Shown piece by piece: positions 1 to 64,000 of a stretch of DNA of 64,000 nucleotides. The notes under the pieces were generated by a model, which ran no database searches, was not told the origin of the DNA, and was given only the letters and a program-made list of their open reading frames with translations. Numbering within the stretch: position 1 is the stretch's first letter; the number at the start of each line of letters is the position of its first letter. A program made the position numbers and the translations under genes. The stretch covers positions 62,001 to 126,000 of the forward strand of contig NZ_JAGHQX010000001.1 in the NCBI RefSeq assembly GCF_017744095.1, read 5' to 3'. Source of the DNA: Shimia sp. R10_1 (GTDB taxonomy: Bacteria; Pseudomonadota; Alphaproteobacteria; Rhodobacterales; Rhodobacteraceae).

Positions 1-144
1 ATGGCGCTGAACTGGGGTGTCTATGGCGTGCCGGAAACCTATTTGATTGATGGTCAGGGCAATGTGGTGCTGCGTATCGCAGGCCCCGTAACGCAGCGCG
101 AAATTGATGAGCGGCTGCGGCCTGCACTTGAGAGCCTGAAATAG
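1..144 (+). CDS. CcmG/DsbE-type thiol:disulfide interchange protein, C-terminal end (partial)
   Basis: Only the last 47 residues are inside the window, read from position 1 to the TAG stop at 142-144. They contain the pattern GVYGVPETYLIDGQG followed by GNVVLRIAGPV, which is the end of the thioredoxin fold (the cis-proline Pro of VPET) in periplasmic CcmG/DsbE proteins. That family reduces apocytochrome c cysteines during cytochrome c maturation. The CXXC active site lies upstream of the window and cannot be checked, so another membrane-anchored TlpA-like thioredoxin is possible. The gene is followed by a clear hairpin terminator, so it ends its transcription unit. Confidence 0.72.
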   Translation: MALNWGVYGVPETYLIDGQGNVVLRIAGPVTQREIDERLRPALESLK

Positions 145-170
145 CTTTCCCCACACACGTGTTATGACCA

Positions 171-198
171 ACCCACGCCTCTTGGCGTGGGTTTTTCT
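171..198 (+). terminator. Rho-independent terminator of the CcmG/DsbE-like gene
   Basis: A perfect 8 bp stem (cccacgcc at 172-179, ggcgtggg at 184-191) with a 4-base loop is followed by a run of T. It sits 27 bases after the stop codon. Confidence 0.85.
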
Positions 199-281
199 TT
201 GTGAGTGCGATTTGGTGATAAGGCCGATTTGGTCTACCACTAAAGGGATTTTACAGAGTGATTTTCTTTGGAGTGAGAGTG

Positions 282-1316
282 ATGCGTTTTGCCGCCTACA
301 ATATCGAACATTTTGATCGCGCCTTTACCAATCAGAACGCGCTTGAATTGGATCACAAGCGCAAGAGCCGGGATCCTCTGCCGCAAATTGAGGCCGTAGG
401 TGCTGTGCTGTCAGAAATCGATGCAGATCTGATTGGCATCACCGAAGCGCCCAACACAGCCAAAGGGCGCGACGCGGTAAAATCCACAGTGACTTGTTTG
501 GAAAATTTCGCGGCTCATGCGGGGCTGCGCGCACGTAAATGTCTGTTTGGTTTCAACGCAGGCACGCAGGAAATCGCGGTGCTCTATGATCCGGATACGT
601 TGGAGCTCAGCCACAAGCCCAGTGGTGTCTCGGGGAGTGCGAAGAGCCCCAGATTTGATGAAGCTTTTCTTTATGACGCAGATGAAGACGGTTTACTTGA
701 GTTACACCGCCATGATCGGCCACCGCTCGAAGCACGTGTTCTGCGCAAGGACGGTGGCGCAGACATCAATCTGTTTGTGGTTCATGCCAAATCCAAGGGG
801 ATTTTCAATAGTGTTGATCTGGTAAACTTAGAGCGGACGTCGCGCAAAAACCGTCTTCGTTTGTTTGCGCAAGCTGCCTCTATTCGGGAACGCGTCGAGC
901 GTTTGCTACAAGACGACGCACATGTGGTTGTGATGGGGGATATCAACGACGGGCCAGGTATGGACGAGCATGAGGCCAAGTTTGGACGCTCTGCTGTTGA
1001 AATCATCATGGGAGATCTTTTCGAGCCAGAAAAGATTTTACGCTGCTACGCCGGGCGCCCAAAATGGAAACGGTTTGGTTGGGAGCCATCCACCACGCGG
1101 TTTTATGACCAGATCACGGAAGATCCGATCAACGCAATGATCGACCTTATACTGACAAGTCAGGCTATACGTCCCTCAGGCGGAGCGGCGTATAAGATTT
1201 GGAACCCTTATGAAATGTGGACAAAATCCGAACGCGAGACAGACCAAAACCAAATTCTGAGCAAGGCTCTCAAATCTGCGAGTGATCATTTTCCGGTAAG
1301 TTTCGACTTTCAATGA
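282..1316 (+). CDS. Endonuclease/exonuclease/phosphatase family protein
   Basis: A 344-residue protein. The N-terminus MRFAAYNIEHFDRAF and the later VVHAKSKG and VVVMGDINDGPG motifs, with a final SDHFPVSFDF, are the signature blocks of the DNase I-like endonuclease/exonuclease/phosphatase fold (Asn near the start, Asp-Asn style metal site, terminal Ser-Asp-His). The substrate cannot be told from sequence; members cut DNA, RNA or phosphoesters. No signal peptide is visible, so it is probably cytoplasmic. The reading frame is open from a GTG at 258, but ATG 282 is preferred because GGAG lies 8 bases upstream and the family's conserved N-terminus starts there. It appears monocistronic. Confidence 0.8.
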   Translation: MRFAAYNIEHFDRAFTNQNALELDHKRKSRDPLPQIEAVGAVLSEIDADLIGITEAPNTAKGRDAVKSTVTCLENFAAHAGLRARKCLFGFNAGTQEIAVLYDPDTLELSHKPSGVSGSAKSPRFDEAFLYDADEDGLLELHRHDRPPLEARVLRKDGGADINLFVVHAKSKGIFNSVDLVNLERTSRKNRLRLFAQAASIRERVERLLQDDAHVVVMGDINDGPGMDEHEAKFGRSAVEIIMGDLFEPEKILRCYAGRPKWKRFGWEPSTTRFYDQITEDPINAMIDLILTSQAIRPSGGAAYKIWNPYEMWTKSERETDQNQILSKALKSASDHFPVSFDFQ

Positions 1317-1511
1317 ACCCCTAGTTGTTTGCAGAGCAGGCGCGCGTTTGCCAGTTCGCAGCCATCCAGAAGACGCCTTTTCATGAAACTTGTGGTTCAT
1401 ATGTCTCATAGGATGTTACTTCACCGATTTCTCGCGAAACCTTGATTGGCAAGTGAGCCGTCGCAGGCATAAAACGATGTCTGGGACACGCTCTAGGGGA
1501 TGACTGTGACT

Positions 1512-2207
1512 ATGATCCGAACAACAGCTATTTTTGCGACTCTGTGGCTTTCACTTGCTTCAACAGTTGCCGCACAAGAGTCGCCTGTTGTCGTGGAGCT
1601 ATATACATCTCAGGGGTGTTCTTCTTGCCCACCGGCAGATGCTTACTTGCGGGAGCAATTGGCGGGGAGAGAAGATGTCATCGCCCTCGCGCTGCATGTT
1701 GATTATTGGGATTACATTGGCTGGAAAGATGAGTTTGCCAACCCTGCTTTCACCCAACGCCAACACAGCTACGCCCGCGCTGCGGGACATCGCTCAGTAT
1801 ACACGCCTCAGATGATCGTGAATGGACAAGATCACGTGGTTGGAGCGCATCCGAACAAAGTTGAGCGGTTGATTGAGGCGCATAAGGCTGCGCCAGAATT
1901 GGTTGACCTGCAAGTCACCCGGAATGGCGGTACAGTGAGTATTGCCGCTTCGACAGAGTTAAGCACGCCGATGAATGTGCATGTCGTCCGATATCGGCCT
2001 GCTGAGAAGGTTTCGATCAAGCGCGGAGAGAATGCAGGTAAGGTGTTTTCTTATGCCAATATTGTGGATGATTGGCAAAATGTGCGTCGCTGGACCGGGC
2101 GGAGTGATCTTGCCATGGAAGTTTCCATTGATGGCTCTGCGCCGTTGGTTGTGTTGATCCAACGCGAAAACGGCGGCCCCATTGTTGCCGCCGCTCGTTT
2201 GAAGTGA
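1512..2207 (+). CDS. DUF1223 family secreted thioredoxin-like protein
   Basis: A 231-residue protein with an N-terminal signal peptide (MIRTTAIFATLWLSL, cleavage after AAQ). The mature start VVELYTSQGCSSCPPAD carries a CSSC motif typical of DUF1223, a thioredoxin-like fold exported to the periplasm whose biochemical role is not established. The AGGGG at 1495-1499 directly abuts the upstream ATG at 1500 and is 12 bases from ATG 1512; 1512 gives the more typical signal peptide and is preferred, though 1500 remains possible. The family assignment is firm; a redox role is inferred from the CXXC. Confidence 0.82.
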   Translation: MIRTTAIFATLWLSLASTVAAQESPVVVELYTSQGCSSCPPADAYLREQLAGREDVIALALHVDYWDYIGWKDEFANPAFTQRQHSYARAAGHRSVYTPQMIVNGQDHVVGAHPNKVERLIEAHKAAPELVDLQVTRNGGTVSIAASTELSTPMNVHVVRYRPAEKVSIKRGENAGKVFSYANIVDDWQNVRRWTGRSDLAMEVSIDGSAPLVVLIQRENGGPIVAAARLK

Positions 2208-2250
2208 TGTTCGCATAACGCGAATCCGCATTGGTCACGAGGGTAGGGAA

Positions 2251-3330
2251 TTAATCCTCGTCGTCGTCCTCGTCGCTGATCAATTCAATCTCGCCGAGTT
2301 CAACCAACTCACGCACGCCAGTGGTGATTTCCGACATCGCGGCTTCGGCCTCTTTGGTTTTGACTTCACCGCGGTCTGTGATGCCTTCGCGCAGCTGATC
2401 TGCCATACGCGCCGACATGTTGTTGAGAATGAATTCGGTCGCGATCCCAAAGTCACCTTCTGTGGCGTAGGCCATTGCGGTGATCAAAGTGCCCTCGTCC
2501 AGATCACGCACAAGCCGCGGAATATCCAGTGGTTTCACACGCGTAGCGATATGGGCGTATGTAAAGATGCGTCGGCGAACGGCAACTGCGAACTCGGCAT
2601 CTTTCTCATCAAGAGACTCGAGTACATTGTCGCGCGTCGCAGTTGTGGCATTGTTGAGGATGGCGCCAAGACGATCCTCTGGACCCTGTTTGAAGGCCTT
2701 AGGAGGGCGATCTTCGATTTGGCAGGCCAAAGTCAGTCCGATGCGGTCCACGGCCTCTGGTGTGATGCTTTCGGTCATGGACATTGCGAATGTGATCCGG
2801 CGCGCCTTTTCACCCGGGAGCTTAGCCAGCACGGTCGCGGCTTTATCGACCGGCAGTTTTGACATCAGAACAGCAGACACCTCGATGCTTTCGCTATCAA
2901 CCATTTTGACCAGTTCAGGTACTGTCAGATCCTTGATGCGTGACCAAGGGTTCCCAATCATACGAACGCCGGCCTCTTTGCGCAGTCGTGCCTCGGTGAG
3001 CGGACTGATTTGCCCCTGCAGAACGCTGAGTGCACCTGAGACACCATTCGGGAAGAACAGGCCAATAGACTCCAACTCTTGGGCAAACTCCATGAGCACT
3101 TCAGCGAGCGTGTCGCGGTCGATATAGCCCATGTCGCCCATCATGTAGGTCAGATCGGCTTGGTGTCCGTCTGACAGCTCTCCCAAAGCCAGTTCTGCGC
3201 CTTCGTTGAGAAGAAAGCGCACAATGATTGCAGCCTTTTGTGGACGGGTGAGTGTGGTTTTGCCGAGGTTGCCAAAACTGGGCATATCAGTGGGGCCGCC
3301 CAGCGGCGCCAGAGGAATCGGACTGCTCAT
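2251..3330 (-). CDS. fliG: Flagellar motor switch protein FliG (divergent, orphan)
   Basis: A 359-residue protein with the three-part FliG layout: an N domain beginning RPQKAAIIVRFLLNEG, a middle domain with SKLPVDKAATVLAKLP, and a C domain with LDIPRLVRDLDEGTLITAM that matches the charged torque helix. FliG sits between the MS ring and FliM and interacts with MotA to generate torque. It differs from textbook FliG in lacking a clear EHPQ motif before the middle repeat and in ending in an acidic tail (ISDEDDDED). ATG 3330 is chosen because GGAGA lies 6 bases upstream; the longer frame to 3366 has no such site. There are no other flagellar genes within the window, so it is an orphan copy here. 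Confidence 0.82.
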   Translation of the reverse strand: MSSPIPLAPLGGPTDMPSFGNLGKTTLTRPQKAAIIVRFLLNEGAELALGELSDGHQADLTYMMGDMGYIDRDTLAEVLMEFAQELESIGLFFPNGVSGALSVLQGQISPLTEARLRKEAGVRMIGNPWSRIKDLTVPELVKMVDSESIEVSAVLMSKLPVDKAATVLAKLPGEKARRITFAMSMTESITPEAVDRIGLTLACQIEDRPPKAFKQGPEDRLGAILNNATTATRDNVLESLDEKDAEFAVAVRRRIFTYAHIATRVKPLDIPRLVRDLDEGTLITAMAYATEGDFGIATEFILNNMSARMADQLREGITDRGEVKTKEAEAAMSEITTGVRELVELGEIELISDEDDDED

Positions 3331-3479
3331 CAATGTCTCCATAGATCTTGAGCAGCAATCTCTCACCCAACCCTAAATAAACTCTGAACAACTTGCTTAA
3401 AGCGTCTTGGTTTTTTCTGACAGTTGCGGGCGACAGCACTATTCAAAACTGATCGCGCTGCGTGCGCTTAAGGTGCGGT

Positions 3480-3510
3480 TGGGGCAAACATGGGTGTTAT
3501 GCTTGCCCCA
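3480..3510 (-). terminator. Hairpin after the TPR gene (possible terminator)
   Basis: An 8 bp stem (tggggcaa at 3480-3487, ttgcccca at 3503-3510) lies just after the TPR gene stop, with no clear T run. It could be a weak or Rho-assisted terminator separating the TPR gene from fliG. Confidence 0.4.
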
Positions 3511-3515
3511 TAAGA

Positions 3516-4052
3516 TCAGTAATTGAACGTGTCGCCGGTTTGAATTGCCTTGGCAAGAGCAACCTCTGGCCAGCTGCCTTCGCCGCCACGGTCCCTGATT
3601 TCTTTCAACTGAACACGCGCAAGATCAAGCCGCCCCGCTTCGACATGAGCCTGCCCCATGTAGGATCGTGCCAGAATGTTGTCCGGGTTCTGTATCAGCG
3701 CCTTGTTGTAATAGCGCATGCCTTCATCAACATTGCCCAGCCGACGGTGTGTGAACCCCCAATAGGTCAGGACGCGATCAGAATTTTGGTCTGACATCAT
3801 TGCCAGCAGGTTTTGCGCCGCAGCGTTTTCACCAGCATAGGCGAGGCTGCGCAGGCTTTCAAAATAGTCATCGTCGGTCAGTGAGCTGTCTTTTTGCACC
3901 ACACATTTGCCGGCGCTTTCGCTGTAGACCTTGCCACTGCTGCAATGAACAGTTTTCGGCTTTGGCTCAGACGATCCGCTGCCAGCAGCCCAGACCGGCC
4001 CGGATACAGCAAAAACAGCAACAGACGCGACTGCGAAGGATTTGAATGACAT
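3516..4052 (-). CDS. Secreted tetratricopeptide-repeat protein
   Basis: A 178-residue protein with a signal peptide (MSFKSFAVASVAVFAVSG, cleavage after VWA). The second half contains TPR helices: DRVLTYWGFTHRRLGN, DEGMRYYNKALIQNPDN and LARSYMGQAHVEAGRLD. TPRs mediate protein-protein contacts, so a periplasmic scaffold or assembly role is likely, but no partner is evident. The N-terminal part has a Cys pair (HCSSGKVYSESAGKCV). ATG 4052 is preferred over an in-frame TTG at 4067, since the GGAGA RBS lies between them. Confidence 0.75.
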   Translation of the reverse strand: MSFKSFAVASVAVFAVSGPVWAAGSGSSEPKPKTVHCSSGKVYSESAGKCVVQKDSSLTDDDYFESLRSLAYAGENAAAQNLLAMMSDQNSDRVLTYWGFTHRRLGNVDEGMRYYNKALIQNPDNILARSYMGQAHVEAGRLDLARVQLKEIRDRGGEGSWPEVALAKAIQTGDTFNY

Positions 4053-4147
4053 CTTTTTCTTCTCCAAAAACTCTCTGTGCTAAGCATTACGCTAACACGC
4101 GGTATTGAGATGTCGTAGTCACAGCCCTGTTAGTTCAAAAAAAGTTT

Positions 4148-4177
4148 AAAAAAAGGCGCAGCCAATGGCCGCGCCCT
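4148..4177 (-). terminator. Rho-independent terminator of purB
   Basis: On the minus strand a 9 bp GC-rich stem (4155-4175, one G-U pair) is followed by seven T (A run at 4148-4154 on the plus strand). It lies 27 bases after the purB stop. Confidence 0.85.
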
Positions 4178-4204
4178 TCTTGGATTCGTTTCGCAATCCG
4201 CGTC

Positions 4205-5509
4205 TTAGTCTTTGAAAACGCGTGCGAAAATCGTGTCGACATGTTTGGTGTGGTAGCCCATGTCAAATTTTTCGTTGATGCCATCTTCACCAAGTGCTGC
4301 CACGACCTCTGCATCGGCGAGAAGCTGCTCTTGGAAATCCACACGTTCTTCCCAGACTTTCAAGGCGTTGCGCTGTACCATCGCGTAGGCATCTTCTCGG
4401 CTCACACCAGCTTGGGTTAGAGCAAGGAGCACACGTTGAGACATCACCAGCCCAGGGAATTTGTTCATGTTATCAAGCATATTCTCTGGGAAGATCAGCA
4501 TTTTGTCGATGACACCGGCCAGGCGGTTCAGGGCGAAATCCAGCGTGACGGTGGCGTCAGGGCCGATGCCACGCTCCACAGAGGAGTGGGAGATATCGCG
4601 CTCATGCCACAAGGCAACGTTTTCCATCGCAGGGATCACGGTCATGCGGACCAGACGGGCCAGACCGGTCAGGTTTTCGGTCAGAACCGGGTTCTTTTTG
4701 TGTGGCATCGCAGACGAGCCTTTCTGGCCCATTGAGAAGAATTCCGCTCCTTCCAGCACCTCGGTGCGCTGCATGTGACGGATTTCAACCGCGATGTTCT
4801 CGATGGAGCTCGCGATCACACCCAGCGTGGCGAAGAACATGGCGTGACGGTCACGTGGGATCACCTGTGTGGAGATTGGCTCTGGGGACAGGCCAAGCTT
4901 TGCGCATACGTGCTCTTCGACCGCCGGATCAATGTTGGCAAAAGTGCCAACTGCACCGGAAATCGCACCGGTTGCGATCTCTTCGCGCGCTTGTTGCAGG
5001 CGTGCTTTATTGCGGTCCATTTCGGCGTAGAAACGCGCAAAAGTCAGCCCCATGGTGGTGGGTTCCGCGTGGATGCCGTGAGAGCGACCAACGCGCAGAG
5101 TGTCTTTGTGCTCGTAAGCGCGCTTTTTCAGGGCTGCGAGGACTTTGTCGAGATCGGCTAGCAGAATGTCAGCTGCGCGCACAAGTTGGACGTTCAGACA
5201 GGTGTCCAGAACGTCAGAAGAGGTCATGCCCTGATGCACGAAGCGGGCTTCTTCGGAGCCGACATGCTCTGCCAGGTGGGTCAGGAAGGCGATGACATCG
5301 TGTTTGGTGACTGCTTCGATTTCATCGATGCGTGCCACGTCGAATTCCACATCTTTGGCTTTCCAGACGGCATCCGCGTTTTCCTGCGGGATAACGCCCA
5401 AATTGGCTTGAGCGTCGCAGGCGTGCGCCTCGATTTCGTACCAGATGCGGAACTTGGTTTCAGGCGACCAAACGGCGACCATCTCGGGGCGGGCATAACG
5501 CGGGATCAT
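4205..5509 (-). CDS. purB: Adenylosuccinate lyase
   Basis: A 434-residue enzyme of the fumarase/aspartase superfamily that cleaves adenylosuccinate to AMP and SAICAR to AICAR in purine synthesis. Diagnostic blocks are the N-terminus MIPRYARPEMVAVWS, the TSSDVLDTC motif, GRSHGIHAEPTT with the catalytic His, and the signature loop GSSAMPHKKNPV with the catalytic Ser. Length matches bacterial PurB of the 430-residue class. It is transcribed alone, with its own terminator, and its promoter must lie in the 147 bp shared with the divergent gene at 5657. Confidence 0.96.
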   Translation of the reverse strand: MIPRYARPEMVAVWSPETKFRIWYEIEAHACDAQANLGVIPQENADAVWKAKDVEFDVARIDEIEAVTKHDVIAFLTHLAEHVGSEEARFVHQGMTSSDVLDTCLNVQLVRAADILLADLDKVLAALKKRAYEHKDTLRVGRSHGIHAEPTTMGLTFARFYAEMDRNKARLQQAREEIATGAISGAVGTFANIDPAVEEHVCAKLGLSPEPISTQVIPRDRHAMFFATLGVIASSIENIAVEIRHMQRTEVLEGAEFFSMGQKGSSAMPHKKNPVLTENLTGLARLVRMTVIPAMENVALWHERDISHSSVERGIGPDATVTLDFALNRLAGVIDKMLIFPENMLDNMNKFPGLVMSQRVLLALTQAGVSREDAYAMVQRNALKVWEERVDFQEQLLADAEVVAALGEDGINEKFDMGYHTKHVDTIFARVFKD

Positions 5510-5656
5510 ATCTCAGCCTTGTTTTTAGCGTGGGGTCGAGCGTCGTTTAGACGGCAAAGTGCCAAACAGCAAGGGAAGGTGCGGTATACGGTGTATATTG
5601 CTTGTATTTTGCACGCTTTGAGTGTCCTAATGCGCGAAATTTCAATGGAGGCATTT

Positions 5657-6214
5657 ATGAAAGTTTGGTCCAGCCTTGTCGCTTGTGCAGCGGCGGGCGC
5701 TCTTTTTGTTCTACCACATGTTGCGCATGCCGAAACGGAAGTGACCTACGCCGATGCGGGTCGCAATTTGTTCGAAGTGACTGTGCCCGACTTCTGGACG
5801 TTGCGTGTGGGCGGAGAGCGCGAGATTACACCGCCGTCCGAAGACGCCCTGCGCCCGGTTGCGCGTGTCTTTGGTTTATCCCCGGAAAGCGCCAATGGCG
5901 TTTGGGTCGGCCTGATGTCGCCGCCACAGTTGAGATCTCTTAAGGATGCACGCGATTATGCCAAAAGCCTGAGTGGCCAACTCGCGAAAACAACCGAGAT
6001 TGTGCGCACAGAAGAGCGCACGGTTGCGGGATATCCTGCTTTTGTCATCGACGGTAAGGGGCGCCGCAACGGGCGGTCAGTCAACTTTACGGCCGCAGTG
6101 CTTGAGTTGCCGCGCGACCGTGTTGTCGTGGGCCTCACCGTGCTTGAGAAAGGCTATGATCCCGATGCCTTGAGCGATGTTAACGCAATTTTGCAATCCA
6201 TTCAGGCGCGGTAA
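5657..6214 (+). CDS. Secreted protein of unknown function
   Basis: A 185-residue protein with a signal peptide (MKVWSSLVACAAAGALFV, cleavage after AHA). The mature part begins with a TYADAGRNLFEVTVPDFW segment and contains alternating beta-rich stretches. I do not recognise a named family with certainty, though the mix (VGLMSPPQ, TVAGYPAFVIDGKG, LELPRDRVVVGLTVLEKG) resembles periplasmic PsbP/Mog1-like folds. ATG 5657 follows TGGAG by 6 bases. It is 9 bp upstream of the next lipoprotein gene and is probably co-transcribed with it. Confidence 0.7.
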   Translation: MKVWSSLVACAAAGALFVLPHVAHAETEVTYADAGRNLFEVTVPDFWTLRVGGEREITPPSEDALRPVARVFGLSPESANGVWVGLMSPPQLRSLKDARDYAKSLSGQLAKTTEIVRTEERTVAGYPAFVIDGKGRRNGRSVNFTAAVLELPRDRVVVGLTVLEKGYDPDALSDVNAILQSIQAR

Positions 6215-6223
6215 GGGGCTGAT

Positions 6224-6547
6224 ATGTTGAAGAAAAGATCTTTGAAGGCAGTGTCTGGTCTTGGGCTGGCAGCAATGGTTTTGGCCGCTTGTGAAGGGGC
6301 CAGCACAAGTGGGTATGTCAGCACTGGTGCTTATTACGACTCGATGATGTGGAATGACTACTATCACCCATATCCGGTCTATCCCGACCGCCCAGATCGA
6401 CCGGATCGCCCAGATCGTCCGGACAGACCAGACCGCCCAAACAGACCTGTGCACCCAATCGCCCCAGCTCCGCCAGTTGCCCGCCCGCCGGTTGCGCGGC
6501 CACCGGTTGCCCGGCCTCCAATCGCAAGACCGGGACCAAGGCGTTAA
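6224..6547 (+). CDS. Small proline/arginine-rich repeat lipoprotein
   Basis: A 107-residue protein with a lipoprotein signal (lipobox LAAC, lipidated Cys at residue 22). After a Tyr-rich segment (DYYHPYPVYP) the protein is almost entirely low complexity: six PDR/PNR tripeptides followed by PPVAR pentapeptide repeats and a terminal PGPRR. Such basic, proline-rich tails can extend through peptidoglycan or bind polyanions, but no function is known. It follows the 5657 gene by 9 bp. Its TAA stop shares the palindrome TTAA with the stop of the opposing gene. Confidence 0.75.
   Translation: MLKKRSLKAVSGLGLAAMVLAACEGASTSGYVSTGAYYDSMMWNDYYHPYPVYPDRPDRPDRPDRPDRPDRPNRPVHPIAPAPPVARPPVARPPVARPPIARPGPRR
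6381..6535 (+). repeat. In-frame tandem repeats in the lipoprotein gene
   Basis: Positions about 6381-6450 encode six consecutive PDR/PNR triplets with varied codons, and about 6475-6535 encode PPVAR-type repeats. The 9 bp and 15 bp units keep the frame if they expand or contract. Confidence 0.7.
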
Positions 6548-7779
6548 ACTGAGGCGTTCTCTGCAGGGCCGGCGAGGGTTGTGCGCACAAGGGATGACTG
6601 TTCCAATGTGCGATGAACCGGGCACCGATCTGCGATTTCGAGCAGTCGTTGCCTTTGCTCCTCACTGAGGTCGCCTTCTAGGTGGATGTTGCGCAAGAAC
6701 GTATCCACCTTTTGCCCTGCAGGCGCTTCGGCATCACGAGCATGCACCTTGTCGTGGCTGACATCGACCCAGACATGTGTAAGCGGCCAGTCTTTGCGCC
6801 TTGCGTACATGCGAATTGTCATGGATGTGCAGGCGCCGAGTCCGGCAGCCAGAAAACCGTAGGGCGTCATACCCTGGTTTGTACCGCCGTACGCTAGAGG
6901 CTCATCGGCCAGGGCGTGATGGGAAGGACCGGCATTTACATCTTGCAGAAAGCCTGCGGGATCGGCTTCTGCGACACGTACGATACCTTCTGGCGCGCCG
7001 GGAGGCGGGGCGGGGGGACGCAGATCCAAATACCGGGCGGCCCAGGACGCTATCACTTCTGCAGCATATTCTGCATCCTTCGGATTAGAAATCAAATGAT
7101 CTGCGTCATCCAGCGTCACAAAGCTTTTGGGGTGCTTTGCTGCTTTAAAAATACGTGCGGCGTTCTCTATGCCTACGGTGCTGTCACGGGGTGCGTGCAG
7201 GACCAATAGGGCTTGGTTCAGTCCATTGATACAGGGGGCGAGGTTTTGTGCTGAGATGTCTTCGAGAAACGCCCGCGTTATCTGAAAAGGTCTTCCTGCG
7301 AGCTGCACTTCGGCTTGCCCGTTCCTGTCGATTTCGGTGATGGACGCGCCGAACTGATGGCTGACATGCTCCGGATCAAAGGGCGCTCCCAGCGTCACCA
7401 CGGCTTTGGAACTGGCAATACGCGTCGCTGCTTTCAACACTGCCGCACCGCCTAAGCTGTGTCCGATAAGCAAGCTGGGAGCCATACCACGGCTCTTAAG
7501 ATAGGCTGCGGCTGCCTCAAGATCTGCAACATTAGAGGAGAAATGTGTATTTGCAAATTCGCCCTCTGAATGCCCAAGGCCAGTGAAATCAAATCGCAGA
7601 ACTGCGATGCCCATGGCGGCCAATCGCGACGCGACACGGCGGGCGGCTGGAATATCTTTGGAACAGGTAAAACAATGGGCAAACAAGGCTGTCGCGAGAT
7701 GGGGACCATCTGGCAAATCAAGGCGTGCGGCCAGCATTTCGCCACCGTGGCCGGGGAAAGTGATACGTTCGATAGGCAT
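6544..7779 (-). CDS. Bifunctional alpha/beta hydrolase - OsmC family protein
   Basis: A 411-residue two-domain fusion. Residues 1-255 form an alpha/beta hydrolase with nucleophile elbow GHSLGG (Ser108), an acid in HAPRDSTVG and a His in LDDADHLI. Residues about 265-405 are an OsmC/Ohr-like domain with the two redox Cys motifs GLGACTSMTIRMYA and DRCPVHRTLE. OsmC domains reduce organic hydroperoxides with thiols; the hydrolase partner suggests that acyl or ester substrates are involved. This fusion is a known architecture in Proteobacteria. The start at 7779 has AGGAGA 7 bases upstream. Confidence 0.88.
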   Translation of the reverse strand: MPIERITFPGHGGEMLAARLDLPDGPHLATALFAHCFTCSKDIPAARRVASRLAAMGIAVLRFDFTGLGHSEGEFANTHFSSNVADLEAAAAYLKSRGMAPSLLIGHSLGGAAVLKAATRIASSKAVVTLGAPFDPEHVSHQFGASITEIDRNGQAEVQLAGRPFQITRAFLEDISAQNLAPCINGLNQALLVLHAPRDSTVGIENAARIFKAAKHPKSFVTLDDADHLISNPKDAEYAAEVIASWAARYLDLRPPAPPPGAPEGIVRVAEADPAGFLQDVNAGPSHHALADEPLAYGGTNQGMTPYGFLAAGLGACTSMTIRMYARRKDWPLTHVWVDVSHDKVHARDAEAPAGQKVDTFLRNIHLEGDLSEEQRQRLLEIADRCPVHRTLEQSSLVRTTLAGPAENASV

Positions 7780-7949
7780 TTTAGATCTCCTGCGCCGATG
7801 GGCTCAATGTGTGTTCAAGTGCTGCCAAGGCAAAGGAAGATTTCGCTTGGTCACGCCAAGGTGACTGAATGAGAGGTAATTCTTTTGAACAATGGCAAAG
7901 ACTTGTTTTTGTGCGTGCCTCAGGCTCGTGCTTTGGATAGGCATGAGGC

Positions 7950-8711
7950 ATGAAGCCGATTTTACAGAGCCATATCCCCTATGACGCGCTTGCCGAGAAG
8001 GCGCTCCCAGGTATCGCACCGCTTCCTTTGGAGGAATGGTTGCTCATTGATGAAGCTTATGCCGCGCAAATGGCGTTGCGCTGCGACCTGCTTGAGCGTT
8101 GCAAAGACGACGTGACACGCTTGGATCCGGGCGCTTTGGTCGCTGCCCAGGAGGTGTTGCAAAACGTTTTGGATGTTTTGGCGGATCGCACCGACTTTGG
8201 CGTATCCGCAGGGCAGGTGGTGTGCCCAGATGGACGTGTGGTGATCCTCGACTGGGACAACCCCATGGAGACGCTTGGACAGCTCATCCAAGAAGATATC
8301 TGTCTTTTGCATAAGCAAGGCCATGAGCATGTGCTGACAGGGGCGGTATTGTGTTTTCCCGCAAGCTGGACGCTGGCTGAGAAAATTGGGAAGCCGCTGA
8401 TTGGTATTCACACACCCGTGCCAGAATATGATGCCAATATCGCCAAACGTGTGCAGCGCCTTTTTGATGGTGTGCGCGTTGGGCGCCCGCTGTGGCGCAA
8501 GAACGCGCTTTGGTATGACGATCCGACGTTGTTTACCCCACGTTCTGAAACGGCACCCCGCAGTCCGGTGACAGCCAAAACGGGCGCCTATCTCAGGTCC
8601 GAACGCCAGAGTATGTTGCGATTGCCAAAGAGCGGTGCGGTTGTTTTCGCCATCCACACATTCGTTGTGCGACGCGCAGATGTTTTGGGTGATGACTGCG
8701 CACCCAAGTGA
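7950..8711 (+). CDS. DUF3445 protein, heme-dependent oxidative N-demethylase family
   Basis: A 253-residue protein. The C-terminal block RSERQSMLRLPKSGAVVFAI followed by HTFVV is characteristic of DUF3445, a family in which a member has been shown to be a heme-dependent oxidative N-demethylase acting on small methylated amines. An N-terminal DYxxR-type segment and the central WDNPMETLGQLIQEDICLL helix fit the same family. It has no signal peptide. It stands alone, divergent from the hydrolase-OsmC gene, so substrate cannot be inferred from context. A long opposite-strand frame across it is a shadow. Confidence 0.75.
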   Translation: MKPILQSHIPYDALAEKALPGIAPLPLEEWLLIDEAYAAQMALRCDLLERCKDDVTRLDPGALVAAQEVLQNVLDVLADRTDFGVSAGQVVCPDGRVVILDWDNPMETLGQLIQEDICLLHKQGHEHVLTGAVLCFPASWTLAEKIGKPLIGIHTPVPEYDANIAKRVQRLFDGVRVGRPLWRKNALWYDDPTLFTPRSETAPRSPVTAKTGAYLRSERQSMLRLPKSGAVVFAIHTFVVRRADVLGDDCAPK

Positions 8712-8764
8712 GGGAACGCGCACCTGCAAGGCGCGCGCTTTCCGCGGAATGTTCCGCTGAGACC

Positions 8765-9811
8765 TTACGCTTTGGCGCGCTGGAGCATGCCAAAGAGATC
8801 ACGTGGATCATCGGGATCAGCCAGCATGTCCAGATCCTCATGGAACGGTGTTTCAGCAACTTTGTCGCGCACGTAGCGCAGAGCCGAGAAGTCTTCGATG
8901 GCAAAGCCAACGCTGTCAAAGAGCGTTGTCTGGCGCGCATCCTGACGGCCTTGTTTGGTGCCGGTGATGACCTGCCAAAGCTCTGTAACGGCAAAGTCTT
9001 CGGGCATTTGCTGAATTTCGCCTTCGATGCGGGTTTGTGGTGGAAACTCCACAAATACGTCAGAGCGATCAAGGATACCTTTGGCCAATTCGGTTTTGCC
9101 GGGGCAGTCGCCGCCAATCGCGTTGATGTGCACTCCTGCGCCAACCATATTGTCGCTCAGGATGGTCGCATTCTGTTTGTCCGCTGTGCAAGTTGTCAGG
9201 ATCTGTGCGCCTTCAATCGCCTGTTCAGGAGACGTGCAGCGCACCACAGTCAAACCGCTGTTGGCCAGGTTTGCGGCGCATTTTTCCGTGGCTGCTGGAT
9301 CTTTGTCATAAAGGCGCACGGTCTTTATTCCCAGAATGGCTTTCATTGCGAGGGATTGAAATTCGGATTGTGCCCCGTTTCCGATCATTGCCATGGTGTC
9401 TGAGCCTTTGGGGGCCAGATATTTTGCCGCCATCGCAGAAGTTGCCGCTGTGCGGAGTGCTGTCAGAATGGTCATTTCGGTCAGCAACACTGGGTAGCCG
9501 GTATAGACATCTGCCAGCAAGCCAAAGGCGGTTACGGTTTGCAGACCTTCCGCGGTATTCTTGGGATGACCGTTTACATATTTGAACCCATAGGCCTCGC
9601 CATCGGAGGTCGGCATAAGCTCGATCACGCCCACCTCGGAGTGGCTTGCCACCCGTGGTGTTTTGTCAAACAGTTCCCAGCGGCGGAAGTCCTCTTCGAC
9701 ATAGTGGGTCAGATCGATCAACATCTGCTCGACGCCGATGTGATGGACGAGACGCATCATGTTGTCGACAGACACAAAGGGGACGAGGGCTTTTTCTGAA
9801 GGTTGGGTCAT
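8765..9811 (-). CDS. ocd: Ornithine cyclodeaminase
   Basis: A 348-residue member of the ornithine cyclodeaminase/mu-crystallin family, which converts ornithine to proline with release of ammonia using bound NAD. Visible blocks include the N-terminal SVDNMMRLVHHIGVEQMLID, the active-site TGYPVLLTEMTILTALRTAA and the Rossmann motif MIGNGAQSEFQSLA. It lies 60 bp downstream of arginase on the same strand, which gives a two-step arginine to proline route (arginine, ornithine, proline). The length matches proteobacterial Ocd enzymes. Confidence 0.9.
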   Translation of the reverse strand: MTQPSEKALVPFVSVDNMMRLVHHIGVEQMLIDLTHYVEEDFRRWELFDKTPRVASHSEVGVIELMPTSDGEAYGFKYVNGHPKNTAEGLQTVTAFGLLADVYTGYPVLLTEMTILTALRTAATSAMAAKYLAPKGSDTMAMIGNGAQSEFQSLAMKAILGIKTVRLYDKDPAATEKCAANLANSGLTVVRCTSPEQAIEGAQILTTCTADKQNATILSDNMVGAGVHINAIGGDCPGKTELAKGILDRSDVFVEFPPQTRIEGEIQQMPEDFAVTELWQVITGTKQGRQDARQTTLFDSVGFAIEDFSALRYVRDKVAETPFHEDLDMLADPDDPRDLFGMLQRAKA

Positions 9812-9871
9812 GCGGGATTGGCTCCTGAGGAGAAATTGGGGATCTGGGCAGCGCGCTGCCCGAATGTATTG

Positions 9872-10798
9872 TTAAGTGAAGCTACGTGTTGGACGATCAA
9901 ACACGCGCCGTCCGAGCGCTGAGGCCGCAAGATCGACCATAAGCTTTGCAGTGCGGCCGCGCTCATCCAGAAAGGGGTTCAGCTCTACAAGATCCAAAGA
10001 GGTGACGAGTTCACTGTCGTGTAACATTTCCATTGCGAGATGGGCTTCGCGCACGGTTGCGCCGCCGGGAACAGTTGTGCCGACTGCGGGCGCGACAGAG
10101 GGGTCTAGGAAGTCAACGTCGAGCGAGACATGCAGCAGTCCATTGTTTTGGGCGACGTGTTCGAGAAATGCGGCCAGCGGACGTGCAATGCCATTCTCAT
10201 CAATATCGCGCATGTCATGCCGGCGGACTTGCGTGGCTTGCAGCGTTTCCCGTTCTGCCAGATCCACGGAGCGCAGGCCGATCATACAGATATTTTCCTC
10301 TGGCACTGGGTTTTGCATTTTTGGAAATCCGTCAAACCCCTCACGACCAGCGAAGTAGGCGACAGGTGTGCCATGTAGATTTCCACTGTCGCTCGTGAGC
10401 GGCGTGTGAAAATCTGTATGGGCATCCAGCCAAAGAACATAGAGCGGACGATTTATGTTCGCCGCATGGTTGGCGATGCCTGCGACTGTGCCTGCTGAGA
10501 GGCTGTGATCTCCGCCCAGAAAAATGGGGAACCCTTTGCTGACCGCGGTTTCAGCCACTTCGGCCAATGCGCGCGTCCAGGCGATTGTTTCGTTTAGGGC
10601 GTAGGAGGGGGTGTTTGGCGCGTCAGGTTCAAATCCACGCGGTGCGACATTGCCAAGATCTTCGACCGTGTGGCCAAGATCCTCTAGGCTTTCGCGCAAC
10701 CCAGCTGTGCGGAAGGCATCAGGGCCCATCAAACACCCACGTCGACGTTTGCCGCTATCTACTGGCGCACCAACCAGCAAACATGTTTTTTCAGTCAT
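9872..10798 (-). CDS. rocF: Arginase
   Basis: A 308-residue ureohydrolase that splits arginine into ornithine and urea at a binuclear manganese site. The metal-binding motifs are GGDHSLSAG, WLDAHTDFHTP and SLDVDFLDPSVAPAVG. The open frame extends upstream to 11044, but the conserved N-terminus TEKTCLLVGAPVDSGKRRRG and the normal length of about 305 residues place the start at ATG 10798. It heads an operon with ornithine cyclodeaminase and is divergent from an Lrp-type regulator 117 bp away that is the obvious candidate to control it. Confidence 0.93.
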   Translation of the reverse strand: MTEKTCLLVGAPVDSGKRRRGCLMGPDAFRTAGLRESLEDLGHTVEDLGNVAPRGFEPDAPNTPSYALNETIAWTRALAEVAETAVSKGFPIFLGGDHSLSAGTVAGIANHAANINRPLYVLWLDAHTDFHTPLTSDSGNLHGTPVAYFAGREGFDGFPKMQNPVPEENICMIGLRSVDLAERETLQATQVRRHDMRDIDENGIARPLAAFLEHVAQNNGLLHVSLDVDFLDPSVAPAVGTTVPGGATVREAHLAMEMLHDSELVTSLDLVELNPFLDERGRTAKLMVDLAASALGRRVFDRPTRSFT

Positions 10799-10915
10799 GT
10801 GTTCATCCATCTGACGATTTTCTTCGCAAGATGTTTCCGAAATGTATTGAATTACACCCAGCAATTTGCACATAACGCCTGCACATTGGTCAATTTGGAT
10901 AGTGGAGCCGTCAAA

Positions 10916-11341
10916 ATGGATGATGTTGATCGCAAGCTGATTTCTGCGCTGCGCAATGATGCCCGAGCTTCGCTTTCTGATCTTGCGCTGACCTTGGGTG
11001 TTTCTCGCACAACCGTGCGGGGGCGGATTGAACGGCTCCGTCAACGTGGCGATATTGTCGGTTTTACGGTGGTTTTACAGGATGATGTGAAAACGGATCC
11101 GGTACGCGGCTTGATGTCTATTGAGATCGAGGGCAGGGGGACCGACCGGATTGTGCGCCAGCTCAGTGGATTTACGCCCGTGCGAGCAATTCACAGCACG
11201 AATGGGCGGTGGGACCTTATTGTGGAGCTAGGCACCGACACTCTGGCCACGCTGGATGAAGTGTTGGCGCAGATCCGACGCTTGGATGGGGTGGCAAACA
11301 GCGAAACCAGTTTGTTGCTTTCCACCCGGAAATCCGGGTGA
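10916..11341 (+). CDS. Lrp/AsnC family transcriptional regulator
   Basis: A 141-residue regulator. It has an N-terminal winged helix-turn-helix (MDDVDRKLISALRNDARASL, then LALTLGVSRTTVRGRIERL) and a C-terminal RAM ligand-binding domain (VRAIHSTNGRWDLIVELGTD). Lrp proteins sense amino acids as octamers. Its divergent placement next to arginase and ornithine cyclodeaminase suggests it activates that operon in response to arginine or ornithine, as in other alphaproteobacteria. ATG 10916 has TGGAG 8 bases upstream. Confidence 0.88.
   Translation: MDDVDRKLISALRNDARASLSDLALTLGVSRTTVRGRIERLRQRGDIVGFTVVLQDDVKTDPVRGLMSIEIEGRGTDRIVRQLSGFTPVRAIHSTNGRWDLIVELGTDTLATLDEVLAQIRRLDGVANSETSLLLSTRKSG
11323..11340. 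terminator. Hairpin between convergent lrp-type gene and dsbB
   Basis: A perfect 7 bp stem (cacccgg / ccgggtg, loop aaat) overlaps the stop codon of the Lrp-type gene and sits 18 bp before the dsbB stop. There is no T run on either side, so termination is only a possibility. Confidence 0.3.
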
Positions 11342-11358
11342 AAAGTGCTTTGCCATAA

Positions 11359-11820
11359 TCAGGCCAAACGCTTGATCGCATAGACCCAGAGCAAAGCTGC
11401 ACCGAGCGACAGCAGTGCGTTGTAATTTGCCATCGACAGGCCGAGCATCTGCCATGGGATTTCATCGCACCGCACCAATGGGGCATTCATGATCTGATTG
11501 AAAAGATCGTCGGCGCTCATGCCGGTGATATCGCCACTTGTGCAAGTGGAAGGTCCTTCCCACCAGCCGCGCTCAACGCCAGAGTGAAATAGGGCCAATG
11601 CGCCCGAGGTCACGACGCCCAAGGCCGCCACATAAGCGAGTAGCGTGACACCACTTACAAGCGCAAGCGCGCCTGCGCCCGCTGCGACCCAATGGGGATA
11701 GCGCTGGTAGTAGCAAAGCTTACAGGGCGGTAATCCACCAATGAATTCAAAAGCCCAAGCTCCAAGGATCATGCTGACCGAAAACCCGGTCAGCAGCAGA
11801 AAGACGTATTTGCGTGTCAT
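11359..11820 (-). CDS. dsbB: Disulfide bond formation protein B
   Basis: A 153-residue inner-membrane protein with four predicted membrane segments. It has the DsbB periplasmic cysteine pairs: Cys33 and Cys36 in PPCKLCYYQRYPHW, and Cys93 and Cys118 flanking the second loop (STCTSGD and PLVRCDE). DsbB reoxidises DsbA and passes electrons to quinone. It lies 3 bp downstream of the YqaA-type gene and is probably co-transcribed with it. Confidence 0.92.
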   Translation of the reverse strand: MTRKYVFLLLTGFSVSMILGAWAFEFIGGLPPCKLCYYQRYPHWVAAGAGALALVSGVTLLAYVAALGVVTSGALALFHSGVERGWWEGPSTCTSGDITGMSADDLFNQIMNAPLVRCDEIPWQMLGLSMANYNALLSLGAALLWVYAIKRLA

Positions 11821-11823
11821 GTT

Positions 11824-12402
11824 TTAGAGATATCTCACTACGAGGAAGCCGCCGAAAAGCAGCAACAGAAAGACGGTCGTCACGAGGCCCAGACGGTTTT
11901 CAATAAAGTCGCGGATGGGTTCGCCGAAAGCACGCAAAAGTCCTGCGACAAGAAAGAAGCGGATTCCGCGCGCCAGGATCGAGGTTGCGATGAACGTACC
12001 CAGTGGCATGCCTGTGAAACCGGACATGATGGTGATGACCTTATAGGGGAAGGGGGTGATCCCTGCACCAAGCACGGCCCAGAACCCAAAGTCATTAAAG
12101 CGTGTCGAGAACTCAGCCACGGCATCTGCCTTGCCAAGCGACATCAAGATCGGCTCGCCAATCTGTTCGAAAGCAAAATGCCCAATGGCATATCCAAGCA
12201 TGCCGCCCAGAACCGATGAGACGAGCGCCACCAAAGCGATGAGCCATGCGCGCGACGGTGCGGCCAGAATCATCGGAATCATCAAGATATCCGGCGGGAT
12301 TGGAAACACGGAGCTTTCAATAAAGCTGATAAAGGCGAGCGCCCAGAGGGCCCTAGGATGATCTGCCAGATCCATGGTCCAGCGATAGAGGCGTTGAAGC
12401 AT
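11824..12402 (-). CDS. YqaA family membrane protein (SNARE-associated/VTT domain)
   Basis: A 192-residue membrane protein. The start MLQRLYRWTMDLADHPRALWALAF and the motifs FIESSVFPIPPDILMIPMIL and FGFWAVLGAGITPFPYKVITI are typical of the YqaA branch of the DedA/VTT superfamily. DedA-like proteins include lipid scramblases or flippases; a specific role for YqaA is not established. It is the first gene of a two-gene unit with dsbB. Confidence 0.86.
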   Translation of the reverse strand: MLQRLYRWTMDLADHPRALWALAFISFIESSVFPIPPDILMIPMILAAPSRAWLIALVALVSSVLGGMLGYAIGHFAFEQIGEPILMSLGKADAVAEFSTRFNDFGFWAVLGAGITPFPYKVITIMSGFTGMPLGTFIATSILARGIRFFLVAGLLRAFGEPIRDFIENRLGLVTTVFLLLLFGGFLVVRYL

Positions 12403-12582
12403 ACTTCGGTCTCTTAAGCCTTATTTTCCACCTTTCTCTTGCGTAGGGCATTGGCATTTAAGTGCAAGCAAATAATCATGGAATGGGCATAACTGCGCCA
12501 ACAGTGGATCTTTGAAACTCTGTCAGAAAGTTGCGTTTTGTGGGTGGACCTTCCTTTGAAGCTTGGCTAAATGGAGAGCGTG

Positions 12583-12668
12583 GCCCAAGTGGCGGAATGG
12601 TAGACGCAGGGGATTCAAAATCCCCCGCCTTCACGGGCGTGAGAGTTCGAGTCTCTCCTTGGGCACCA
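12583..12668 (+). tRNA. tRNA-Leu (anticodon CAA)
   Basis: An 86-base gene. The acceptor stem GCCCAAG pairs with CTTGGGC, the anticodon stem-loop GGGGA-TTCAAAA-TCCCC gives anticodon CAA, a class II variable arm (GCCTTCACGGGCG region) is present, and the T arm reads GAGAG-TTCGAGT-CTCTC. The CCA end is encoded. It stands alone between dsbB-yqaA and the small barrel gene. Confidence 0.96.
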
Positions 12669-12777
12669 CATTTCCTTTCTGCTAAGTGTGTGAATTTTTA
12701 CGCTTATTAATCGAGATTCTCAATCGCTCTAAAGCGAAGCGTTGAAAGTGTGGATCAGCGCTTTAAGGGTTTGTCGC

Positions 12778-13419
12778 TTAGAAGCTGAAGCCGATGCCGA
12801 CTTTCACAAAGGGCGCGATCGGCAGGTCATCTAGCGTTTCATTGATATCAGAAAGCTCTGCATCAATGTCAGACTGAGAGATTGTATTGGTGGGGTCGCT
12901 GCCTATTGCAGAGGCACTTCCAGTATACACCACCCCCAAGTCGCCCGTGAATACAAACCTGCTGTTGCGGATCGGGGTTTGGACTCCCATGGAGATCATT
13001 GGCGCAAGGGAGCGATCAAAGCGCGCGTTCACATTTAAGGGTGCAGTGTAGGCAGTGCCATTCACGATTGTGCTGCCAGTTGTTGCCCCGTCGAATACAT
13101 GGTCCAAGGTTATGGCGCCTGCACTCAGGCGGAACGCATTGCTGCTCGTGTAGTAATCGAAGATCAGCCCGAAGCCGCCTAAAGCGACGTCGCCGTCGTA
13201 GGTGTTGCCTTCAATGCTCGTATCAATTGATGTTGATCCGTTTCCGTACATTCCTCGCATGCCGAAGCGGTTGTTAAAGCGATAACCTGCTTCGAGCGTA
13301 TGGCCCAAGACCGACTCGCCTACGCTGAGAGTGAATGGCCGCGTGACGTCCTCTGCATCGGAAGACGCAGGCAGGCTAACGATCATGGCACTAAACGCGA
13401 GGGCGAGGCAGCGGTTCAT
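12778..13419 (-). CDS. Small outer-membrane beta-barrel protein
   Basis: A 213-residue protein with a signal peptide (MNRCLALAFSAMIVSLPASS). The mature part alternates polar and aromatic residues as in beta barrels (GHTLEAGYRFNNRFGMRGMY, FGLIFDYYTSSNAFRLSAG) and ends in phenylalanine (VKVGIGFSF), the usual outer-membrane insertion signal. I do not recognise a named family; it resembles OmpW/opacity-like eight-stranded barrels. RBS AGGAG lies 7 bases before ATG 13419. It is divergent from the BlaI-like regulator and shares its control region. Confidence 0.74.
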   Translation of the reverse strand: MNRCLALAFSAMIVSLPASSDAEDVTRPFTLSVGESVLGHTLEAGYRFNNRFGMRGMYGNGSTSIDTSIEGNTYDGDVALGGFGLIFDYYTSSNAFRLSAGAITLDHVFDGATTGSTIVNGTAYTAPLNVNARFDRSLAPMISMGVQTPIRNSRFVFTGDLGVVYTGSASAIGSDPTNTISQSDIDAELSDINETLDDLPIAPFVKVGIGFSF

Positions 13420-13590
13420 ATCAAGCTCCTGTTGTTCGCTCCGCGCAAAGGGGGCATGGGAACGGCCGAAGTCTGAAAGTTTGATCAGTAAAATAGCGCA
13501 AGTTTTCTTTGGGAATGGTTAATTGCGATTTTGTGAGGCCTTGTGTTGCCTGTGTTGTTAGAAAATCCTTTGAGATGAGAGGCATCTGCG

Positions 13591-13608
13591 TTACTAATTC
13601 CCTAGTAA
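13591..13608. promoter_or_regulatory. Putative BlaI-type operator palindrome
   Basis: A perfect inverted repeat, TTACTA-N6-TAGTAA, lies 21 bases before the start of the BlaI-like gene and within the region shared with the divergent barrel gene. The TACTA half-site resembles the half-sites of known BlaI/MecI operators, so an autoregulatory repressor site is inferred. Confidence 0.6.
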
Positions 13609-13628
13609 TTTAACCACGGAGTGGCCTA

Positions 13629-14021
13629 TTGGCACGTCGACGCAGTGAAATGCTCACGGATGTTGAGCTTGAGTTTATGATCGCCCTTTGGGACATTGGA
13701 TCGGGCTCAGTGCGCGATATTATGGCGGCGCTGGATGGTCAAAATCCGCGCGCTTATACATCGGTTGCCACCGTGATGAAGATTCTCGACGAGAAGGGAT
13801 TTGTCACCTCGGCCCGAAAGGATCGTGCGCTGGTTTATACCCCATCTGTTGCGAAGCGCGACTATGAAGGTCGCAGCCTGAAGAACCTGTCAAAAACCTT
13901 GTTTGGAGGAACCCCGACAGCGCTGGTGGCGCGACTGGTGGATAATGAGGATCTGACAGATGAAATGATCCAGGAAATCAAAGAGATCATTGAAACGAGG
14001 ATCAGAAAGGATGACTGTTGA
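13629..14021 (+). CDS. BlaI/MecI/CopY family transcriptional repressor
   Basis: A 130-residue protein with an N-terminal winged helix (LTDVELEFMIALWDIGSGSV, then AYTSVATVMKILDEKG) and a C-terminal dimerisation segment (TALVARLVDNEDLTDEMIQE), which is the BlaI/MecI layout. These repressors are cleaved after a signal from the membrane protease BlaR1. The start is a TTG at 13629, with GGAG 8 bases upstream; the first internal ATG is at 13650. It overlaps the next gene by 11 bases, and a perfect palindrome sits just upstream. Confidence 0.88.
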   Translation: MARRRSEMLTDVELEFMIALWDIGSGSVRDIMAALDGQNPRAYTSVATVMKILDEKGFVTSARKDRALVYTPSVAKRDYEGRSLKNLSKTLFGGTPTALVARLVDNEDLTDEMIQEIKEIIETRIRKDDC

Positions 14022-15123
14022 TCAAGTCGTAGGGGGGGCGATCTGGATACAGCTTGTGATCCTTTTGGCCGCGTTGGTTTTCGGTGCTTTTGAGGGTATT
14101 TTGATACTCTCTGGGCGACGACGGAGCTATTATACGCGGCGTCGGATGGGGATGGCTGTGATCGCTTGTCTTGCGGTGTTGCCTTTGGTGGCGCCTTATC
14201 TTGTGTCCTCTCCTTATGCGGCGAACGTTAATGCAACGGACGCTTTGGTTTCGCATGTTCTGAACGGCAATATCGACATCAGCGCCCATCAGATGCAGCA
14301 GCTTCTGGTGATGAAAACCGACTGGTTGTCACAGATTGCCAACGCAAGCTCGGTGATTGCTCAAGTGGTGATTGCCGCGTTTCTGGCGGCCTTGATTGCA
14401 CGGAGTGGTTACCTGCTGTTGAACGTTGGGCGCATTCGCCATGCGATCCGCGAAGGCTTTGTTCTACATCACACAAAACGCTGCCGCATTGTGGCGAGCC
14501 CCACTGTGAGTGTGCCATTCTCGACCCGTGGATTGTGGCGCTATTATGTGGTGCTGCCACAGGCGATGCTGCGGGATCGCACGGCGGTGCAAATGGCGCT
14601 TGGTCATGAGCTGCAACACATCCGCCAAGGCGATGTGGATGCGGAAGTTCTGCTTTCCCTGATCTCTCCCGTTGCGGTGCTCAATCCCGGTTTCTGGTTT
14701 CTTTCCAGTCGCTTGCGCAAGCTTGGTGAACTGGCGTGCGACCGGGCCTATCTGTCGCGCAAAGGCTTTGATGCGCACACTTATGCACTGCGCCTTCTGG
14801 AGATTGCACGGCGCAGCAGCAATGCGACGCAACAACCTGCCGCCTTTGGCGTGCCACTGGTGGGGCGGCGGGTGCCGTTTCTGTCGCGCCGCTCGATGCT
14901 GAAGGACCGCATTCTGGAGATTGCGCAGGATCAGGATGCCCCGGCCAAAGAGGCGGTTCTGTTTGGTGCGCTCCTGTCTGTCGTGATGGCCGTGTGTGTG
15001 CTGGTGGGCGCGGTTGCGCTTGCGGAGCCAGAAGACTGGAGCCACGAGCGCATTATGTTGAGCACGGTGGCTAATCTGGATCGGCTGAACCACCTGAACA
15101 CTTTGGCGCAGCGCACCTGGTAA
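14011..15123 (+). CDS. M56 family (BlaR1-like) membrane metallopeptidase, no sensor domain
   Basis: A 370-residue integral membrane protein with several membrane helices and the M56 zinc motif LGHELQHIRQGD, followed by a second element ELACDRAYLSRKG. BlaR1 and MecR1 proteins cleave their cognate BlaI/MecI repressor on sensing beta-lactam. Here the chain ends shortly after a last membrane helix (AVLFGALLSVVMAVCVLVGA) with only about 40 further residues, so the extracellular penicillin-binding sensor domain is absent and the inducing signal is unknown. ATG 14011 lies inside the repressor's last codons, which implies translational coupling. Confidence 0.85.
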   Translation: MTVDQVVGGAIWIQLVILLAALVFGAFEGILILSGRRRSYYTRRRMGMAVIACLAVLPLVAPYLVSSPYAANVNATDALVSHVLNGNIDISAHQMQQLLVMKTDWLSQIANASSVIAQVVIAAFLAALIARSGYLLLNVGRIRHAIREGFVLHHTKRCRIVASPTVSVPFSTRGLWRYYVVLPQAMLRDRTAVQMALGHELQHIRQGDVDAEVLLSLISPVAVLNPGFWFLSSRLRKLGELACDRAYLSRKGFDAHTYALRLLEIARRSSNATQQPAAFGVPLVGRRVPFLSRRSMLKDRILEIAQDQDAPAKEAVLFGALLSVVMAVCVLVGAVALAEPEDWSHERIMLSTVANLDRLNHLNTLAQRTW

Positions 15124-15158
15124 AACAGGCGGCAATTTACGCTAAAAGTTAACGCAAA

Positions 15159-15193
15159 ACGCCCCGTTGTGAGAGGATCACGGCGGGGCGTTA
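15159..15193 (+). terminator. Probable terminator of the BlaI-BlaR1-like operon
   Basis: An 8 bp GC stem (acgccccg 15159-15166, cggggcgt 15184-15191) encloses a second small stem (gtga/tcac). Only TT follows, so it is a strong hairpin with a weak tail. Confidence 0.6.
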
Positions 15194-15194
15194 A

Positions 15195-15628
15195 CCATTT
15201 GCAGGTACGTCGGTATTGCGTCTGTATCGCGGCTGTTTTGCGTAGGTGCCATTTCGGCGGGCCGAAACGCGTTAATCTTTGAGTCGTTTTGCCTGAAAAC
15301 CGGCAAAAGTGTTGCGTGTTGCGTTGGGAGAAAAACTGCCGATTTGGGATCCTCACACGTGGTGTGACGGTTTAGGGCGCTGCCCCTGCCACATCTGCGA
15401 TGTGGCTACCCCGGGATATTTTAGGAATGAGAAGCCTTTGGGGGATTTCTGATGTAGTGAAGAATGCAATCGTGCCCCCTCGTCCGCGCGACGGCGAATT
15501 TTGGTGCTCGTACCATCATGGTGTTGTCTATAGGCGGTGCTGTCTGACACAAGCTGGCAATCACGTTTAACGGGATTGATTTCATATGATATTCTTAGAT
15601 TGGTTGTTTTTGGCAAGGTAGATCAATT
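15195..15628. other. Intergenic region with a degenerate repeat element, no gene seen
   Basis: About 430 bases without a supportable gene. Positions 15356-15425 contain a GGGCGCTGCCCC box, a perfect 8 bp hairpin with a 3-base loop (gccacatc/gatgtggc, 15389-15407) and CCCCGGGATATTTT, the pattern of an intergenic repeat I recall from rhodobacterial genomes. The rest shows nothing recognisable. Confidence 0.6.
15370..15425. repeat. Rhodobacterial CCCGGGATATTT-type intergenic repeat (degenerate)
   Basis: The order GC-rich box, perfect short hairpin, then CCCGGGATATTTT matches a dispersed repeat family that I recall from intergenic regions of Rhodobacteraceae. Only one copy is in this window, so repetition itself cannot be shown here. 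Confidence 0.45.
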
Positions 15629-16285
15629 ATGCTATCGACGGAAAACATGCTGGAGATCAAATTGCAGGCCGAAATTGAAGATGCATATCGCAGGTCCAGA
15701 AACTCTTGGGGGTGGCGTTTATTGGCAAGTCCTGAGAATACTCTCAGTGGCGCACAGGTCGCGTTTATTGGCCTTAACCCCGGCGGCACCGTTGTGCACT
15801 CGGAACATTCGATCTATGCGATGCCATCAGGCCACAGTGCTTATGTCGACGAAAGTTGGGCCGGACATATAGCTGGTCAAAGCCCGCTGCAACGCCAAGT
15901 AAGAGCATTGTTCTCTCGGTTGGACGTTGCTCCTCATGCTGTCTTGGCTGGGAATCTTGTACCGTTTCGTTCGCCTGATTGGAAAAGCCTGCAAGACCCC
16001 AAAGGTTCCCTCGCGTTTGGAAAAGACCTTTGGAGTAGAATTCTTAGTCGTGCAAAACCCCCCATTGTGATCACTATGGGAGGCGACACGACTAAGGCCA
16101 TTGTCGAACTTCTAGGGGTTTCTGATTTAGCACGCTATCCGGTCGGGTGGGGAAATGTCACGGCGCAGCGTGGAGCCTTCGATGGCGGGACATTGATTGG
16201 ATTGCCGCACCTATCCCGATTTGGCATTATGACCCGGACAAAAAGCGCAGACTTTTTGGACAAACTGTTCGAAGGAATTCGCTAG
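15629..16285 (+). CDS. Uracil-DNA glycosylase superfamily-like protein
   Basis: A 218-residue protein with no signal peptide. The segment VAFIGLNPGGTVVHSE resembles motif A (GINPG) of the MUG/TDG branch of uracil-DNA glycosylases, and LPHLSRFG near residue 195 occupies the place of the second motif (HPS-like loop); ITMGGDTTKAIVELLGV fits the intervening strand. UDGs remove uracil or mismatched thymine from DNA. The match is by motif only and the catalytic Asp/Asn is not certain (Asn51 in the first motif is the candidate). It is alone between the BlaR1-like operon and a small secreted protein. Confidence 0.55.
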   Translation: MLSTENMLEIKLQAEIEDAYRRSRNSWGWRLLASPENTLSGAQVAFIGLNPGGTVVHSEHSIYAMPSGHSAYVDESWAGHIAGQSPLQRQVRALFSRLDVAPHAVLAGNLVPFRSPDWKSLQDPKGSLAFGKDLWSRILSRAKPPIVITMGGDTTKAIVELLGVSDLARYPVGWGNVTAQRGAFDGGTLIGLPHLSRFGIMTRTKSADFLDKLFEGIR

Positions 16286-16554
16286 CAAATTTATGGCGTG
16301 GGTGGATTTGCAGACTTTAGCAGAGATTTGTAGGTACTCTCTCCAAAATCTCTTCGACTTGTGGATTTTCTGTCCTGTGGGTCCGCCCGGCACATCCTTA
16401 GGAACTCAATTTTTGCGTGTCCTACCTAGGCAGCCTTTAGGCGGATCAACCATATAAAGAATGTGTGAAAAGATAGTCGCGGCGTGTTTTCATGATTGTC
16501 GAGCGATGAAACCTCGTATTTTCAGGCGGATACGTAATCTTGTTGGAGATATTT

Positions 16555-16842
16555 ATGAAAAAGATTTCGCTCGCTGCACTGGCCATCAGCTGTGCTTCAA
16601 CCGCCTTTGCAGACGCTGCGCCTCGCTATGACGAGTTCCTGGCCATTATTCGTGACAATGGCTGCAGCATCACCTGGCAGGAGATGCAGGTTGTTTTCCT
16701 TGAGGGCGCAGGTTTCGAGGTTGAGCAGGTGCAAGACCTTGCGGGGTATGCCATCGAAAACGGTGCCGCCACTCTTGAGAACAACCGCTCGGAGCCAGAC
16801 AATGACAAGCTGGTTCTGTCAAAGGCGGCTTGCAAAGGCTGA
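16555..16842 (+). CDS. Small secreted protein of unknown function
   Basis: A 95-residue protein with a signal peptide (MKKISLAALAISCASTAFA, cleavage before DAAPRY). The mature part of about 76 residues is acidic and contains two cysteines (DNGCSITWQEM and SKAACKG) that could form a disulfide. No family is recognised. TGGAG lies 5-9 bases before ATG 16555, so translation is well supported. It stands alone. Confidence 0.7.
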   Translation: MKKISLAALAISCASTAFADAAPRYDEFLAIIRDNGCSITWQEMQVVFLEGAGFEVEQVQDLAGYAIENGAATLENNRSEPDNDKLVLSKAACKG

Positions 16843-16942
16843 TCGACACTTCGGTCTTTGAGGTCTCACGCCGCTTAGGCCGTTAGTGCTGTGAGGCTGC
16901 GCCGAGAGGCTCTGAGCGAGTGGCGCTAAACGCGCTGTGGCA

Positions 16943-16985
16943 ACAAAAAAAGGCAGACGCGGTGAGCGTCTGCCTTTGGTTTTTC
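16943..16985. terminator. Bidirectional terminator at the end of the glycerol transport operon
   Basis: A perfect 10 bp stem (aggcagacgc 16951-16960, gcgtctgcct 16966-16975) with an A run on the left and a T run on the right. It can end the minus-strand transport operon and the plus-strand small secreted gene. Confidence 0.88.
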
Positions 16986-16997
16986 TGTGACTTGGGA

Positions 16998-17276
16998 TCA
17001 GACTTTCCAGAAGCAGAAGGTGCCCCAGCCGATTGCAAGACCCAGTGGCCACCAGAGCGGTTCGCCCATCAGACCCAGCCATGCAAGGAAGATGAAGCTG
17101 CCACCCAAGCATGTGAGGAACAGGCGGTCACCGCGGGTGGTGACAAGGCCCAGTGCGCCTTTGCGCTCGTCCCCGCCGGGGCGCTTGATCTCCAGCACAA
17201 TCAGCAGGCCGATTGTGGAGAACAACACGATGAAGATTGCGGCCGTGGGCCATGTCCATGCCATCCAGCTCAGCAT
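16998..17276 (-). CDS. glpU: DUF2160 membrane protein of the glycerol ABC transporter locus
   Basis: A 92-residue protein with three hydrophobic segments (start MLSWMAWTWPTAAIFIV, end FCFWKV). It matches DUF2160, a small protein encoded with GlpSTPQ-type glycerol ABC transporters (called GlpU in Rhizobium). Its role in transport is not established; it may help assemble or stabilise the permease. It is the last gene of the operon, 1 bp after the GlpQ-like permease gene. Confidence 0.82.
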   Translation of the reverse strand: MLSWMAWTWPTAAIFIVLFSTIGLLIVLEIKRPGGDERKGALGLVTTRGDRLFLTCLGGSFIFLAWLGLMGEPLWWPLGLAIGWGTFCFWKV

Positions 17277-17277
17277 A

Positions 17278-18075
17278 TCAAACTCTCCCCATCGCGAAGC
17301 CCTTCGCGATATAGTTACGAACGAAATAGATCACGATGGCGCCCGGGATGATGGTGAGCGTGCCGGCAGCAGCCAGCAGGCCCAGCTCATACCCCGCAGA
17401 AGAGGCGGTTTTGGTCATCGTTGCGGCGATTGGCTTTGCGGCCACAGCGGTCAGGGTTTTGGCCAAGAGCAGCTCCACCCATGAGAACATGAAGCAGAAG
17501 AAAGCAGCCACACCCACACCGGCTTTGATCGTCGGGATGAAGATCGTCAGGAAGAAGCGCGGGAAGGAATAGCCATCCACATATGCGGTTTCATCCAACT
17601 CCTTTGGGACGCCGCCCATGAAGCCTTCCAAGATCCACACAGCGAGCGGGATGTTGAAGAGGCAGTGCGCCAGCGCCACGGCGAGGTGCGTGTCAAACAG
17701 GCCCACAGCGGAGTAGAGCTGAAAGAAGGGCAGGGCGAACACGGCCGCTGGTGCCATACGGTTTGTCAGCAGCCAGAAGAACAGCTGCTTGTCGCCGAGA
17801 AAGCGATAGCGGCTGAAGGCATAGGCGGCGGGCAGGGCCACGGCAATGGAGATCAGCGTGTTCAGTGACACATAGATGATCGAGTTGATGTAGCCCCAAT
17901 ACCAAGAGGGATCGGTGAAGATCGTGACATAGGCCTCCAGCGTGAAGGTCTGTGGGAAGAGCGAAAACCCAGAGAGAATCTCGTTGGTGGTTTTGAAGCT
18001 CATCGCCACCAGCCAGTAGATCGGCAGCATCAGGAAGAAGATATACAGGATGGGGACAAGGGATCGTTTTTGCAT
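17278..18075 (-). CDS. glpQ: Glycerol-type ABC transporter permease (GlpQ-like)
   Basis: A 265-residue inner-membrane permease of the carbohydrate CUT1 MalG type with six hydrophobic segments. It carries the EAA loop that contacts the ATPase (PKELDETAYVDGYSFPRFF), with the ends KRSLVPILYIFFLMLPIYW and NYIAKGFAMGRV. Together with the next permease it forms the membrane channel of the importer. The glycerol assignment comes from operon content (two ATPases, DUF2160 and a GlpV-like binding protein), not from this gene alone. Confidence 0.87.
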   Translation of the reverse strand: MQKRSLVPILYIFFLMLPIYWLVAMSFKTTNEILSGFSLFPQTFTLEAYVTIFTDPSWYWGYINSIIYVSLNTLISIAVALPAAYAFSRYRFLGDKQLFFWLLTNRMAPAAVFALPFFQLYSAVGLFDTHLAVALAHCLFNIPLAVWILEGFMGGVPKELDETAYVDGYSFPRFFLTIFIPTIKAGVGVAAFFCFMFSWVELLLAKTLTAVAAKPIAATMTKTASSAGYELGLLAAAGTLTIIPGAIVIYFVRNYIAKGFAMGRV

Positions 18076-18090
18076 GATCGTTGCCCTTTC

Positions 18091-18954
18091 TTAGTTCAGG
18101 TCATCTTTGGTCATCAGCGTGTAGAACAGCCAAGACACAAAGAGGGTGATTGCGAAGTAGATGAGGCTCATCGCGGCGGCGGGGCCGAGGTCAAACTGAC
18201 CCAAAGCGATTTTCACCAGATCAATGGACAAGAGCGTGGTCGAGTTGCCGGGGCCACCCCCTGTGAGCACGAAAGGCTCGGTGTAGATGTTGAAGCTGTC
18301 CATGAAGCGCAGAAGGATTGCGATGGTCAGAACGCTTTTCATCTTGGGCAACTGGATAAAGCGGAACACCGACCAGTTGGAGGCACCGTCGATCTTGGCG
18401 GCCTGATAGTAGGCATCCGGGATCGAAACCAGACCGGCGTAAGCCAGAAGCACCACCAGCGAGGTCCAGTGCCACACATCCATGGTGATGATGGTCACCC
18501 AAGCGGCCACGGGATCCTGGGTCATGTCATAGTTGATGCCCAGCACGTGGTTCAGGAAATAGCCCAGAAGGCCAATGTCTGGCAGGGCAAAGATGTTCCA
18601 CATTGCACCGACCACGTTCCACGGGATCAGCATCGGCAGGGCCATCAGCACGAGGCAGACCGGTACCCAGAAGCCTTTGCGGGGCATAGAAAGCGCGATT
18701 GCGATGCCCAGTGGGATCTCGATGATGAGGATCATGAAGGTGAAGAAGAACTGACGGCCAAGCGCTGCGTGGAACCGCTCTGAGCGCAGGATCTGTTCAA
18801 ACCAGGTGACGCCTTCCCAGAAGAAGAGGTTGTCGCCGAAGGTTTCCTGCACGGAGTAGTTCACCACGGTCATCATCGGGATGATGGCGTTGAACGCCAC
18901 GAGGATCAGCACCGGGGCGACGAAGAACCAGGCTTTTTGGTTTTCGGTTTTCAT
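18091..18954 (-). CDS. glpP: Glycerol-type ABC transporter permease (GlpP-like)
   Basis: A 287-residue MalF-type permease with six membrane helices. The EAA loop is IPDAYYQAAKIDGASNWSVF, and the N-terminus MKTENQKAWFFVAPVLILVA is typical. Its ATG overlaps the stop of the upstream ATPase gene in an ATGA, so the two are translationally coupled, and the GlpQ-like gene follows after 15 bp. Confidence 0.87.
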   Translation of the reverse strand: MKTENQKAWFFVAPVLILVAFNAIIPMMTVVNYSVQETFGDNLFFWEGVTWFEQILRSERFHAALGRQFFFTFMILIIEIPLGIAIALSMPRKGFWVPVCLVLMALPMLIPWNVVGAMWNIFALPDIGLLGYFLNHVLGINYDMTQDPVAAWVTIITMDVWHWTSLVVLLAYAGLVSIPDAYYQAAKIDGASNWSVFRFIQLPKMKSVLTIAILLRFMDSFNIYTEPFVLTGGGPGNSTTLLSIDLVKIALGQFDLGPAAAMSLIYFAITLFVSWLFYTLMTKDDLN

Positions 18955-20054
18955 GCTGCGCTCTCCTTTTGCGCGGGCTCAGAAGCGATCCAGCCGTCGG
19001 AATAAAGACGGGTGTGCTCTGGGGTGAAATGCAAATGCACCGCGTCACCTTTCTGCGGCGCAGGGCCGTTTTGAATGGCGGCGACTTTGTGACCGTCAAC
19101 AGTGGCTTCGACCACGGTGTGGCGGCCTACGTCGGCGATACGGGTGACGGTTGCCGGGATCGCGGCTGTGTTGCTGCTGTCCGTCAGGCTGACAAACTCT
19201 GGGCGAATGCCGACTTCAAGCTTGCCTGAGGCACCCGCTTTGATCGCACCTTCGAGCGCCACGGGGCGGCCAGCAAAGAAGGCCTGACCGTCTTTGACTT
19301 CCGCAGGCAGCACGTTCATGCCGGGGGAGCCGATGAAGTGGCCGACAAAGGTGTGGGCGGGGCGTTCAAACAGCTCTTCGGGTGTGCCGATCTGCACCAC
19401 TTCGCCCAGCTGCATCACCACCACCTGATCGGCAAAGGTGAGCGCTTCGGTCTGGTCGTGGGTGACGTAGATCATGGTCTGGGAGACGCGCTGGTGCAGC
19501 TCTTTGAGCTTGGTGCGCAGTTTCCATTTCAGGTGTGGGTCGATCACGGTGAGCGGCTCGTCAAACATGACGACGTTCACATCATCGCGCACAAGGCCAC
19601 GGCCCATGGAGATCTTTTGCTTGTTGTCTGGCGACAGGCCGGCCGCTTTGCGATCCAGCATGTCGGTGACTTCGAGCATCTCGGCAATCTCGGCCACGCG
19701 CTTTTCGATGATCGCCGGATCCACGCCGCGGTTCTTGAGCGGGAAGGCAAGGTTTTCGCGCACGGTCATGGTGTCGTAGATCACCGGGAACTGGAACACC
19801 TGTGCGATGTTGCGCTGATCGGGGGGCAGGGTGGTGACGTCTTGGCCATCAAACAGGATCTGGCCCTCAGACGGCACCAAGAGGCCGGAGATGATGTTCA
19901 GAAGGGTGGATTTGCCGCAGCCGGAGGGGCCAAGCAGGGCATAAGCGCCGCCGTCTTGCCAATCCAGATCGACTTCTTTGAGGGCAAAGTCCTGTGGCCC
20001 CTTGGGATCGGGGTAGTAGCTGTGCCGGAGGTTTTTAAGTGTGATTTTCGCCAT
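18951..20054 (-). CDS. glpT: ABC transporter ATP-binding protein (GlpT-like)
   Basis: A 367-residue ATPase of the MalK type with an OB-fold regulatory tail. Walker A is LLGPSGCGKSTLL, Walker B region reads VVMFDEPLTVIDPHLK, and the switch His is in YVTHDQTEALTFADQ. The signature motif is unusual (LSPDNKQKISMGRGL instead of LSGGQ), while the sister ATPase keeps a canonical LSGGQQQR. One degenerate and one canonical site in a heterodimer is a known pattern for this transporter type. Confidence 0.87.
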   Translation of the reverse strand: MAKITLKNLRHSYYPDPKGPQDFALKEVDLDWQDGGAYALLGPSGCGKSTLLNIISGLLVPSEGQILFDGQDVTTLPPDQRNIAQVFQFPVIYDTMTVRENLAFPLKNRGVDPAIIEKRVAEIAEMLEVTDMLDRKAAGLSPDNKQKISMGRGLVRDDVNVVMFDEPLTVIDPHLKWKLRTKLKELHQRVSQTMIYVTHDQTEALTFADQVVVMQLGEVVQIGTPEELFERPAHTFVGHFIGSPGMNVLPAEVKDGQAFFAGRPVALEGAIKAGASGKLEVGIRPEFVSLTDSSNTAAIPATVTRIADVGRHTVVEATVDGHKVAAIQNGPAPQKGDAVHLHFTPEHTRLYSDGWIASEPAQKESAA

Positions 20055-20065
20055 TCTCTTTGCCC

Positions 20066-21127
20066 TCAGCCGACGCGGGCGCCATCGGGCGCGAAGTAAA
20101 AACAGGTGGTCGGATCAAGGAAGAAATCGTGTTCTTCGCCAATCCGATAGGGGTGGGTGCCATGGGCGAGGCTGACCCAGCTGTTGCCGTCAAAGTCAAA
20201 GTGGGCCGAGCTTTCAGAACCTGAGAGTTCGGTCACGCCAACATGGCCTTTGAGCGCAACATCTGAGCCGTCATGGGCATGGGGCAACACGTGGTGTGGG
20301 CGCACAGCCATGATGTAGTCGCCATCTGTCAGGCCAGCGGCCTCACCGGATGCGGTCCAGCTCAGCGCGCCAAGGTGCATGGCATCGCCGCGTTTGGTGA
20401 CAGGTGCGTGGTTGATCGGCGGATCAGAGAAGATGCGGGCCGCGGTGAGGGAGGCCGGGGCGCGGTAGATGTCGGCGGTGGGGCCAAACTGCGCCACGTT
20501 GCCATCAACCATAAGCGCGGTTTCCCCGCCCAGAAGCAGAGCTTCTTCGGGCTCGGATGTGGCGTAGACCACCACGGCGCCGCGGCCGGCAAACAGCTCT
20601 GGCAGCTGCTCGCGCAGCTCTTCGCGCAGTTTGTAATCAAGGTTGGCCAGCGGCTCATCCAGAAACACCGCGCGGCTTTCTTTGGCAATGGCGCGCGCCA
20701 GCGCACAGCGCTGTTGCTGACCACCGGAAAGCTCATGTGGGCGACGGTGCAGCATCGGGCCAAGCTGAAGAATATCGGCGGCTTCGGCCACGCGGTCTGC
20801 GATCTCCGACTTTGCCATGCCTGCCACTTTCAGCGGGGAGGCAATGTTTTCAAACACGGTCATATGCGGGTAGTTCACAAAGAACTGGTGCACGAGGCTG
20901 ATTTTGCGTTTCTGAGTGGTCAGCGCGGTGACATCTTCGCCTTCCATGATGATTTGGCCGGCGGCGATTGGGTCGAGCCCAGCCATCATCTTAATCAGAG
21001 AGGTTTTGCCAGCGCCGGTTTCACCCAGCAGAACGTTGAAGTGGCCTTTCTTCAACGTCAGGGTCGTTGGCTTGATGTGTGTTACACCCTGCACGACCTT
21101 GGAAATGTTCTTTAGTTCAAGTGCCAT
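20066..21127 (-). CDS. glpS: ABC transporter ATP-binding protein (GlpS-like)
   Basis: A 353-residue MalK-type ATPase. Walker A is LLGETGAGKTSLIK, the signature is ELSGGQQQRCALARA, and Walker B is AVFLDEPLANLD. The position of the switch His is occupied by Ser in VVYATSEPEEALLL, so this subunit lacks the H-loop histidine and its partner (GlpT-like) supplies it. The two ATPases therefore complement each other. It is the first gene after the binding protein, 145 bp downstream, with a strong hairpin between them. Confidence 0.87.
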   Translation of the reverse strand: MALELKNISKVVQGVTHIKPTTLTLKKGHFNVLLGETGAGKTSLIKMMAGLDPIAAGQIIMEGEDVTALTTQKRKISLVHQFFVNYPHMTVFENIASPLKVAGMAKSEIADRVAEAADILQLGPMLHRRPHELSGGQQQRCALARAIAKESRAVFLDEPLANLDYKLREELREQLPELFAGRGAVVVYATSEPEEALLLGGETALMVDGNVAQFGPTADIYRAPASLTAARIFSDPPINHAPVTKRGDAMHLGALSWTASGEAAGLTDGDYIMAVRPHHVLPHAHDGSDVALKGHVGVTELSGSESSAHFDFDGNSWVSLAHGTHPYRIGEEHDFFLDPTTCFYFAPDGARVG

Positions 21128-21200
21128 GGATGCACCTTTGATCCTTATGGAGTCGGCCCAAGAGGTTGGGCAATGGAGGAGGGGAGTGTGTGTGTAAGGT

Positions 21201-21229
21201 GGCCGGGGCTTTAAAGGTAAGCCCCGGCC
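21201..21229 (-). terminator. Intra-operon hairpin between binding protein and ATPase genes
   Basis: A perfect 10 bp stem (ggccggggct / agccccggcc, 9-base loop) without a T run lies between glpV and glpS. In binding-protein operons such hairpins stabilise the upstream mRNA and reduce read-through, which would explain a high ratio of binding protein to membrane parts. Confidence 0.65.
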
Positions 21230-21272
21230 GGTTCGACCATGAACACGGGGAGTGTCAGGTCAGGAGGAACAG

Positions 21273-23009
21273 TTAGTTCTGGTTCCAGCGGGCAATCAGA
21301 GCGTCATAGTTGACGGTCTCGCCCTGTGGTTTTTCGTTGTCCAGCTTTGGCTTCGCGCCGCCGTTGGCAAACCACCACTCTGCGTCTTTCTCCTCGTTGA
21401 GGCGAGGACCACAGCCGCCATAGACATTCTGAGCTTCGTCTGCGCGCTGCATACGAGCCATGGTGATGTCCATTTCTTCGGCCAGACGGTCCATCGCTTC
21501 TTGTGGGGTGAAGGCGCCGGAGTTCACGTCACCGATCTGCTGCCACCAGATTTGGGCCAGCTTCGGATAGTCAGGCACGTTTACGCCAGTTGGGGACCAT
21601 GCCACGCGATCGGGAGAGCGGTAGAATTCTACCAGACCACCCAGTTTCGGGGCGCGCTCGGTGAAGCTTTCGTGGTTCACAGAGCTGTCACGGGTGAAGG
21701 TCAGACCCACGTGGGATTTCTTCACGTCAACCGTTTTAGAGGTCACAAACTGTGCATAGAGCCAAGCGGCCTGTGCACGGTCTGCTGGGGTGGACTTCAG
21801 GAAGGTCCAGGAGCCAACGTCCTGATAGCCAACCTTCTGGCCTTTTTCCCAGTAAGGACCATGCGGGCTTGGAGCCATGCGCCACAGTGGGTTGCCTTCG
21901 GCGTCCACAGTGTTGTTGCCTTCAGACTGAGGCTTCACCATGTCTGCGGTAAACGCGGTGTACCAGAAGATCTGCTGTGCCACGTTGCCCTGTGCCAGTG
22001 CTGGCAGAGACTGGTAGAAGTCATAAGACGCCGCACCGGGAGGCGCGTAGTTGCGCAGCCATTCATCCCATTTGCGGATCGCGTAAACCGCCGCTGGGCC
22101 GTTTGCTGCACCACCGCGGGTAACGGATGCACCAGCTGGGTTACAGGAACCGGCTTCCATGCGGATGCCCCATTCGTCGATAGGCACACCGTTTGGCTCA
22201 CCCTTGGAGCCTGCACCTGCCATGGACAGCCAAGCATCGGTCATACGCCAGCCAAGGTCTGGGGCGCGTTTGCCGTAGTCCATGTGGCCGTAGATGTCGA
22301 CGCCATCGATGTTTTTAACATCTTTGGAGAAGAACTCTGCGATGTCCTCATAGGCTGACCAGTTTACAGGCACGCCGAGGTCATAGCCGTATTTGGCTTT
22401 GAACTGCTCTTGCAGGTCTGCGCGGTCAAACCAGTCTTTGCGGAACCAGTAGAGGTTTGCAAACTGCTGGTCTGGCAGCTGGTAGAGGTCGCCATCTGGG
22501 CCCGTGGTGAACTGGGTGCCCATGAAGTCATCCAGATCGAGCGTCGGAGAGGTCGTTGCCGCCCAGTCGCCCGCCATCATGTCGGTCAGGTTGTAGGCCA
22601 GCTGCAGGCGGGAGTGCGTGCCGATCAGGTCGGAGTCATTGACGTAGCCGTCATAGAGGTTCCGCTTGGTCTGCATCTGGGTTTGCACCGCCTGAACCAC
22701 TTCGCCTTCGCCGAGGATCTGGTGGTTGACTTTGATGCCAGTGATTTCTTCAAACGCCTTGGTCAGAACTTCGGCTTCGTAGCCGTGGGTTGGAATGCCT
22801 TCTGACAGAACGTTGATTTCCATGCCCGCGTAGGGCTGTGCCGCAGTGATGAACCACTGCATTTCGCTCATCTGCTCATCTTTGCTGAGCGAAGATGGCT
22901 GGAACTCTGCATCGATCCAGCGCTTCGCTGCCGCTTCGTCGGCATAGAGCGATTGAGTGCCCGCAATTACGGCAGAAGCCGCAACGGCGGAGATAAGATA
23001 CTTCCGCAT
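21273..23009 (-). CDS. glpV: Glycerol-type ABC transporter substrate-binding protein (GlpV-like)
   Basis: A 578-residue periplasmic binding protein with a signal peptide (MRKYLISAVAASAVIAGTQ, cleavage after LYA). It is longer than most CUT1 binding proteins and matches the glycerol-binding GlpV branch by features such as KRWIDAEFQPSSLSKDEQ, the GPDGDLYQLPDQQFANLYWF segment and the C-terminal NVYGGCGPRLNEEKDAEWWF. It delivers substrate to GlpP/GlpQ. RBS GGGAGG lies 6 bases before ATG 23009. It heads the operon. No glycerol kinase or glycerol-3-phosphate dehydrogenase is in the window. Confidence 0.86.
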   Translation of the reverse strand: MRKYLISAVAASAVIAGTQSLYADEAAAKRWIDAEFQPSSLSKDEQMSEMQWFITAAQPYAGMEINVLSEGIPTHGYEAEVLTKAFEEITGIKVNHQILGEGEVVQAVQTQMQTKRNLYDGYVNDSDLIGTHSRLQLAYNLTDMMAGDWAATTSPTLDLDDFMGTQFTTGPDGDLYQLPDQQFANLYWFRKDWFDRADLQEQFKAKYGYDLGVPVNWSAYEDIAEFFSKDVKNIDGVDIYGHMDYGKRAPDLGWRMTDAWLSMAGAGSKGEPNGVPIDEWGIRMEAGSCNPAGASVTRGGAANGPAAVYAIRKWDEWLRNYAPPGAASYDFYQSLPALAQGNVAQQIFWYTAFTADMVKPQSEGNNTVDAEGNPLWRMAPSPHGPYWEKGQKVGYQDVGSWTFLKSTPADRAQAAWLYAQFVTSKTVDVKKSHVGLTFTRDSSVNHESFTERAPKLGGLVEFYRSPDRVAWSPTGVNVPDYPKLAQIWWQQIGDVNSGAFTPQEAMDRLAEEMDITMARMQRADEAQNVYGGCGPRLNEEKDAEWWFANGGAKPKLDNEKPQGETVNYDALIARWNQN

Positions 23010-23087
23010 CTTTTCCTCCCGATTGGTTGTATCCCCGACCGTGAAAGGTCGGATGCCCTACGTTGTCAAAAGAGGATTTTTTAGTCA

Positions 23088-23101
23088 ACTAATAAATTAG
23101 T
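23088..23101. promoter_or_regulatory. Palindrome ACTAATAAATTAGT upstream of glpV
   Basis: A perfect inverted repeat (ACTAAT-AA-ATTAGT) about 80 bases upstream of the glpV start. A second ACTAAT half-site lies at 23151-23156. This looks like an operator for a dimeric regulator of the transporter; which protein binds is unknown. Confidence 0.45.
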
Positions 23102-23211
23102 AGATCAGAAAATTCGGGAAAGGCATTTCCGATAAGTGACTGTAGTTACGACTAATTCACCTAAAATGGCCTGTTTGCGCCCGCGCGTCAATTGCAAATA
23201 AACCTTGACTT

Positions 23212-23225
23212 TGAACCATTGTTCA
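23212..23225. promoter_or_regulatory. Palindrome TGAAC-N4-GTTCA upstream of the FAH-rdhA genes
   Basis: A perfect 5+5 inverted repeat about 100 bases before the FAH-family start, just downstream of a TTGACT that could be a -35 box. The position fits a repressor site for the FAH-reductive dehalogenase genes. Confidence 0.4.
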
Positions 23226-23324
23226 GAGCGATTTCTGCCAGAAATTGTTGGCGCTATCGTTGCGGGTTTAGCCCGGTTTCATGCTGCTGTGTCATAGATG
23301 CGGCCTGCGCCAGAGGGAGGATCC

Positions 23325-24026
23325 ATGGCTGAATATCTGTTTGACGCTCCGGAGGTGTTTTCAATCCCGGTGGCTGGGGAACGTGCTGGGTACGCCGTGC
23401 GGCGCATCTTTTGTGTGGGGCGGAACTATGCCGCTCATGCGGCTGAGATGGGGGGAGAGGTTGATCGCGAGGCGCCGTGGTATTTCACAAAATCCGTGGC
23501 GCATGCGGTGCTGAGCGGTGCTGAGGTTGACTTTCCTCCGGGCACCGCGAACTACCATCACGAAATGGAACTGGCTTTTGTGCTGGGGGCATCGGTGTTT
23601 GAAGCCACTGAGGCGGAGGCCGCAGCGGCGATCTATGCTTATGGCTGTGCGCTCGACATGACGCGGCGGGATCGGCAGCAGGATGGCAAGGACCATCGCA
23701 GACCTTGGTCGCTTGGCAAAGATGTGGAAGGGTCCGCGGTTTTTGCGCCGCTGACACAAGCCGCCGACTTTGGTGCGCCAGCGGCGCAGGCGATCCATCT
23801 GGAGGTGGACGGGGAGACGCGTCAGGCCGCCGATCTGAGCGAGATGGTCTGGTCGCCCACAGAAATCGTCATGCATCTGTCGCGCTATTATCATCTGACC
23901 GCCGGGGACGTGATCCTGACAGGCACGCCCGCCGGTGTGGGGCCGGTGACGGCCGGGCAGGTGATCACAGGTGGGATTGAGGGGCTCGCGCCGATCCGAC
24001 TGTCGTTGAAAGTTACAAAAAGCTGA
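23325..24026 (+). CDS. Fumarylacetoacetate hydrolase family protein (fumarylpyruvate hydrolase-like)
   Basis: A 233-residue enzyme of the FAH superfamily. Metal-binding acids lie in YHHEMELAFVLG and the Asp of GCALDMTRRD; the end GVGPVTAGQVITGGIEGL is typical. The short form beginning GYAVRRIFCVGRNYAAHAAEMG matches fumarylpyruvate hydrolases of the gentisate route, which cut a ring-cleavage product to fumarate and pyruvate. Start 23325 has GGGAGG 4 bases upstream, better than the earlier ATG at 23298. It is 70 bp upstream of the reductive dehalogenase on the same strand, which suggests shared use in aromatic breakdown. Confidence 0.83.
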   Translation: MAEYLFDAPEVFSIPVAGERAGYAVRRIFCVGRNYAAHAAEMGGEVDREAPWYFTKSVAHAVLSGAEVDFPPGTANYHHEMELAFVLGASVFEATEAEAAAAIYAYGCALDMTRRDRQQDGKDHRRPWSLGKDVEGSAVFAPLTQAADFGAPAAQAIHLEVDGETRQAADLSEMVWSPTEIVMHLSRYYHLTAGDVILTGTPAGVGPVTAGQVITGGIEGLAPIRLSLKVTKS

Positions 24027-24096
24027 GGCTTATCCAGAGCGCAAGCAGTTAAGCCAGCCAAGAAGGGCAGGCCGAATGGCCTGATATGGGGAGCAG

Positions 24097-27000
24097 ATGG
24101 GGATAAAGTTTTTTTCGGATAAGGCGCGGCCGGTGCATCTTGGCTCTTATCCGCTGGAGCGATTGGTGCGCGGCGCGATGCCTGAGGTGGCGGGGATGCC
24201 ACGGGATCGCGCTCTGAGTTTCCATCGCCCGGAGCGGCCAGAGAGCATCGTCAACGCCATGGGCGAGTTTCAGGCGATGCTGGATGCGTTGCGCGACGGG
24301 TTGGTGAACCCGGTGCGCTCTGCCATTCCAGACGACCCAAAAGAGCGCGCCAATCATCTGAAAGCCTTTGGCTATTTCAATGATGCCTCGATGGTTGGGA
24401 TTGGGCCTGTGCCAGCAGCGGCGCGGTTGGCCACGCCACGGCGCAACCCAGACATTGACCGTTTGTCAGAAGATCTGCGCACGCGGCAGATCAAGTCTTT
24501 GGCGGCGGGGATTGATCTGATCATGGCGGATCTCAAGGACAGTATGGAAGCGCCGCCCAGCAGCATTGAGATCCACGAAAATGCGATCGTCTTTCTGATC
24601 GAGCATCATCGCGATCCGGAGCGGGGCGAGCCGGGCAGCGACTGGATTTTGGACGCACAGGACCACCGTGCTTGTTTGCGGGCCACTGAAGTGGCGGTGG
24701 TGATTGCCAACTACATCCGGCTTCTGGGATTTGGCGCAAAGGCGCACACGGCCACTTCCACCGATGTGGATCTGGGACGCGTGGGTGTGGCCGCGGGCTT
24801 GCTCGCGTTGGAAAATGGCGAATTGATCGCGCCTTGGGTTGGCAAACGCTATGGGCTGGCGGTGATCACCACGGATATGGATCTGGCGCATGACGGGGCG
24901 CTGGCGCCGATGCGGGCACAGCCCTGGGCGCAGACGCAGGGTCCGGCGTGGTGGCTGGGCACGGGATCGGCCAAATCAGCGCTGAACCAAGACCCGTTCC
25001 GCAATCGCGACTATGTGAAAGGCGCGCATCCGTTTGAGCGGCTGAAGCGGGTGGAAAGCCCGACCACCTATATTGACGAGGCCCATGTGGCGCGGGTGCC
25101 CAAGCGGGCGGATATGTTTGCGCGGGTGCAGTTTGGCGATATGGGCAAGCCGCTGCAGGATGCGGCCAAGGGGGGATATTACGTGCGCAAGGCCGCGCCG
25201 AGCATGGCGCAGCGCCGTGCGCTTGGCGCGTTTGTTCTGTTGCAAGATGGGGCCAGCGCGCAGGTTGCAAAACCGACTGACGCTGAACGCAACGCAGCCA
25301 ATTTGAAGGCTGCGAGTTATTTTCTGGGGGTGGATGCCGTCGGGTTGAGCCGGTGTCCGGAGTGGGCCTGGTATTCCCATGATGCCACCGGCTCAGAGAT
25401 CCATCCCGAACATGATCAGGCGGTGAGCATGATCATTGATCAGGGTTATGAGACCATGGAAGGGGCCTCCGGCGATGACTGGATCAGCGTGGCGCAATCC
25501 ATGCGGGCCTATCTGCGGTTTTCGCTGTTGGGCGGGGTGATCGCGCAACAGATCCGCAACCTTGGCTATAAGGCCAAAGCGCATACGGTGATGGACGGCG
25601 AAGTGCTTCAGCCGCCTCTGTTGCTGCTCTCGGGGCTGGGAGAGGTGAGCCGGATTGGCGAAGTGATCCTGAACCCTTATCTGGGGCCACGGCTGAAATC
25701 CGGTGCGGTCACCACGGACATGCCCATGGCGCATGATCTGCCGATTGATTTTGGCCTGCAAAACTTTTGTGAGAACTGCAACAAATGTGCGCGTGAATGT
25801 CCTTCTGGGGCGATCACCGCCGGGCCGAAGCGCATGTTCAACGGCTATGAAATTTGGAAGTCAGACAGCCAGAAATGTGCAACCTACCGGATCAGCACGC
25901 CCGGTGGCTCTATGTGCGGACGCTGTATGAAGACCTGCCCATGGAATTTGGAGGGGCTGTTTTCAGAAGCGCCGTTCCGCTGGGCAGCAAGCAATTTTCC
26001 AAGCCTTGCCAAGCCTTTGGCCAAGCTTGATGATGCGGTTGGCAATGGCGGGCTGAATGACGTCAAGAAGTGGTGGTGGGACATCGAGCTGGAAGAAGAT
26101 GGCGCCTATCGGCCCACCAAACACCCGCTCAACCGCCGTGATCTGCAGAAAGATCTGGACCTGAAATATGAGGATCAGACGCTGGCGGTTTATCCGGCGG
26201 CGTTGGCCCCGCATCCGTGGCCGTATCCGTTCCCCATGGATCGGGAGGCGGGGATCAAAGCCTATGAGGCGATGGTTTCCGCCGATGAATACAAGCTGCG
26301 GCTGGCGGCGGGGGACACCTCGGTGATTGACCGCTATGTGGTGCCGGATGCGGCGGATGCGCCGGTGGTGCAGGTGCAGATTTCTCAGGTCGAACCAATG
26401 ACGGCGGATGTGACCAAATATGAGTTCACCTCGCTGGATGGTGCGCCTTTGCCGGAGTGGACGGCGGGGGGGCATCTGGATGTTCTTGTCGCGCCGGAGT
26501 TTTTGCGCCAATACAGCATGTCCGGTGATCCCAAGGACCGCTCCAAATACCAGATTGGCGTGTTGCGTGAGGATCAGGGCCGGGGGGGCAGCGCCTTTCT
26601 GCACCGGATTTTCCGCGAAGGGCGCAAGGTGTTTGTATCCAAACCGATCAACCACTTTGAGCTGGTAGAGGAGGCGACAAAGAGCTTCCTGATGGGCGGC
26701 GGGATCGGGATTACGCCGATGATCGCCTTTGCCCATCGGCTGCATGATCTGGGGCGCGATTTTGCGCTGCACTACTCCGCCAGCCGAGAGGACGGTGCAG
26801 GCTATATTGCGGATCTCAAGGCGATGCCCTGGGCGGATAAAGTGGTGTTCCATTTTTCTGACAAAGGCACGCGCGCGGATCTGGATGAGATCCTTGGCGG
26901 CTATCAGGAGGGTTGGCATGTCTATACCTGCGGGCCGGACCGTTACATGGAAGGGGTCATGGCGGCGGCAGAGCGGCAGGGCTTCCCTGAGGAAGCGCGG

Positions 27001-27309
27001 CATCTGGAATACTTCAACGTGCCTGAGCAGCCGGAGTATGAGAATTTCGACTTTAAGTTAAAGTTGAAGGATGGTCGGGAACTGTTTGTTCCGGCTGATA
27101 AAATCGCCACAGATGTGCTGCTTGAAAACGGTGTGCATGTGGATGTGAAATGCGCCGATGGCATTTGTGGCGTGTGCAAATGCGGGCTGATTTCCGGAGA
27201 GGTGGAACACCGGGATTTTGTGCTGTCCAATAAGCAGAGGGAGACCTCGGTGATCCTGTGCCAGAGCCGGGCCAAAGAGGCGGGCGGTGTTGTGGAGATT
27301 GATCTCTGA
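24097..27309 (+). CDS. Self-sufficient reductive dehalogenase fused to a flavin/[2Fe-2S] reductase
   Basis: A 1070-residue protein. Residues 1 to about 720 are a RdhA-type dehalogenase: a duplicated nitroreductase-like cobalamin-binding region (parallel blocks near 181 and 459, each ending in TTDM-MAHD-like text) and two ferredoxin clusters, CENCNKCARECPSGA near 558 and CATYR...CGRCMKTCPW near 594-615. Residues about 755-1070 are a phthalate-dioxygenase-reductase-like unit: flavin motif RQYSMSG, nucleotide motif MGGGIGITPM, CGPDRYMEG and a plant-type [2Fe-2S] motif CADGICGVCKC with a last Cys in LCQS. There is no Tat signal, so it is cytoplasmic and catabolic rather than respiratory. This architecture corresponds to BhbA-like, NAD(P)H-driven enzymes that remove halogen from hydroxylated aromatics. 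The substrate is inferred only. Confidence 0.88.
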   Translation: MGIKFFSDKARPVHLGSYPLERLVRGAMPEVAGMPRDRALSFHRPERPESIVNAMGEFQAMLDALRDGLVNPVRSAIPDDPKERANHLKAFGYFNDASMVGIGPVPAAARLATPRRNPDIDRLSEDLRTRQIKSLAAGIDLIMADLKDSMEAPPSSIEIHENAIVFLIEHHRDPERGEPGSDWILDAQDHRACLRATEVAVVIANYIRLLGFGAKAHTATSTDVDLGRVGVAAGLLALENGELIAPWVGKRYGLAVITTDMDLAHDGALAPMRAQPWAQTQGPAWWLGTGSAKSALNQDPFRNRDYVKGAHPFERLKRVESPTTYIDEAHVARVPKRADMFARVQFGDMGKPLQDAAKGGYYVRKAAPSMAQRRALGAFVLLQDGASAQVAKPTDAERNAANLKAASYFLGVDAVGLSRCPEWAWYSHDATGSEIHPEHDQAVSMIIDQGYETMEGASGDDWISVAQSMRAYLRFSLLGGVIAQQIRNLGYKAKAHTVMDGEVLQPPLLLLSGLGEVSRIGEVILNPYLGPRLKSGAVTTDMPMAHDLPIDFGLQNFCENCNKCARECPSGAITAGPKRMFNGYEIWKSDSQKCATYRISTPGGSMCGRCMKTCPWNLEGLFSEAPFRWAASNFPSLAKPLAKLDDAVGNGGLNDVKKWWWDIELEEDGAYRPTKHPLNRRDLQKDLDLKYEDQTLAVYPAALAPHPWPYPFPMDREAGIKAYEAMVSADEYKLRLAAGDTSVIDRYVVPDAADAPVVQVQISQVEPMTADVTKYEFTSLDGAPLPEWTAGGHLDVLVAPEFLRQYSMSGDPKDRSKYQIGVLREDQGRGGSAFLHRIFREGRKVFVSKPINHFELVEEATKSFLMGGGIGITPMIAFAHRLHDLGRDFALHYSASREDGAGYIADLKAMPWADKVVFHFSDKGTRADLDEILGGYQEGWHVYTCGPDRYMEGVMAAAERQGFPEEARHLEYFNVPEQPEYENFDFKLKLKDGRELFVPADKIATDVLLENGVHVDVKCADGICGVCKCGLISGEVEHRDFVLSNKQRETSVILCQSRAKEAGGVVEIDL

Positions 27310-27316
27310 GGGCGTC

Positions 27317-27338
27317 AGCCCCCCGGGTAAGGGGGGCT
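27317..27338. terminator. Hairpin between convergent rdhA-like and ackA genes
   Basis: A perfect 8 bp stem (agcccccc / ggggggct, 6-base loop) lies 7 bases after the dehalogenase stop. There is no T run, so it is a strong but incomplete terminator that could act for both directions. Confidence 0.55.
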
Positions 27339-27378
27339 GTGTCGGTGGGTCGTTGGCACGTTGGTCTTGGGCCGCGAT

Positions 27379-28536
27379 CTAGTTTGCGACCAAGCGCTGG
27401 GTTTCGCCTGCGATGATGCCTTCTTCATCGGTGGGGATGACATGGGCTGCGAGGCGGCTGGTTTCGCTTGTGATGCGGCTGGCACCGGAGGTGTTGGCCT
27501 CAGCATCCAAGTCTGCCCCAAGCCATGCGCAGCCCTGCAGGATACGTGCGCGTATGGGCGCTGCGTTCTCGCCAATGCCGCCGGTGAAGACGATGGCGTC
27601 AAGCCCGCCAAGGGTGGCGGCCAGCGCGCCGATCTTCTTGCAGGCCTGATAGACAAAGAGCTCCACCGCCTCAGCCGCTGCAGGGCTATCTGAGGCCAAG
27701 AGGTCTCGCATGTCAGAGCTGAGACCCGACACCCCGAAGAGGCCGGATTTGGTCCCTAAGGTGGTTTCGATTTCGGCCACGCTCATGCCGCGGTCACGCA
27801 TCATGTGAAAGATCACACCGGGGTCGAGCTCGCCGCAGCGACGGCCCATCACCAGCCCATCAAGGGCGGTGTAACCCATTGTTGTAGCGACACTTTTCAT
27901 GTTTTGCATGGCGCACATAGAGGCGCCGTTGCCCAGATGCGCGACAATCACCTTGCCGTTGGGCGTGTCCAGATGGTGCGGCAGTTGGGTGGCGATGTAG
28001 TGGTAGCTGAGCCCGTGAAAGCCATAGCGCAGCACACCGTCATCTGACAGCGCGCGTGGGATCGCAAAGAGCTGTGCGATGCGGGGCTGGGTGCGATGGA
28101 AGGCGGTGTCAAAGCAGGCGATCTGTGGAATTTCAGGCCAGCGACGGGCGACTGCCTCAATGCCTGCGAGGTTGTGGGGTTGATGCCCCGGGGCAAGTGG
28201 GGCGAGGCTGCGCAGCTTCTCGATCACGTCGTCGGTGACGCGAGCAGGCGCGGCAAACTCCTGTCCGCCATGCACCACGCGGTGGCCCGCGCCAATGATG
28301 TTGAAGCCCCTTTCCAGCCCCATGATGTGGGCCAGCAGCCAGTCAAGAATTTCGGCGTGGGTTGCGTCTTTGGCGACGGGCAGGTCGATGTCGCGTGCGC
28401 CGCCATGATAGTGCGGTCCCATGCCGATGCGATCTACCTGGCCTGAGAGTTGCACTGCCAAGTTGGTGTCATAGACCGCATATTTGATCGAAGAGGAACC
28501 GGCGTTCAGGATGAGATAGGCGTCTTGGGCGCTCAC
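27379..28536 (-). CDS. ackA: Acetate kinase
   Basis: A 385-residue ASKHA-fold kinase that interconverts acetyl phosphate plus ADP with acetate plus ATP. Signatures are the N-terminal AYLILNAGSSSIKYAVYD, GHRVVHGG, FDTAFH, YGFHGLSYHYI, HLGNGAS and FTGGIGENA. It overlaps the stop of the upstream phosphate acetyltransferase gene by 4 bases (ATGA), so the two are coupled. Propionate kinase is closely related and cannot be excluded. Confidence 0.94.
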   Translation of the reverse strand: MSAQDAYLILNAGSSSIKYAVYDTNLAVQLSGQVDRIGMGPHYHGGARDIDLPVAKDATHAEILDWLLAHIMGLERGFNIIGAGHRVVHGGQEFAAPARVTDDVIEKLRSLAPLAPGHQPHNLAGIEAVARRWPEIPQIACFDTAFHRTQPRIAQLFAIPRALSDDGVLRYGFHGLSYHYIATQLPHHLDTPNGKVIVAHLGNGASMCAMQNMKSVATTMGYTALDGLVMGRRCGELDPGVIFHMMRDRGMSVAEIETTLGTKSGLFGVSGLSSDMRDLLASDSPAAAEAVELFVYQACKKIGALAATLGGLDAIVFTGGIGENAAPIRARILQGCAWLGADLDAEANTSGASRITSETSRLAAHVIPTDEEGIIAGETQRLVAN

Positions 28537-29477
28537 ATCAGATCCTTTCCGAGGCTGTGGTGCACCAAGAGCTGGGCGAGCGCGGCAGAAACGAGGCGCG
28601 ACAGGGTGCCATCCGCACGGGAGGTCAGCATGATGGGCACACGTGCGCCCAGAACGATGCCGGCGCTGTCGGCGCCTGCCAGATACATCAGCTGTTTGGC
28701 GATCATATTGCCGGCCTCAAGATCGGGTGCGACGAGGATGTCGGCGTCTCCGGGGACGTCTGATTTGATGCCTTTGGCATCGGCGGCGCGGCGGGAGATG
28801 GCGTTGTCAAACGCCAGCGGGCCATCGAGCACACCGCCGGTGATCTGGCCACGATCTGCCATTTTGCAGAGCGCTGCGGCCTCTACCGTTGACGGGATCT
28901 TGGGATAGATGGTTTCCAGCGCCGACAGGATGGCGACTTTGGGCGTGTCGACTCCGATGGCTTGTGCCAGCCCGATGGCGTTTTGCACAATATCGGCTTT
29001 GGCTATGAGATCGGGGAAGATATTGATCGCGGCGTCGGTGATCATCAGCGGCTTGGGGTAGGCGGGCACATCGAGCACGAAAACATGGCTCATGCGGCGC
29101 TCTGTGCGCAGGCCGTGGGTTTTGTGCACAACGGCGCTCATGACCTCATCTGTGTGCAGCGCGCCTTTCATGATCGCCTGCGCACGGCCCTCGCGCACCA
29201 GGCGCACCGCTGTTTCGGCGCTGTCATGGCTGTGGGGGGCGTCGACGATCTCGCAGTTGGAAATGTCGAGGTTGTTTTCCTCTGCTGCGGCGTTGATGCG
29301 CTCGGTTGGGCCCACAAGCAGGGGGGTGATCAGCCCTTTTTCAAGCGCGGCCAAGGCACCCGCGAGCGAAGCTTCGTCAACAGGGTGGACAACTGCAGTG
29401 ACAATGGGCGCGAGGGGCGCGGTGGCCTCCAGCATGTCGTCAAAGCTGTTTTTATGATGAGGGGCAGAAAGATCCAC
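28533..29477 (-). CDS. pta: Phosphate acetyltransferase (short form)
   Basis: A 314-residue enzyme that transfers acetyl between CoA and phosphate. It contains the family blocks GRAQAIMKGALHTDEVM, RRMSHVFVLDVPAYPKPLMI and a substrate loop near GGVLDGPLAFDNAIS. It is the short Pta type often called phosphate acetyl/butyryltransferase and common in Rhodobacteraceae, where a relative follows the sulfoacetaldehyde acetyltransferase gene xsc. No xsc is present here; instead ackA overlaps it, so the pair makes acetate and ATP from acetyl-CoA or the reverse. Confidence 0.88.
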   Translation of the reverse strand: MDLSAPHHKNSFDDMLEATAPLAPIVTAVVHPVDEASLAGALAALEKGLITPLLVGPTERINAAAEENNLDISNCEIVDAPHSHDSAETAVRLVREGRAQAIMKGALHTDEVMSAVVHKTHGLRTERRMSHVFVLDVPAYPKPLMITDAAINIFPDLIAKADIVQNAIGLAQAIGVDTPKVAILSALETIYPKIPSTVEAAALCKMADRGQITGGVLDGPLAFDNAISRRAADAKGIKSDVPGDADILVAPDLEAGNMIAKQLMYLAGADSAGIVLGARVPIMLTSRADGTLSRLVSAALAQLLVHHSLGKDLM

Positions 29478-29631
29478 GGCAGACTCCGAGCGTTCGTGTT
29501 GTGATGCGCGTCTTGTGGATATCTAGGGGGTCGCGGTGCGCCTTTGCAACAGAAAGCGGGTGACAAAGCGAGAAACCCGCTTTGCCGGATATGCAAGGCT
29601 GCATTAGGAATTGGTAAGGTTTTTTGGAGGG

Positions 29632-30144
29632 TTAGCCTTCGGGCTGAACGGTGCCGTAGCTGCGCTGTGCAAACAGCAGAGGGTTGCCTGACCCTTCAGC
29701 CGCGCGCAAGACATGGCCAACCATAATGTCATGATCGCCTGCTTCATGCACCGCATGGGTGGCGCATTCAAATCGGCTCAGACAGTCGTTGAGGACCGCA
29801 ACGCCCTCTGCGTTGATTGCATGATCTACCAGGTCGAAGGCATCGCCGCGTTGGGCAAAGGCTTGGGCGAGAACTTTCTGATCGGCGCGCAGCACGTGGA
29901 TGGCAAAATGGGTTGCGGGTGCAAAATGTGCGTAGCGCAGAGAGCTTTTGGCGATGGACCAAAGCACAAGCGCCGGGTCGAGTGACACGGAGGCAAATGA
30001 GTTGGCTGTCATACCTATCTGGCCGTCGGCTGTTTTGGTGGTGATCACGGTCACGCCTGTCGCAAAGTTGCCAAGCGCATTGCGATAGGGGCGTTGTGTT
30101 TCGACGGAGGGGACGAAACTGGTCAGAGAGGTGTCAGAGGACAT
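29632..30144 (-). CDS. Flavin reductase family protein
   Basis: A 170-residue FMN-binding split-barrel protein. Signatures are RNALGNFATGVTVITTK, GMTANSFASVSLDPALVLWS and HDIMVGHVL. Members give reduced flavin to two-component monooxygenases or act as NAD(P)H:flavin oxidoreductases. No monooxygenase gene is beside it, so its partner is unknown. It lies 154 bp downstream of pta and could be transcribed separately. Confidence 0.9.
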   Translation of the reverse strand: MSSDTSLTSFVPSVETQRPYRNALGNFATGVTVITTKTADGQIGMTANSFASVSLDPALVLWSIAKSSLRYAHFAPATHFAIHVLRADQKVLAQAFAQRGDAFDLVDHAINAEGVAVLNDCLSRFECATHAVHEAGDHDIMVGHVLRAAEGSGNPLLFAQRSYGTVQPEG

Positions 30145-30446
30145 GAAAGGCCTGTTCGATTGGTCTTGCGCGTGGGCGCAGAGATGGGCCGAATTTTAAC
30201 GACTTGCAAGGGTTGAGTAACCTTCAAGGCCAGAATGTGGCACGTAAGATGTATCATAAATCGTTTGTAAATTACGGGATGTGTCATAAGAATAAGGGCA
30301 TGTGGCGGATTCTGCCCCGCCATGTGACTGCCGAATTCGATTTAAAATTCAGAAACTTGTATTAATGGGGCGGTAAATCGCTTCGGTTCTGCCCGATTGC
30401 TGCCCTGATCGATTGCTCCAATGGGGCATCGGTCAATGGAGGTTCC
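30145..30446. other. Divergent intergenic region, no gene seen
   Basis: About 300 bases between the flavin reductase and the secreted protease, which point away from each other. It is AT-rich around 30220-30360 and must hold both promoters. No clear palindrome, RNA or small gene was found. Confidence 0.55.
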
Positions 30447-31160
30447 ATGCGGAGCATCAAAGTTCTTGCCGTCGTCGCAGCGTTGCTGCCGTCGGTGGCA
30501 CTGGGGGAAATAGGAAACAAGCCACTGAGGGGCAGCTTGCCCGGGGAAAGCGCTGTGGGGCGTTTGGTGGTGGCTGGCAAAGCGATGTGCACGGGCGCCT
30601 TGATTGCGCCGGACACTGTCTTGACGGCGGCACACTGCCTCTATGATCCGCGCACAGGAAAGCGTGTGTCAGACAGCACTGTCGAGTTTCAGGCGGGGCT
30701 GAAGGGGGGCTTGGCCAAAGCCGTGCGTCAGGTGAAACGTGCAACGGTACATCCTGAGTATGTGCATCGCCCCAAGGCAAATGCACAACTGGGATATGAT
30801 CTGGCCGTGCTGAAGCTCAGCAAGCCGATTTCCAAGAATACCGTGATTCCGGTACAATACGGGGCACGGCTTTCGGACGGTGATTTGTTGGGCGTGGTCA
30901 GCTATACGATCAACAATCGCAATGATCCGATGATGGAATACCCGTGTCGCGTGTTGGCACGTCAGGATGAAACGCTCGTGATGAATTGCGAAGTCACCTC
31001 TGGCGCCTCTGGTGCGCCGGTGCTGGCGCTGAGCAAGAACGGCCGCACGCCTTTGCTTGTCTCTGTGGTCTCTGCCAAGGCTGCAATGGGGGGGCAGAAT
31101 GTGTCAGTTGGCACGGTGCTGAGCGCAGATGCCATGCGCTGGATGATCGCGGGCGGCTGA
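30447..31160 (+). CDS. Secreted trypsin-like serine peptidase (S1 family)
   Basis: A 237-residue protein with a signal peptide (MRSIKVLAVVAALLPSVALG). The catalytic triad is visible: His in TVLTAAHCLYD, Asp in YDLAVLKL and Ser in SGASGAPVLAL. A Cys pair near the His (CTGALIAPDTVLTAAHC) matches the conserved trypsin disulfide. It belongs to the V8/glutamyl-endopeptidase-like bacterial branch by its short length. It likely acts in the periplasm or outside. RBS GGAGG precedes ATG 30447. Confidence 0.9.
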   Translation: MRSIKVLAVVAALLPSVALGEIGNKPLRGSLPGESAVGRLVVAGKAMCTGALIAPDTVLTAAHCLYDPRTGKRVSDSTVEFQAGLKGGLAKAVRQVKRATVHPEYVHRPKANAQLGYDLAVLKLSKPISKNTVIPVQYGARLSDGDLLGVVSYTINNRNDPMMEYPCRVLARQDETLVMNCEVTSGASGAPVLALSKNGRTPLLVSVVSAKAAMGGQNVSVGTVLSADAMRWMIAGG

Positions 31161-31169
31161 AGGACTGAG

Positions 31170-31592
31170 CTAACCGCTTGGGCGTTCTCCCAAATCCTCA
31201 AAGAACCGCAACAGATAGCCATCTGGATCGGCAACCATGAACTGGTGGTTGCCGAATTCGATTTCCCCGACCCGATACCATTTTTCTTCTAGAGGCAGGA
31301 ACAGTGGATGTTTCGCTGCCGCTAGATTTATCAGAAGCGGCCCAACTTCAGGCACTTCAATCTGAACATTCACCCCACGCCCAAACGGATAGGCTGTCGG
31401 CAGATGGCCATCGTCAAAGGTCCGCCCGGTCCCAATTTCATCAATCATCAGCTCGGCGCCACCGAGTTTGAGATAGGCGAAGCCTTCTTCTGGACGCGCG
31501 TACTCACATTCGAAGCCGAGCAGATCACAATAAAACGCAAGAGACTGCTTGTAGTTGCGAACGGCAAACTCCGGCACCAACGCGTTTGGCAT
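31170..31592 (-). CDS. VOC family protein (bleomycin resistance protein-like)
   Basis: A 140-residue glyoxalase/bleomycin-resistance fold protein with two beta-alpha-beta-beta-beta modules. The C-terminal HQFMVADPDGYLLRFFEDLG block with the metal or ligand Glu/His pattern, and the central VNVQIEVPEVGP, are typical of bleomycin-binding proteins (Ble/BRP). These bind rather than modify the drug; many relatives have other ligands. It is 6 bp downstream of a LysE exporter gene, which suggests an operon for protection or export. Confidence 0.85.
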   Translation of the reverse strand: MPNALVPEFAVRNYKQSLAFYCDLLGFECEYARPEEGFAYLKLGGAELMIDEIGTGRTFDDGHLPTAYPFGRGVNVQIEVPEVGPLLINLAAAKHPLFLPLEEKWYRVGEIEFGNHQFMVADPDGYLLRFFEDLGERPSG

Positions 31593-31598
31593 TTCTTG

Positions 31599-32204
31599 TC
31601 ACCGACCAAAAAGCAGACGTAGCCCAAGGGCACCCAGCACCACGGCGGCGACGCGATCGATGTGGGCCTTGGCACGCAGATAGGCATTGCGCGCGGCTTT
31701 GGTGCTCATACCGAAGGCAAGCGCGCCATAAAACACAACTTCAAACACCAGTTGATTTGCGGCGATGAAGGCTTTTTCTGCAAGACCCATATCAGGCGGG
31801 AAAATCACAACCAGCACAGCGGCGGCGAACAGCACCGATTTCGGGTTCATCATGTTGATCAGAATGCCCTGCAAAAAGGCGTGACGCGCAGGTTTGAGCG
31901 TGCCTTCCTCCAGCGGTGTGCGGGCGCCTTTCCACATGCTGTAGGCGATATAGAGCAGATAGAGCGCACCGAGTGTTTTCACCGCGACATAGGCCCACGG
32001 GAAAGCTGTGAAAACGATTTGCAGCCCCATGAGCGCGGAGAGTGTCCAGACAGACGCCATGACACCCAATCCAATCCCCATCGCTAGGCCCGCGCGCCGG
32101 CCGGCGCTGAGGGTGGTTTTCACCGAAATCAGAAAGGCGGGGCCGGGGCTTGCGATGGCCGCGGCAAGCGCGAGGTTGAAGGCGAGGATGTGGGCGAGGT
32201 CCAT
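31599..32204 (-). CDS. LysE/RhtB family amino acid exporter
   Basis: A 201-residue inner-membrane protein with about six hydrophobic segments and the family N-terminus FNLALAAAIASPGPAFLISV, followed by GRRAGLAMGIGLGVM. LysE/RhtB proteins export amino acids or related compounds. The substrate cannot be told. It is immediately upstream of the VOC gene. Confidence 0.87.
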   Translation of the reverse strand: MDLAHILAFNLALAAAIASPGPAFLISVKTTLSAGRRAGLAMGIGLGVMASVWTLSALMGLQIVFTAFPWAYVAVKTLGALYLLYIAYSMWKGARTPLEEGTLKPARHAFLQGILINMMNPKSVLFAAAVLVVIFPPDMGLAEKAFIAANQLVFEVVFYGALAFGMSTKAARNAYLRAKAHIDRVAAVVLGALGLRLLFGR

Positions 32205-32348
32205 GGTGGGGGCTCCGATTGATGCTTGCGGCGACGCTAGGGCAGATCAGAGGGGGTGTCACCTGTTTGCGCAGTTTGAGACGCGGGGAAACAACCAAAT
32301 GACAATGTATTAAGCGCTATGGCTCAATCAAATGGGCCGTGAGAACGC

Positions 32349-33542
32349 TTATGGCTCCCGGAACGCCTCTTTGCTTTTGTAGAGCGGCTTCAGCAGATAA
32401 CGCAGGATGGTTTTGGAGCCGGTGTGCAATTCCACTGTGGCGCGCATGCCGGGGCGGATTTCTATGGCTTTCTGCCGCTCTGTGAGCGCATCGCCGTCTA
32501 CGGTGACTGTCACGCGGTAGAAGGGCAGTGCGGCGGGGTCGCGCTCGTCCTCAAAGGTGTCGGCGGAAATGAAATCCACTTTGCCCTTGAGGGTGCCGTA
32601 GATGGTGTAGTCGTAGGCGGTGAGCTTGATGGAGGCGTCTTGGCCGGGCTCAACATTGGCGATGTTTTCCGGGCGCACGCGGGCCTCGACAAACAGTTCC
32701 TCACCCAGAGGGATGATTTCAAAGATTTCCTCACCGGGGCGCACCACGCCGCCGATTGTGGTGACGGCCAAGTTGTTCACGATGCCGCGCATGGGGGCGG
32801 TGATCACGGTGCGGGAAAGCTGATCCTGCGCGAGGCGCATTTCCTGACGCAGCGAAGTGATCTCTTTGAGGGTTTCAGAGTATTCCTCTGCCAGCACCAG
32901 CTCGGCTTGGGTGAGGATGTCCATGTAGCGGATCTCGGCCTCTGAGGCCTTCTCGCGGGCTTTGTTGACCTCCAGCAGGGCGACAAATTCTTTTTTATAG
33001 AGGCTCTCCATGTTGGAGAGTTCGTCCTGCGCTTGTTCGAGCTGCGTGAAAGCGCCTTCGCGGCGGCTGTCGATGTCGGTCTGGCGGGCGGCGAGCAGGG
33101 CGCGCTCGGAACTTAGAATGCGCGGGGCGCGGGCTGCAAGCTCATCAGACACCGCAAACTCGAATTTGCCATCTATCTCTGCCTCCAGGCGCAGACGACG
33201 GATTTCAAGCGCGTCGATTTGATCTTGCAGGTCATCAAAGGCAGAGCGAAAGCGGGTGTCAGACAGCGTGGCGAGGACTTGACCGGCCTCCACAAGGTCG
33301 CCCTGTTTGACGGCGAGATCGGCGAGGATGCCGCCTTCGAGGTTTTGCACCGATTGAGAGCGCGAGGAGGAGACAACTTCGCCGTCGGCACGCACGATTT
33401 CGTCCACCCAAGCAAAGGCCGCCCAGAGGACAAACAGGCCCACCGCGATGGCGATCAGACGGATGGTGAGGCGGGAGGCGCGGAGCTGATCATCTAGACC
33501 TGCATCATATCTTGCGCCGCTGTCATCGCTTGTGGCGCTCAT
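32349..33542 (-). CDS. HlyD-type membrane fusion protein of the type I secretion system
   Basis: A 397-residue periplasmic adaptor. One membrane helix near residues 27-47 (IAVGLFVLWAAFAW) is followed by a biotinyl-lipoyl half (VVSSSRSQSVQNLEGGILADL), long coiled coils (about 85-240) and the second half-motif (MRGIVNNLAVTTIGGVVRPG). It links the ABC exporter to the TolC-like channel. Its start overlaps the stop of the ABC gene by 4 bases. It is the last gene of the locus and no clear terminator follows. Confidence 0.93.
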   Translation of the reverse strand: MSATSDDSGARYDAGLDDQLRASRLTIRLIAIAVGLFVLWAAFAWVDEIVRADGEVVSSSRSQSVQNLEGGILADLAVKQGDLVEAGQVLATLSDTRFRSAFDDLQDQIDALEIRRLRLEAEIDGKFEFAVSDELAARAPRILSSERALLAARQTDIDSRREGAFTQLEQAQDELSNMESLYKKEFVALLEVNKAREKASEAEIRYMDILTQAELVLAEEYSETLKEITSLRQEMRLAQDQLSRTVITAPMRGIVNNLAVTTIGGVVRPGEEIFEIIPLGEELFVEARVRPENIANVEPGQDASIKLTAYDYTIYGTLKGKVDFISADTFEDERDPAALPFYRVTVTVDGDALTERQKAIEIRPGMRATVELHTGSKTILRYLLKPLYKSKEAFREP

Positions 33543-35815
33543 GTGCGGTCTCCGGCGGCGAGATGGGCGAGGACCTGTTCGCGCGGGCCATCCACCACAA
33601 GGCGGCCGTTTTGCAGGATCAGCGTGCGCGTGGAGAGCGACAGGATCGGTGTGCGGTGGGTGGCGATCAGGGCGGTGCGGCCCTCAAGCCAAGTGGACAG
33701 GCGGCTGACAAGGGTGCGCTCGAGCGTTTGATCCAGCGCGGCTGTGGGTTCATCCAGCAGAACGATCTGTGGGTTCTGCAGCCAGAGGCGGGCCCAACCG
33801 ATGGATTGACGCTGACCGATGGAGAGGCCCTCGCCGCCGTCGCGGATTTGCAGGTCGAGGCCCTGCGGGTGGTTGCGCAGGAAGGGGCCGAGGCCCGCGA
33901 AATCCAGCGCTTCCATCAGGCGGTCATCGTCGCGTTCCAGCTGGGTGAGGTTCAGGTTGTCGCGCAGGCTGCCGGCAAACAGGCGCACGTCTTGGGACAG
34001 GTAGCCGATGTTGCGGCGCAGGTCGCGCTGGTCAATCTGGCTCATGTCGGTGCCGTCGAGTAGCAGACGGCCTTTGGTCGGGCCGTAAAGGCCAGCCATA
34101 AGCTTCAGGAGCGTGGATTTGCCGGAGCCGTTGGCGCCGAGAATTGTGACGCGCTGGCCGGGTTTGATCACCACGCCGGGGACATCAAGTGTGGGCGCGC
34201 CTTCGGGATCATAGGCGAATGACAGCTCGCGCAGTTCGAACTGGCCGGAGAGCTTTTCGCGGCGCAGATATTTGCGCTCTCCGTCTTTCTCCTGCTCAGA
34301 AAGTGCAATGGCATCAAGGCTTTCCAGGGCGCCTTTGACGTTTGACCAGCGCGCTAGGGTGCCTGCAAACTGGGTGAGCGGTGCAAGGGTGCGGGAGGTC
34401 AGAATGCCGGTGGCGATGATGGTGCCGACGGTAAATTCACCCGCAAACACCAGGTAGGTGCCGATCACGACGGTGGCGATGTAGGTGGTTTGCTGCACGC
34501 CTTGGGACCAGTAGGTCAGCGCAGAGCTGAGGCGGCGCTGTTCAGCGGAGGAGAAAGAGGACACCGCGTTGAGTTCGTCCCACAGACGCAGCACGCGGTC
34601 TTCGCCGCGCTGGGTCTTGACCGTGTCGAGCTCTGTGATGACCTCCTGCAGTAGGCGGCCCACTTTGGCGGAGGCGCCCTGGGTTTCGCGCGACAGGGCA
34701 ATCATGCGCTTTTGCAACACATAGGCGGGCAGAACCATCAGTATGCCGCCAAATATCAGCAGCCAAACAAGGTTGCCCGCAATGGAGGCGACCAGTGCGA
34801 GAAAAATCACGATGAACGGCATATCCGCCAGAACGGAGATCGTGGTGGAGGTGAAGAAATCACGCACCGCGCCAAAATCGCGCATCGCAGCAAAGAGGCC
34901 GGAAGGCGGTAGGGGGCGGCGGTCAGAGCGCATGCCAAGCAGGCGCTTCATCAGGCGGTGCTGGATTGACAGCTCCATGCGGCGGCCAGCGGCGTCGCTC
35001 ATCTTGGCGCGCGCGAGCTTCAGCATGCCTTCAAGCCCGATGGCAAAGATCGCGCCAATGGCGAGTACCCAGAGCGTGGCCTGACTTTGATGCGGGATCA
35101 CGCGGTCATAGACTTGAAGCGAAAACAGGGCGACGGCCACGGCAAGCAGATTGGCCACCAGAGAGCCAAGCATGATCTCGCCCATATGGCGGCGGTATTT
35201 GGTGAACTCGCCCCAGAACCAATGGCCGGACATGCCATCTGCGACCTGTGGAATGTGGCGTTCTGCCAATTGGCGCAGGGAGACTTTGGCCCGCAGGGCT
35301 GTGCCCGAAAAGAACGGTACAAACTCGGAAAGCGGCACTTCTGCGCGGTTGTCTGGCTGACTGTCATCAAAGACGGTGAGCGTCTCTTCTTCCTGTGACA
35401 ACACCAGCACCGCCTGACCGTTGGTCATTATGGCGATGGCGGGCCATGCGGTCGGCGCAGGTGCAAGCTTGTTGTGCACCTTCGGCTCCACTCCGGCCTG
35501 TGCCAGCGCATTTGCCAGTGCTTTGACAGAGACATCGCCCGGGGCAGAGGTCCACATGTGTTCGGCCACATCGGTGACGGGCACGTCAGAGCCATTGAGG
35601 GCGGCGAGGGTGGAGATCAGCGTGGCGCGGTGCTGAATTCGGGTGGCAGTTGCTTCGACCAGTTCGTGGATCGCATCTGTTGGCTTGGCTGGTTCAGAAG
35701 CGTTTGCGTTTTGATGGGCGTTTGCGGGCGTGGCCTGATTGGCAGGCTCCGCCGCTTTGATCGACGCAATGGAGAGCACCACCGGGGCTTTGCCTTGGGG
35801 GCTGTCGGCCGTCAA
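33539..35815 (-). CDS. Type I secretion ABC exporter (LapB/LssB-like)
   Basis: A 758-residue exporter with three parts. The N-terminal region (to about 200) contains a degenerate C39-like domain without a catalytic Cys, as in exporters of large repeat adhesins. A membrane domain follows, then the ATPase (Walker A GANGSGKST, signature LSIGQRQSIGWARL, Walker B IVLLDEPTAALD). It drives export of the upstream Bap-like protein. The first ~35 residues are a low-complexity Ala/Asn/Pro-rich tail. It overlaps both neighbours by 4 bases. Confidence 0.93.
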   Translation of the reverse strand: MTADSPQGKAPVVLSIASIKAAEPANQATPANAHQNANASEPAKPTDAIHELVEATATRIQHRATLISTLAALNGSDVPVTDVAEHMWTSAPGDVSVKALANALAQAGVEPKVHNKLAPAPTAWPAIAIMTNGQAVLVLSQEEETLTVFDDSQPDNRAEVPLSEFVPFFSGTALRAKVSLRQLAERHIPQVADGMSGHWFWGEFTKYRRHMGEIMLGSLVANLLAVAVALFSLQVYDRVIPHQSQATLWVLAIGAIFAIGLEGMLKLARAKMSDAAGRRMELSIQHRLMKRLLGMRSDRRPLPPSGLFAAMRDFGAVRDFFTSTTISVLADMPFIVIFLALVASIAGNLVWLLIFGGILMVLPAYVLQKRMIALSRETQGASAKVGRLLQEVITELDTVKTQRGEDRVLRLWDELNAVSSFSSAEQRRLSSALTYWSQGVQQTTYIATVVIGTYLVFAGEFTVGTIIATGILTSRTLAPLTQFAGTLARWSNVKGALESLDAIALSEQEKDGERKYLRREKLSGQFELRELSFAYDPEGAPTLDVPGVVIKPGQRVTILGANGSGKSTLLKLMAGLYGPTKGRLLLDGTDMSQIDQRDLRRNIGYLSQDVRLFAGSLRDNLNLTQLERDDDRLMEALDFAGLGPFLRNHPQGLDLQIRDGGEGLSIGQRQSIGWARLWLQNPQIVLLDEPTAALDQTLERTLVSRLSTWLEGRTALIATHRTPILSLSTRTLILQNGRLVVDGPREQVLAHLAAGDRT

Positions 35816-37149
35816 ATTTCATCTCCATCCGCCAGAATGCCGAGATCGCGGGCCAGTTCCAGCTGTGCCAGCAGACGGTCATATTTTGCGTCTACGCGGT
35901 CCAGATCGCGTAGAACCGATTGTTCGTAGACATCGACAACCTCCAAAACTGAGCGTTGTCCGGCGCGAAATTGCGCTTCAAACAGTTTGTAGGTTTCACG
36001 GCCCTCTTTGGCGAGGTTTTGCGCCTCTGCTTCCTGACGCGCAAGGCTTTGGATATTGCTTTCGAGCCGTTTGCGCAGGCGTGCGCCATCTTCGCGGGCC
36101 TCATCGACCTGTCGTGCGGCGATGTCTTTGGAGGCCTCAATCGCGCGCAGGCGTGCCCCGGTGCCAAGGCCAAGCCCGACATCGTTTCCTACGGTCAGGC
36201 TGCCTGCGTTGCCGTCGGTTGTGAGGCTTGCACCAGCGGTGAGGCCGGGAAGTTGTCGGGCGCGTTCAACCGTGGCTAGGGCGACAGAGCGGTCAGCTTC
36301 GGCGCGAGCTTTGACCACTTCCAACGGTTCGACCGCCGGATAGGTCTGATTGGGCAGGGGGCCTGCTGGGGTGAGCGTGAAACGCGTGCCGGTCATGGCC
36401 TGCAGTTCGCCCACGGCGGTTGCGGCGTCTTCGCGGGCTGTATCGTTGCGGGTGTCCAGTGTCTGGATCTTGCTGCGCACCATGCGCAGATCCCCTTTGT
36501 TGGAGACACCGCCGTCGATGCGGCCCTGCACAATGCGTTCAAAGTGTTTCAGCTGTTTGTGGCCACGTGCGCCTACTTCGGCGCGTTCCTGCCCGCGCAA
36601 GCCTTTGATATACAGCGCCAAAGCGGTGAAGCTGCGCTCGTTCAGATCTTGGGAGAGCGTCACGGCGGCGACTTCGACATCAGCGGCCGCAAAGGCGCGT
36701 TCGGCTTTTTTGCGGCCATGGTCATAGAGCACCTGCTCAAGCACCAGCCCGGCAATCACATCGCCCAGCGATGTCAGCGAAATTTCTGGGCCAATGGTGG
36801 GGAGCCAGTTTTTGTCTTCGGCTTCGGCGCGCAGACGGGCGGTTTGCAGCTCTGCCTCTGCGGCGCGGCGGGAGGAGGCCAGCGCCACGTCAGAAACTTG
36901 GCTCAGCGCGCTGTCTGCTGGAAGCACAGAGCGGCGGGCGAGCAGGGTGTTGAGAATTTCGCTTTCGGCTTTGGCCTCGTCTTGAGCAAAGCTGCTGCGT
37001 TTGCTGACCTCTGGTGTGGGGGCGGCAGCGGGTTTTTGCTGAAGCAAGCCAGACGCCGATTCCAGATGAGGGACAGAGAACATGCAGCCGCTCAGAAGCG
37101 TTGCCCCAAGGAGGGGAGCGAGGATCTTATGATGCGTGCGGCCGAGCAT
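35812..37149 (-). CDS. TolC-like outer-membrane channel (lipoprotein form)
   Basis: A 445-residue outer-membrane efflux protein with a lipobox (LLSGC, Cys22) and the two TolC repeats of coiled coil. Motifs include AEAEDKNWLPTIGPEISLTS and VLYDHGRKKAERA at the tip region, and RQLPGLTAGASL in the second repeat. It forms the outer-membrane duct for type I export with the HlyD and ABC partners encoded next to it. The start at 37149 has only a weak RBS, but the lipoprotein signal supports it. Confidence 0.92.
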   Translation of the reverse strand: MLGRTHHKILAPLLGATLLSGCMFSVPHLESASGLLQQKPAAAPTPEVSKRSSFAQDEAKAESEILNTLLARRSVLPADSALSQVSDVALASSRRAAEAELQTARLRAEAEDKNWLPTIGPEISLTSLGDVIAGLVLEQVLYDHGRKKAERAFAAADVEVAAVTLSQDLNERSFTALALYIKGLRGQERAEVGARGHKQLKHFERIVQGRIDGGVSNKGDLRMVRSKIQTLDTRNDTAREDAATAVGELQAMTGTRFTLTPAGPLPNQTYPAVEPLEVVKARAEADRSVALATVERARQLPGLTAGASLTTDGNAGSLTVGNDVGLGLGTGARLRAIEASKDIAARQVDEAREDGARLRKRLESNIQSLARQEAEAQNLAKEGRETYKLFEAQFRAGQRSVLEVVDVYEQSVLRDLDRVDAKYDRLLAQLELARDLGILADGDEI

Positions 37150-37184
37150 GTCGCGTGCGTATACCCTTGGGAGACGGGGAGAGA

Positions 37185-37205
37185 AAGGGCGGCCATCAGC
37201 CGCCC
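37185..37205 (-). terminator. Hairpin between the secreted protein gene and its transporter genes
   Basis: A perfect 7 bp stem (gggcggc / gccgccc, 5-base loop) followed on the minus strand by TTTCTC. It is placed to attenuate transcription after the abundant secreted substrate, so the exporter genes are made at a lower level. Confidence 0.6.
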
Positions 37206-37215
37206 CTCTGATCTG

Positions 37216-39891
37216 TTAGATGATCACTTTGATGTCTTGATCGACCACGAGGGTCACTCCGTCGTTGCCAACGGTGTAAACATCGTATGTCTGGCCATCA
37301 ATCGTTTCGGTCTGGTTGGTTTTTACCGCACCGTTGACCGTGATCTGATCATTCTCTGAAGGATCGCTGTCACCGCCATGGATGGTCAGTGTGTCTGAGG
37401 TTTCAGACAGATCTTTGATCTGCTGCTCGGTCAGAGTGAGTTGCGCACCGGCGGCGTAATCGAGCTCAATCGCTTCGACATTGAACCCACCCAGCGCCGC
37501 GTGATCCAGCGTGCCCGCATTTGTGGCGTTGTCATCCAGCACGATGAGCGTGTCGGATTTGTTGCCTGCGTTGTCTTCGGAGGTCACCACCAGATGGGTG
37601 CCATCCGGGGCAGGGGTGTCGAGTTCAAACTCGGTTCGATTGCCGCTTTTGGCGTATTCCGTGGTGGCCACATCGGTTGTGGTGCCATCTGTGTTCAGCG
37701 CGTGGATGTCGTAGGTCTGTGACTCGGTATCAAGCACCAGAGAGGAGACATCGGTGCCCGTGAAGGTCACAGAATCCACAATGGGGTTGGTGATTTCAGT
37801 GTCGACCTGGAAGGCTGCGCTTGCATTGGCTGTGTTGCCTGCGGTGTCCGTGACCGAGAGGTTCACATTCGCAGTGTAGGTGCCTTCAGCCAGCGATCCT
37901 GGTTCGTAGGACACAGACCAGTTGCCATCGTCGTCTGCCGTTGTGCGGCGGAAGACGCCATCCACATCCACCACCACCTGGGCGTTGGCCTCTGTTGTGC
38001 CTTGCAACACCACCCCGCCTTGCATCTGGGCAGCGTTGACCGGAGCAGCAAAGACGCCCGCAGAGATGTCGACATTGACCTCAGTGGATGTGTCAATGCG
38101 CAGCGTGCTTGACGAAGATGCGCTGTTGCCTGCGGCATCGGTGGCTGTGACCTGTACAGCGGCATCGTATTGACCGGGAGGCACATCCGCTGCGCTAAAA
38201 GTGGCTGACCAAGTGCCATCTGCACCAGCTGTGACGGTGCGGCTTGCGCCCGCCAGTTGCACGACAACTGTGCTGCCAGCCTCTGCGATGCCCGTGAGGT
38301 CAAAGCCTGACAGAACTTCAGTGGCGTTGGCCACATCATCGCCACCAACCTGATTGGCATCAATCCCAGCAGAGATTTCGGTATCCACATCAACACGGGT
38401 GGTCGAGGTCGTGGTGTTGCCAGCCGCGTCTGTGGCGATGATGGACACCGTGGTGTCATAGGTTCCCGAAGAGACTGCGTTGGCCACAAAGCCTGAGGAC
38501 CAGTTGCCATCTGCGCCCACAGTTGTGGTCTGGGTGATGCCGCCAAATGTAATGGACAGAGAGCTGCCGGGTTCGCCTGTGCCAGAAAGGACAACGCCGT
38601 CAGAGGCTTCGCTCGCGTTGATAACGTTGTCACCTTCCACGGCATTGAGCGCAACCGGAGGGGCGACTGTGTCCACCTGCAGCGCGTCTGTCACGGTTGT
38701 GACGTTTCCACGTGCGTCTGTGGAGGTGATGGTCACATCGGTTGTGTATTCGCCGGTGTTGATCTCACCAGAGGCAAAGGTCACCGACCATGTGCCATCC
38801 GCTTGCACCGTGGTGCTGTGGGTGGTGCCGTTGATTTCAACGGTGAGGGCCGCGCCTGCTTCGCCGGTGCCAGAGATTTCGTGGCCCGCCGTATGCTCCG
38901 CTTCGTTGACAATGTCTCCGGTCGCGACAGTTCCGTCTTGAACGCCCACATCCGGGGCCGTGGTGTCGATGTCCACTGATGGTCCAGACAGATTGTAAGT
39001 GGTGGCGTCAGGCGCCACGACATTGACTGTGCTGCTGTAAACGCCATCGGCTGGCAAAGCGCCCGCATCAAAAGACACGGAGTAGGTGCCGTCATCAGCA
39101 ATCGTTGTTGTTCCGGTTTGCGTGCCTATGGTGACCGTGACTGTGGAGCCTGCTTCGCCGGTGCCAGTGATGGTCACGCTGCTCGCAGCTGTGCCGCCGA
39201 CAATGCGCGAAACGTCCGGATCATCGACAGTTGGGATGATTGGGTCACCGCCGCCGCTTCCGCCGCCGTCACCACCGCCGCTTCCGCCGCCGTCACCACC
39301 GCCGCTTCCGTCGCCGTCACCATCGCCGCTTCCGTCGCCGTCACCATCGCCGCCATCGCCAGCGCCGCTTTCGTCGCCTTCACCACTGCCGCTTCCGTCG
39401 CCGTCGTTGCTTAGGGCTGTTGCTGCCACTGCTGCGCCTCCGAGGCCGAGCAGGCCGGGGGCAATGCCAGCGAGAGGGGCGATCAGTGGTGCCACGACAG
39501 GTTCGACCCGCTCCAAATCAAGGAAAGTGAGCTGGTCGTAGGTGCTCCATTTCTCTGAGGTTGAGAGGTCTTGATACTGAGCAAAGTACTGGTCGACGAC
39601 GGGCTCACCAAGATCAACCTGCTGGAAGGCACCGTTCTTGGAGATGAAGAGTGCGCGTTCTTCTCCGTTGACGGATTGAAAGTAGTTTTCAAGTGTCAGC
39701 GTCTCGCCCGATGCCAGGTGGATCACCAAATCATTGCCCTGCTGGACGTAGCCTGAAATTTCGTCCGGGGTTAGGTTGAGTGATACGTCTTTTGCCTGAC
39801 CAAGAAAGACAACATTGCCCGCGCCGTCCGCTGTTTGACCGCGAACCACTACTCCATCCGACCCGCGGATGGCGTAACTCAGTGTACTCAT
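37216..39891 (-). CDS. Bap/LapA-like type I secreted repeat protein (adhesin)
   Basis: An 891-residue secreted protein. Residues 1 to about 110 match the BapA/LapF-type prefix (start MSTLSYAIRGSDGVVVRG); a hydrophobic segment follows near 140-160 (PGLLGLGGAAVAATALS). Residues 165-215 are an Asp/Gly/Ser linker, then five Ig-like repeats of about 95-100 residues each (blocks such as GTGEAGSTVTV, ADGTWSVTF and TDAAGN). The C-terminus contains TLTIHGGDSD and DGVTLVVDQDIKVII, a type I secretion signal without RTX nonapeptides. It heads the T1SS locus and is likely displayed on or released from the surface. It is short for the family, where members reach thousands of residues. Confidence 0.9.
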   Translation of the reverse strand: MSTLSYAIRGSDGVVVRGQTADGAGNVVFLGQAKDVSLNLTPDEISGYVQQGNDLVIHLASGETLTLENYFQSVNGEERALFISKNGAFQQVDLGEPVVDQYFAQYQDLSTSEKWSTYDQLTFLDLERVEPVVAPLIAPLAGIAPGLLGLGGAAVAATALSNDGDGSGSGEGDESGAGDGGDGDGDGSGDGDGDGSGGGDGGGSGGGDGGGSGGGDPIIPTVDDPDVSRIVGGTAASSVTITGTGEAGSTVTVTIGTQTGTTTIADDGTYSVSFDAGALPADGVYSSTVNVVAPDATTYNLSGPSVDIDTTAPDVGVQDGTVATGDIVNEAEHTAGHEISGTGEAGAALTVEINGTTHSTTVQADGTWSVTFASGEINTGEYTTDVTITSTDARGNVTTVTDALQVDTVAPPVALNAVEGDNVINASEASDGVVLSGTGEPGSSLSITFGGITQTTTVGADGNWSSGFVANAVSSGTYDTTVSIIATDAAGNTTTSTTRVDVDTEISAGIDANQVGGDDVANATEVLSGFDLTGIAEAGSTVVVQLAGASRTVTAGADGTWSATFSAADVPPGQYDAAVQVTATDAAGNSASSSSTLRIDTSTEVNVDISAGVFAAPVNAAQMQGGVVLQGTTEANAQVVVDVDGVFRRTTADDDGNWSVSYEPGSLAEGTYTANVNLSVTDTAGNTANASAAFQVDTEITNPIVDSVTFTGTDVSSLVLDTESQTYDIHALNTDGTTTDVATTEYAKSGNRTEFELDTPAPDGTHLVVTSEDNAGNKSDTLIVLDDNATNAGTLDHAALGGFNVEAIELDYAAGAQLTLTEQQIKDLSETSDTLTIHGGDSDPSENDQITVNGAVKTNQTETIDGQTYDVYTVGNDGVTLVVDQDIKVII
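39240..39420 (-). repeat. 24 bp tandem repeat coding an Asp/Gly/Ser linker
   Basis: Imperfect 24-base units (plus-strand core caccgccgcttccgccgc) are repeated through 39240-39420 and encode GDGGGSGG/GDGDGSGD-type octapeptides in the adhesin. A unit change keeps the reading frame, so linker length may vary between strains. Confidence 0.75.
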
Positions 39892-40696
39892 ATTTGTATT
39901 ACCGCTCTAAGTTGATCGGGCTTTGGCCCTTGTTGGATTGCAGTAACTATAGCTTACGACCCCTGAAAATCTAGCATTTTTCCGCGAATTAAGGCAAAAT
40001 TGGGGCGGATTGTGGCGATAAAGTCAAAATATTTTCTTTGAAAATCCGTTGACCTTTAACGCTTATTTAGGGGTTGGGGCTGCGCAGGCTATTTTGTATC
40101 TGCAAAACCCCTGCTGACCGCTTCATGATCTGGCGTCAGAGCTGGTTTGATCGCATGATGTCATGCGTTCCTTCGCTTTCAGGTTGTTGGAAGCAAGTCG
40201 CTAGGTCGTTTCAACGTCGCGCAGGTGTGATTGGTGTCGAGGTGAGTGGCAAGTTTTGGCTGGCCTTGTCAGGATTTCAGCGGGTTTTTGCTGGTCGTTT
40301 TGTATGTTGGTTTTGAGAACTCGAAGTTACACCGTAACGCATTGAAGCCAAACACAAAGATTTCAAACACAAAAAAAGTAAACTTGTTAATTGAAGGTCT
40401 ATATGCGAATTTCTGCGCTCAAAAGCGACATTGGTGCAAAGAAAGCGACGCTGTCTCAGATTTGGGTAAAATTTTCGAAAAATCACGATTTGCCAAACCA
40501 AAGACCGAGGCGTAGACGGCGCGCCTCATCTGAGCCGGGAGCCACTTGCGGGCTGTGCAAGGCAGCTATGCGCAAAGCGCTTTGGCTCGCGGCTTTTGAT
40601 GTCGGGAATACTGGCTATATGCCCATCTAGAGGCATTGGCTGCGCTCTTACACGACAGCCCCTTTGGATTGGCCAAAGGGATCTAGGAGAAAAAGA
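39892..40696. other. Long intergenic region upstream of the porin, no gene seen
   Basis: 805 bases between the adhesin (minus) and the first porin (plus). It is AT-rich near 39990-40060 and 40320-40500. Short open frames occur (for instance 40391-40630) but none has a good RBS or a recognisable protein. A regulatory RNA or long 5' leader is possible but not shown. A perfect hairpin precedes the porin RBS. Confidence 0.5.
40660..40680 (+). promoter_or_regulatory. Hairpin in the porin leader, just before the RBS
   Basis: A perfect 8 bp stem (ccctttgg 40660-40667, ccaaaggg 40673-40680, loop attgg) ends 4 bases before the RBS AGGAGA of the porin at 40697. It may affect mRNA stability or translation of this outer-membrane protein. 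Confidence 0.45.
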
Positions 40697-41809
40697 ATGA
40701 CTGGATTGAAACAATCCGTGTGGATCGCCCCAGCGGCGATGATTGCAGGCACCGTGGCGATGAGTTCCGCCGCACAAGCAGAAGATGGCTTCCGCTTTTA
40801 TGGGCATCTGGGTGGCGCGATCACTCAGGTCGATGACGGCGTTGACTCTCGCACCGAGTTTAACGACCTGTCCGCGTCCTCCAGCCGTATCGGCGCATGG
40901 TACGAGCGCGGCGTTGCTGGCGGCACGCTGAAGTTCAACTTTGAGACCTCTCTGGGTCTGCGCGGCACAGACAGTGTCAGCCAGACGTCAAACGACGACT
41001 TTGTTGATTGGCAGAAAACCAACATCCGTAAGGTCGAAGCGATCTATGAAACCGAGCGTTTTGGTACGTTCTACCTTGGTCAGGGGTCCATGGCGTCTGA
41101 CGGTTCTGCTGGCGCAGGTGACCTGTCTGGCACCGATCTGGCCGGCGGCGTGGCCGTTGCAGATACGGCGGGGGGGTATTTTTTCCGCGATGCAGCTGGC
41201 AACCTGACTGATGTAAACATCGGCAAGATCTTTGATGGCCTTGACGGCAGCCGCCGTGGCCGTGTGCGTTATGACACACCAACCTTCAACGGCTTCACCG
41301 TCTCTGCGGCGGCCGGTACTGACATCCTGAACGATGGCGTTGACACCGAATTCTACGATCTCGCCGTGTATTACGAAAACACATTTGGTGACTATGAGGT
41401 CGCCGGTGCGGTGTCTTATGAGCAGACTGCCAAGTCTTCCAATGACGCGGAAACAGTTGTGGCCTCTGTCGGTACGCTGCACACGCCAACTGGTCTGAGT
41501 GCCAACGTTGCGCTGGGTTCACGCGACCGCGAGACAGGCGTGGACAGCGACTACGTTTACGTAAAGCTGGGTCTGCAGCGCGCTTGGTTTGCAGCGGGCC
41601 GCACCTACCTGTCTGTTGACGCATACCGCGGCAATGATTTCAACAGCGCGGGTGATGAGAGCACCTCTTATGGCATCGAAGCTGCGCAAGACATCGACAA
41701 AGCCAACATGGAAGTGTTCGCAAGCTACCATCAGCACAAATACGATCTGGCGGGCTCAAACTTCCAGGACGTAGATGCCTTCCTTGTGGGCGCGCGCTGG
41801 AAGTTCTGA
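40697..41809 (+). CDS. Outer-membrane porin (first copy)
   Basis: A 370-residue porin with a signal peptide (MTGLKQSVWIAPAAMIAG, cleavage after AQA). The barrel strands alternate polar and hydrophobic residues, ending in aromatic Phe (DAFLVGARWKF). It shares the FGTFYLGQGSMASDG segment with the second porin downstream, where the matching text is FGKVYLGQGSMASDG. It is of the alphaproteobacterial porin type. A strong terminator follows, so it is a single-gene unit. Confidence 0.87.
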   Translation: MTGLKQSVWIAPAAMIAGTVAMSSAAQAEDGFRFYGHLGGAITQVDDGVDSRTEFNDLSASSSRIGAWYERGVAGGTLKFNFETSLGLRGTDSVSQTSNDDFVDWQKTNIRKVEAIYETERFGTFYLGQGSMASDGSAGAGDLSGTDLAGGVAVADTAGGYFFRDAAGNLTDVNIGKIFDGLDGSRRGRVRYDTPTFNGFTVSAAAGTDILNDGVDTEFYDLAVYYENTFGDYEVAGAVSYEQTAKSSNDAETVVASVGTLHTPTGLSANVALGSRDRETGVDSDYVYVKLGLQRAWFAAGRTYLSVDAYRGNDFNSAGDESTSYGIEAAQDIDKANMEVFASYHQHKYDLAGSNFQDVDAFLVGARWKF

Positions 41810-41837
41810 TTTCTGATCAGTTCAAAAAGACATGAGA

Positions 41838-41867
41838 AAGGCGGTCGGGGTTCCGGCCGCCTTTTTT
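41838..41867 (+). terminator. Rho-independent terminator of the first porin
   Basis: An 11 bp stem (41838-41848 with 41853-41863, one G-U pair, loop of 4) followed by six T, 28 bases after the stop. Confidence 0.92.
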
Positions 41868-42159
41868 GCTGTGCGTCATGTGCGTGAGCAGCACCGTTTG
41901 GGGCGGTGCAGGGCACAGGGTATGCGGTTTTCGGCGAGGCGGTGCTTGCGCCCGCCGCTGCAGCACCGATTTCGTGAATTCTATTTAAATTTGCGCTATG
42001 GTGACGTTGCAGCGCGCTTTTCTCATTTTTTGGGGCGCGTCCAAAGCCTTTGGCGCAGCGTTTTTGCGCGCATGAAACGCCAAAATTCTCCGGCGTGAAT
42101 GGGGCTTCCTACCAGACTTTAAGACGCATTTTGAATTCACGACCGATTGGAGCAAAGTG
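41868..42159. other. Intergenic region between the porins
   Basis: About 290 bases without a gene. It must carry the promoter of the second porin. GGAG 7 bases before ATG 42160 is the only clear element. Confidence 0.5.
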
Positions 42160-43284
42160 ATGAGTAAGACTGTCTTAGGTACTATTTTTTGTAGGGGTTT
42201 TGGCGGTGCTTTGGCGCTGGGGATATCCAGCACACCGGCATTGGCGCAAAACAATGCGGAGCTTTATGGCCATCTCAACTATGGGTTCATTGTGGCGGAT
42301 GACGGCGACACGACAACGAGCGAGTTTGCTGACAACTCCAATGCAGTGAGCCGGTTTGGTGTTCGTTACTCCATGCCGGTTGGTCAAGGCACGTTTAAGT
42401 TCAATTTTGAAACCGCGCTGGGATTGGCGGGCAGCTCTGACTGGAGCCAGATCAATGATCCGGAGTTCTTGGAATGGGAGCGCACTGATATCCGTAAGGT
42501 CGATTTCAGCTATGAGGGCAGTTTTGGTAAAGTTTATCTGGGGCAGGGTAGTATGGCCTCTGACGGGATAACGGGATCTGATTTTTCTGGAACCGACGGC
42601 ATTGCCACCAGCGCTGTGGCTGACGTGGGCGGCGGGTTTCATTTCAGCGACGGCATGGTTGACGGCAGCGAGCCCACGGTGAAGTCGGTTTTCAGCGACT
42701 TTGATGGCGGGCGGCTGGGGCGTGTGAGATATGACACGCCAGCGCTTGCGAATGGCGCGCTCACCCTGAGTGCTGCGGTGGGGGAAAACATCCTCGCGGA
42801 AGGTGTGGATGATACGGTGTATGACCTTGGTCTGGTCTATAATGGTGATGCTGGAGACATCCAATATAGCGCCCGTATCGGCAGCGAATGGACAGATTTT
42901 GACAGCGGAGGAAACGCAAACTCAGTTTTTGGATCGGTTGCGGTGTTGCACAAGCCAACCGGGCTGAACGGCAAAATCGCTGCTGGGCGGCGTGACAGTG
43001 ATGGCAGCGCGGTGGACAGTGACTATCTTTACACGAAGATCGGGAAACGCGATTTTTCCTGGTTTGCCTGGGGCAATACCCATTTGTCGGCTGATTTCTT
43101 CTGGGCCAATGACTCCCGGCTGGGGGGCGATGATGGCTTTGCCTGGGGGCTTCAGGCGACGCAGGAAATCGACAACTACAATGCGGAACTCTATTTTGCG
43201 TATCGACAGTACCAATATGAGGAGCCGGGGCTGGATTATCAGGACATCGATATCTTTATGGTCGCGGCCCGCTGGAACTTCTGA
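42160..43284 (+). CDS. Outer-membrane porin (second, paralogous copy)
   Basis: A 374-residue porin related to the gene at 40697 along its whole length (shared RVRYDTP, HKPTGLNGKIAAGRRD, and the C-terminal AARWNF). The signal peptide is unusual for including a cysteine (TIFCRGFGGALALG), with cleavage after ALA. It probably arose by tandem duplication. ATG 42160 is preferred over GTG 42157. A long imperfect hairpin at 43319-43350 follows without a T run. Confidence 0.86.
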   Translation: MSKTVLGTIFCRGFGGALALGISSTPALAQNNAELYGHLNYGFIVADDGDTTTSEFADNSNAVSRFGVRYSMPVGQGTFKFNFETALGLAGSSDWSQINDPEFLEWERTDIRKVDFSYEGSFGKVYLGQGSMASDGITGSDFSGTDGIATSAVADVGGGFHFSDGMVDGSEPTVKSVFSDFDGGRLGRVRYDTPALANGALTLSAAVGENILAEGVDDTVYDLGLVYNGDAGDIQYSARIGSEWTDFDSGGNANSVFGSVAVLHKPTGLNGKIAAGRRDSDGSAVDSDYLYTKIGKRDFSWFAWGNTHLSADFFWANDSRLGGDDGFAWGLQATQEIDNYNAELYFAYRQYQYEEPGLDYQDIDIFMVAARWNF

Positions 43285-43455
43285 CAGTTTCGGGCAACGC
43301 CATTTTTGGTTTCGAAACGGCGCAGGTGGCTGAAAGCCAGCGCTTGCGCCGAATTGGCCTTGCGTAGCGGCGCGGGGGCCACTAGAAGAGCACAAATTTT
43401 CTCGACTGCGCGCGGACTCTCATGTGCCGCGCGCCGCTACTTATGGGGACTCCTG

Positions 43456-44790
43456 ATGCAGGTTACCGAGACTCTGAATGAAGGTCTGAAACGCGGCTAT
43501 TCCATCACCGTGACAGCCGATGAGCTGGACGCGAAAGTGAATGAAAAGCTGAAAGAAGCACAGCCGGAAATCGAAATGAAAGGTTTCCGCAAAGGCAAAG
43601 TGCCGATGCCTCTGCTGAAAAAGCAGTTTGGTGAGCGTCTGCTGGGCGAAGCGATGCAGGAAACCATCGATGGTGCGATGAACGCGCACTTTGAAGAGTC
43701 TGGCGACCGTCCGGCGCTGCAGCCAAAAGTCGAGATGAAAAACGGCGAAGAGTGGACCGCAGGCGACGACGTAGAAGTCGAAATGTCCTACGAAGCGCTG
43801 CCAGAGATCCCTGAAGTGGACCTGAAAGGCATCAAGCTGGAAAAGCTGGTTGTCAAAGCAGACGACGCAGCCGTTGACGAGGCACTGGGCAACCTTGCGG
43901 AAACAGCGCAGGACTTCAAAGCACGCGGCGAAGGCGATGCGGCTCAGGATGGCGATCAGGTTGTCATGGACTTCGTTGGCCGCATCGACGGCGAAGCTTT
44001 TGACGGTGGCGCAGGCGAAGACTTCCCACTGACCCTCGGCTCCGGCCAGTTCATCCCCGGCTTCGAAGAGCAGCTGGTTGGTGTGAAAGCTGGTGAAGAA
44101 AAAGACGTGACCGTATCCTTCCCTGAAGAGTACGGCGCAGAGAACCTTGCCGGTAAAGAAGCTGTGTTCGCTTGCACCATCAAAGAGGTGAAAGAGCCGG
44201 TCGCCGCAGAGATCAACGACGAGCTGGCGACCAAGTTTGGCGCAGAAGACCTCGCAGGTCTGAAGGCTCAGATCACCGAGCGTCTGGAAGCAGAATATGC
44301 CGGTGCGGCACGTGCCGTCACCAAGCGCGCGCTGCTGGACGAGCTGGACAAGCTGGTATCCTTCGAGCTGCCGCCATCCCTGGTGGAAGCAGAAGCGGGC
44401 CAGATTGCGCACCAGCTGTGGCACGAGGAAAACCCAGAAGTGGAAGGCCACGATCACGACAAGATCGAGCCAACTGACGAGCACAACAAACTGGCAGAGC
44501 GTCGCGTGCGTCTGGGCCTGCTGCTGGCAGAGCTTGGCCAAAAAGCAGAAGTTGAAGTGACCGACGCTGAGATGACTCAAGCGATCATGAACCAGGCGCG
44601 TCAGTACCCTGGTCAGGAGCGTCAGTTCTTCGAATTCATCCAGCAGAACCAGCAGATGCAGCAGCAGATGCGCGCGCCGATCTTTGAAGACAAAGTTGTC
44701 GACTATGTCTTCGAACTGGCAGAAATCAGCGAGAAAGAGGTCTCCAAAGACGACCTGCAGAAAGCTGTTGAGGCGCTGGACGACGAATAA
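43456..44790 (+). CDS. tig: Trigger factor (ribosome-associated chaperone)
   Basis: A 444-residue protein with the three trigger factor domains: a ribosome-binding domain with the [17 protein letters not shown] loop, an FKBP-type peptidyl-prolyl isomerase domain ([18 protein letters not shown], then [20 protein letters not shown]), and a C-terminal chaperone domain. It binds nascent chains at the exit tunnel. The C-terminus ends in an acidic helix ([16 protein letters not shown]). Codon use is strongly biased, as expected for a highly expressed gene. Start 43456 has GGGGA upstream; the open frame beyond it is noise. Confidence 0.96.
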
Positions 44791-44813
44791 GTCGACCCGC
44801 TTTCAGATTAGAG

Positions 44814-44841
44814 AGGCCGCTCCGATGGAGCGGCCTTTTTT
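44814..44841 (+). terminator. Rho-independent terminator of tig
   Basis: A perfect 10 bp stem (aggccgctcc / ggagcggcct, loop gat) followed by six T, 23 bases after the stop. Confidence 0.93.
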
Positions 44842-44974
44842 GTTTCAGTTTGGATCTGAGCGAGATGGCGAGGACGGCGACGTCTCGTCCGGTTGATTGG
44901 CAGTGGCGTCATTGGGGTTGCTTTGTTTCTTGCGGGTCTGTTCTCTTTGGTTTCAGAGAATGGGAGAGAGACAC

Positions 44975-45388
44975 ATGGGCTACACCACATTTGACAAGGC
45001 TGGATATGAGGCTTTCAAAGCCAATGATCGTGACGGGCCTGTGCATATGCTGAACCTCATAAAATTGCGCGCAGAGGCGGTTTATGAGGATGGGCGACAG
45101 GCGACTGGTGCTGAAGCCTATGCCGCATATGGGCGGGAGAGTGCGGCCACCTTTGCCAAGTTGGGTGGCAAGATTATCTGGCGTGGCGGCATGGAGCAGA
45201 TGCTTATTGGGCCAGAGAAAATGTGGGATCTGTGCTTTATCGCAGAGTATCCAAGTGTAGAGGCATTTGCCTCTATGCACACATATGCCGAGTATCGTGC
45301 GGCTGTTGTGCATCGGCAGGCGGCGGTTGAAGACAGCCGACTGATCCGGATGGCCCCTCAGGCACTTGGCGGGAACTTTGGCGAATAG
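44975..45388 (+). CDS. DUF1330 family protein
   Basis: A 137-residue protein of the DUF1330 ferredoxin-like fold family. The N-terminal PVHMLNLIKLRAEAVYEDGR and the C-terminal YPSVEAFASMHTYAEYRAA segments are typical. The biochemical role is not known; the fold is that of the dimeric alpha/beta barrel superfamily, which includes small monooxygenases and EthD-like proteins. RBS GGGAGAG precedes ATG 44975. It is convergent with the GlxA-type regulator and stands alone. Confidence 0.82.
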   Translation: MGYTTFDKAGYEAFKANDRDGPVHMLNLIKLRAEAVYEDGRQATGAEAYAAYGRESAATFAKLGGKIIWRGGMEQMLIGPEKMWDLCFIAEYPSVEAFASMHTYAEYRAAVVHRQAAVEDSRLIRMAPQALGGNFGE

Positions 45389-45407
45389 TTCAGGATCGTT
45401 GTGATAC

Positions 45408-46430
45408 TCAGATCATGTCGTGTTTTTCAGACCACCCTCGCCGGAAAGAGGTCGGAGAGGCGCCGTAGAGCTTTTTAAAGCGCGACGTGAGCTGGCTGGC
45501 GCTGCCAAAACCAGTCGCGGCGGCAATATCGGCAACTGACATTTCCGTCTCGCTGAGCAGGGCATAGGCACGCTGGACCCTGAGTTTGATGTAAAATTGT
45601 ACGGGTGAAGTTTCGACATACTTCTGAAACAGCCGTTCGAGCTGGCGGCGCGAGACCGCTATCGCGCGCGCGATTTCGGTGATTTCCAGTGGGTCCTCGA
45701 GGTTTTCATGCATGATCTGGATGGCATTTATGAGGAACTGGTTGCGGCTGCCGAGGGCGACAGAGAAGGCAGATTTTTGCAATCGCTTACTGTTGTTGGA
45801 GCGAAAGTGGATGCACATGTCTGACACGATGACCGCAAGATCGGTGCCAAAATCAGACTCGATCATATCCAGCATCATATCCGTTGCGGCACTTCCGCCG
45901 CCACAGGTCATGAGGTCTCCGTCGATTTCATAGAGGTTTGCAGAGGGTTGCAGGCCGTTGAAATGCTCCACAAAGGCGGGGTGATTTTCCCAATGCAGCG
46001 TGAATTTTTTGTCCGTCAGAACACCCGCTTTGGCCAAGGCAAAGGCGCCTGTGCAAATGCCACCGAGTTTGCAGCCAAACGCCTTTTGCCGGCTGATCCA
46101 CGACACCACTTTGGGTGACGCGCTCGCGGCGGGCTCGATGCCCGCACAGACAAACAGACGGGCGGCACGCGAGAGGTTTTGCAATGCAAAATCTGGCGTG
46201 ATGTTGACACCGTTTGAGCACGTCACTGGCTGACCGTCTTCTGAGATCAGATACCATTTATAGAGTTCTCTGTTGGTCACCTGATTGGCGATGCGCAGCG
46301 GTTCCACCGCAGCACTGAAAGCCAGCATGGTCAGCTTGGGGAGCAAGAGAAAATTGATGTCTTTCGCAGGCCCGTCATAGTCGAGACCAAAGGTGGCAGC
46401 GCCCTTTGGGATGAAATTGCGCGATGTCAT
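45408..46430 (-). CDS. GlxA family AraC-type transcriptional regulator (DJ-1/PfpI domain)
   Basis: A 340-residue regulator. Residues 25-200 are a class I glutamine amidotransferase/DJ-1-like domain (CTGAFALAKAGVL with the elbow Cys, THWENHP-like LHWENHPAF, and DLMTCGGGSAATDMMLDMI). Residues about 235-330 form an AraC DNA-binding domain with two helix-turn-helix units (ITEIARAIAVSRRQLERLF and VADIAAATGFGSASQLTSRF). Related proteins (GbdR, CdhR, SouR) sense glycine betaine, carnitine or sarcosine. No target operon is adjacent, so the inducer is unknown. Confidence 0.88.
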   Translation of the reverse strand: MTSRNFIPKGAATFGLDYDGPAKDINFLLLPKLTMLAFSAAVEPLRIANQVTNRELYKWYLISEDGQPVTCSNGVNITPDFALQNLSRAARLFVCAGIEPAASASPKVVSWISRQKAFGCKLGGICTGAFALAKAGVLTDKKFTLHWENHPAFVEHFNGLQPSANLYEIDGDLMTCGGGSAATDMMLDMIESDFGTDLAVIVSDMCIHFRSNNSKRLQKSAFSVALGSRNQFLINAIQIMHENLEDPLEITEIARAIAVSRRQLERLFQKYVETSPVQFYIKLRVQRAYALLSETEMSVADIAAATGFGSASQLTSRFKKLYGASPTSFRRGWSEKHDMI

Positions 46431-46640
46431 GGGCGTGGCTCCGAGAGATCCCAGTGTGGGGGCAGGGCTGGGGCATGCTGTTGGGATGCTGGCATGTTTT
46501 TCAGTCCTTCTACCACGGGTTTGCCTGATGGTCTGTTGGTTTCAGAATAGGTGTTTGCCGCACAAAGGCAAAGTTCAGTGGTTTGGCGAAGACAGCAAAT
46601 TTTACCACCTAACAGCGCCTTGTTGAGCGCCCATTCGTTT

Positions 46641-46664
46641 GCGGTTTGCGACATTGCGGTTTGC
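46641..46664. promoter_or_regulatory. Direct repeat GCGGTTTGC x2 upstream of the GlxA-type regulator
   Basis: Two exact GCGGTTTGC copies at 46641-46649 and 46656-46664 are 15 bases apart start to start, about 210 bases upstream of the regulator start. AraC-family proteins bind direct repeats, so this could be an autoregulatory site, although the spacing is shorter than usual for the family. Confidence 0.3.
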
Positions 46665-46682
46665 TGGAGACATGATAGCCCC

Positions 46683-46716
46683 AAAAAAGAGAAGCCCCGG
46701 CGCGGGGCCGGGGCTT
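46683..46716 (-). terminator. Rho-independent terminator of the HlyD-type gene
   Basis: A perfect 10 bp stem (aagccccggc 46692-46701, gccggggctt 46707-46716, 5-base loop) with an A-rich run on the left, i.e. a T tail on the minus strand. Confidence 0.85.
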
Positions 46717-46747
46717 GGTATGTTTCAGTTAGGGGCTGTGCTGCCGA

Positions 46748-47983
46748 TCAATGATGGCCTGCGAAAACAAGCACTCTGAACGGCATCAGGATGGCACGGA
46801 ACCGCAGGATCAGAGCGTGGGCATAACCGACCGTGTCAATCACATGCAGTGCGACAAATTCGGCGGTGCCTATGTCAGGATCTTGCAGGCGCTCGTGGTT
46901 GTTGGTGTAGGCATTGACCTCGCATTGGCTGCCGGGGGGCAGATGGTCGATCCCGCCTTCCCAGAGGGGCTCCAGAAAAGCGATGACTGTGCCTGGGGCC
47001 TGCAAGTTCTGCGGGTCACGCAGGGTATCTGACGGGCGGACCTGACCTGATGGGATGACATCCTGCACATCAACAATCACCATGGGGGTCACCCGCATCG
47101 GCGCTGTGGCGCAAGACATTTCCGCCATCATGCCGGGGTGCAGGACCTGCGCGGTCAGCTGATTGAAACCGGCCTGAAACCGCGCGCGCCCGGTGTCAGA
47201 GGGGACAAGAATGCCTGCTGGGCGCAGGATCGGGTTGATGTAGTCCCCGGGGCGCAGATCGAATTGTTCGATGCGGCCCGCTTGCCCGGCGAAGATTTCC
47301 ATCTTGGCGAGTTCCACCTCTGCCTGCGTAAGTGCGGCGATGGCACTCTCTTTCTGGGCTGGGATCTGAATGTCCAAACGGTGTTTGGCAGATTCAAGCG
47401 CAGAATGGGCTGCATCCATCGCGGCGAGACGTTCTTGGATCAGGTTCTCTAGGCGCTCCACTTCGCGTTCGGTAACGGCGGGAGAGTTTTGCTGATAAAG
47501 CGTGTTCTTGCGTTCAAACTCATCTTTGGTCTGCTCAAAGGCGGCTTCGGCAGCGTCAAAGTTGGCTTGAGATACACGCACATCGTCCTGGGCGATCAGG
47601 GCCGCTGCATCGACCTCTACCACTCCGGCACGGGCCGTTGCGACGGCGGCGCGCTGGCGGCTGTCATCCAGTTTGAAGATCAGATCGCCTTCTTTCACGT
47701 CCTGATTGTTTTTTACAAAGACCTCTGTCACTCGGCCGCTGATCTCAGGCAGGATCGTGACGGTGCGGAAAAAGGAGGTCGCATTGCTTGTTGAAGGGTG
47801 GAAGTAGAAGATCAGCGTGATCAGGCTGACAGTGAGGATGAAGCAGGAGCTGAGGCCGTAGCGCAGCTCATACCACATCGAAAAGAGATTGATCTCTTTG
47901 CCGAGACGTTTGCCTTGCGCAAAGCGGCGAAACAGGAAATCCGGCAGGATCGTGAGCATGGAGCAGCAGATGAATTCGAGCAT
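46748..47983 (-). CDS. HlyD family membrane-fusion protein (YiaV-like)
   Basis: A 411-residue inner-membrane protein. A membrane helix near residues 45-62 (SCFILTVSLITLIFYFHP) is followed by a lipoyl-like half (VTILPEISGRVTEVFVKNNQ, then GDLIFKLDDSRQRA), a coiled coil (about 105-215) and the closing half (GQAGRIEQFDLRPGDYINP). There is no ABC, RND or MFS partner; instead a small two-helix membrane protein lies just upstream, as with the E. coli YiaW-YiaV pair. Its transported compound, if any, is unknown. Confidence 0.82.
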   Translation of the reverse strand: MLEFICCSMLTILPDFLFRRFAQGKRLGKEINLFSMWYELRYGLSSCFILTVSLITLIFYFHPSTSNATSFFRTVTILPEISGRVTEVFVKNNQDVKEGDLIFKLDDSRQRAAVATARAGVVEVDAAALIAQDDVRVSQANFDAAEAAFEQTKDEFERKNTLYQQNSPAVTEREVERLENLIQERLAAMDAAHSALESAKHRLDIQIPAQKESAIAALTQAEVELAKMEIFAGQAGRIEQFDLRPGDYINPILRPAGILVPSDTGRARFQAGFNQLTAQVLHPGMMAEMSCATAPMRVTPMVIVDVQDVIPSGQVRPSDTLRDPQNLQAPGTVIAFLEPLWEGGIDHLPPGSQCEVNAYTNNHERLQDPDIGTAEFVALHVIDTVGYAHALILRFRAILMPFRVLVFAGHH

Positions 47984-47986
47984 CGG

Positions 47987-48457
47987 TTATGCCTTCTTTT
48001 CCGGGATCGCGTCTGCGCTTTCGGCGACATCGGACACTTTGAGATATTCTGTATGTGGCTCGGGGACTGGAAAAGGATCTGGTGGAGCGGGCTTGCGCGC
48101 CGGTTGTTCGCGTATCTTTTCGAGTGTGTCGGCGATGCGCTGCAGCGGTGTCTGATAGTCCGGGAACTGGATCAACGCCAGAAGCAGGGCGGCCACCCAA
48201 TAAAGATTGTTGTGGGTAAACAAGGCAATGAGCGCCAAGACCCCAACAATTTGCAATTGGTTCGTGCCAAGCTCGTGGGCGAGCTTCTCTGGCAGAGAAT
48301 GCAGATGTAAGAAAAAGGTCAGCAACAAAAAGACCATGACAATCGCAAAGATACCGACGTTGGTCAGCATCGGGTCATAGCCTGTCGCGTCAGAGATGAA
48401 GCTTGGAAGATGGTGCGGCGCCAACGGATGGGGGGCGACTGCGGTTTCGGTGCTCAC
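47987..48457 (-). CDS. Small two-helix membrane protein (DUF3302-like)
   Basis: A 156-residue protein with a GTG start. It has two hydrophobic helices (MLTNVGIFAIVMVFLLLTFFL and QIVGVLALIALFTHNNLYWV) separated by a short loop, and a hydrophilic Pro-rich tail ending in Lys. The topology and the downstream HlyD gene resemble YiaW/YibI (DUF3302), which accompany HlyD-like proteins in enterobacteria, but the sequence match is weak. It ends 3 bp before the HlyD gene, so the two are an operon. Confidence 0.62.
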   Translation of the reverse strand: MSTETAVAPHPLAPHHLPSFISDATGYDPMLTNVGIFAIVMVFLLLTFFLHLHSLPEKLAHELGTNQLQIVGVLALIALFTHNNLYWVAALLLALIQFPDYQTPLQRIADTLEKIREQPARKPAPPDPFPVPEPHTEYLKVSDVAESADAIPEKKA

Positions 48458-48527
48458 GATGTGGCCTCAAATTAGAGAAAGCAATGAGGCGCAGGATAGA
48501 GTGTGCTGAGGCTGGTGCCAAGATGCG

Positions 48528-49004
48528 TCAGGGGGCCAATCCGGTTTCTTTCAACAATCCTGCACGTTTGGCTTCGGGGTAGTAGCCTTTTGCGTACAGA
48601 AAGACAGATCTGTCATAATTGCCGCCTGCCACCAGATAGGCGCCGCGCAGATATTTGACCGCATAGGTGAGATTGGTTTCTGCATCCAGCAAGCCCTGAC
48701 GGTCTCCCGTGTAGCCCATGCCGCGTGCCGTGGGCAGCTGGATTTGCATCAGGCCGATGTTGGGCCCGTTGGTGGCCCAGGGACGGTGCGTGCTTTCGCG
48801 AATGACCACCCGTTGCACAAGATCACGCGGTACTTCGTATAAATCGGCGTATTGGTTGATCAGTGCGCGCAGCTCCGGTGTTTCGTTTGGATAGAGCGGA
48901 GGATCAAATTCGGGTTCCGAAACCGCCTCGTTTCCAGAGCAGGCCGCCACAACAGAGGTTGAAAGCGCCATCAAGCAGAATTTTCGACGTGATGTTAGCG
49001 ACAT
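48528..49004 (-). CDS. Lytic transglycosylase lipoprotein (SLT domain)
   Basis: A 158-residue lipoprotein (lipobox VAAC, after MSLTSRRKFCLMALSTS). The remaining part is a compact SLT domain: catalytic Glu in RVVIREST, GLMQIQLPTARGMGYTG and the closing NLTYAVKYLRGAYLVAGGNY. It cleaves the MurNAc-GlcNAc bond of peptidoglycan to give an anhydro end. AGGAG lies 7 bases before ATG 49004. It lies 70 bp upstream of the small membrane protein gene on the same strand. Confidence 0.9.
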   Translation of the reverse strand: MSLTSRRKFCLMALSTSVVAACSGNEAVSEPEFDPPLYPNETPELRALINQYADLYEVPRDLVQRVVIRESTHRPWATNGPNIGLMQIQLPTARGMGYTGDRQGLLDAETNLTYAVKYLRGAYLVAGGNYDRSVFLYAKGYYPEAKRAGLLKETGLAP

Positions 49005-49116
49005 AGGGGACTCCTAAATTCAATAATGAGAGCATGACGTCGAGTGGGATAAAGGCAAGCGCAAAGGCGCGTTGCGCTGTTGGTCGGCTGTCCTTTGCGC
49101 AGGCTGCTTTGCTGCG

Positions 49117-49755
49117 TTATGCCTGAAATTGGGTCTGTTCTGGTGTGGGTTTGGGAAGCGCCTCGAGTTGGTCCAGTGCTTTGTGGATGTCATCAAATGT
49201 GATGCCCGACAGATCCTTCAGGGGCCGATTCCACCATGCCACGGAGAGCAGGCGCTGGATGGTTTGCGGATCAAACCGGTATCTTATGATGTTCGCCGGG
49301 ACACCGCCCACGATTGCATAGGCTGGCACATCTTTGGAGACGACGGCGCCAGCAGCGATGATGGCACCATGACCTACGGTGACACCGCGTAAAATGGTGG
49401 CGTGCGTGCCAATCCAGACATCGTGACCCACTGTCGCGCCGGACGGTGCGTTAAAGGGGACGCGCTGAATGTTGTCCCATTCGGCTTGCCCTTTGAAGTG
49501 GTGTTGGGAGTATTGGAAGGGATGGGTGCTTAGAAAATCGGTTGGATGCTCAATGGCACCAATCTCGACAAAACGTGCCACCGAACAGAAGCGCCCCAAC
49601 GTGGAGCCACGTGCCAAAACGGCGTTTTCAGACAGATAGCTCATACGGCCGATCGCGCAGTCTTCAGCGATATGAGAAAACCGTTCTGTCCGGATCGGTG
49701 CTTCGATCTTTGCGCGACGCGATACGAAGCTGCGACCACTGATTACATTTTCCAT
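49117..49755 (-). CDS. Left-handed beta-helix acetyltransferase (XAT/CatB type)
   Basis: A 212-residue acyltransferase. Hexapeptide repeats are visible ([36 protein letters not shown] and [20 protein letters not shown]), and the loop [13 protein letters not shown] carries the candidate catalytic His of the XAT class. Members acetylate chloramphenicol, streptogramins or sugars; the acceptor here is not known and resistance should not be assumed. RBS AAGAGG precedes ATG 49755. Confidence 0.86.
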
Positions 49756-49802
49756 GTCAGCCTCTTTTTGAGGAAAATGCTATAAGCGACCGCGGTTTGC
49801 CA

Positions 49803-49837
49803 GAAAAAAGCCGCGCCCAGGTGCACCCGGACGCGGC
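49803..49837 (-). terminator. Rho-independent terminator of the rpsF-rpsR-rplI operon
   Basis: A 7 bp outer stem (agccgcg 49808-49814, cgcggct 49831-49837) with an inner GC-rich part and an A run at 49803-49808, which is a T tail on the minus strand. It lies 29 bases after the rplI stop. Confidence 0.8.
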
Positions 49838-49865
49838 TCTCGCGAATTCTTCGCTGGTAAAGCGC

Positions 49866-50486
49866 TTACTGCTCTTCGGCAGGTGCTTCCTCGGATGGTG
49901 CGTCAGCACCCATGTCATCGTCGTCAGAGGCTGCAGCACCGATATCGTCGAACAGTTCGGCGATTTCGAATTCTGCTTCTGCTTCTGCTTCGGCTGCCAG
50001 TTCCTGAATGGATTTACCGGAAGCTTGCAGCTCCGCTTCTTCCTCAGAACGAGCAACGTTCAGGTTGATGGTGATCTGAACTTCAGGGTGCAGGTTCACG
50101 TGAACCGCGTGCAGACCCAGCTCTTTGATCGGAGCGGCCAGAGCAACCTGTTTCTTGTCCAGAGAGAAGCCTGCTTCGGTGGCAGCTTCTGCTGCGTCAC
50201 GTGGGGTGACGGAGCCGTAGAGCGCACCAGCGTCGGACGCGGAACGAATCACGATGAACTGTTCGCCATCGAGCTTCTCGCCCAGTGCTTCTGCTTCTTT
50301 CTTGGTTTCCAGGTTGCGCGCTTCCAGCTGAGCTTTCTGCGCTTCGAAAGATGCGATGTTGGCTTTGGACGCGGTCAGCGCCTTGCCCTGTGGCAGCAGG
50401 AAGTTACGAGCATAGCCCGGCTTCACGTCCACAACTTCGCCCATTTGGCCCAGCTTGGCCACACGTTCCAGAAGGATAACTTGCAT
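49866..50486 (-). CDS. rplI: Large-subunit ribosomal protein bL9
   Basis: A 206-residue protein. The start [20 protein letters not shown] is diagnostic of L9, and the central helix and C-terminal domain follow. The last ~50 residues form an acidic, alanine-rich extension (end EEAPAEEQ) longer than in E. coli L9 (149 residues), as seen in other Rhodobacteraceae. L9 binds domain V of 23S rRNA and affects frame fidelity. RBS AGGAG precedes the ATG. Confidence 0.96.
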
Positions 50487-50498
50487 GTCAGGTTCTCC

Positions 50499-50726
50499 TT
50501 ACTTCACGGCGTATGGAAGCAGTGCAAGGAAGCGCGCGCGTTTGATTGCACGGGCCAGCTCACGCTGTTTCTTGGCGGACACGGCTGTGATGCGCGAAGG
50601 CACGATTTTGCCGCGCTCAGAGATGTAGCGCTGCAGCAGCTTGGTGTCTTTGTAGTCGATTTTTGGCGCATTTTCACCCGAGAAAGGGCAGACTTTGCGA
50701 CGGCGGAAAAATGGTTTTGCAGCCAT
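50499..50726 (-). CDS. rpsR: Small-subunit ribosomal protein bS18
   Basis: A 75-residue protein with the S18 core [20 protein letters not shown] and [20 protein letters not shown]. It binds S6 and the 16S platform. It lies 12 bp upstream of rplI and 25 bp downstream of rpsF, the standard order. Confidence 0.97.
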
Positions 50727-50751
50727 AACTTAATGTCCTCTCTTAAGGTGA

Positions 50752-51108
50752 TTAGGAGCGGCGCTCGCGGCGGTCGCCACGCTCGTCACGTTTCTGCATC
50801 TGAACCGAAGGACCTTCAGCGTGCTCGTCGACCTTGATGGTCAGAACGCGCATCACGTCATCATGCAAGCGCATCAGGCGTTCCATTTCCTGAATCGCTG
50901 CGGAAGGCGCGTCGGTTTTCAGGAAGGCGTAGTGGCCTTTGCGGTTCTTGTTGATTTTGTAGGCCATGGTTTTCACGCCCCAGTACTCGCTCTCAACAAC
51001 GGAACCACCGTTGTCAGACAGAACTGTACCGAAGTGTTCAACGAGGCTTTCTGCTTGCGCGTTGGACAGGTCCTGGCGCGAGATGAAAACATGCTCATAA
51101 AGCGGCAT
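50752..51108 (-). CDS. rpsF: Small-subunit ribosomal protein bS6
   Basis: A 118-residue protein with the S6 start MPLYEHVFISRQDLSNAQAE and the GVKTMAYKINKNRKGHYAFL block. The C-terminal tail is short, basic and acidic (ERGDRRERRS). The start is set at ATG 51108, with GGAG 8 bases upstream; the open frame extends to 51177. S6 pairs with S18 in the 30S platform. It heads the operon. Confidence 0.96.
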   Translation of the reverse strand: MPLYEHVFISRQDLSNAQAESLVEHFGTVLSDNGGSVVESEYWGVKTMAYKINKNRKGHYAFLKTDAPSAAIQEMERLMRLHDDVMRVLTIKVDEHAEGPSVQMQKRDERGDRRERRS

Positions 51109-51418
51109 GTGCTCTCCATTCATTTTACAGGCGCATTTCAAAGAGCGGGGCATCTTAGCCTTTCGCACCCCACCCACGAGAGACTGCGCGGTTCAAGCTT
51201 TTGCGAAAGGATGGCGCTGTATAGCCGAATTCACCACGGAAGCAAGGGGTGAAAATCTGCGTTTGGCCAAGATTTATTGACCGCGCGCAGGGCGCTGCCG
51301 AAAGCACAGGGTTTTCGTCAATCCGCCCCATTCTCGCCTGAATTCACGTTGAAGTTTAGCGCAATGGCGGGACAACCGCAAAACCTGCAGCCCCAGCGGC
51401 GCATAGGAGACCGGGACA
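51109..51418. other. Divergent intergenic region before the ribosomal operon
   Basis: 310 bases between rpsF (minus) and a hypothetical gene (plus). It must hold the rpsF promoter. No gene or clear structure is seen. Confidence 0.5.
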
Positions 51419-51913
51419 ATGATGGCGATGACGCAAATCGCAAATGAGGCACGCTCTCGCGTGGCGATGGTGGAGGGCAAGCGCCCATCGCTTTCTGTAA
51501 GAGCCTTTGCGGGGGTTTTTGGGTGTGCCTTCATCTGGGCGGGTATCGGTATTTGGTTGGTGCCCGGGCTCGATCTGACCGCAATGATTTTGCTTTCCAA
51601 AATGGGGCTCTCGTTGCTTTTGGTGACGGCTGGGGTCGGTTTGACACAGATCGCGACACAAAAACCACGGCAGGAAATGCACTTTGATCAGCGCAATCGC
51701 CAGCTGCTGGTTTTTGAGGGGCTGCCACGCGCGCGTCAGCATGTTGTGCGGTCAATCAACTATGAAGATATCGGTCGTGTGGATGTGAGTGACACCCGGT
51801 TGACTGTTCTTGACGCGGTCGGTTCTGAGATTGTGGCGTTGCCTTTGGATGGTCAGCACGCACGGTTGGATGTGATCGCTCAGTTGCGTGGGCACACGAC
51901 TCTGCCGCTTTAG
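51419..51913 (+). CDS. Hypothetical membrane protein
   Basis: A 164-residue protein with two hydrophobic segments (AFAGVFGCAFIWAGIGIWLV and AMILLSKMGLSLLLVTAGVG) and a C-terminal soluble part of about 85 residues (FDQRNRQLLVFEGLPRARQH, then a small beta-rich tail). The two-helix hairpin plus cytosolic beta domain is PH-domain-like, but I do not recognise a family. GGAGA lies 8 bases before ATG 51419. It stands alone. Confidence 0.6.
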   Translation: MMAMTQIANEARSRVAMVEGKRPSLSVRAFAGVFGCAFIWAGIGIWLVPGLDLTAMILLSKMGLSLLLVTAGVGLTQIATQKPRQEMHFDQRNRQLLVFEGLPRARQHVVRSINYEDIGRVDVSDTRLTVLDAVGSEIVALPLDGQHARLDVIAQLRGHTTLPL

Positions 51914-52106
51914 GCTGAAAATCGCCGAGATCGCAAAGGTCTTATTTTATTGGGAATGGCTGCCGTTCGGGCGGCCATAGGTGTTTGTGCTCACAGAAAT
52001 GTTCACAAAAGCACAGTGGTTGTGGGTTTACGTAGAATTGCGATTGGGGGATGTCTCAGCACATTGCTAGTATCACATCGTTATTGATCCTTTTTGGAGA
52101 GACCCC

Positions 52107-52688
52107 ATGAAACGCACCCTTTTTGCTGCTGGCCTTGCATTGGCTGCTGTCACCGCAACCTCCGCTGTTGCTGCTCCTGAGAAATATGTTCTGGACGCGT
52201 CCCACAGCCAGATCCTGTTCTCCTATAATCACCTTGGCTACTCCACCACCTGGGGCATGTTCTCTGGCTTTGAGGGCGAGATCATGTTTGACCAAGAAGA
52301 CCCAGCGGCGAGCTCGGTGACTGTTACCATGCCTGTGAAATCGATGTTCACCGGCTGGGAAAAGCGCGATGCGCACTTCATGAGCGGCGATTTTTTTGAC
52401 GCAGCGGATGATGAGCTGGTGAGCTTCTCCTCTACTGGTATTGAAGTGACAGGCGACAACACAGCGCTGATCACTGGCGATCTGACCCTGAACGGTGTCA
52501 CCAAGTCTGTTGTGTTGGACGCGCAGCTGAACGCAGCCAGCGAACACCCAATGGCGAAAAAGCCATGGGCGGGTTTCAACGCGACCACCACGCTGAAGCG
52601 CACCGATTATGATGTCGGCAACTTCGCGCCATTCGTCAGCGACGAAGTGGAAGTGCAGATCTCTGTTGAGGCGATGAAAGCGGAGTAA
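52107..52688 (+). CDS. YceI family periplasmic protein
   Basis: A 193-residue secreted protein with a signal peptide (MKRTLFAAGLALAAVTATSA). The YceI lipocalin-like barrel is clear: EKYVLDASHSQILFSYNHLG at the start, DAHFMSGDFFDAADDELVSF in the middle and FNATTTLKRTDYDVGNF near the end. YceI proteins bind polyisoprenoids and are tied to respiratory or lipid functions. A strong terminator follows. The next gene, on the other strand, carries a second YceI domain. Confidence 0.93.
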   Translation: MKRTLFAAGLALAAVTATSAVAAPEKYVLDASHSQILFSYNHLGYSTTWGMFSGFEGEIMFDQEDPAASSVTVTMPVKSMFTGWEKRDAHFMSGDFFDAADDELVSFSSTGIEVTGDNTALITGDLTLNGVTKSVVLDAQLNAASEHPMAKKPWAGFNATTTLKRTDYDVGNFAPFVSDEVEVQISVEAMKAE

Positions 52689-52734
52689 GCGTGAGGCCCA
52701 AATATGAGGGCCTAAAACCAATCACTCACGGAAG

Positions 52735-52760
52735 GGTCGCCCATTGGGCGGCCTTTTTTA
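52735..52760 (+). terminator. Rho-independent terminator of the YceI gene
   Basis: An 8 bp stem (52735-52742 with 52746-52753, one G-U pair, loop att) followed by six T, 46 bases after the stop. Confidence 0.9.
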
Positions 52761-52884
52761 TTTTGTTGATGGTGCTGTGCTGCCAACGCTGCGCTTGCCT
52801 CGCGGCTGTGCTGAAAATAAAACGCAGGGTGTAGGCAAGCAAAGAGCCGCCCCTGAACGGAGCGGCTGAGATAGTTTCAGGGGG

Positions 52885-54087
52885 TTACTCGCCCCGCGTG
52901 GCGGTGAGATTGACACGGACGGCGACGCCAAAACCCAATGAGCTTTCATCTGTCATCGTGTCGCCCACGTTGAAGCTGCGGCGGTCGAGCTCCAGTGCGC
53001 CGGTCATTTCGGCGCTGTCGCCTTCCAGCGTCAGCGCAAAGGGCAGGGAGGTTGCCACTTCGTTGCCGTTGAGCGCCAGTGTGCCTTCGGCGATGTAGCC
53101 GGTTTCGGCGGCCAGCAGATCGGCGGTGAATGTGGCGGTTGGGTTGGCGCTGGCGTTCAGGTAGTCCGCCCCGAGGGCCTGATCGGTGACCGACCCAAGG
53201 GTGAGCGAGCCGATGGCGATGGTCACAGTCACGGTGCCATGTTTGCCATCCGTTGCGGTGTCATCAAAGGCGATCTCTGCGGTCCAATCGGCAAATTCGC
53301 CTGACACTTCGCTGCCAAATTGTTGCACCGCGATCCCCAAAGTGCCCGATTGCACCTGCCATTCAGAGCTGACCTCTGCCAGTTCGGCCACAGGCTCTGC
53401 GGCATGACTGGGGGCAAAAATTCCCGAAAACGCGCCAATATAGAGCGCAGCAGCCCAGACGGTCACGGCGCCCAAGAAGGGCAGGGCGTGGCCGGGTTGT
53501 TTGGCTGGCGCTTCTGGCAGGTCGGGGCGACCTGGCAACATGCGCTGCAGGGTTTTGTCTTTGTCCACAATCGCGTGTTTCAGGGCGCCGCCTATGTGGG
53601 CGAGCAGGGTGAGCACCAGCAAAAGCATGAAGAGGTAGTGCAACGTGCCGAGGGTTTCCGCGAGCGTGGGGTCTTTGGGAACAAAGAAAAGCGACTGCCC
53701 AAAGGGCCACCAGATCGGGGCAAAGCCCGTGGTGGCGGCGTGGTGCATCCATCCTGTGAGGGGGACGAGCACCATTGCACCATAAAGTACCCAATGAGCG
53801 GTTTCTGCCGCGAGCGCCTCTAGACGGTGGTCGCCATTGAGCAATTTGGGACGCGGCTGGGTGAAAGCCCAGAGAATGCGCAGCACCGCGACCAGAAAGG
53901 CGGTGAGGCCAATGGTTTTGTGCAGGGAAAACAGCGTCGCCTTGAAGGCAAGCTGGGCGCTGTCCTCATAGGGGGCGCGGTAGGCCACAAAGCCCAGTAT
54001 GAGTGCTGTGAGAATCAGAAGGGCGGTCAGCCAGTGAAATGTCTTGGCGACGCTGCCATAGCGGGTGGCGGTGTTGGAGCGCGACAT
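52885..54087 (-). CDS. Cytochrome b561 fused to a YceI domain
   Basis: A 400-residue fusion. Residues 1-180 are a cytochrome b561 with four membrane helices and His ligand candidates (TFHWLTALLILTA, then SLHKTIGLTAF, GWMHHAAT and LLAHIGGALKHAIV). Residues about 225-400 form a periplasmic YceI barrel (SGTLGIAVQQFGSEVSG, DYLNASANPTATFTADLL and DRRSFNVGDTM). Together they suggest electron transfer between the quinone pool and a bound lipid-like cofactor. It converges on the separate YceI gene. RBS AGAGG precedes ATG 54087. Confidence 0.9.
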   Translation of the reverse strand: MSRSNTATRYGSVAKTFHWLTALLILTALILGFVAYRAPYEDSAQLAFKATLFSLHKTIGLTAFLVAVLRILWAFTQPRPKLLNGDHRLEALAAETAHWVLYGAMVLVPLTGWMHHAATTGFAPIWWPFGQSLFFVPKDPTLAETLGTLHYLFMLLLVLTLLAHIGGALKHAIVDKDKTLQRMLPGRPDLPEAPAKQPGHALPFLGAVTVWAAALYIGAFSGIFAPSHAAEPVAELAEVSSEWQVQSGTLGIAVQQFGSEVSGEFADWTAEIAFDDTATDGKHGTVTVTIAIGSLTLGSVTDQALGADYLNASANPTATFTADLLAAETGYIAEGTLALNGNEVATSLPFALTLEGDSAEMTGALELDRRSFNVGDTMTDESSLGFGVAVRVNLTATRGE

Positions 54088-54281
54088 AAATAACCTCTTG
54101 TGTGTCTTGCCCTTAGAGTGACCTGTGCCTTGCTTGTAGGCAACCGGCGCTCATGCACATGTGAGGTGCGGTGGTGCGCATGGGCGGCGGCGGAGGCTGC
54201 AGATGTGTCTAAAGTCCTAATGACGTTGCGTCGTCGCGCCCTGCGGGGTATGCCGGTTCAAAGACTGCAAGGAGAGCCATA

Positions 54282-55220
54282 ATGAGCCGTGCATTTGTAT
54301 TTCCGGGCCAAGGGGCCCAGACCATTGGGATGGGCAAGGCGCTGGCCGATGCCTATCCCGAGGCGCAAGCCATTTTCAACGAGGTGGATGAAGCGCTTGG
54401 CGAGAACCTGAGCAAGCTCATCTGGGAAGGCGATCAGGAAACCCTGACGCTGACACAGAACGCGCAGCCTGCGTTGATGGCCACTTCGTTGGCCGCAATG
54501 AAAGCGCTGGATGTCGAAGGTGTCACGGTTCTGCGTGCGTCCTGTGTGGCGGGTCACAGCCTTGGGGAATACTCGGCTCTGGCCGCGGCGGGCGCAATCA
54601 GCGTTGGTGATACCGCGCGTTTGCTGCGCACACGCGGCGAAGCGATGCAGGCGGCTGTGCCTGTTGGGGAAGGCGCGATGGCGGCGATCCTGGGTCTGGA
54701 CTTTGCAGCGGTGCAGGAGGTGGCTGAGGCCGCGGCACAAGGCGAAGTCTGTCAGGCTGCCAATGACAATGATCCGACGCAGGTGGTTGTGTCCGGTTCC
54801 AAGGCGGCGGTCGAACGCGCTGCTGAGATTGCCAAGGAAAAGGGCGCACGTCGCGCGGTGATGCTGCCGGTGAGTGCGCCTTTCCATTGTGCCTTGATGC
54901 AGCCTGCTGCGGATGTGATGGCGGAAGCGCTGGCAAATGTAGAGATCAAAGCGCCGAAGGTGCCGGTGATCGCCAACGTGCGCGCTGCGGCTGTGACGGA
55001 CCCGGATGAGATCCGCAAGTTGCTGGTCGAGCAGGTCACTGGATCCGTGCGGTGGCGCGAATCGGTGGTAGCCATGACCGCAAGCGGTGTGACCGAGTTC
55101 TGGGAAATTGGCGCTGGCAAAGCGCTGTCCGGGATGATCCGCAAGATCGACCGCGCCAATGGTGTGCGGGCTGTGGGCACACCTGAGGATGTGCGCGCAG
55201 CTGTGGAAAGCCTCGCGTGA
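54282..55220 (+). CDS. fabD: Malonyl-CoA:ACP transacylase
   Basis: A 312-residue enzyme that loads malonyl units on ACP. The nucleophile is Ser in AGHSLGEYSALAAAG, with the oxidising FPGQGAQTIGMGKALADAY N-terminus, and the catalytic His in VSAPFHCALM. RBS AAGGAGAG precedes ATG 54282. It starts the fatty acid synthesis cluster; its stop overlaps the GTG of the next gene. Confidence 0.97.
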   Translation: MSRAFVFPGQGAQTIGMGKALADAYPEAQAIFNEVDEALGENLSKLIWEGDQETLTLTQNAQPALMATSLAAMKALDVEGVTVLRASCVAGHSLGEYSALAAAGAISVGDTARLLRTRGEAMQAAVPVGEGAMAAILGLDFAAVQEVAEAAAQGEVCQAANDNDPTQVVVSGSKAAVERAAEIAKEKGARRAVMLPVSAPFHCALMQPAADVMAEALANVEIKAPKVPVIANVRAAAVTDPDEIRKLLVEQVTGSVRWRESVVAMTASGVTEFWEIGAGKALSGMIRKIDRANGVRAVGTPEDVRAAVESLA

Positions 55221-55819
55221 GACGGCGATTTCTGGCCGGGGTGGCAACGCTTGGCGTTGCCTTTGTGGCGGGCTGCACCGGTTTGCAGGTCGCCTACCTC
55301 AATTCCTATGACAGCATTTCGTTTGAGCCTTCTGGCACGGATCTGATGGTTTCGGGGACGCTAAACCAGTACAGCCTGTCTTCGTTTGAGGCGGCGATGG
55401 CGGCGCACCCTGACACCAAGCGGCTGGTGCTGTTAGAGGTGCCGGGATCGGTGGATGATGAGACCAATCTCAAACTCGGCAACCGCGTGCGGGATTTGGG
55501 TCTGAACACCCATCTGACGGCAAAGAGTGAAGTGCACTCTGGGGGTACGGATCTGTTCCTTGCGGGCGTTGCGCGCAGCATGGAAGAGGGCGCCATTATC
55601 GGTGTGCATAGCTGGGCAGAAGGCAACCGCGCTGGGGCAGATTTCCCGAAAGATGACCCTGTGCACACAGCGTATGTGCGCTATACCGAGCGCATGTTGG
55701 GGAGTGCGGACTTTTACTGGTTCACGCTTGAGGCGGCGCCAGTGGAAGACACTTATATCATGACACCGGCAGATATTGCCGAATACGGGCTGTTGACCAA
55801 GCCTGTGGTGAAAAACTGA
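55217..55819 (+). CDS. ClpP/crotonase-like lipoprotein inserted in the fab cluster
   Basis: A 200-residue protein with a GTG start and a lipobox (VAGC, after RRRFLAGVATLGVA). The body resembles periplasmic COG3904-type proteins with a ClpP/crotonase-like core: a Ser in KSEVHSGGTDLFLAG, then EEGAIIGVHSWAEG. The conserved ClpP His/Asp positions cannot be placed with confidence. It sits between fabD and fabG with a 4-base overlap to fabD and 13 bp to fabG, so it is almost surely co-expressed, but a role in fatty acid synthesis is not evident since it is exported. Confidence 0.72.
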   Translation: MRRRFLAGVATLGVAFVAGCTGLQVAYLNSYDSISFEPSGTDLMVSGTLNQYSLSSFEAAMAAHPDTKRLVLLEVPGSVDDETNLKLGNRVRDLGLNTHLTAKSEVHSGGTDLFLAGVARSMEEGAIIGVHSWAEGNRAGADFPKDDPVHTAYVRYTERMLGSADFYWFTLEAAPVEDTYIMTPADIAEYGLLTKPVVKN

Positions 55820-55832
55820 GAGAGACAGAAGT

Positions 55833-56570
55833 ATGTTTGATCTGACTGGAAAAACCGCTCTGGTGACGGGGGCCTCTGGTGGCATTGGTGGCGCGATTGC
55901 CAAAGCACTGCATGAAGCGGGCGCGACAGTGGGCCTGTCTGGCACCCGTGTGGATCCGCTTGAGGCATTGGCGGCTGAGCTGGGAGAACGTGCGCATGTG
56001 CTGCCGTGCAACCTGAGTGATGCAGAGGCGGTGGATGCCCTGCCAAAACAGGCGATCGAAGCCATGGGCAGCGTTGATATTCTGGTGAACAATGCCGGCA
56101 TCACCCGTGACCAGATCTTCATGCGGATGTCGGATGAAGAGTGGCAGAGCGTGATTGATGTGAACCTGACCGGCGCAATGCGGCTGTGCCGTGGCGTGAT
56201 GCGTCCGATGATGAAAGCGCGTTGGGGCCGGATCATCAACATCAGCTCGATTGTGGGGGCCACTGGTAACCCGGGACAGGCGAACTATGCGGCCTCCAAG
56301 GCGGGGTTGGTTGGTCTGACCAAATCCATCGCTTATGAAGTGGCGAGTCGTGGAATCACGGCGAACGCGGTTGCACCGGGTTTCATTGGCACGGCCATGA
56401 CTGAAAAGCTCAACGATGAGCAGAAAGACAAAATCAACGCGCAGATCCCGGCGGCCCGGATGGGGACATCTGAAGAAATCGCAGCGGCAGTGCTGTATTT
56501 GGCAAGCCCGGAAGCAGGTTATGTGACCGGTACCACCTTGCATGTGAACGGTGGCATGGCCATGTTGTGA
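55833..56570 (+). CDS. fabG: 3-oxoacyl-ACP reductase
   Basis: A 245-residue SDR enzyme that reduces 3-oxoacyl-ACP with NADPH. The cofactor motif is TGASGGIGG, the catalytic residues are Ser in NISSIVG and Tyr-Lys in YAASKAG, and NNAGITRD is the SDR stabilising motif. RBS AGAGAGA precedes ATG 55833. It is followed by a 236 bp gap and acpP. Confidence 0.97.
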   Translation: MFDLTGKTALVTGASGGIGGAIAKALHEAGATVGLSGTRVDPLEALAAELGERAHVLPCNLSDAEAVDALPKQAIEAMGSVDILVNNAGITRDQIFMRMSDEEWQSVIDVNLTGAMRLCRGVMRPMMKARWGRIINISSIVGATGNPGQANYAASKAGLVGLTKSIAYEVASRGITANAVAPGFIGTAMTEKLNDEQKDKINAQIPAARMGTSEEIAAAVLYLASPEAGYVTGTTLHVNGGMAML

Positions 56571-56806
56571 TCGCGCGCGGCCTGTGTTAGCGGGCCGCAG
56601 CTGTCGCTGGGGAAAGCGTTTGCGTTGCGAAACGGATGTGCTATAGGCGGCGAGTATTTTCCGGGTGCCACCAAATTTTCGGGGGCGGACGGAGACCTTC
56701 CGGGACCACCGGACCAGAACCGTCCCGGTTGGGGCACAAATCAGACCCATCCAAAGTGGTGGGAATTCAAACGGGCCAACATGCCCAACACGAATGAGGA
56801 ATTGAC
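56571..56806. other. Leader region of acpP
   Basis: 236 bases between fabG and acpP. A TTGCGA near 56620 and TATAGG near 56642 could form an acpP promoter. The rest is GC-rich 5' leader with several short inverted repeats and no gene. Confidence 0.45.
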
Positions 56807-57040
56807 ATGAGCGACGTCGCAGACCGCGTGAAAAAGATCGTTGTAGAGCACCTGGGTGTGGAAGAGGACAAAGTTGTTGAAGCAGCGTCCTTCATCGACG
56901 ATCTGGGCGCAGACAGCCTCGACACCGTGGAACTGGTGATGGCTTTTGAAGAAGAGTTCGGCATCGAGATCCCGGACGACGCAGCCGAAACCATCCAGAC
57001 CTTCGGCGACGCGGTCAAATTCATCTCCGAAGCTTCCTAA
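56807..57040 (+). CDS. acpP: Acyl carrier protein
   Basis: A 77-residue acidic protein with the phosphopantetheine site [20 protein letters not shown] (Ser in ADSLDT). It carries growing acyl chains for fatty acid synthesis. A GAGGAA ribosome-binding site precedes ATG 56807. It has its own terminator and a long leader, so it is probably also transcribed separately at high level. Confidence 0.98.
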
Positions 57041-57062
57041 GCTCTCTGAGATAACTATCGTG

Positions 57063-57096
57063 AAACGGCGCTTCCCTCAGGGTGGCGCCGTTTTGT
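57063..57096 (+). terminator. Rho-independent terminator of acpP
   Basis: A perfect 9 bp stem (aaacggcgc 57063-57071, gcgccgttt 57085-57093) with a T-rich tail, 23 bases after the acpP stop. Confidence 0.85.
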
Positions 57097-57193
57097 TGTC
57101 GTGTCTGCAAGTTTGCGCGACGTTTTTTATGCTTTGCGGTGATCTTCGAGTGTTAAGCTGACTTTATAAAGTTTGCTGGAGGAGATTTCCGCA

Positions 57194-57937
57194 ATGATGA
57201 TTTATCCCACAATGGAACTTCTGGACGGTCGCTGTGTGACGTTGGACAAAGGCGATCTGGACAGCCCGCAGATCTGGCATGTGGACCCAGTGGAAACAGC
57301 CAAAGGGTTTGCCGCATCTGGCGCAGAATGGATGCATTTGACAGATTTCAACGCGGTTCAGGGAAGCGATCAAAACGCCGAGCTGGTTGAAGAGATTATC
57401 CGCGGCGCGGGGCTGCCGGTTCAATTGGGCGGCGGTATGCGCTCCCGTGAGCAGGTTGAGCACTGGATCGAGAAAGGCGCGGGGCGGATCGTGCTTGGCA
57501 CGTTAGCAGCCTATGATCCCAACACGGCGATTGAGCTGGCGCATGCCTATCCGGATCAGATCGTTCTGGCGGTAGATGTCTGGCAGGGGCAGGTGATGAC
57601 CGAAGGCTGGCGCAAGGCGGGGGCCTTTGACCCGATTGCCTATGTGAATGCCTTCTCAGAGGCGCCGTTTGCCGGCATCGTTGTGACCGATATTGACAGT
57701 GATATGAGCGACGTTGAGGCACAGCTTGGTCTGATCTCAGGGGTCGCAGAGCAGAGTCGCTGGCCGGTGACCGCGAGCGGCGTGGTGCGTGGGGGCGACG
57801 ATATTGCGCGTCTGAAATATGATCCGAACATTCAGGGAGTTCTGATTGGGCGCGCGTTGTTCCGCAAGTCGCTGACTGTGGAAGAGGCCCTGGACGTGGC
57901 CAAGCCGGAACCAGAGGCCGTGGCGGAGTTCCTGTAA
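57194..57937 (+). CDS. HisA-like TIM-barrel protein with altered catalytic residue
   Basis: A 247-residue beta-alpha barrel of the HisA/HisF family. Phosphate-binding loops are retained (LGGGMRSREQ and VTASGVVRGGDDIARL, then VLIGRALFRKS). In HisA the first catalytic Asp lies in PAID; here the text is PTMELLDGRCV, so that position is Glu8, while the second acid (Asp128 in AVDVWQG) is kept. HisA isomerises ProFAR in histidine synthesis. Position between acpP and fabF, and the change, suggest a paralog with another job. The start at ATG 57194 has GGAGGAG 9 bases upstream, whereas the longer TTG start does not. Confidence 0.8.
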   Translation: MMIYPTMELLDGRCVTLDKGDLDSPQIWHVDPVETAKGFAASGAEWMHLTDFNAVQGSDQNAELVEEIIRGAGLPVQLGGGMRSREQVEHWIEKGAGRIVLGTLAAYDPNTAIELAHAYPDQIVLAVDVWQGQVMTEGWRKAGAFDPIAYVNAFSEAPFAGIVVTDIDSDMSDVEAQLGLISGVAEQSRWPVTASGVVRGGDDIARLKYDPNIQGVLIGRALFRKSLTVEEALDVAKPEPEAVAEFL

Positions 57938-58164
57938 CCTTCGTTTCTGTCTTTGAGCACTTTGCGTTTTCTCGGATTGCGCTGCCCGACCGCTTCCTTC
58001 CTTCTCTCTGTGGTCTCAAGAGCAGTGTAATTCGGCCCCTGGCGGCCGACGCAAAGTGCTTAATGGCGTGATATCAGCAAAAGCCAGCGCACGCGCTCTT
58101 GCACGCCAAGGGCAATCCAAGCTATTTGGATGGGCAAATTGCCAAAGGCTAGGAGAGCAATATA

Positions 58165-59424
58165 ATGCGTCGAGTAGTAGTCACCGGTCTCGGTTTGGTC
58201 ACTCCGTTGGCTTCCGGGGTGGAAGAAAGCTGGACCCGTATTCTGGACGGACAGTCTGGTGCAGGCACCATCACCCGTTTTGATCCTGAGCGTGTGACCA
58301 CCAAATACGCTTGCGAAGTGCCTTATGGCGACGGCAGCGATGGCACCTTCAATCCTGATGATTGGATGGCCCCAAAAGAGCGCCGTAAAGTAGATGACTT
58401 TATCCTTTATGGCCTTGCTGCGTCACAAATGGCGGTTGAGGATTCCGGCTGGAAGCCAGAAGACACGGAATCGCTTGAGCGGACAGGTGTGATGATCGGC
58501 TCCGGCATCGGTGGTTTGCAGTCGATTGAGCAGACCACGCTGCTGTTGAACGAAAAGGGCCCGCGTCGCGTGTCGCCGTTCTTCATTCCCGGCGCATTGA
58601 TCAACCTGATCTCTGGTCAGGTGAGCATCCAGTACGGTTTTAAAGGGCCCAACCACGCGGTTGTGACTGCCTGCTCTACCGGCGCACATGCGATTGGTGA
58701 TGCGGCCCGTCTGATTGCATCTGACGACGCAGATGTGATGGTCGCAGGTGGCGCGGAAGCGGCGATCTGCGAGATCGGCATTGCGGGCTTTAACGCTTGT
58801 AAGGCGCTGTCCACCAAATATACCGACGATCCCAAGAAAGCGTCGCGCCCCTATGATGCAGACCGTGATGGGTTCGTTATGGGCGAGGGTGCCGGCATCG
58901 TGGTGCTGGAAGAGTATGAGCACGCCAAAGCGCGCGGTGCGAAGATTTATGCCGAAGTGCTGGGCTATGGTCTGTCTGGTGACGCATACCACATCACTGC
59001 ACCTTCTGAGACCGGTGAAGGCGGCGAACGCTCCATGCGTGCGGCGCTGAAGAAAGCGGGTCTTGAGCCAAAAGATCTGGACTACATCAACGCGCATGGC
59101 ACCTCGACCATGGCCGACACCATCGAACTTGGCGCAGTTGAGCGCCTGATGGGCGAGCATGCGAGCAAAGTGACCATGTCTTCGACCAAGTCGATGACGG
59201 GCCACTTGCTGGGGGCTGCAGGTGCGATTGAGGCGATCTTCTCGATCCTTGCGATCCGCGATCAGGTGGCTCCGCCCACGATCAACTTGGACACGCAGGC
59301 CGTAGAAACCCCGGTTGACCTTGCGCCAAATGCAAAACGTGAGCGTGAGATCAATGTTGCGCTGTCCAACAGCTTTGGCTTTGGTGGCACGAACGCATCG
59401 GTGATCTTCGGAAAGGTTGACTAA
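58165..59424 (+). CDS. fabF: Beta-ketoacyl-ACP synthase II
   Basis: A 419-residue condensing enzyme that extends acyl-ACP. The catalytic Cys is in VVTACSTGAHAIGDA, and the two His are in NAHGTSTMADT and KSMTGHLLGAAGAIEA. The N-terminus MRRVVVTGLGLVTPLASG is typical. RBS AGGAGAG precedes ATG 58165. The stop overlaps mltG by 1 base. The 227 bp before it hold nothing recognisable. Confidence 0.97.
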   Translation: MRRVVVTGLGLVTPLASGVEESWTRILDGQSGAGTITRFDPERVTTKYACEVPYGDGSDGTFNPDDWMAPKERRKVDDFILYGLAASQMAVEDSGWKPEDTESLERTGVMIGSGIGGLQSIEQTTLLLNEKGPRRVSPFFIPGALINLISGQVSIQYGFKGPNHAVVTACSTGAHAIGDAARLIASDDADVMVAGGAEAAICEIGIAGFNACKALSTKYTDDPKKASRPYDADRDGFVMGEGAGIVVLEEYEHAKARGAKIYAEVLGYGLSGDAYHITAPSETGEGGERSMRAALKKAGLEPKDLDYINAHGTSTMADTIELGAVERLMGEHASKVTMSSTKSMTGHLLGAAGAIEAIFSILAIRDQVAPPTINLDTQAVETPVDLAPNAKREREINVALSNSFGFGGTNASVIFGKVD

Positions 59425-60575
59425 TGTGGCGAGCCGTCGCGTCTAACGCGCTGACGTTGCTGATTGTGGCGCTGTTCCTTTTGGGCGGCGTCATTCTCTT
59501 TGGACAGTCGACATATCGCGCAGAGGGGCCGCTTTCGGAGCCCGTGTGTCTGCGTGTGCAGAGTGGCTCAAATATGAGCCGCGTTTCTCAAGATCTCGAA
59601 AACCGTGGGGCGATTGCAAATGGCATGCTGTTTCGCATCGGTGCCGATTATGCGGACAAGGCGGATCAGCTGAAAGCTGGTGCTTTCCTTGTGCCTGCGG
59701 GCGCGTCGATGGAAGAGATTGTCGATATCGTGACCCGTGGCGGCGCGAGCACCTGCGGCACCGAAGTGGTGTATCGTGTGGGTGTGACCCGCAAACTCGT
59801 GCAAGTGCGTGAGCTGGATCCGGCGACAGGCAGCTTTGTGGAAGTTGTGTCTTTCAACCCGGCAGAAGAGGAAGCCCCTGCCGCCTTTGACCGTGTGCGG
59901 GCGGAAGCAGACACGCGCTATCGCATTGCCGTGGCCGAAGGTGTGACCAGCTGGCAGGTGATGGATTCGCTCAACAACATCGACTTGCTGACCGGTGAGA
60001 TCGCGCGCCCTGAAGAGGGCAGCCTTGCGCCAGACAGCTATGAGGTGCGTGTGGGCGACAGCCGCGAAAGCGTGATTGCAAGGATGCAGAACGCTCAAGA
60101 AGTGCTTTTGGCGGCAGCTTGGGAAAGTCGCGCCGATGATGTGCCTCTGAACAGCGCTGAGGAGCTTCTGATCCTTGCGTCGATCATTGAGAAAGAAACC
60201 GGGGTTGCTGAAGAGCGCCGTCAGGTGGCCAGCGTGTTTGCCAACCGTTTGGATCGGGGCATGCGTTTGCAGACAGACCCGACGGTGATCTATGGCGTGA
60301 CCGAGGGCGTTGGCGTGCTTGGGCGTGGATTGCGCCAGAGCGAGTTGCGTGCAGCGACACCGTGGAACACCTACGTGATCGAAGGTCTGCCACCGACGCC
60401 GATTGCCAATCCGGGGCGCGCGAGTCTTGAGGCTGCGGCCAATCCCGATGAGACGCCGTATATCTTCTTTGTGGCGGATGGCACCGGGGGGCATGCGTTT
60501 GCCACAACTCTGGCTGAGCACAATCAGAACGTCGCCAGATGGCGGCAGATTGAAGCAGAACGCGCCAATCAGTGA
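59424..60575 (+). CDS. mltG: Endolytic murein transglycosylase
   Basis: A 383-residue inner-membrane protein with one N-terminal helix (SNALTLLIVALFLLGGVILF) and a YceG/LysM-like periplasmic domain. The catalytic Glu is in ILASIIEKETGVAEER, and QTDPTVIYGVTEGVG and IANPGRASLEAAANP are family blocks. MltG cuts nascent glycan strands and sets their length. Coupling to fabF is standard in many Proteobacteria. A terminator follows directly. Confidence 0.94.
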   Translation: MWRAVASNALTLLIVALFLLGGVILFGQSTYRAEGPLSEPVCLRVQSGSNMSRVSQDLENRGAIANGMLFRIGADYADKADQLKAGAFLVPAGASMEEIVDIVTRGGASTCGTEVVYRVGVTRKLVQVRELDPATGSFVEVVSFNPAEEEAPAAFDRVRAEADTRYRIAVAEGVTSWQVMDSLNNIDLLTGEIARPEEGSLAPDSYEVRVGDSRESVIARMQNAQEVLLAAAWESRADDVPLNSAEELLILASIIEKETGVAEERRQVASVFANRLDRGMRLQTDPTVIYGVTEGVGVLGRGLRQSELRAATPWNTYVIEGLPPTPIANPGRASLEAAANPDETPYIFFVADGTGGHAFATTLAEHNQNVARWRQIEAERANQ

Positions 60576-60589
60576 TGTGATGAAACAGA

Positions 60590-60618
60590 AACGCGGCTCC
60601 AATCGGGGCCGCGTTTTT
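60590..60618 (+). terminator. Rho-independent terminator of the fab-mltG cluster
   Basis: A perfect 8 bp stem (aacgcggc 60590-60597, gccgcgtt 60608-60615) with a T tail, 15 bases after the mltG stop. Confidence 0.9.
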
Positions 60619-61119
60619 CTTTGGCAGATAGAGACATTTGTCTGTCAGTCGAGATTTGTGATCTCAATTGCTGGCGGGTGTTGGAATGTGGTGTTGGCGG
60701 CGTCAGTTGCAGGGCCCTGCTGCACTGTGCCCAGGAGCCATAGTGCCGAGAAGGGCAACAGCCAAGCAGCGTGTCGCAGTGCTTTGCGTTTCCTCAATTG
60801 GCTCATGCGATCCACCCCAACTACAGCGCTCCAGTTTTCATACCTTTGCGCCAGAACGTATCAGGGGATCCTGGCGGGAATGTGGTGTCTTGTCTGTGCA
60901 CTGGAAACAGAGTGTTTCTGGGGGATGTGCCGCGCGCAACACATCGCGTTCGCCTCGTTATATCATTGTAAATATTTAATAATTTGACTGATTTCATGCC
61001 GTGAACTAGCGTTTTGTGGTGCTGGAGTACCGATGATTGGCCCAATGCGCGTAGCTGACTTGGGTGATCTGGATGACACATGCGGAGGGGATCACTGCGC
61101 ATAGAGGTAACGAGCATAG
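60619..61119. other. Intergenic region upstream of the gene transfer agent cluster
   Basis: About 500 bases with no supportable gene. An AT-rich stretch at 60955-60995 may hold the promoter of the gene transfer agent genes. Short open frames on the plus strand have no RBS or family match. Confidence 0.55.
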
Positions 61120-61470
61120 ATGACACAACATTTTTCGCCAGCGGATGAGCGCGCGCTGGACCCAGAGCTGCGTGTATTGAAGCGAACTTTGTTTGACTTA
61201 AACCAAGACCTGTTGCGGCTTCATGCGGCTTTGCGGGCGGAGGATTTGGGCAAACTTCGCGATACAGCAATGCTCTTTGGGCATTTGCGCCAGTGCATTC
61301 GACTGGCCCTTTTGATGGAGACCGACCTTGAAGAACGCGACGCAAGAACGGGCCATGCAGCCCGAAGCAACCCCCTCGATCTCGATGCGGCACGGACTGC
61401 GATCCGGTGCCGCCTGGATCGCCTCCGAACCTGCCGAGGTGCAGGCAGCGTTTCTGGACAGCTTGAGTGA
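61120..61470 (+). CDS. Putative gene transfer agent small terminase (g1-like)
   Basis: A 116-residue protein directly before a large terminase. It has a helical core with heptad-like leucines (LRVLKRTLFDLNQDLLRLHA, then LRDTAMLFGHLRQCIRLALL). In RcGTA the g1 product, a small terminase, occupies this place. The match is by position, size and helix content, not by motif. Its last part overlaps the start of the large terminase by more than 140 bases in another frame; the true stop codon supports the full frame, so only one of the two starts may be misjudged. Confidence 0.55.
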   Translation: MTQHFSPADERALDPELRVLKRTLFDLNQDLLRLHAALRAEDLGKLRDTAMLFGHLRQCIRLALLMETDLEERDARTGHAARSNPLDLDAARTAIRCRLDRLRTCRGAGSVSGQLE

Positions 61471-62740
61471 GGGGGAGCTATTGGCGCTCCCTTTTTTGTT
61501 TGATTTCTGGGCGTTGCCGCATCAGTTGCCGCCGGAGAGCAACTGGAAGACCTGGGTGATCCTTGGCGGACGCGGCGCGGGGAAGACCCGCGCCGGTGCG
61601 GAGTGGGTGCGCAGCATGGTGGAAGGGGCGCAGCCGCAGGATTTGGGGCAGGCACGGCGGGTGGCGCTGGTGGGGGAAACCATCGACCAAGTGCGCGAGG
61701 TGATGATTTTTGGAGTAAGTGGTTTGATCGCTTGTGCGCCGCCTGATCGTCGCCCCGTGTGGGAGGCCGGGCGTCGCAGGTTGGTGTGGCCCAATGGCGC
61801 GATTGCGCAGGCGTTTTCTGCCCATGACCCAGAAAGTTTGCGTGGGCCGCAGTTTGATGCGGCTTGGGTGGATGAGTTGGCCAAATGGCGCAATGGGCAG
61901 GAAACCTGGGATATGCTGCAGTTTGCACTGCGCTTGGGGGACAATCCGCAACAGGTGGTGACAACCACACCGCGCAATGTTGGTGTGTTGAAGACACTTC
62001 TGAAAGCTGACAGCACAGTGCAGACCTCTGCGCCTACCGAGGCCAACCGGGCCTATCTGGCGGAGAGCTTTCTGCGAGAGGTGGAAGCACGCTATGCCGG
62101 CACGCGGCTTGGGCGGCAGGAGTTGGCAGGAGAGCTGCTTGAGGACACAGACGGTGCGTTGTGGACACATGGCCAGATGGATGGGCTTCGGTGCGAGGCG
62201 TTGCCTGAAATGGATCGCATTGTGGTGGCGGTGGATCCGCCTGTGAGTGGCCATGCTGGCTCCGATGAATGTGGGATCATCGTGGTTGGTGCGCAGACCA
62301 AAGGGCAAGTGCAGGATTGGCGTGCCTGGGTGCTGGATGATGTCAGTGTGCGGGCTGCAAGCCCGGATGCCTGGGCGCGGGTGGCGCTGACAGCGATGGA
62401 AAGCTGGGGCGCAGATCGTCTGGTGGCTGAGGTCAATCAGGGCGGTGATTTGGTGCAGTCGGTCATCAATCAGATTGATCCGCTTGTGCCGTATAAAGCG
62501 GTGCGCGCCAGCCGGGGGAAAGTCGCACGATCGGAGCCTGTGGCGGCGCTCTATGAGCAGGGGCGCGTGATGCATATGGCCGGGCTTGAAGCGCTGGAGG
62601 ACCAGATGTGTGAGATGACCACACGGGGGTTCGTAGGCCAGGGCAGCCCGGATCGCGTGGACGCGCTGGTCTGGGCGTTGCATGAACTGATCATCGCTCC
62701 CTCTGCGCATTGGCGGCGGCCGCGCCTGCGTGAGTTGTGA
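61328..62740 (+). CDS. Gene transfer agent large terminase (g2-like)
   Basis: A 470-residue terminase. Walker A is LGGRGAGKTRAGAEWV, Walker B is in FDAAWVDELAKWRNGQETW, and the nuclease acids lie near VAVDPPVSGHAGSDECGI and the final DRVDALVWALHEL. It packages host DNA into GTA heads. The start is a TTG at 61328 with GGAG 7 bases upstream; internal ATGs at 61355 and 61385 have weak sites. A portal gene follows 135 bp later on the same strand. Confidence 0.88.
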   Translation: MKNATQERAMQPEATPSISMRHGLRSGAAWIASEPAEVQAAFLDSLSEGELLALPFLFDFWALPHQLPPESNWKTWVILGGRGAGKTRAGAEWVRSMVEGAQPQDLGQARRVALVGETIDQVREVMIFGVSGLIACAPPDRRPVWEAGRRRLVWPNGAIAQAFSAHDPESLRGPQFDAAWVDELAKWRNGQETWDMLQFALRLGDNPQQVVTTTPRNVGVLKTLLKADSTVQTSAPTEANRAYLAESFLREVEARYAGTRLGRQELAGELLEDTDGALWTHGQMDGLRCEALPEMDRIVVAVDPPVSGHAGSDECGIIVVGAQTKGQVQDWRAWVLDDVSVRAASPDAWARVALTAMESWGADRLVAEVNQGGDLVQSVINQIDPLVPYKAVRASRGKVARSEPVAALYEQGRVMHMAGLEALEDQMCEMTTRGFVGQGSPDRVDALVWALHELIIAPSAHWRRPRLREL

Positions 62741-62875
62741 CATACGCAACATCCACCGTGCGGTCGTGAAGTCTCAAGTTAAGATTAATTTTAGATACCT
62801 AGAGTTGTCCAAAGCGTCTGGAGCGCTGCGGGCCAAGACAGTTGCAAAAGCCTTGATGAGTGGGAGCTGCAGACA

Positions 62876-64000
62876 ATGCTAGGAAAGATCTTTCAGCGTG
62901 ATACAGAGCAGGACGCGGCCGTCGCTGCGGCGCAAAAGAAAAAGGCGAGCGCAACGGGAAAGGTTGTGGCCTGGCACAGCGCTGGTCGCATTGCCTGGAG
63001 CCCTCGGGACACGGTGTCGCTGACCCGCACGGGGTTTGCGGGCAACCCGGTTGGATTTCGCTGTGTGCGTATGATTGCAGAGGCGGCGGCGGCTTTGCCG
63101 TTGGTGCTGCAGGACAAAGATCAACGATTTGAAACACACCCGGTCCTCGCGCTGTTGGCACACCCCAATGGCGGACAGGGTCATGCGGAGCTGTTTGAAG
63201 CGCTTTACGGGCAGCTGTTGCTGTCTGGGAACAGCTATCTTGAAGCTGTCAGCAGCGCGGCGGGTTTGCCGATGGAGCTGCATGTGCTGCGCTCTGATCG
63301 AATGAGTGTGGTTCCGGGCAGCGATGGCTGGCCGGTTGGGTATGAATATGCGGTGGGGGCGCGCAAACACCGCTTTGCCGTGGGGGAGCTTTCCCCGATT
63401 TGTCATATCAAGATGTTTCATCCGCAAGATGACCACTACGGGTTGTCGCCAATGCAAGCCGCAGCCACGGCGTTGGATGTTCATAACAGCGCGTCGCGCT
63501 GGTCCAAAGCGTTGCTTGACAACGCCGCGCGGCCTTCTGGTGCAATCGTTTATCAGGGCCACGACGGGCAGAGCAGTTTGAGCAATGATCAATATGATCG
63601 ACTGGTCAGCGAGATGGAGAGCCATCATCAAGGCGCGCGCAATGCGGGGCGTCCCATGCTGCTAGAGGGTGGGCTGGATTGGAAACCTATGGGGTTTTCG
63701 CCAAGTGATATGGAGTTCCAGAAAACAAAAGAGGCGGCAGCGCGTGAAATTGCGCTGGCCTTTGGGGTACCTCCGATGCTGCTGGGTATTCCCGGGGATG
63801 CGACCTATGCGAATTATCAGGAAGCCAATCGGGCGTTTTACCGTTTGACGGTGCTGCCCTTGGCCAGCCGGGTTGCAGCGGCTGTGGGCAGTTGGCTGGC
63901 GCAGCATTTTGGCGAAGCGGTGCAACTCAAGCTGGATTTGGATCAGGTCCCGGCACTTGCCCCTGAAAGGGAGGCCCATTGGGCGCGCATCGCTGGTGCG
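62876..64000 (+). CDS. Gene transfer agent portal protein (g3-like, partial)
   Basis: The first 375 codons are open to the window edge from ATG 62876, with GGGAG 10 bases upstream. Portal motifs of the HK97 type are visible: RTGFAGNPVGFRCVRMIAE, EALYGQLLLSGNSYLE, HPQDDHYGLSPMQAAATALD and FGVPPMLLGIPGDATYANYQ. The portal forms the DNA entry ring of the capsid. The 3' end and the protease and capsid genes expected next lie outside the window. Confidence 0.88.
   Translation, partial: MLGKIFQRDTEQDAAVAAAQKKKASATGKVVAWHSAGRIAWSPRDTVSLTRTGFAGNPVGFRCVRMIAEAAAALPLVLQDKDQRFETHPVLALLAHPNGGQGHAELFEALYGQLLLSGNSYLEAVSSAAGLPMELHVLRSDRMSVVPGSDGWPVGYEYAVGARKHRFAVGELSPICHIKMFHPQDDHYGLSPMQAAATALDVHNSASRWSKALLDNAARPSGAIVYQGHDGQSSLSNDQYDRLVSEMESHHQGARNAGRPMLLEGGLDWKPMGFSPSDMEFQKTKEAAAREIALAFGVPPMLLGIPGDATYANYQEANRAFYRLTVLPLASRVAAAVGSWLAQHFGEAVQLKLDLDQVPALAPEREAHWARIAGA

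Follow-up and report, generated by a model that had tools for sequence, protein, structure and literature searches.

The locus raises the question of whether a gene of Shimia sp. R10_1 that joins a reductive dehalogenase (RdhA) to a reductase encodes a self-sufficient enzyme, and what such an enzyme would do for its host. Within the window, by which we mean the whole 64,000-nucleotide stretch of DNA analyzed, the reading frame at 24097–27309 (+) is open from its ATG over 1070 amino acids. As the first-pass annotation had claimed, both halves lie in this one chain, which matches TIGR02486, the dehalogenase NpRdhA, the reductase structure 2pia and the Fer2 profile; sequence comparison confirms a single intact catabolic RdhA with a phthalate-dioxygenase-reductase-type module (Table 1). 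Near-full-length homologues of the fusion without internal stops occur in 21 of the 24 other genomes of the genus, a degree of conservation that exceeds chance. The closest named relative is Shimia sp. R9_2, at 95% identity, and this kinship upholds the marine part of the annotation's "marine, aerobic host"; Shimia is a genus of marine, aerobic bacteria, which is general background on its habit.

Table 1. Location of the fusion gene, its domains and key residues, and its neighbours within the window.
Feature	Position	Strand	Evidence
FAA-hydrolase-family gene, co-directional, 70 bases upstream of the fusion	23298..24026	+	PF01557, 159.5 bits
rdhA-reductase fusion gene, complete, 1070 aa	24097..27309	+	ORF list, profile matches, homologues
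N-terminal degenerate RdhA-type domain, ~aa 1-330 (boundary approximate)	24097..25086	+	aligns with N-terminal part of NpRdhA
Catalytic cobalamin-binding and iron-sulphur core, ~aa 331-745 (boundary approximate)	25087..26331	+	TIGR02486; identity to NpRdhA and BhbA
Stretch with differing pocket residues Val465, Val498	25489..25590	+	alignments
Tyr472 (NpRdhA Tyr426), predicted proton donor	25510..25512	+	113/113 rows and 141/141 rows
Lys534 (NpRdhA Lys488)	25696..25698	+	alignments
First [4Fe-4S] motif CENCNKCARECP, aa 558-569	25768..25803	+	alignment; Fer4_7 34 bits, cut-off 27
Second [4Fe-4S] motif, Cys594 and CGRCMKTCP (607-615), aa 594-615	25876..25941	+	alignment
Arg598 (NpRdhA Arg552), predicted phenol-oxygen contact	25888..25890	+	alignments
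Phthalate-dioxygenase-reductase-type module (flavin, NAD(P)H, [2Fe-2S]), aa 755-1070	26359..27306	+	2pia, Fer2, BhbA
RQYS motif, aa 804-807	26506..26517	+	alignment
GGGIGITP motif, aa 867-874	26695..26718	+	alignment
Plant-type [2Fe-2S] ligands Cys1019, 1024, 1027, 1055	27151..27261	+	Fer2 and alignments
Acetate kinase gene, convergent with the fusion, 69 bases from its stop	27379..28536

The dehalogenase half scores 199.6 bits with the reductive dehalogenase model TIGR02486 (cut-off 160.35; best stretch aa 429–649). The match to NpRdhA of Nitratireductor pacificus (PDB 4ras, 6zxu; E 1e-152) takes in fusion residues 3–103 and 159–735, with 42.0% identity over 572 aligned positions, and the core (aa 395–700) is 62.0% identical to BhbA and 51.1% to NpRdhA. 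NpRdhA is also the top Foldseek match of the AlphaFold model (TM by target 0.82); the N-terminal domain lies largely in the better-modelled part, and the catalytic core is modelled poorly (mean pLDDT 63.8), so that pocket residues are not located in space. All twelve cluster cysteines are conserved in the fusion protein, and the eight [4Fe-4S] cysteines at aa 558–614 show no variation among the 141 family loci. The N-terminal third holds a degenerate second RdhA-type domain, as in NpRdhA, that was absent from the first-pass annotation; in NpRdhA it has been termed a "vestigial duplication" (PMC10463259).

In the reductase half, residues 758–1066 match phthalate dioxygenase reductase (2pia, E 1.4e-50), the Fer2 profile reaches 34.5 bits against a cut-off of 21, and the corresponding part of BhbA is 49.5% identical. 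We take the RQYS motif to be flavin-binding and GGGIGITP to be nucleotide-binding. The N-terminus of the protein, MGIKFFSDKARPVHLGSY, shows no twin-arginine (Tat) motif when read by eye, and a Tat pattern scan of 113 rows including the window protein recovered a single Tat-like string, in locus L063. Because the gaps to the neighbouring genes are only 69 and 70 bases, rdhB cannot fit directly beside the fusion, and none adjoins it as judged from gene spacing at the locus. The earlier reading of a protein with neither a Tat signal nor a small membrane anchor gene alongside is borne out, the second point by spacing.

The enzyme kind is already known, with one member characterized; what is new here is the gene context. 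BhbA (Comamonas sp. 7D-2 plasmid pBHB, WP_015585978.1) has the same full-length domain order, with 49.2% whole-chain identity, and shares the Tyr, Lys and Arg of the window protein. NpRdhA shares the vestigial domain, the core and six contact residues but is without a fused reductase. JtRdhA of the marine bacterium Jhaorihella thermophila (WP_104007082) is likewise described as a vestigial-domain RdhA with a phthalate-dioxygenase-reductase module, the same contact residues and no Tat signal (PMC10463259). Its activity has been measured, whereas that of the window enzyme is predicted: purified JtRdhA is driven by NADPH with tight coupling, strips bromine and iodine but not chlorine, and the chlorinated compounds assayed act on it as inhibitors (PMC10463259). 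The annotation had proposed removal of "bromide or chloride"; judged by this homologue, which did not dechlorinate the compounds assayed, the chloride part needs correction. Its broader proposal, a catabolic enzyme like BhbA that works in the cytoplasm with NAD(P)H, is supported by sequence and by analogy.

We consider it highly probable that the protein is a cytoplasmic NAD(P)H- and cobalamin-dependent debrominase/deiodinase of ortho-halophenols that opens the degradation of 4-hydroxyphenyl acids, in this host most likely via homogentisate. The architecture, residues, clade, and presence or absence of pathway genes behind this explanation are observed in the sequence; the mechanism, the bromine/iodine preference and NADPH use are carried over from characterized homologues. 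The flavin in the C-terminal reductase would accept a hydride from NAD(P)H; electrons would then reach base-off cobalamin singly, via the [2Fe-2S] cluster of this module and the pair of [4Fe-4S] clusters. In the bound ortho-bromo- or ortho-iodophenol, the hydroxyl would be gripped by Lys534, Arg598 and Ser468 while the halogen lay against the cobalt; on reduction the halide would leave, with the proton coming from Tyr472. The active-site Tyr and Lys/Arg named in the annotation are kept on alignment (Tyr472, Lys534 and Arg598, the last equivalent to NpRdhA Arg552). All of the NpRdhA contacts F291, S422, M423, Y426, K488 and R552 are conserved in the window protein, and these six halophenol-contact residues are unchanged across the 141 loci. 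The substrates are likely ortho-bromo or ortho-iodo 4-hydroxyphenyl acids, whose breakdown would begin with this step in the cytoplasm.

The fusion is present in 149 of 394 genomes sampled from the family, nearly all of different genera; the wide occurrence of bhbA homologues among roseobacters is already published (PMC13101508). We compared gene neighbourhoods at 141 loci from these positive genomes, taking one copy per two-copy genome and setting aside G000 and G004 (the window's genus), G387, G147, G150, G316 and G366 (partial or cut) and G088. The upstream family scan covered 108 of 123 neighbours within 600 bases, the 15 dropped having been chosen mainly by length; the 122 downstream neighbours were examined by protein panels alone, with no family scan; and one neighbour comparison covered 76 of 80 loci, the gene having been missed by the ORF filter in four. 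Counts of MarR, LysR and pobA neighbours are accordingly lower bounds. Neighbours vary from genus to genus, which rules out a conserved operon across genera. The FAA-hydrolase-family gene, a possible operon partner in the window, stands at the same place in 14 of the 22 fusion-bearing genomes of the genus (window included); among the 141 other loci, L243 alone has a homologue (42% identical) adjoining the fusion, and the gene was rejected as a universal partner; four further loci have distant homologues farther from the fusion.

The entry into homogentisate was considered in the light of the host's genes. Its genome contains hmgA, in a one-strand row with the genes for fumarylacetoacetase and maleylacetoacetate isomerase, and cobN above its cut-off; no cobalamin riboswitch exceeded the Rfam threshold within the 64-kb window. 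Across the family, hmgA is found in 131 of 149 fusion-positive and 137 of 245 fusion-negative genomes, as raw counts that ignore kinship. Physical linkage is seen in relatives: in L262, hmgA, maiA, fumarylacetoacetase and an FAD monooxygenase gene precede the fusion on one strand, and in L160 the fusion follows, by 16–46 bases depending on start choice, a MarR gene that runs divergently from hmgA and shares 54% identity with the MarR gene beside the host's own hmgA. These are the only two of the 141 loci with homogentisate genes beside the fusion (roughly 0.35 expected by chance; P of two or more 0.048, assuming a 4 Mb genome), and because both belong to the same 15-row clade without being sisters, the association is statistically weak. 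Against homogentisate entry, the fusion lies on C11 and hmgA on C36 in the window genome, not adjacent; as a general route, it is further opposed by pobA, the commoner pathway neighbour (at least 4 of 141 loci, against 2), and as the family-wide route it is ruled out. We retain it for hosts that have hmgA and lack the other tested families; there, as in the window host, the dehalogenated product would most likely enter homogentisate.

It is possible, though we think it the less probable case, that the enzyme serves detoxification only, removing halogen from bromophenols of algae or other marine life with no use of the product for growth. The five ring-hydroxylation and ring-cleavage families tested were not found in the host, and 132 of the 141 loci show no match to any pathway protein tried. 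Control proteins at the same loci gave 0 matches for QueG, AckA, PTA and cystathionine synthase and 1 for CobN, a doubtful one (32% identity over about half its length). MarR-family regulators, which are often tied to phenolic stress, make up at least 15 of the 108 scanned upstream neighbours. Detoxification alone is opposed by the row of pobA and the fusion in L207, with 12 bases between them, and by the homogentisate row of L262, which indicate product use in some relatives.

A route like that of BhbA, with 3,5-dibromo- or 3-bromo-4-hydroxybenzoate as substrate and product use through PobA and protocatechuate, is improbable in this host. Such a route would be consistent with the LigAB genes that adjoin bhbA on pBHB, with the pobA genes above cut-off that adjoin the fusion elsewhere in the family, and with pobA near the fusion in Nitratireductor OM-1. 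In the window genome the best PobA match scores 30.4 bits where the cut-off is 538.7 and the intradiol dioxygenase match 20.4 where it is 27.3, PcaH and LigB-type dioxygenase gave no match, and no gentisate dioxygenase exceeded its cut-off, so the 4-hydroxybenzoate route looks closed, and a BhbA-type fate of the product does not transfer to this host. Moreover, NpRdhA Lys307, which in one of the binding modes touches a carboxylate of the substrate (PMC7565698), corresponds to Ala in the window protein, in a part where the alignment is uncertain.

Slightly less probable still is reuse of the fold for another reductive cleavage, for example of an ortho-methoxy group. By alignment, the pocket departs from both references outside the conserved residues: Val465 corresponds to Ala419 of NpRdhA and Ser of BhbA, and Val498 to Asn452 and Ala. 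The invariance of the six halophenol contacts opposes this idea, as does debromination by JtRdhA, an enzyme of the same fusion kind (PMC10463259). A respiratory RdhA or a QueG-like enzyme, for which a common fold and cluster motifs and a listed QueG match (TIGR00276, 24.1 bits, cut-off 200) might speak, is scarcely credible given the missing Tat motif, the lack of space for an adjacent rdhB, the fused reductase, the core identity of just 30.9% with an RdhA of Sulfurospirillum and 21.0% with QueG, and a true separate QueG in the genome (C34, 426.4 bits); the annotation's choice of RdhA over QueG thus stands. A quick FastTree tree, with its very long outgroup branches, is trusted only for placement within the fused clade.

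Returning to the debrominase/deiodinase reading, we tentatively extend it to a wider role that we regard as rather unlikely: in many marine roseobacters the fusion might perform a housekeeping salvage, passing 4-hydroxyphenyl acids halogenated in ortho position (for instance those from the breakdown of bromo- and iodotyrosine) to the homogentisate (tyrosine) pathway, as a B12-dependent bacterial counterpart of iodotyrosine deiodinase, with genera differing in their route (homogentisate or 4-hydroxybenzoate). The enzyme type being known, it is the breadth across the family that would matter: with the fusion in so large a share of its genomes, reductive debromination that tolerates oxygen may be commonplace among abundant, aerobic marine bacteria. 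The links to pobA and homogentisate genes make the question of the natural substrate answerable by growth in culturable Shimia and relatives. Another Tat-less debrominase of a marine roseobacter, Ros_A3X954 of Roseobacter sp. MED193, is reported to be highly oxygen-sensitive (PMC13101508). Its cluster motifs are printed at positions 283–294 and 337–345 (PMC13101508), and with motifs so placed Ros_A3X954 has no space for the vestigial N-terminal domain.

The fusion gene is an open reading frame of 1070 residues with an ATG start. Its product scores as a reductive dehalogenase with NCBIfam TIGR02486 (199.6 bits, cut-off 160.35), and the model of epoxyqueuosine reductase, QueG, reaches 24.1 bits, under its cut-off of 200. 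In sequence searches, the nearest solved structure for the first two thirds is NpRdhA, the Nitratireductor pacificus RdhA that has no fused reductase (E 1e-152, residues 3-103 and 159-735); those for the last third include two self-sufficient P450s (E 2e-51 and 3.6e-51) and, over residues 758-1066, phthalate dioxygenase reductase 2pia (E 1.4e-50). Pfam cut-offs are exceeded by Fer2 and three Fer4-type models. A structure predicted from 41 aligned rows has low confidence at the catalytic core (mean pLDDT 63.8), but NpRdhA chains still come out as the closest folds to it (TM by target 0.82-0.83). The N-terminal third is a degenerate second RdhA domain, as known from NpRdhA. Given these sequence, domain and fold matches, the coordinates 24097-27309 and the two-part architecture proposed by the first-pass annotation, an RdhA domain and an NAD(P)H reductase in one chain, both stand.

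Coordinates of the fusion gene and of other features in the window and the host genome
Feature	Location	Position	Remarks
ABC transporter	window	17278-23009	two ATPases plus a solute-binding protein; next to the FAA-hydrolase-family gene
RdhA-reductase fusion	window	24097-27309	+ strand
Acetate/propionate kinase and phosphate acetyltransferase genes	window	27379-29477	convergent with the fusion
Type I secretion set	window	32349-39891	HlyD, ABC transporter, outer membrane efflux protein
Exosortase E/protease (VPEID-CTERM system)	stretch L162	6053-7648	a short way before the host's homogentisate genes
cobN	host genome G000, contig C11 (stretches L156, L157)	823836-827123	one TGA inside the second piece

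Alignment with NpRdhA and with BhbA, itself a self-sufficient fusion, shows that six contact residues are kept (NpRdhA numbers in brackets): Phe341 (Phe291), Ser468 (422), Met469 (423), Tyr472 (426), Lys534 (488) and Arg598 (552). Their roles are those established for NpRdhA (PMC7565698). The last three are the active-site residues on which the first-pass annotation had let its assignment depend, and all are retained. All eight [4Fe-4S] and four [2Fe-2S] cysteines are present as well. The six residues and twelve cysteines are invariant in a first set of 113 rows (113/113); in an overlapping set of 141 fusion loci from Rhodobacteraceae, neither these six positions nor the eight [4Fe-4S] cysteines vary (141/141), and the [2Fe-2S] cysteines are found in 140 or 141. 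The pocket wall, in contrast, differs from both references: Val465 corresponds to Ala419 in NpRdhA and Ser in BhbA, and Val498 to Asn452 and Ala, respectively. Met340, Tyr362 and Ala357 stand against Phe290, Phe310 and Lys307 of NpRdhA, the alignment of 357-363 being uncertain where it spans a gap. Across the 141 loci, position 465 is Val in 113 and Cys in 22, and position 498 is Val in 139.

Judged by its sequence, the fusion is very likely a catabolic-type dehalogenase that depends on cobalamin and is driven by NAD(P)H. By analogy with the self-sufficient fusion JtRdhA, it would prefer bromine and iodine, use NADPH, work in air and lack dechlorination. According to PMC10463259, JtRdhA has these properties and acts on 3-bromo-4-hydroxyphenylacetate at 99% of its top rate, and E. 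coli W with JtRdhA grows on this compound. The match to cobN exceeds its cut-off in the host genome, so that cobalamin is probably made by the host; it is split in two pieces, and the TGA inside the second may be an effect of the search's frame reading or a genuine break. The enzyme kind is already known: BhbA and JtRdhA are described, the legend of the Fig. 1 tree names Ruegeria pomeroyi and other members (PMC10463259), and putative bhbA homologues are reported as widely distributed in the Roseobacter clade (PMC13101508).

The nearest named relatives of the protein are from Shimia (R9_2, 95% identity; S. marina, 91%), in line with a Shimia host, and 21 of the 24 other genomes of the genus carry the fusion. 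One of the genus genomes, G017, holds two copies (L097 and L114), 85% and 64% identical to that of the window. Among 394 evenly sampled family genomes, 149 have a match at E <= 1e-150, most listed matches spanning nearly the whole query and some being partial. Eight records of a plasmid collection match at E <= 1e-60, including Comamonas sp. 7D-2 pBHB, where BhbA (48.9%) adjoins protocatechuate 4,5-dioxygenase genes, and Nitratireductor OM-1, where pobA lies near the fusion homologue. In the tree, the window protein falls within the family's clade of fused enzymes, and BhbA, NpRdhA, a Sulfurospirillum RdhA and the host's QueG are all separate from it; the clustering with QueG that would have spoken against an RdhA is not seen.

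Homogentisate degradation is the sole route found in the host among the ring-degradation routes tested. The best host matches to PobA (30.4 bits, cut-off 538.7) and intradiol dioxygenase (20.4 bits, cut-off 27.3) fall below threshold, and neither PcaH nor a LigB-type or gentisate dioxygenase was found in the genome. The hmgA gene is present (630.5 bits), in a row with genes for fumarylacetoacetase, a metallohydrolase, an FAD monooxygenase and maleylacetoacetate isomerase; a divergent MarR gene lies ahead of it. This row and the fusion gene are on different contigs.

We examined the surroundings of the fusion in 141 of the 149 positive family genomes, mostly 6 kb per side, contig permitting. 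Two loci have hmgA nearby. L262 carries, on one strand, hmgA (truncated where the stretch stops), then a small ORF followed by maiA, fumarylacetoacetase, metallohydrolase, FAD monooxygenase and, after 246 bases, the fusion. At L160 the fusion lies behind a MarR gene by 16 bases (longest ORF) or 46 (homology start); this MarR gene is divergent from hmgA and 54% identical to the one beside host hmgA. Four further loci have pobA over its cut-off adjoining the fusion: downstream on the same strand by 12 bases (L207) or 86 bases (L215), divergent at 256 bases (L176), or convergent at 237 bases (L168). LigAB genes lie ~4.7 kb from the fusion in L231, and an FAD monooxygenase of the homogentisate-row kind 1.6 kb upstream in L210. 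These neighbours suggest that some relatives channel dehalogenated products into 4-hydroxybenzoate or homogentisate degradation, and in the window's host the product may likewise enter the homogentisate route. That the fusion serves detoxification alone is a serious rival; 132 of the 141 loci have zero matches to any pathway protein in the panel. Entry into homogentisate degradation can also be set beside the occurrence of hmgA in 131/149 genomes with the fusion versus 137/245 without it (Fisher p 1e-11, kinship ignored). The literature searched, outside which most subscription papers lie, yielded, at the level of titles and abstract openings, no publication tying a fusion-type enzyme to homogentisate, and none pairing a reductive dehalogenase with Shimia.

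Of 108 upstream neighbours scanned, 15 are matched by MarR models and 5 by LysR models. Haloacid-dehalogenase-like hydrolase models (PF00702, PF13419) match 7 of them, which may reflect a common function or ancestry only. Of 76 loci analysed, 29 have a divergent LysR gene upstream. Downstream, 27 (within L019-L077, mainly Ruegeria) have a xanthine-dehydrogenase-type FAD subunit, mostly at <=130 bases, and 26 the molybdenum subunit of such a hydroxylase. The large subunit scores highest with the 4-hydroxybenzoyl-CoA reductase alpha model, but its 449.1 bits stay far below the cut-off of 994.55. Since these loci come mostly from one genus, shared ancestry alone could account for the arrangement.

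In the window, an FAA-hydrolase-family gene (PF01557) precedes the fusion on the same strand with a gap of 70 bases. The pair occurs in 14 of the 22 fusion-bearing genus genomes, window included; at the ten genus loci measured, the two genes are 34-121 bases apart. The ABC transporter neighbours recur in only some Shimia loci. In 13/76 analysed loci, all Shimia-like, an acetate/propionate kinase gene is located downstream of the fusion at a distance of <=3.5 kb. Beside the type I secretion set is the gene for a protein of 891 aa that combines a BapA prefix-like domain with numerous Ig-like repeats and resembles a secreted adhesin.
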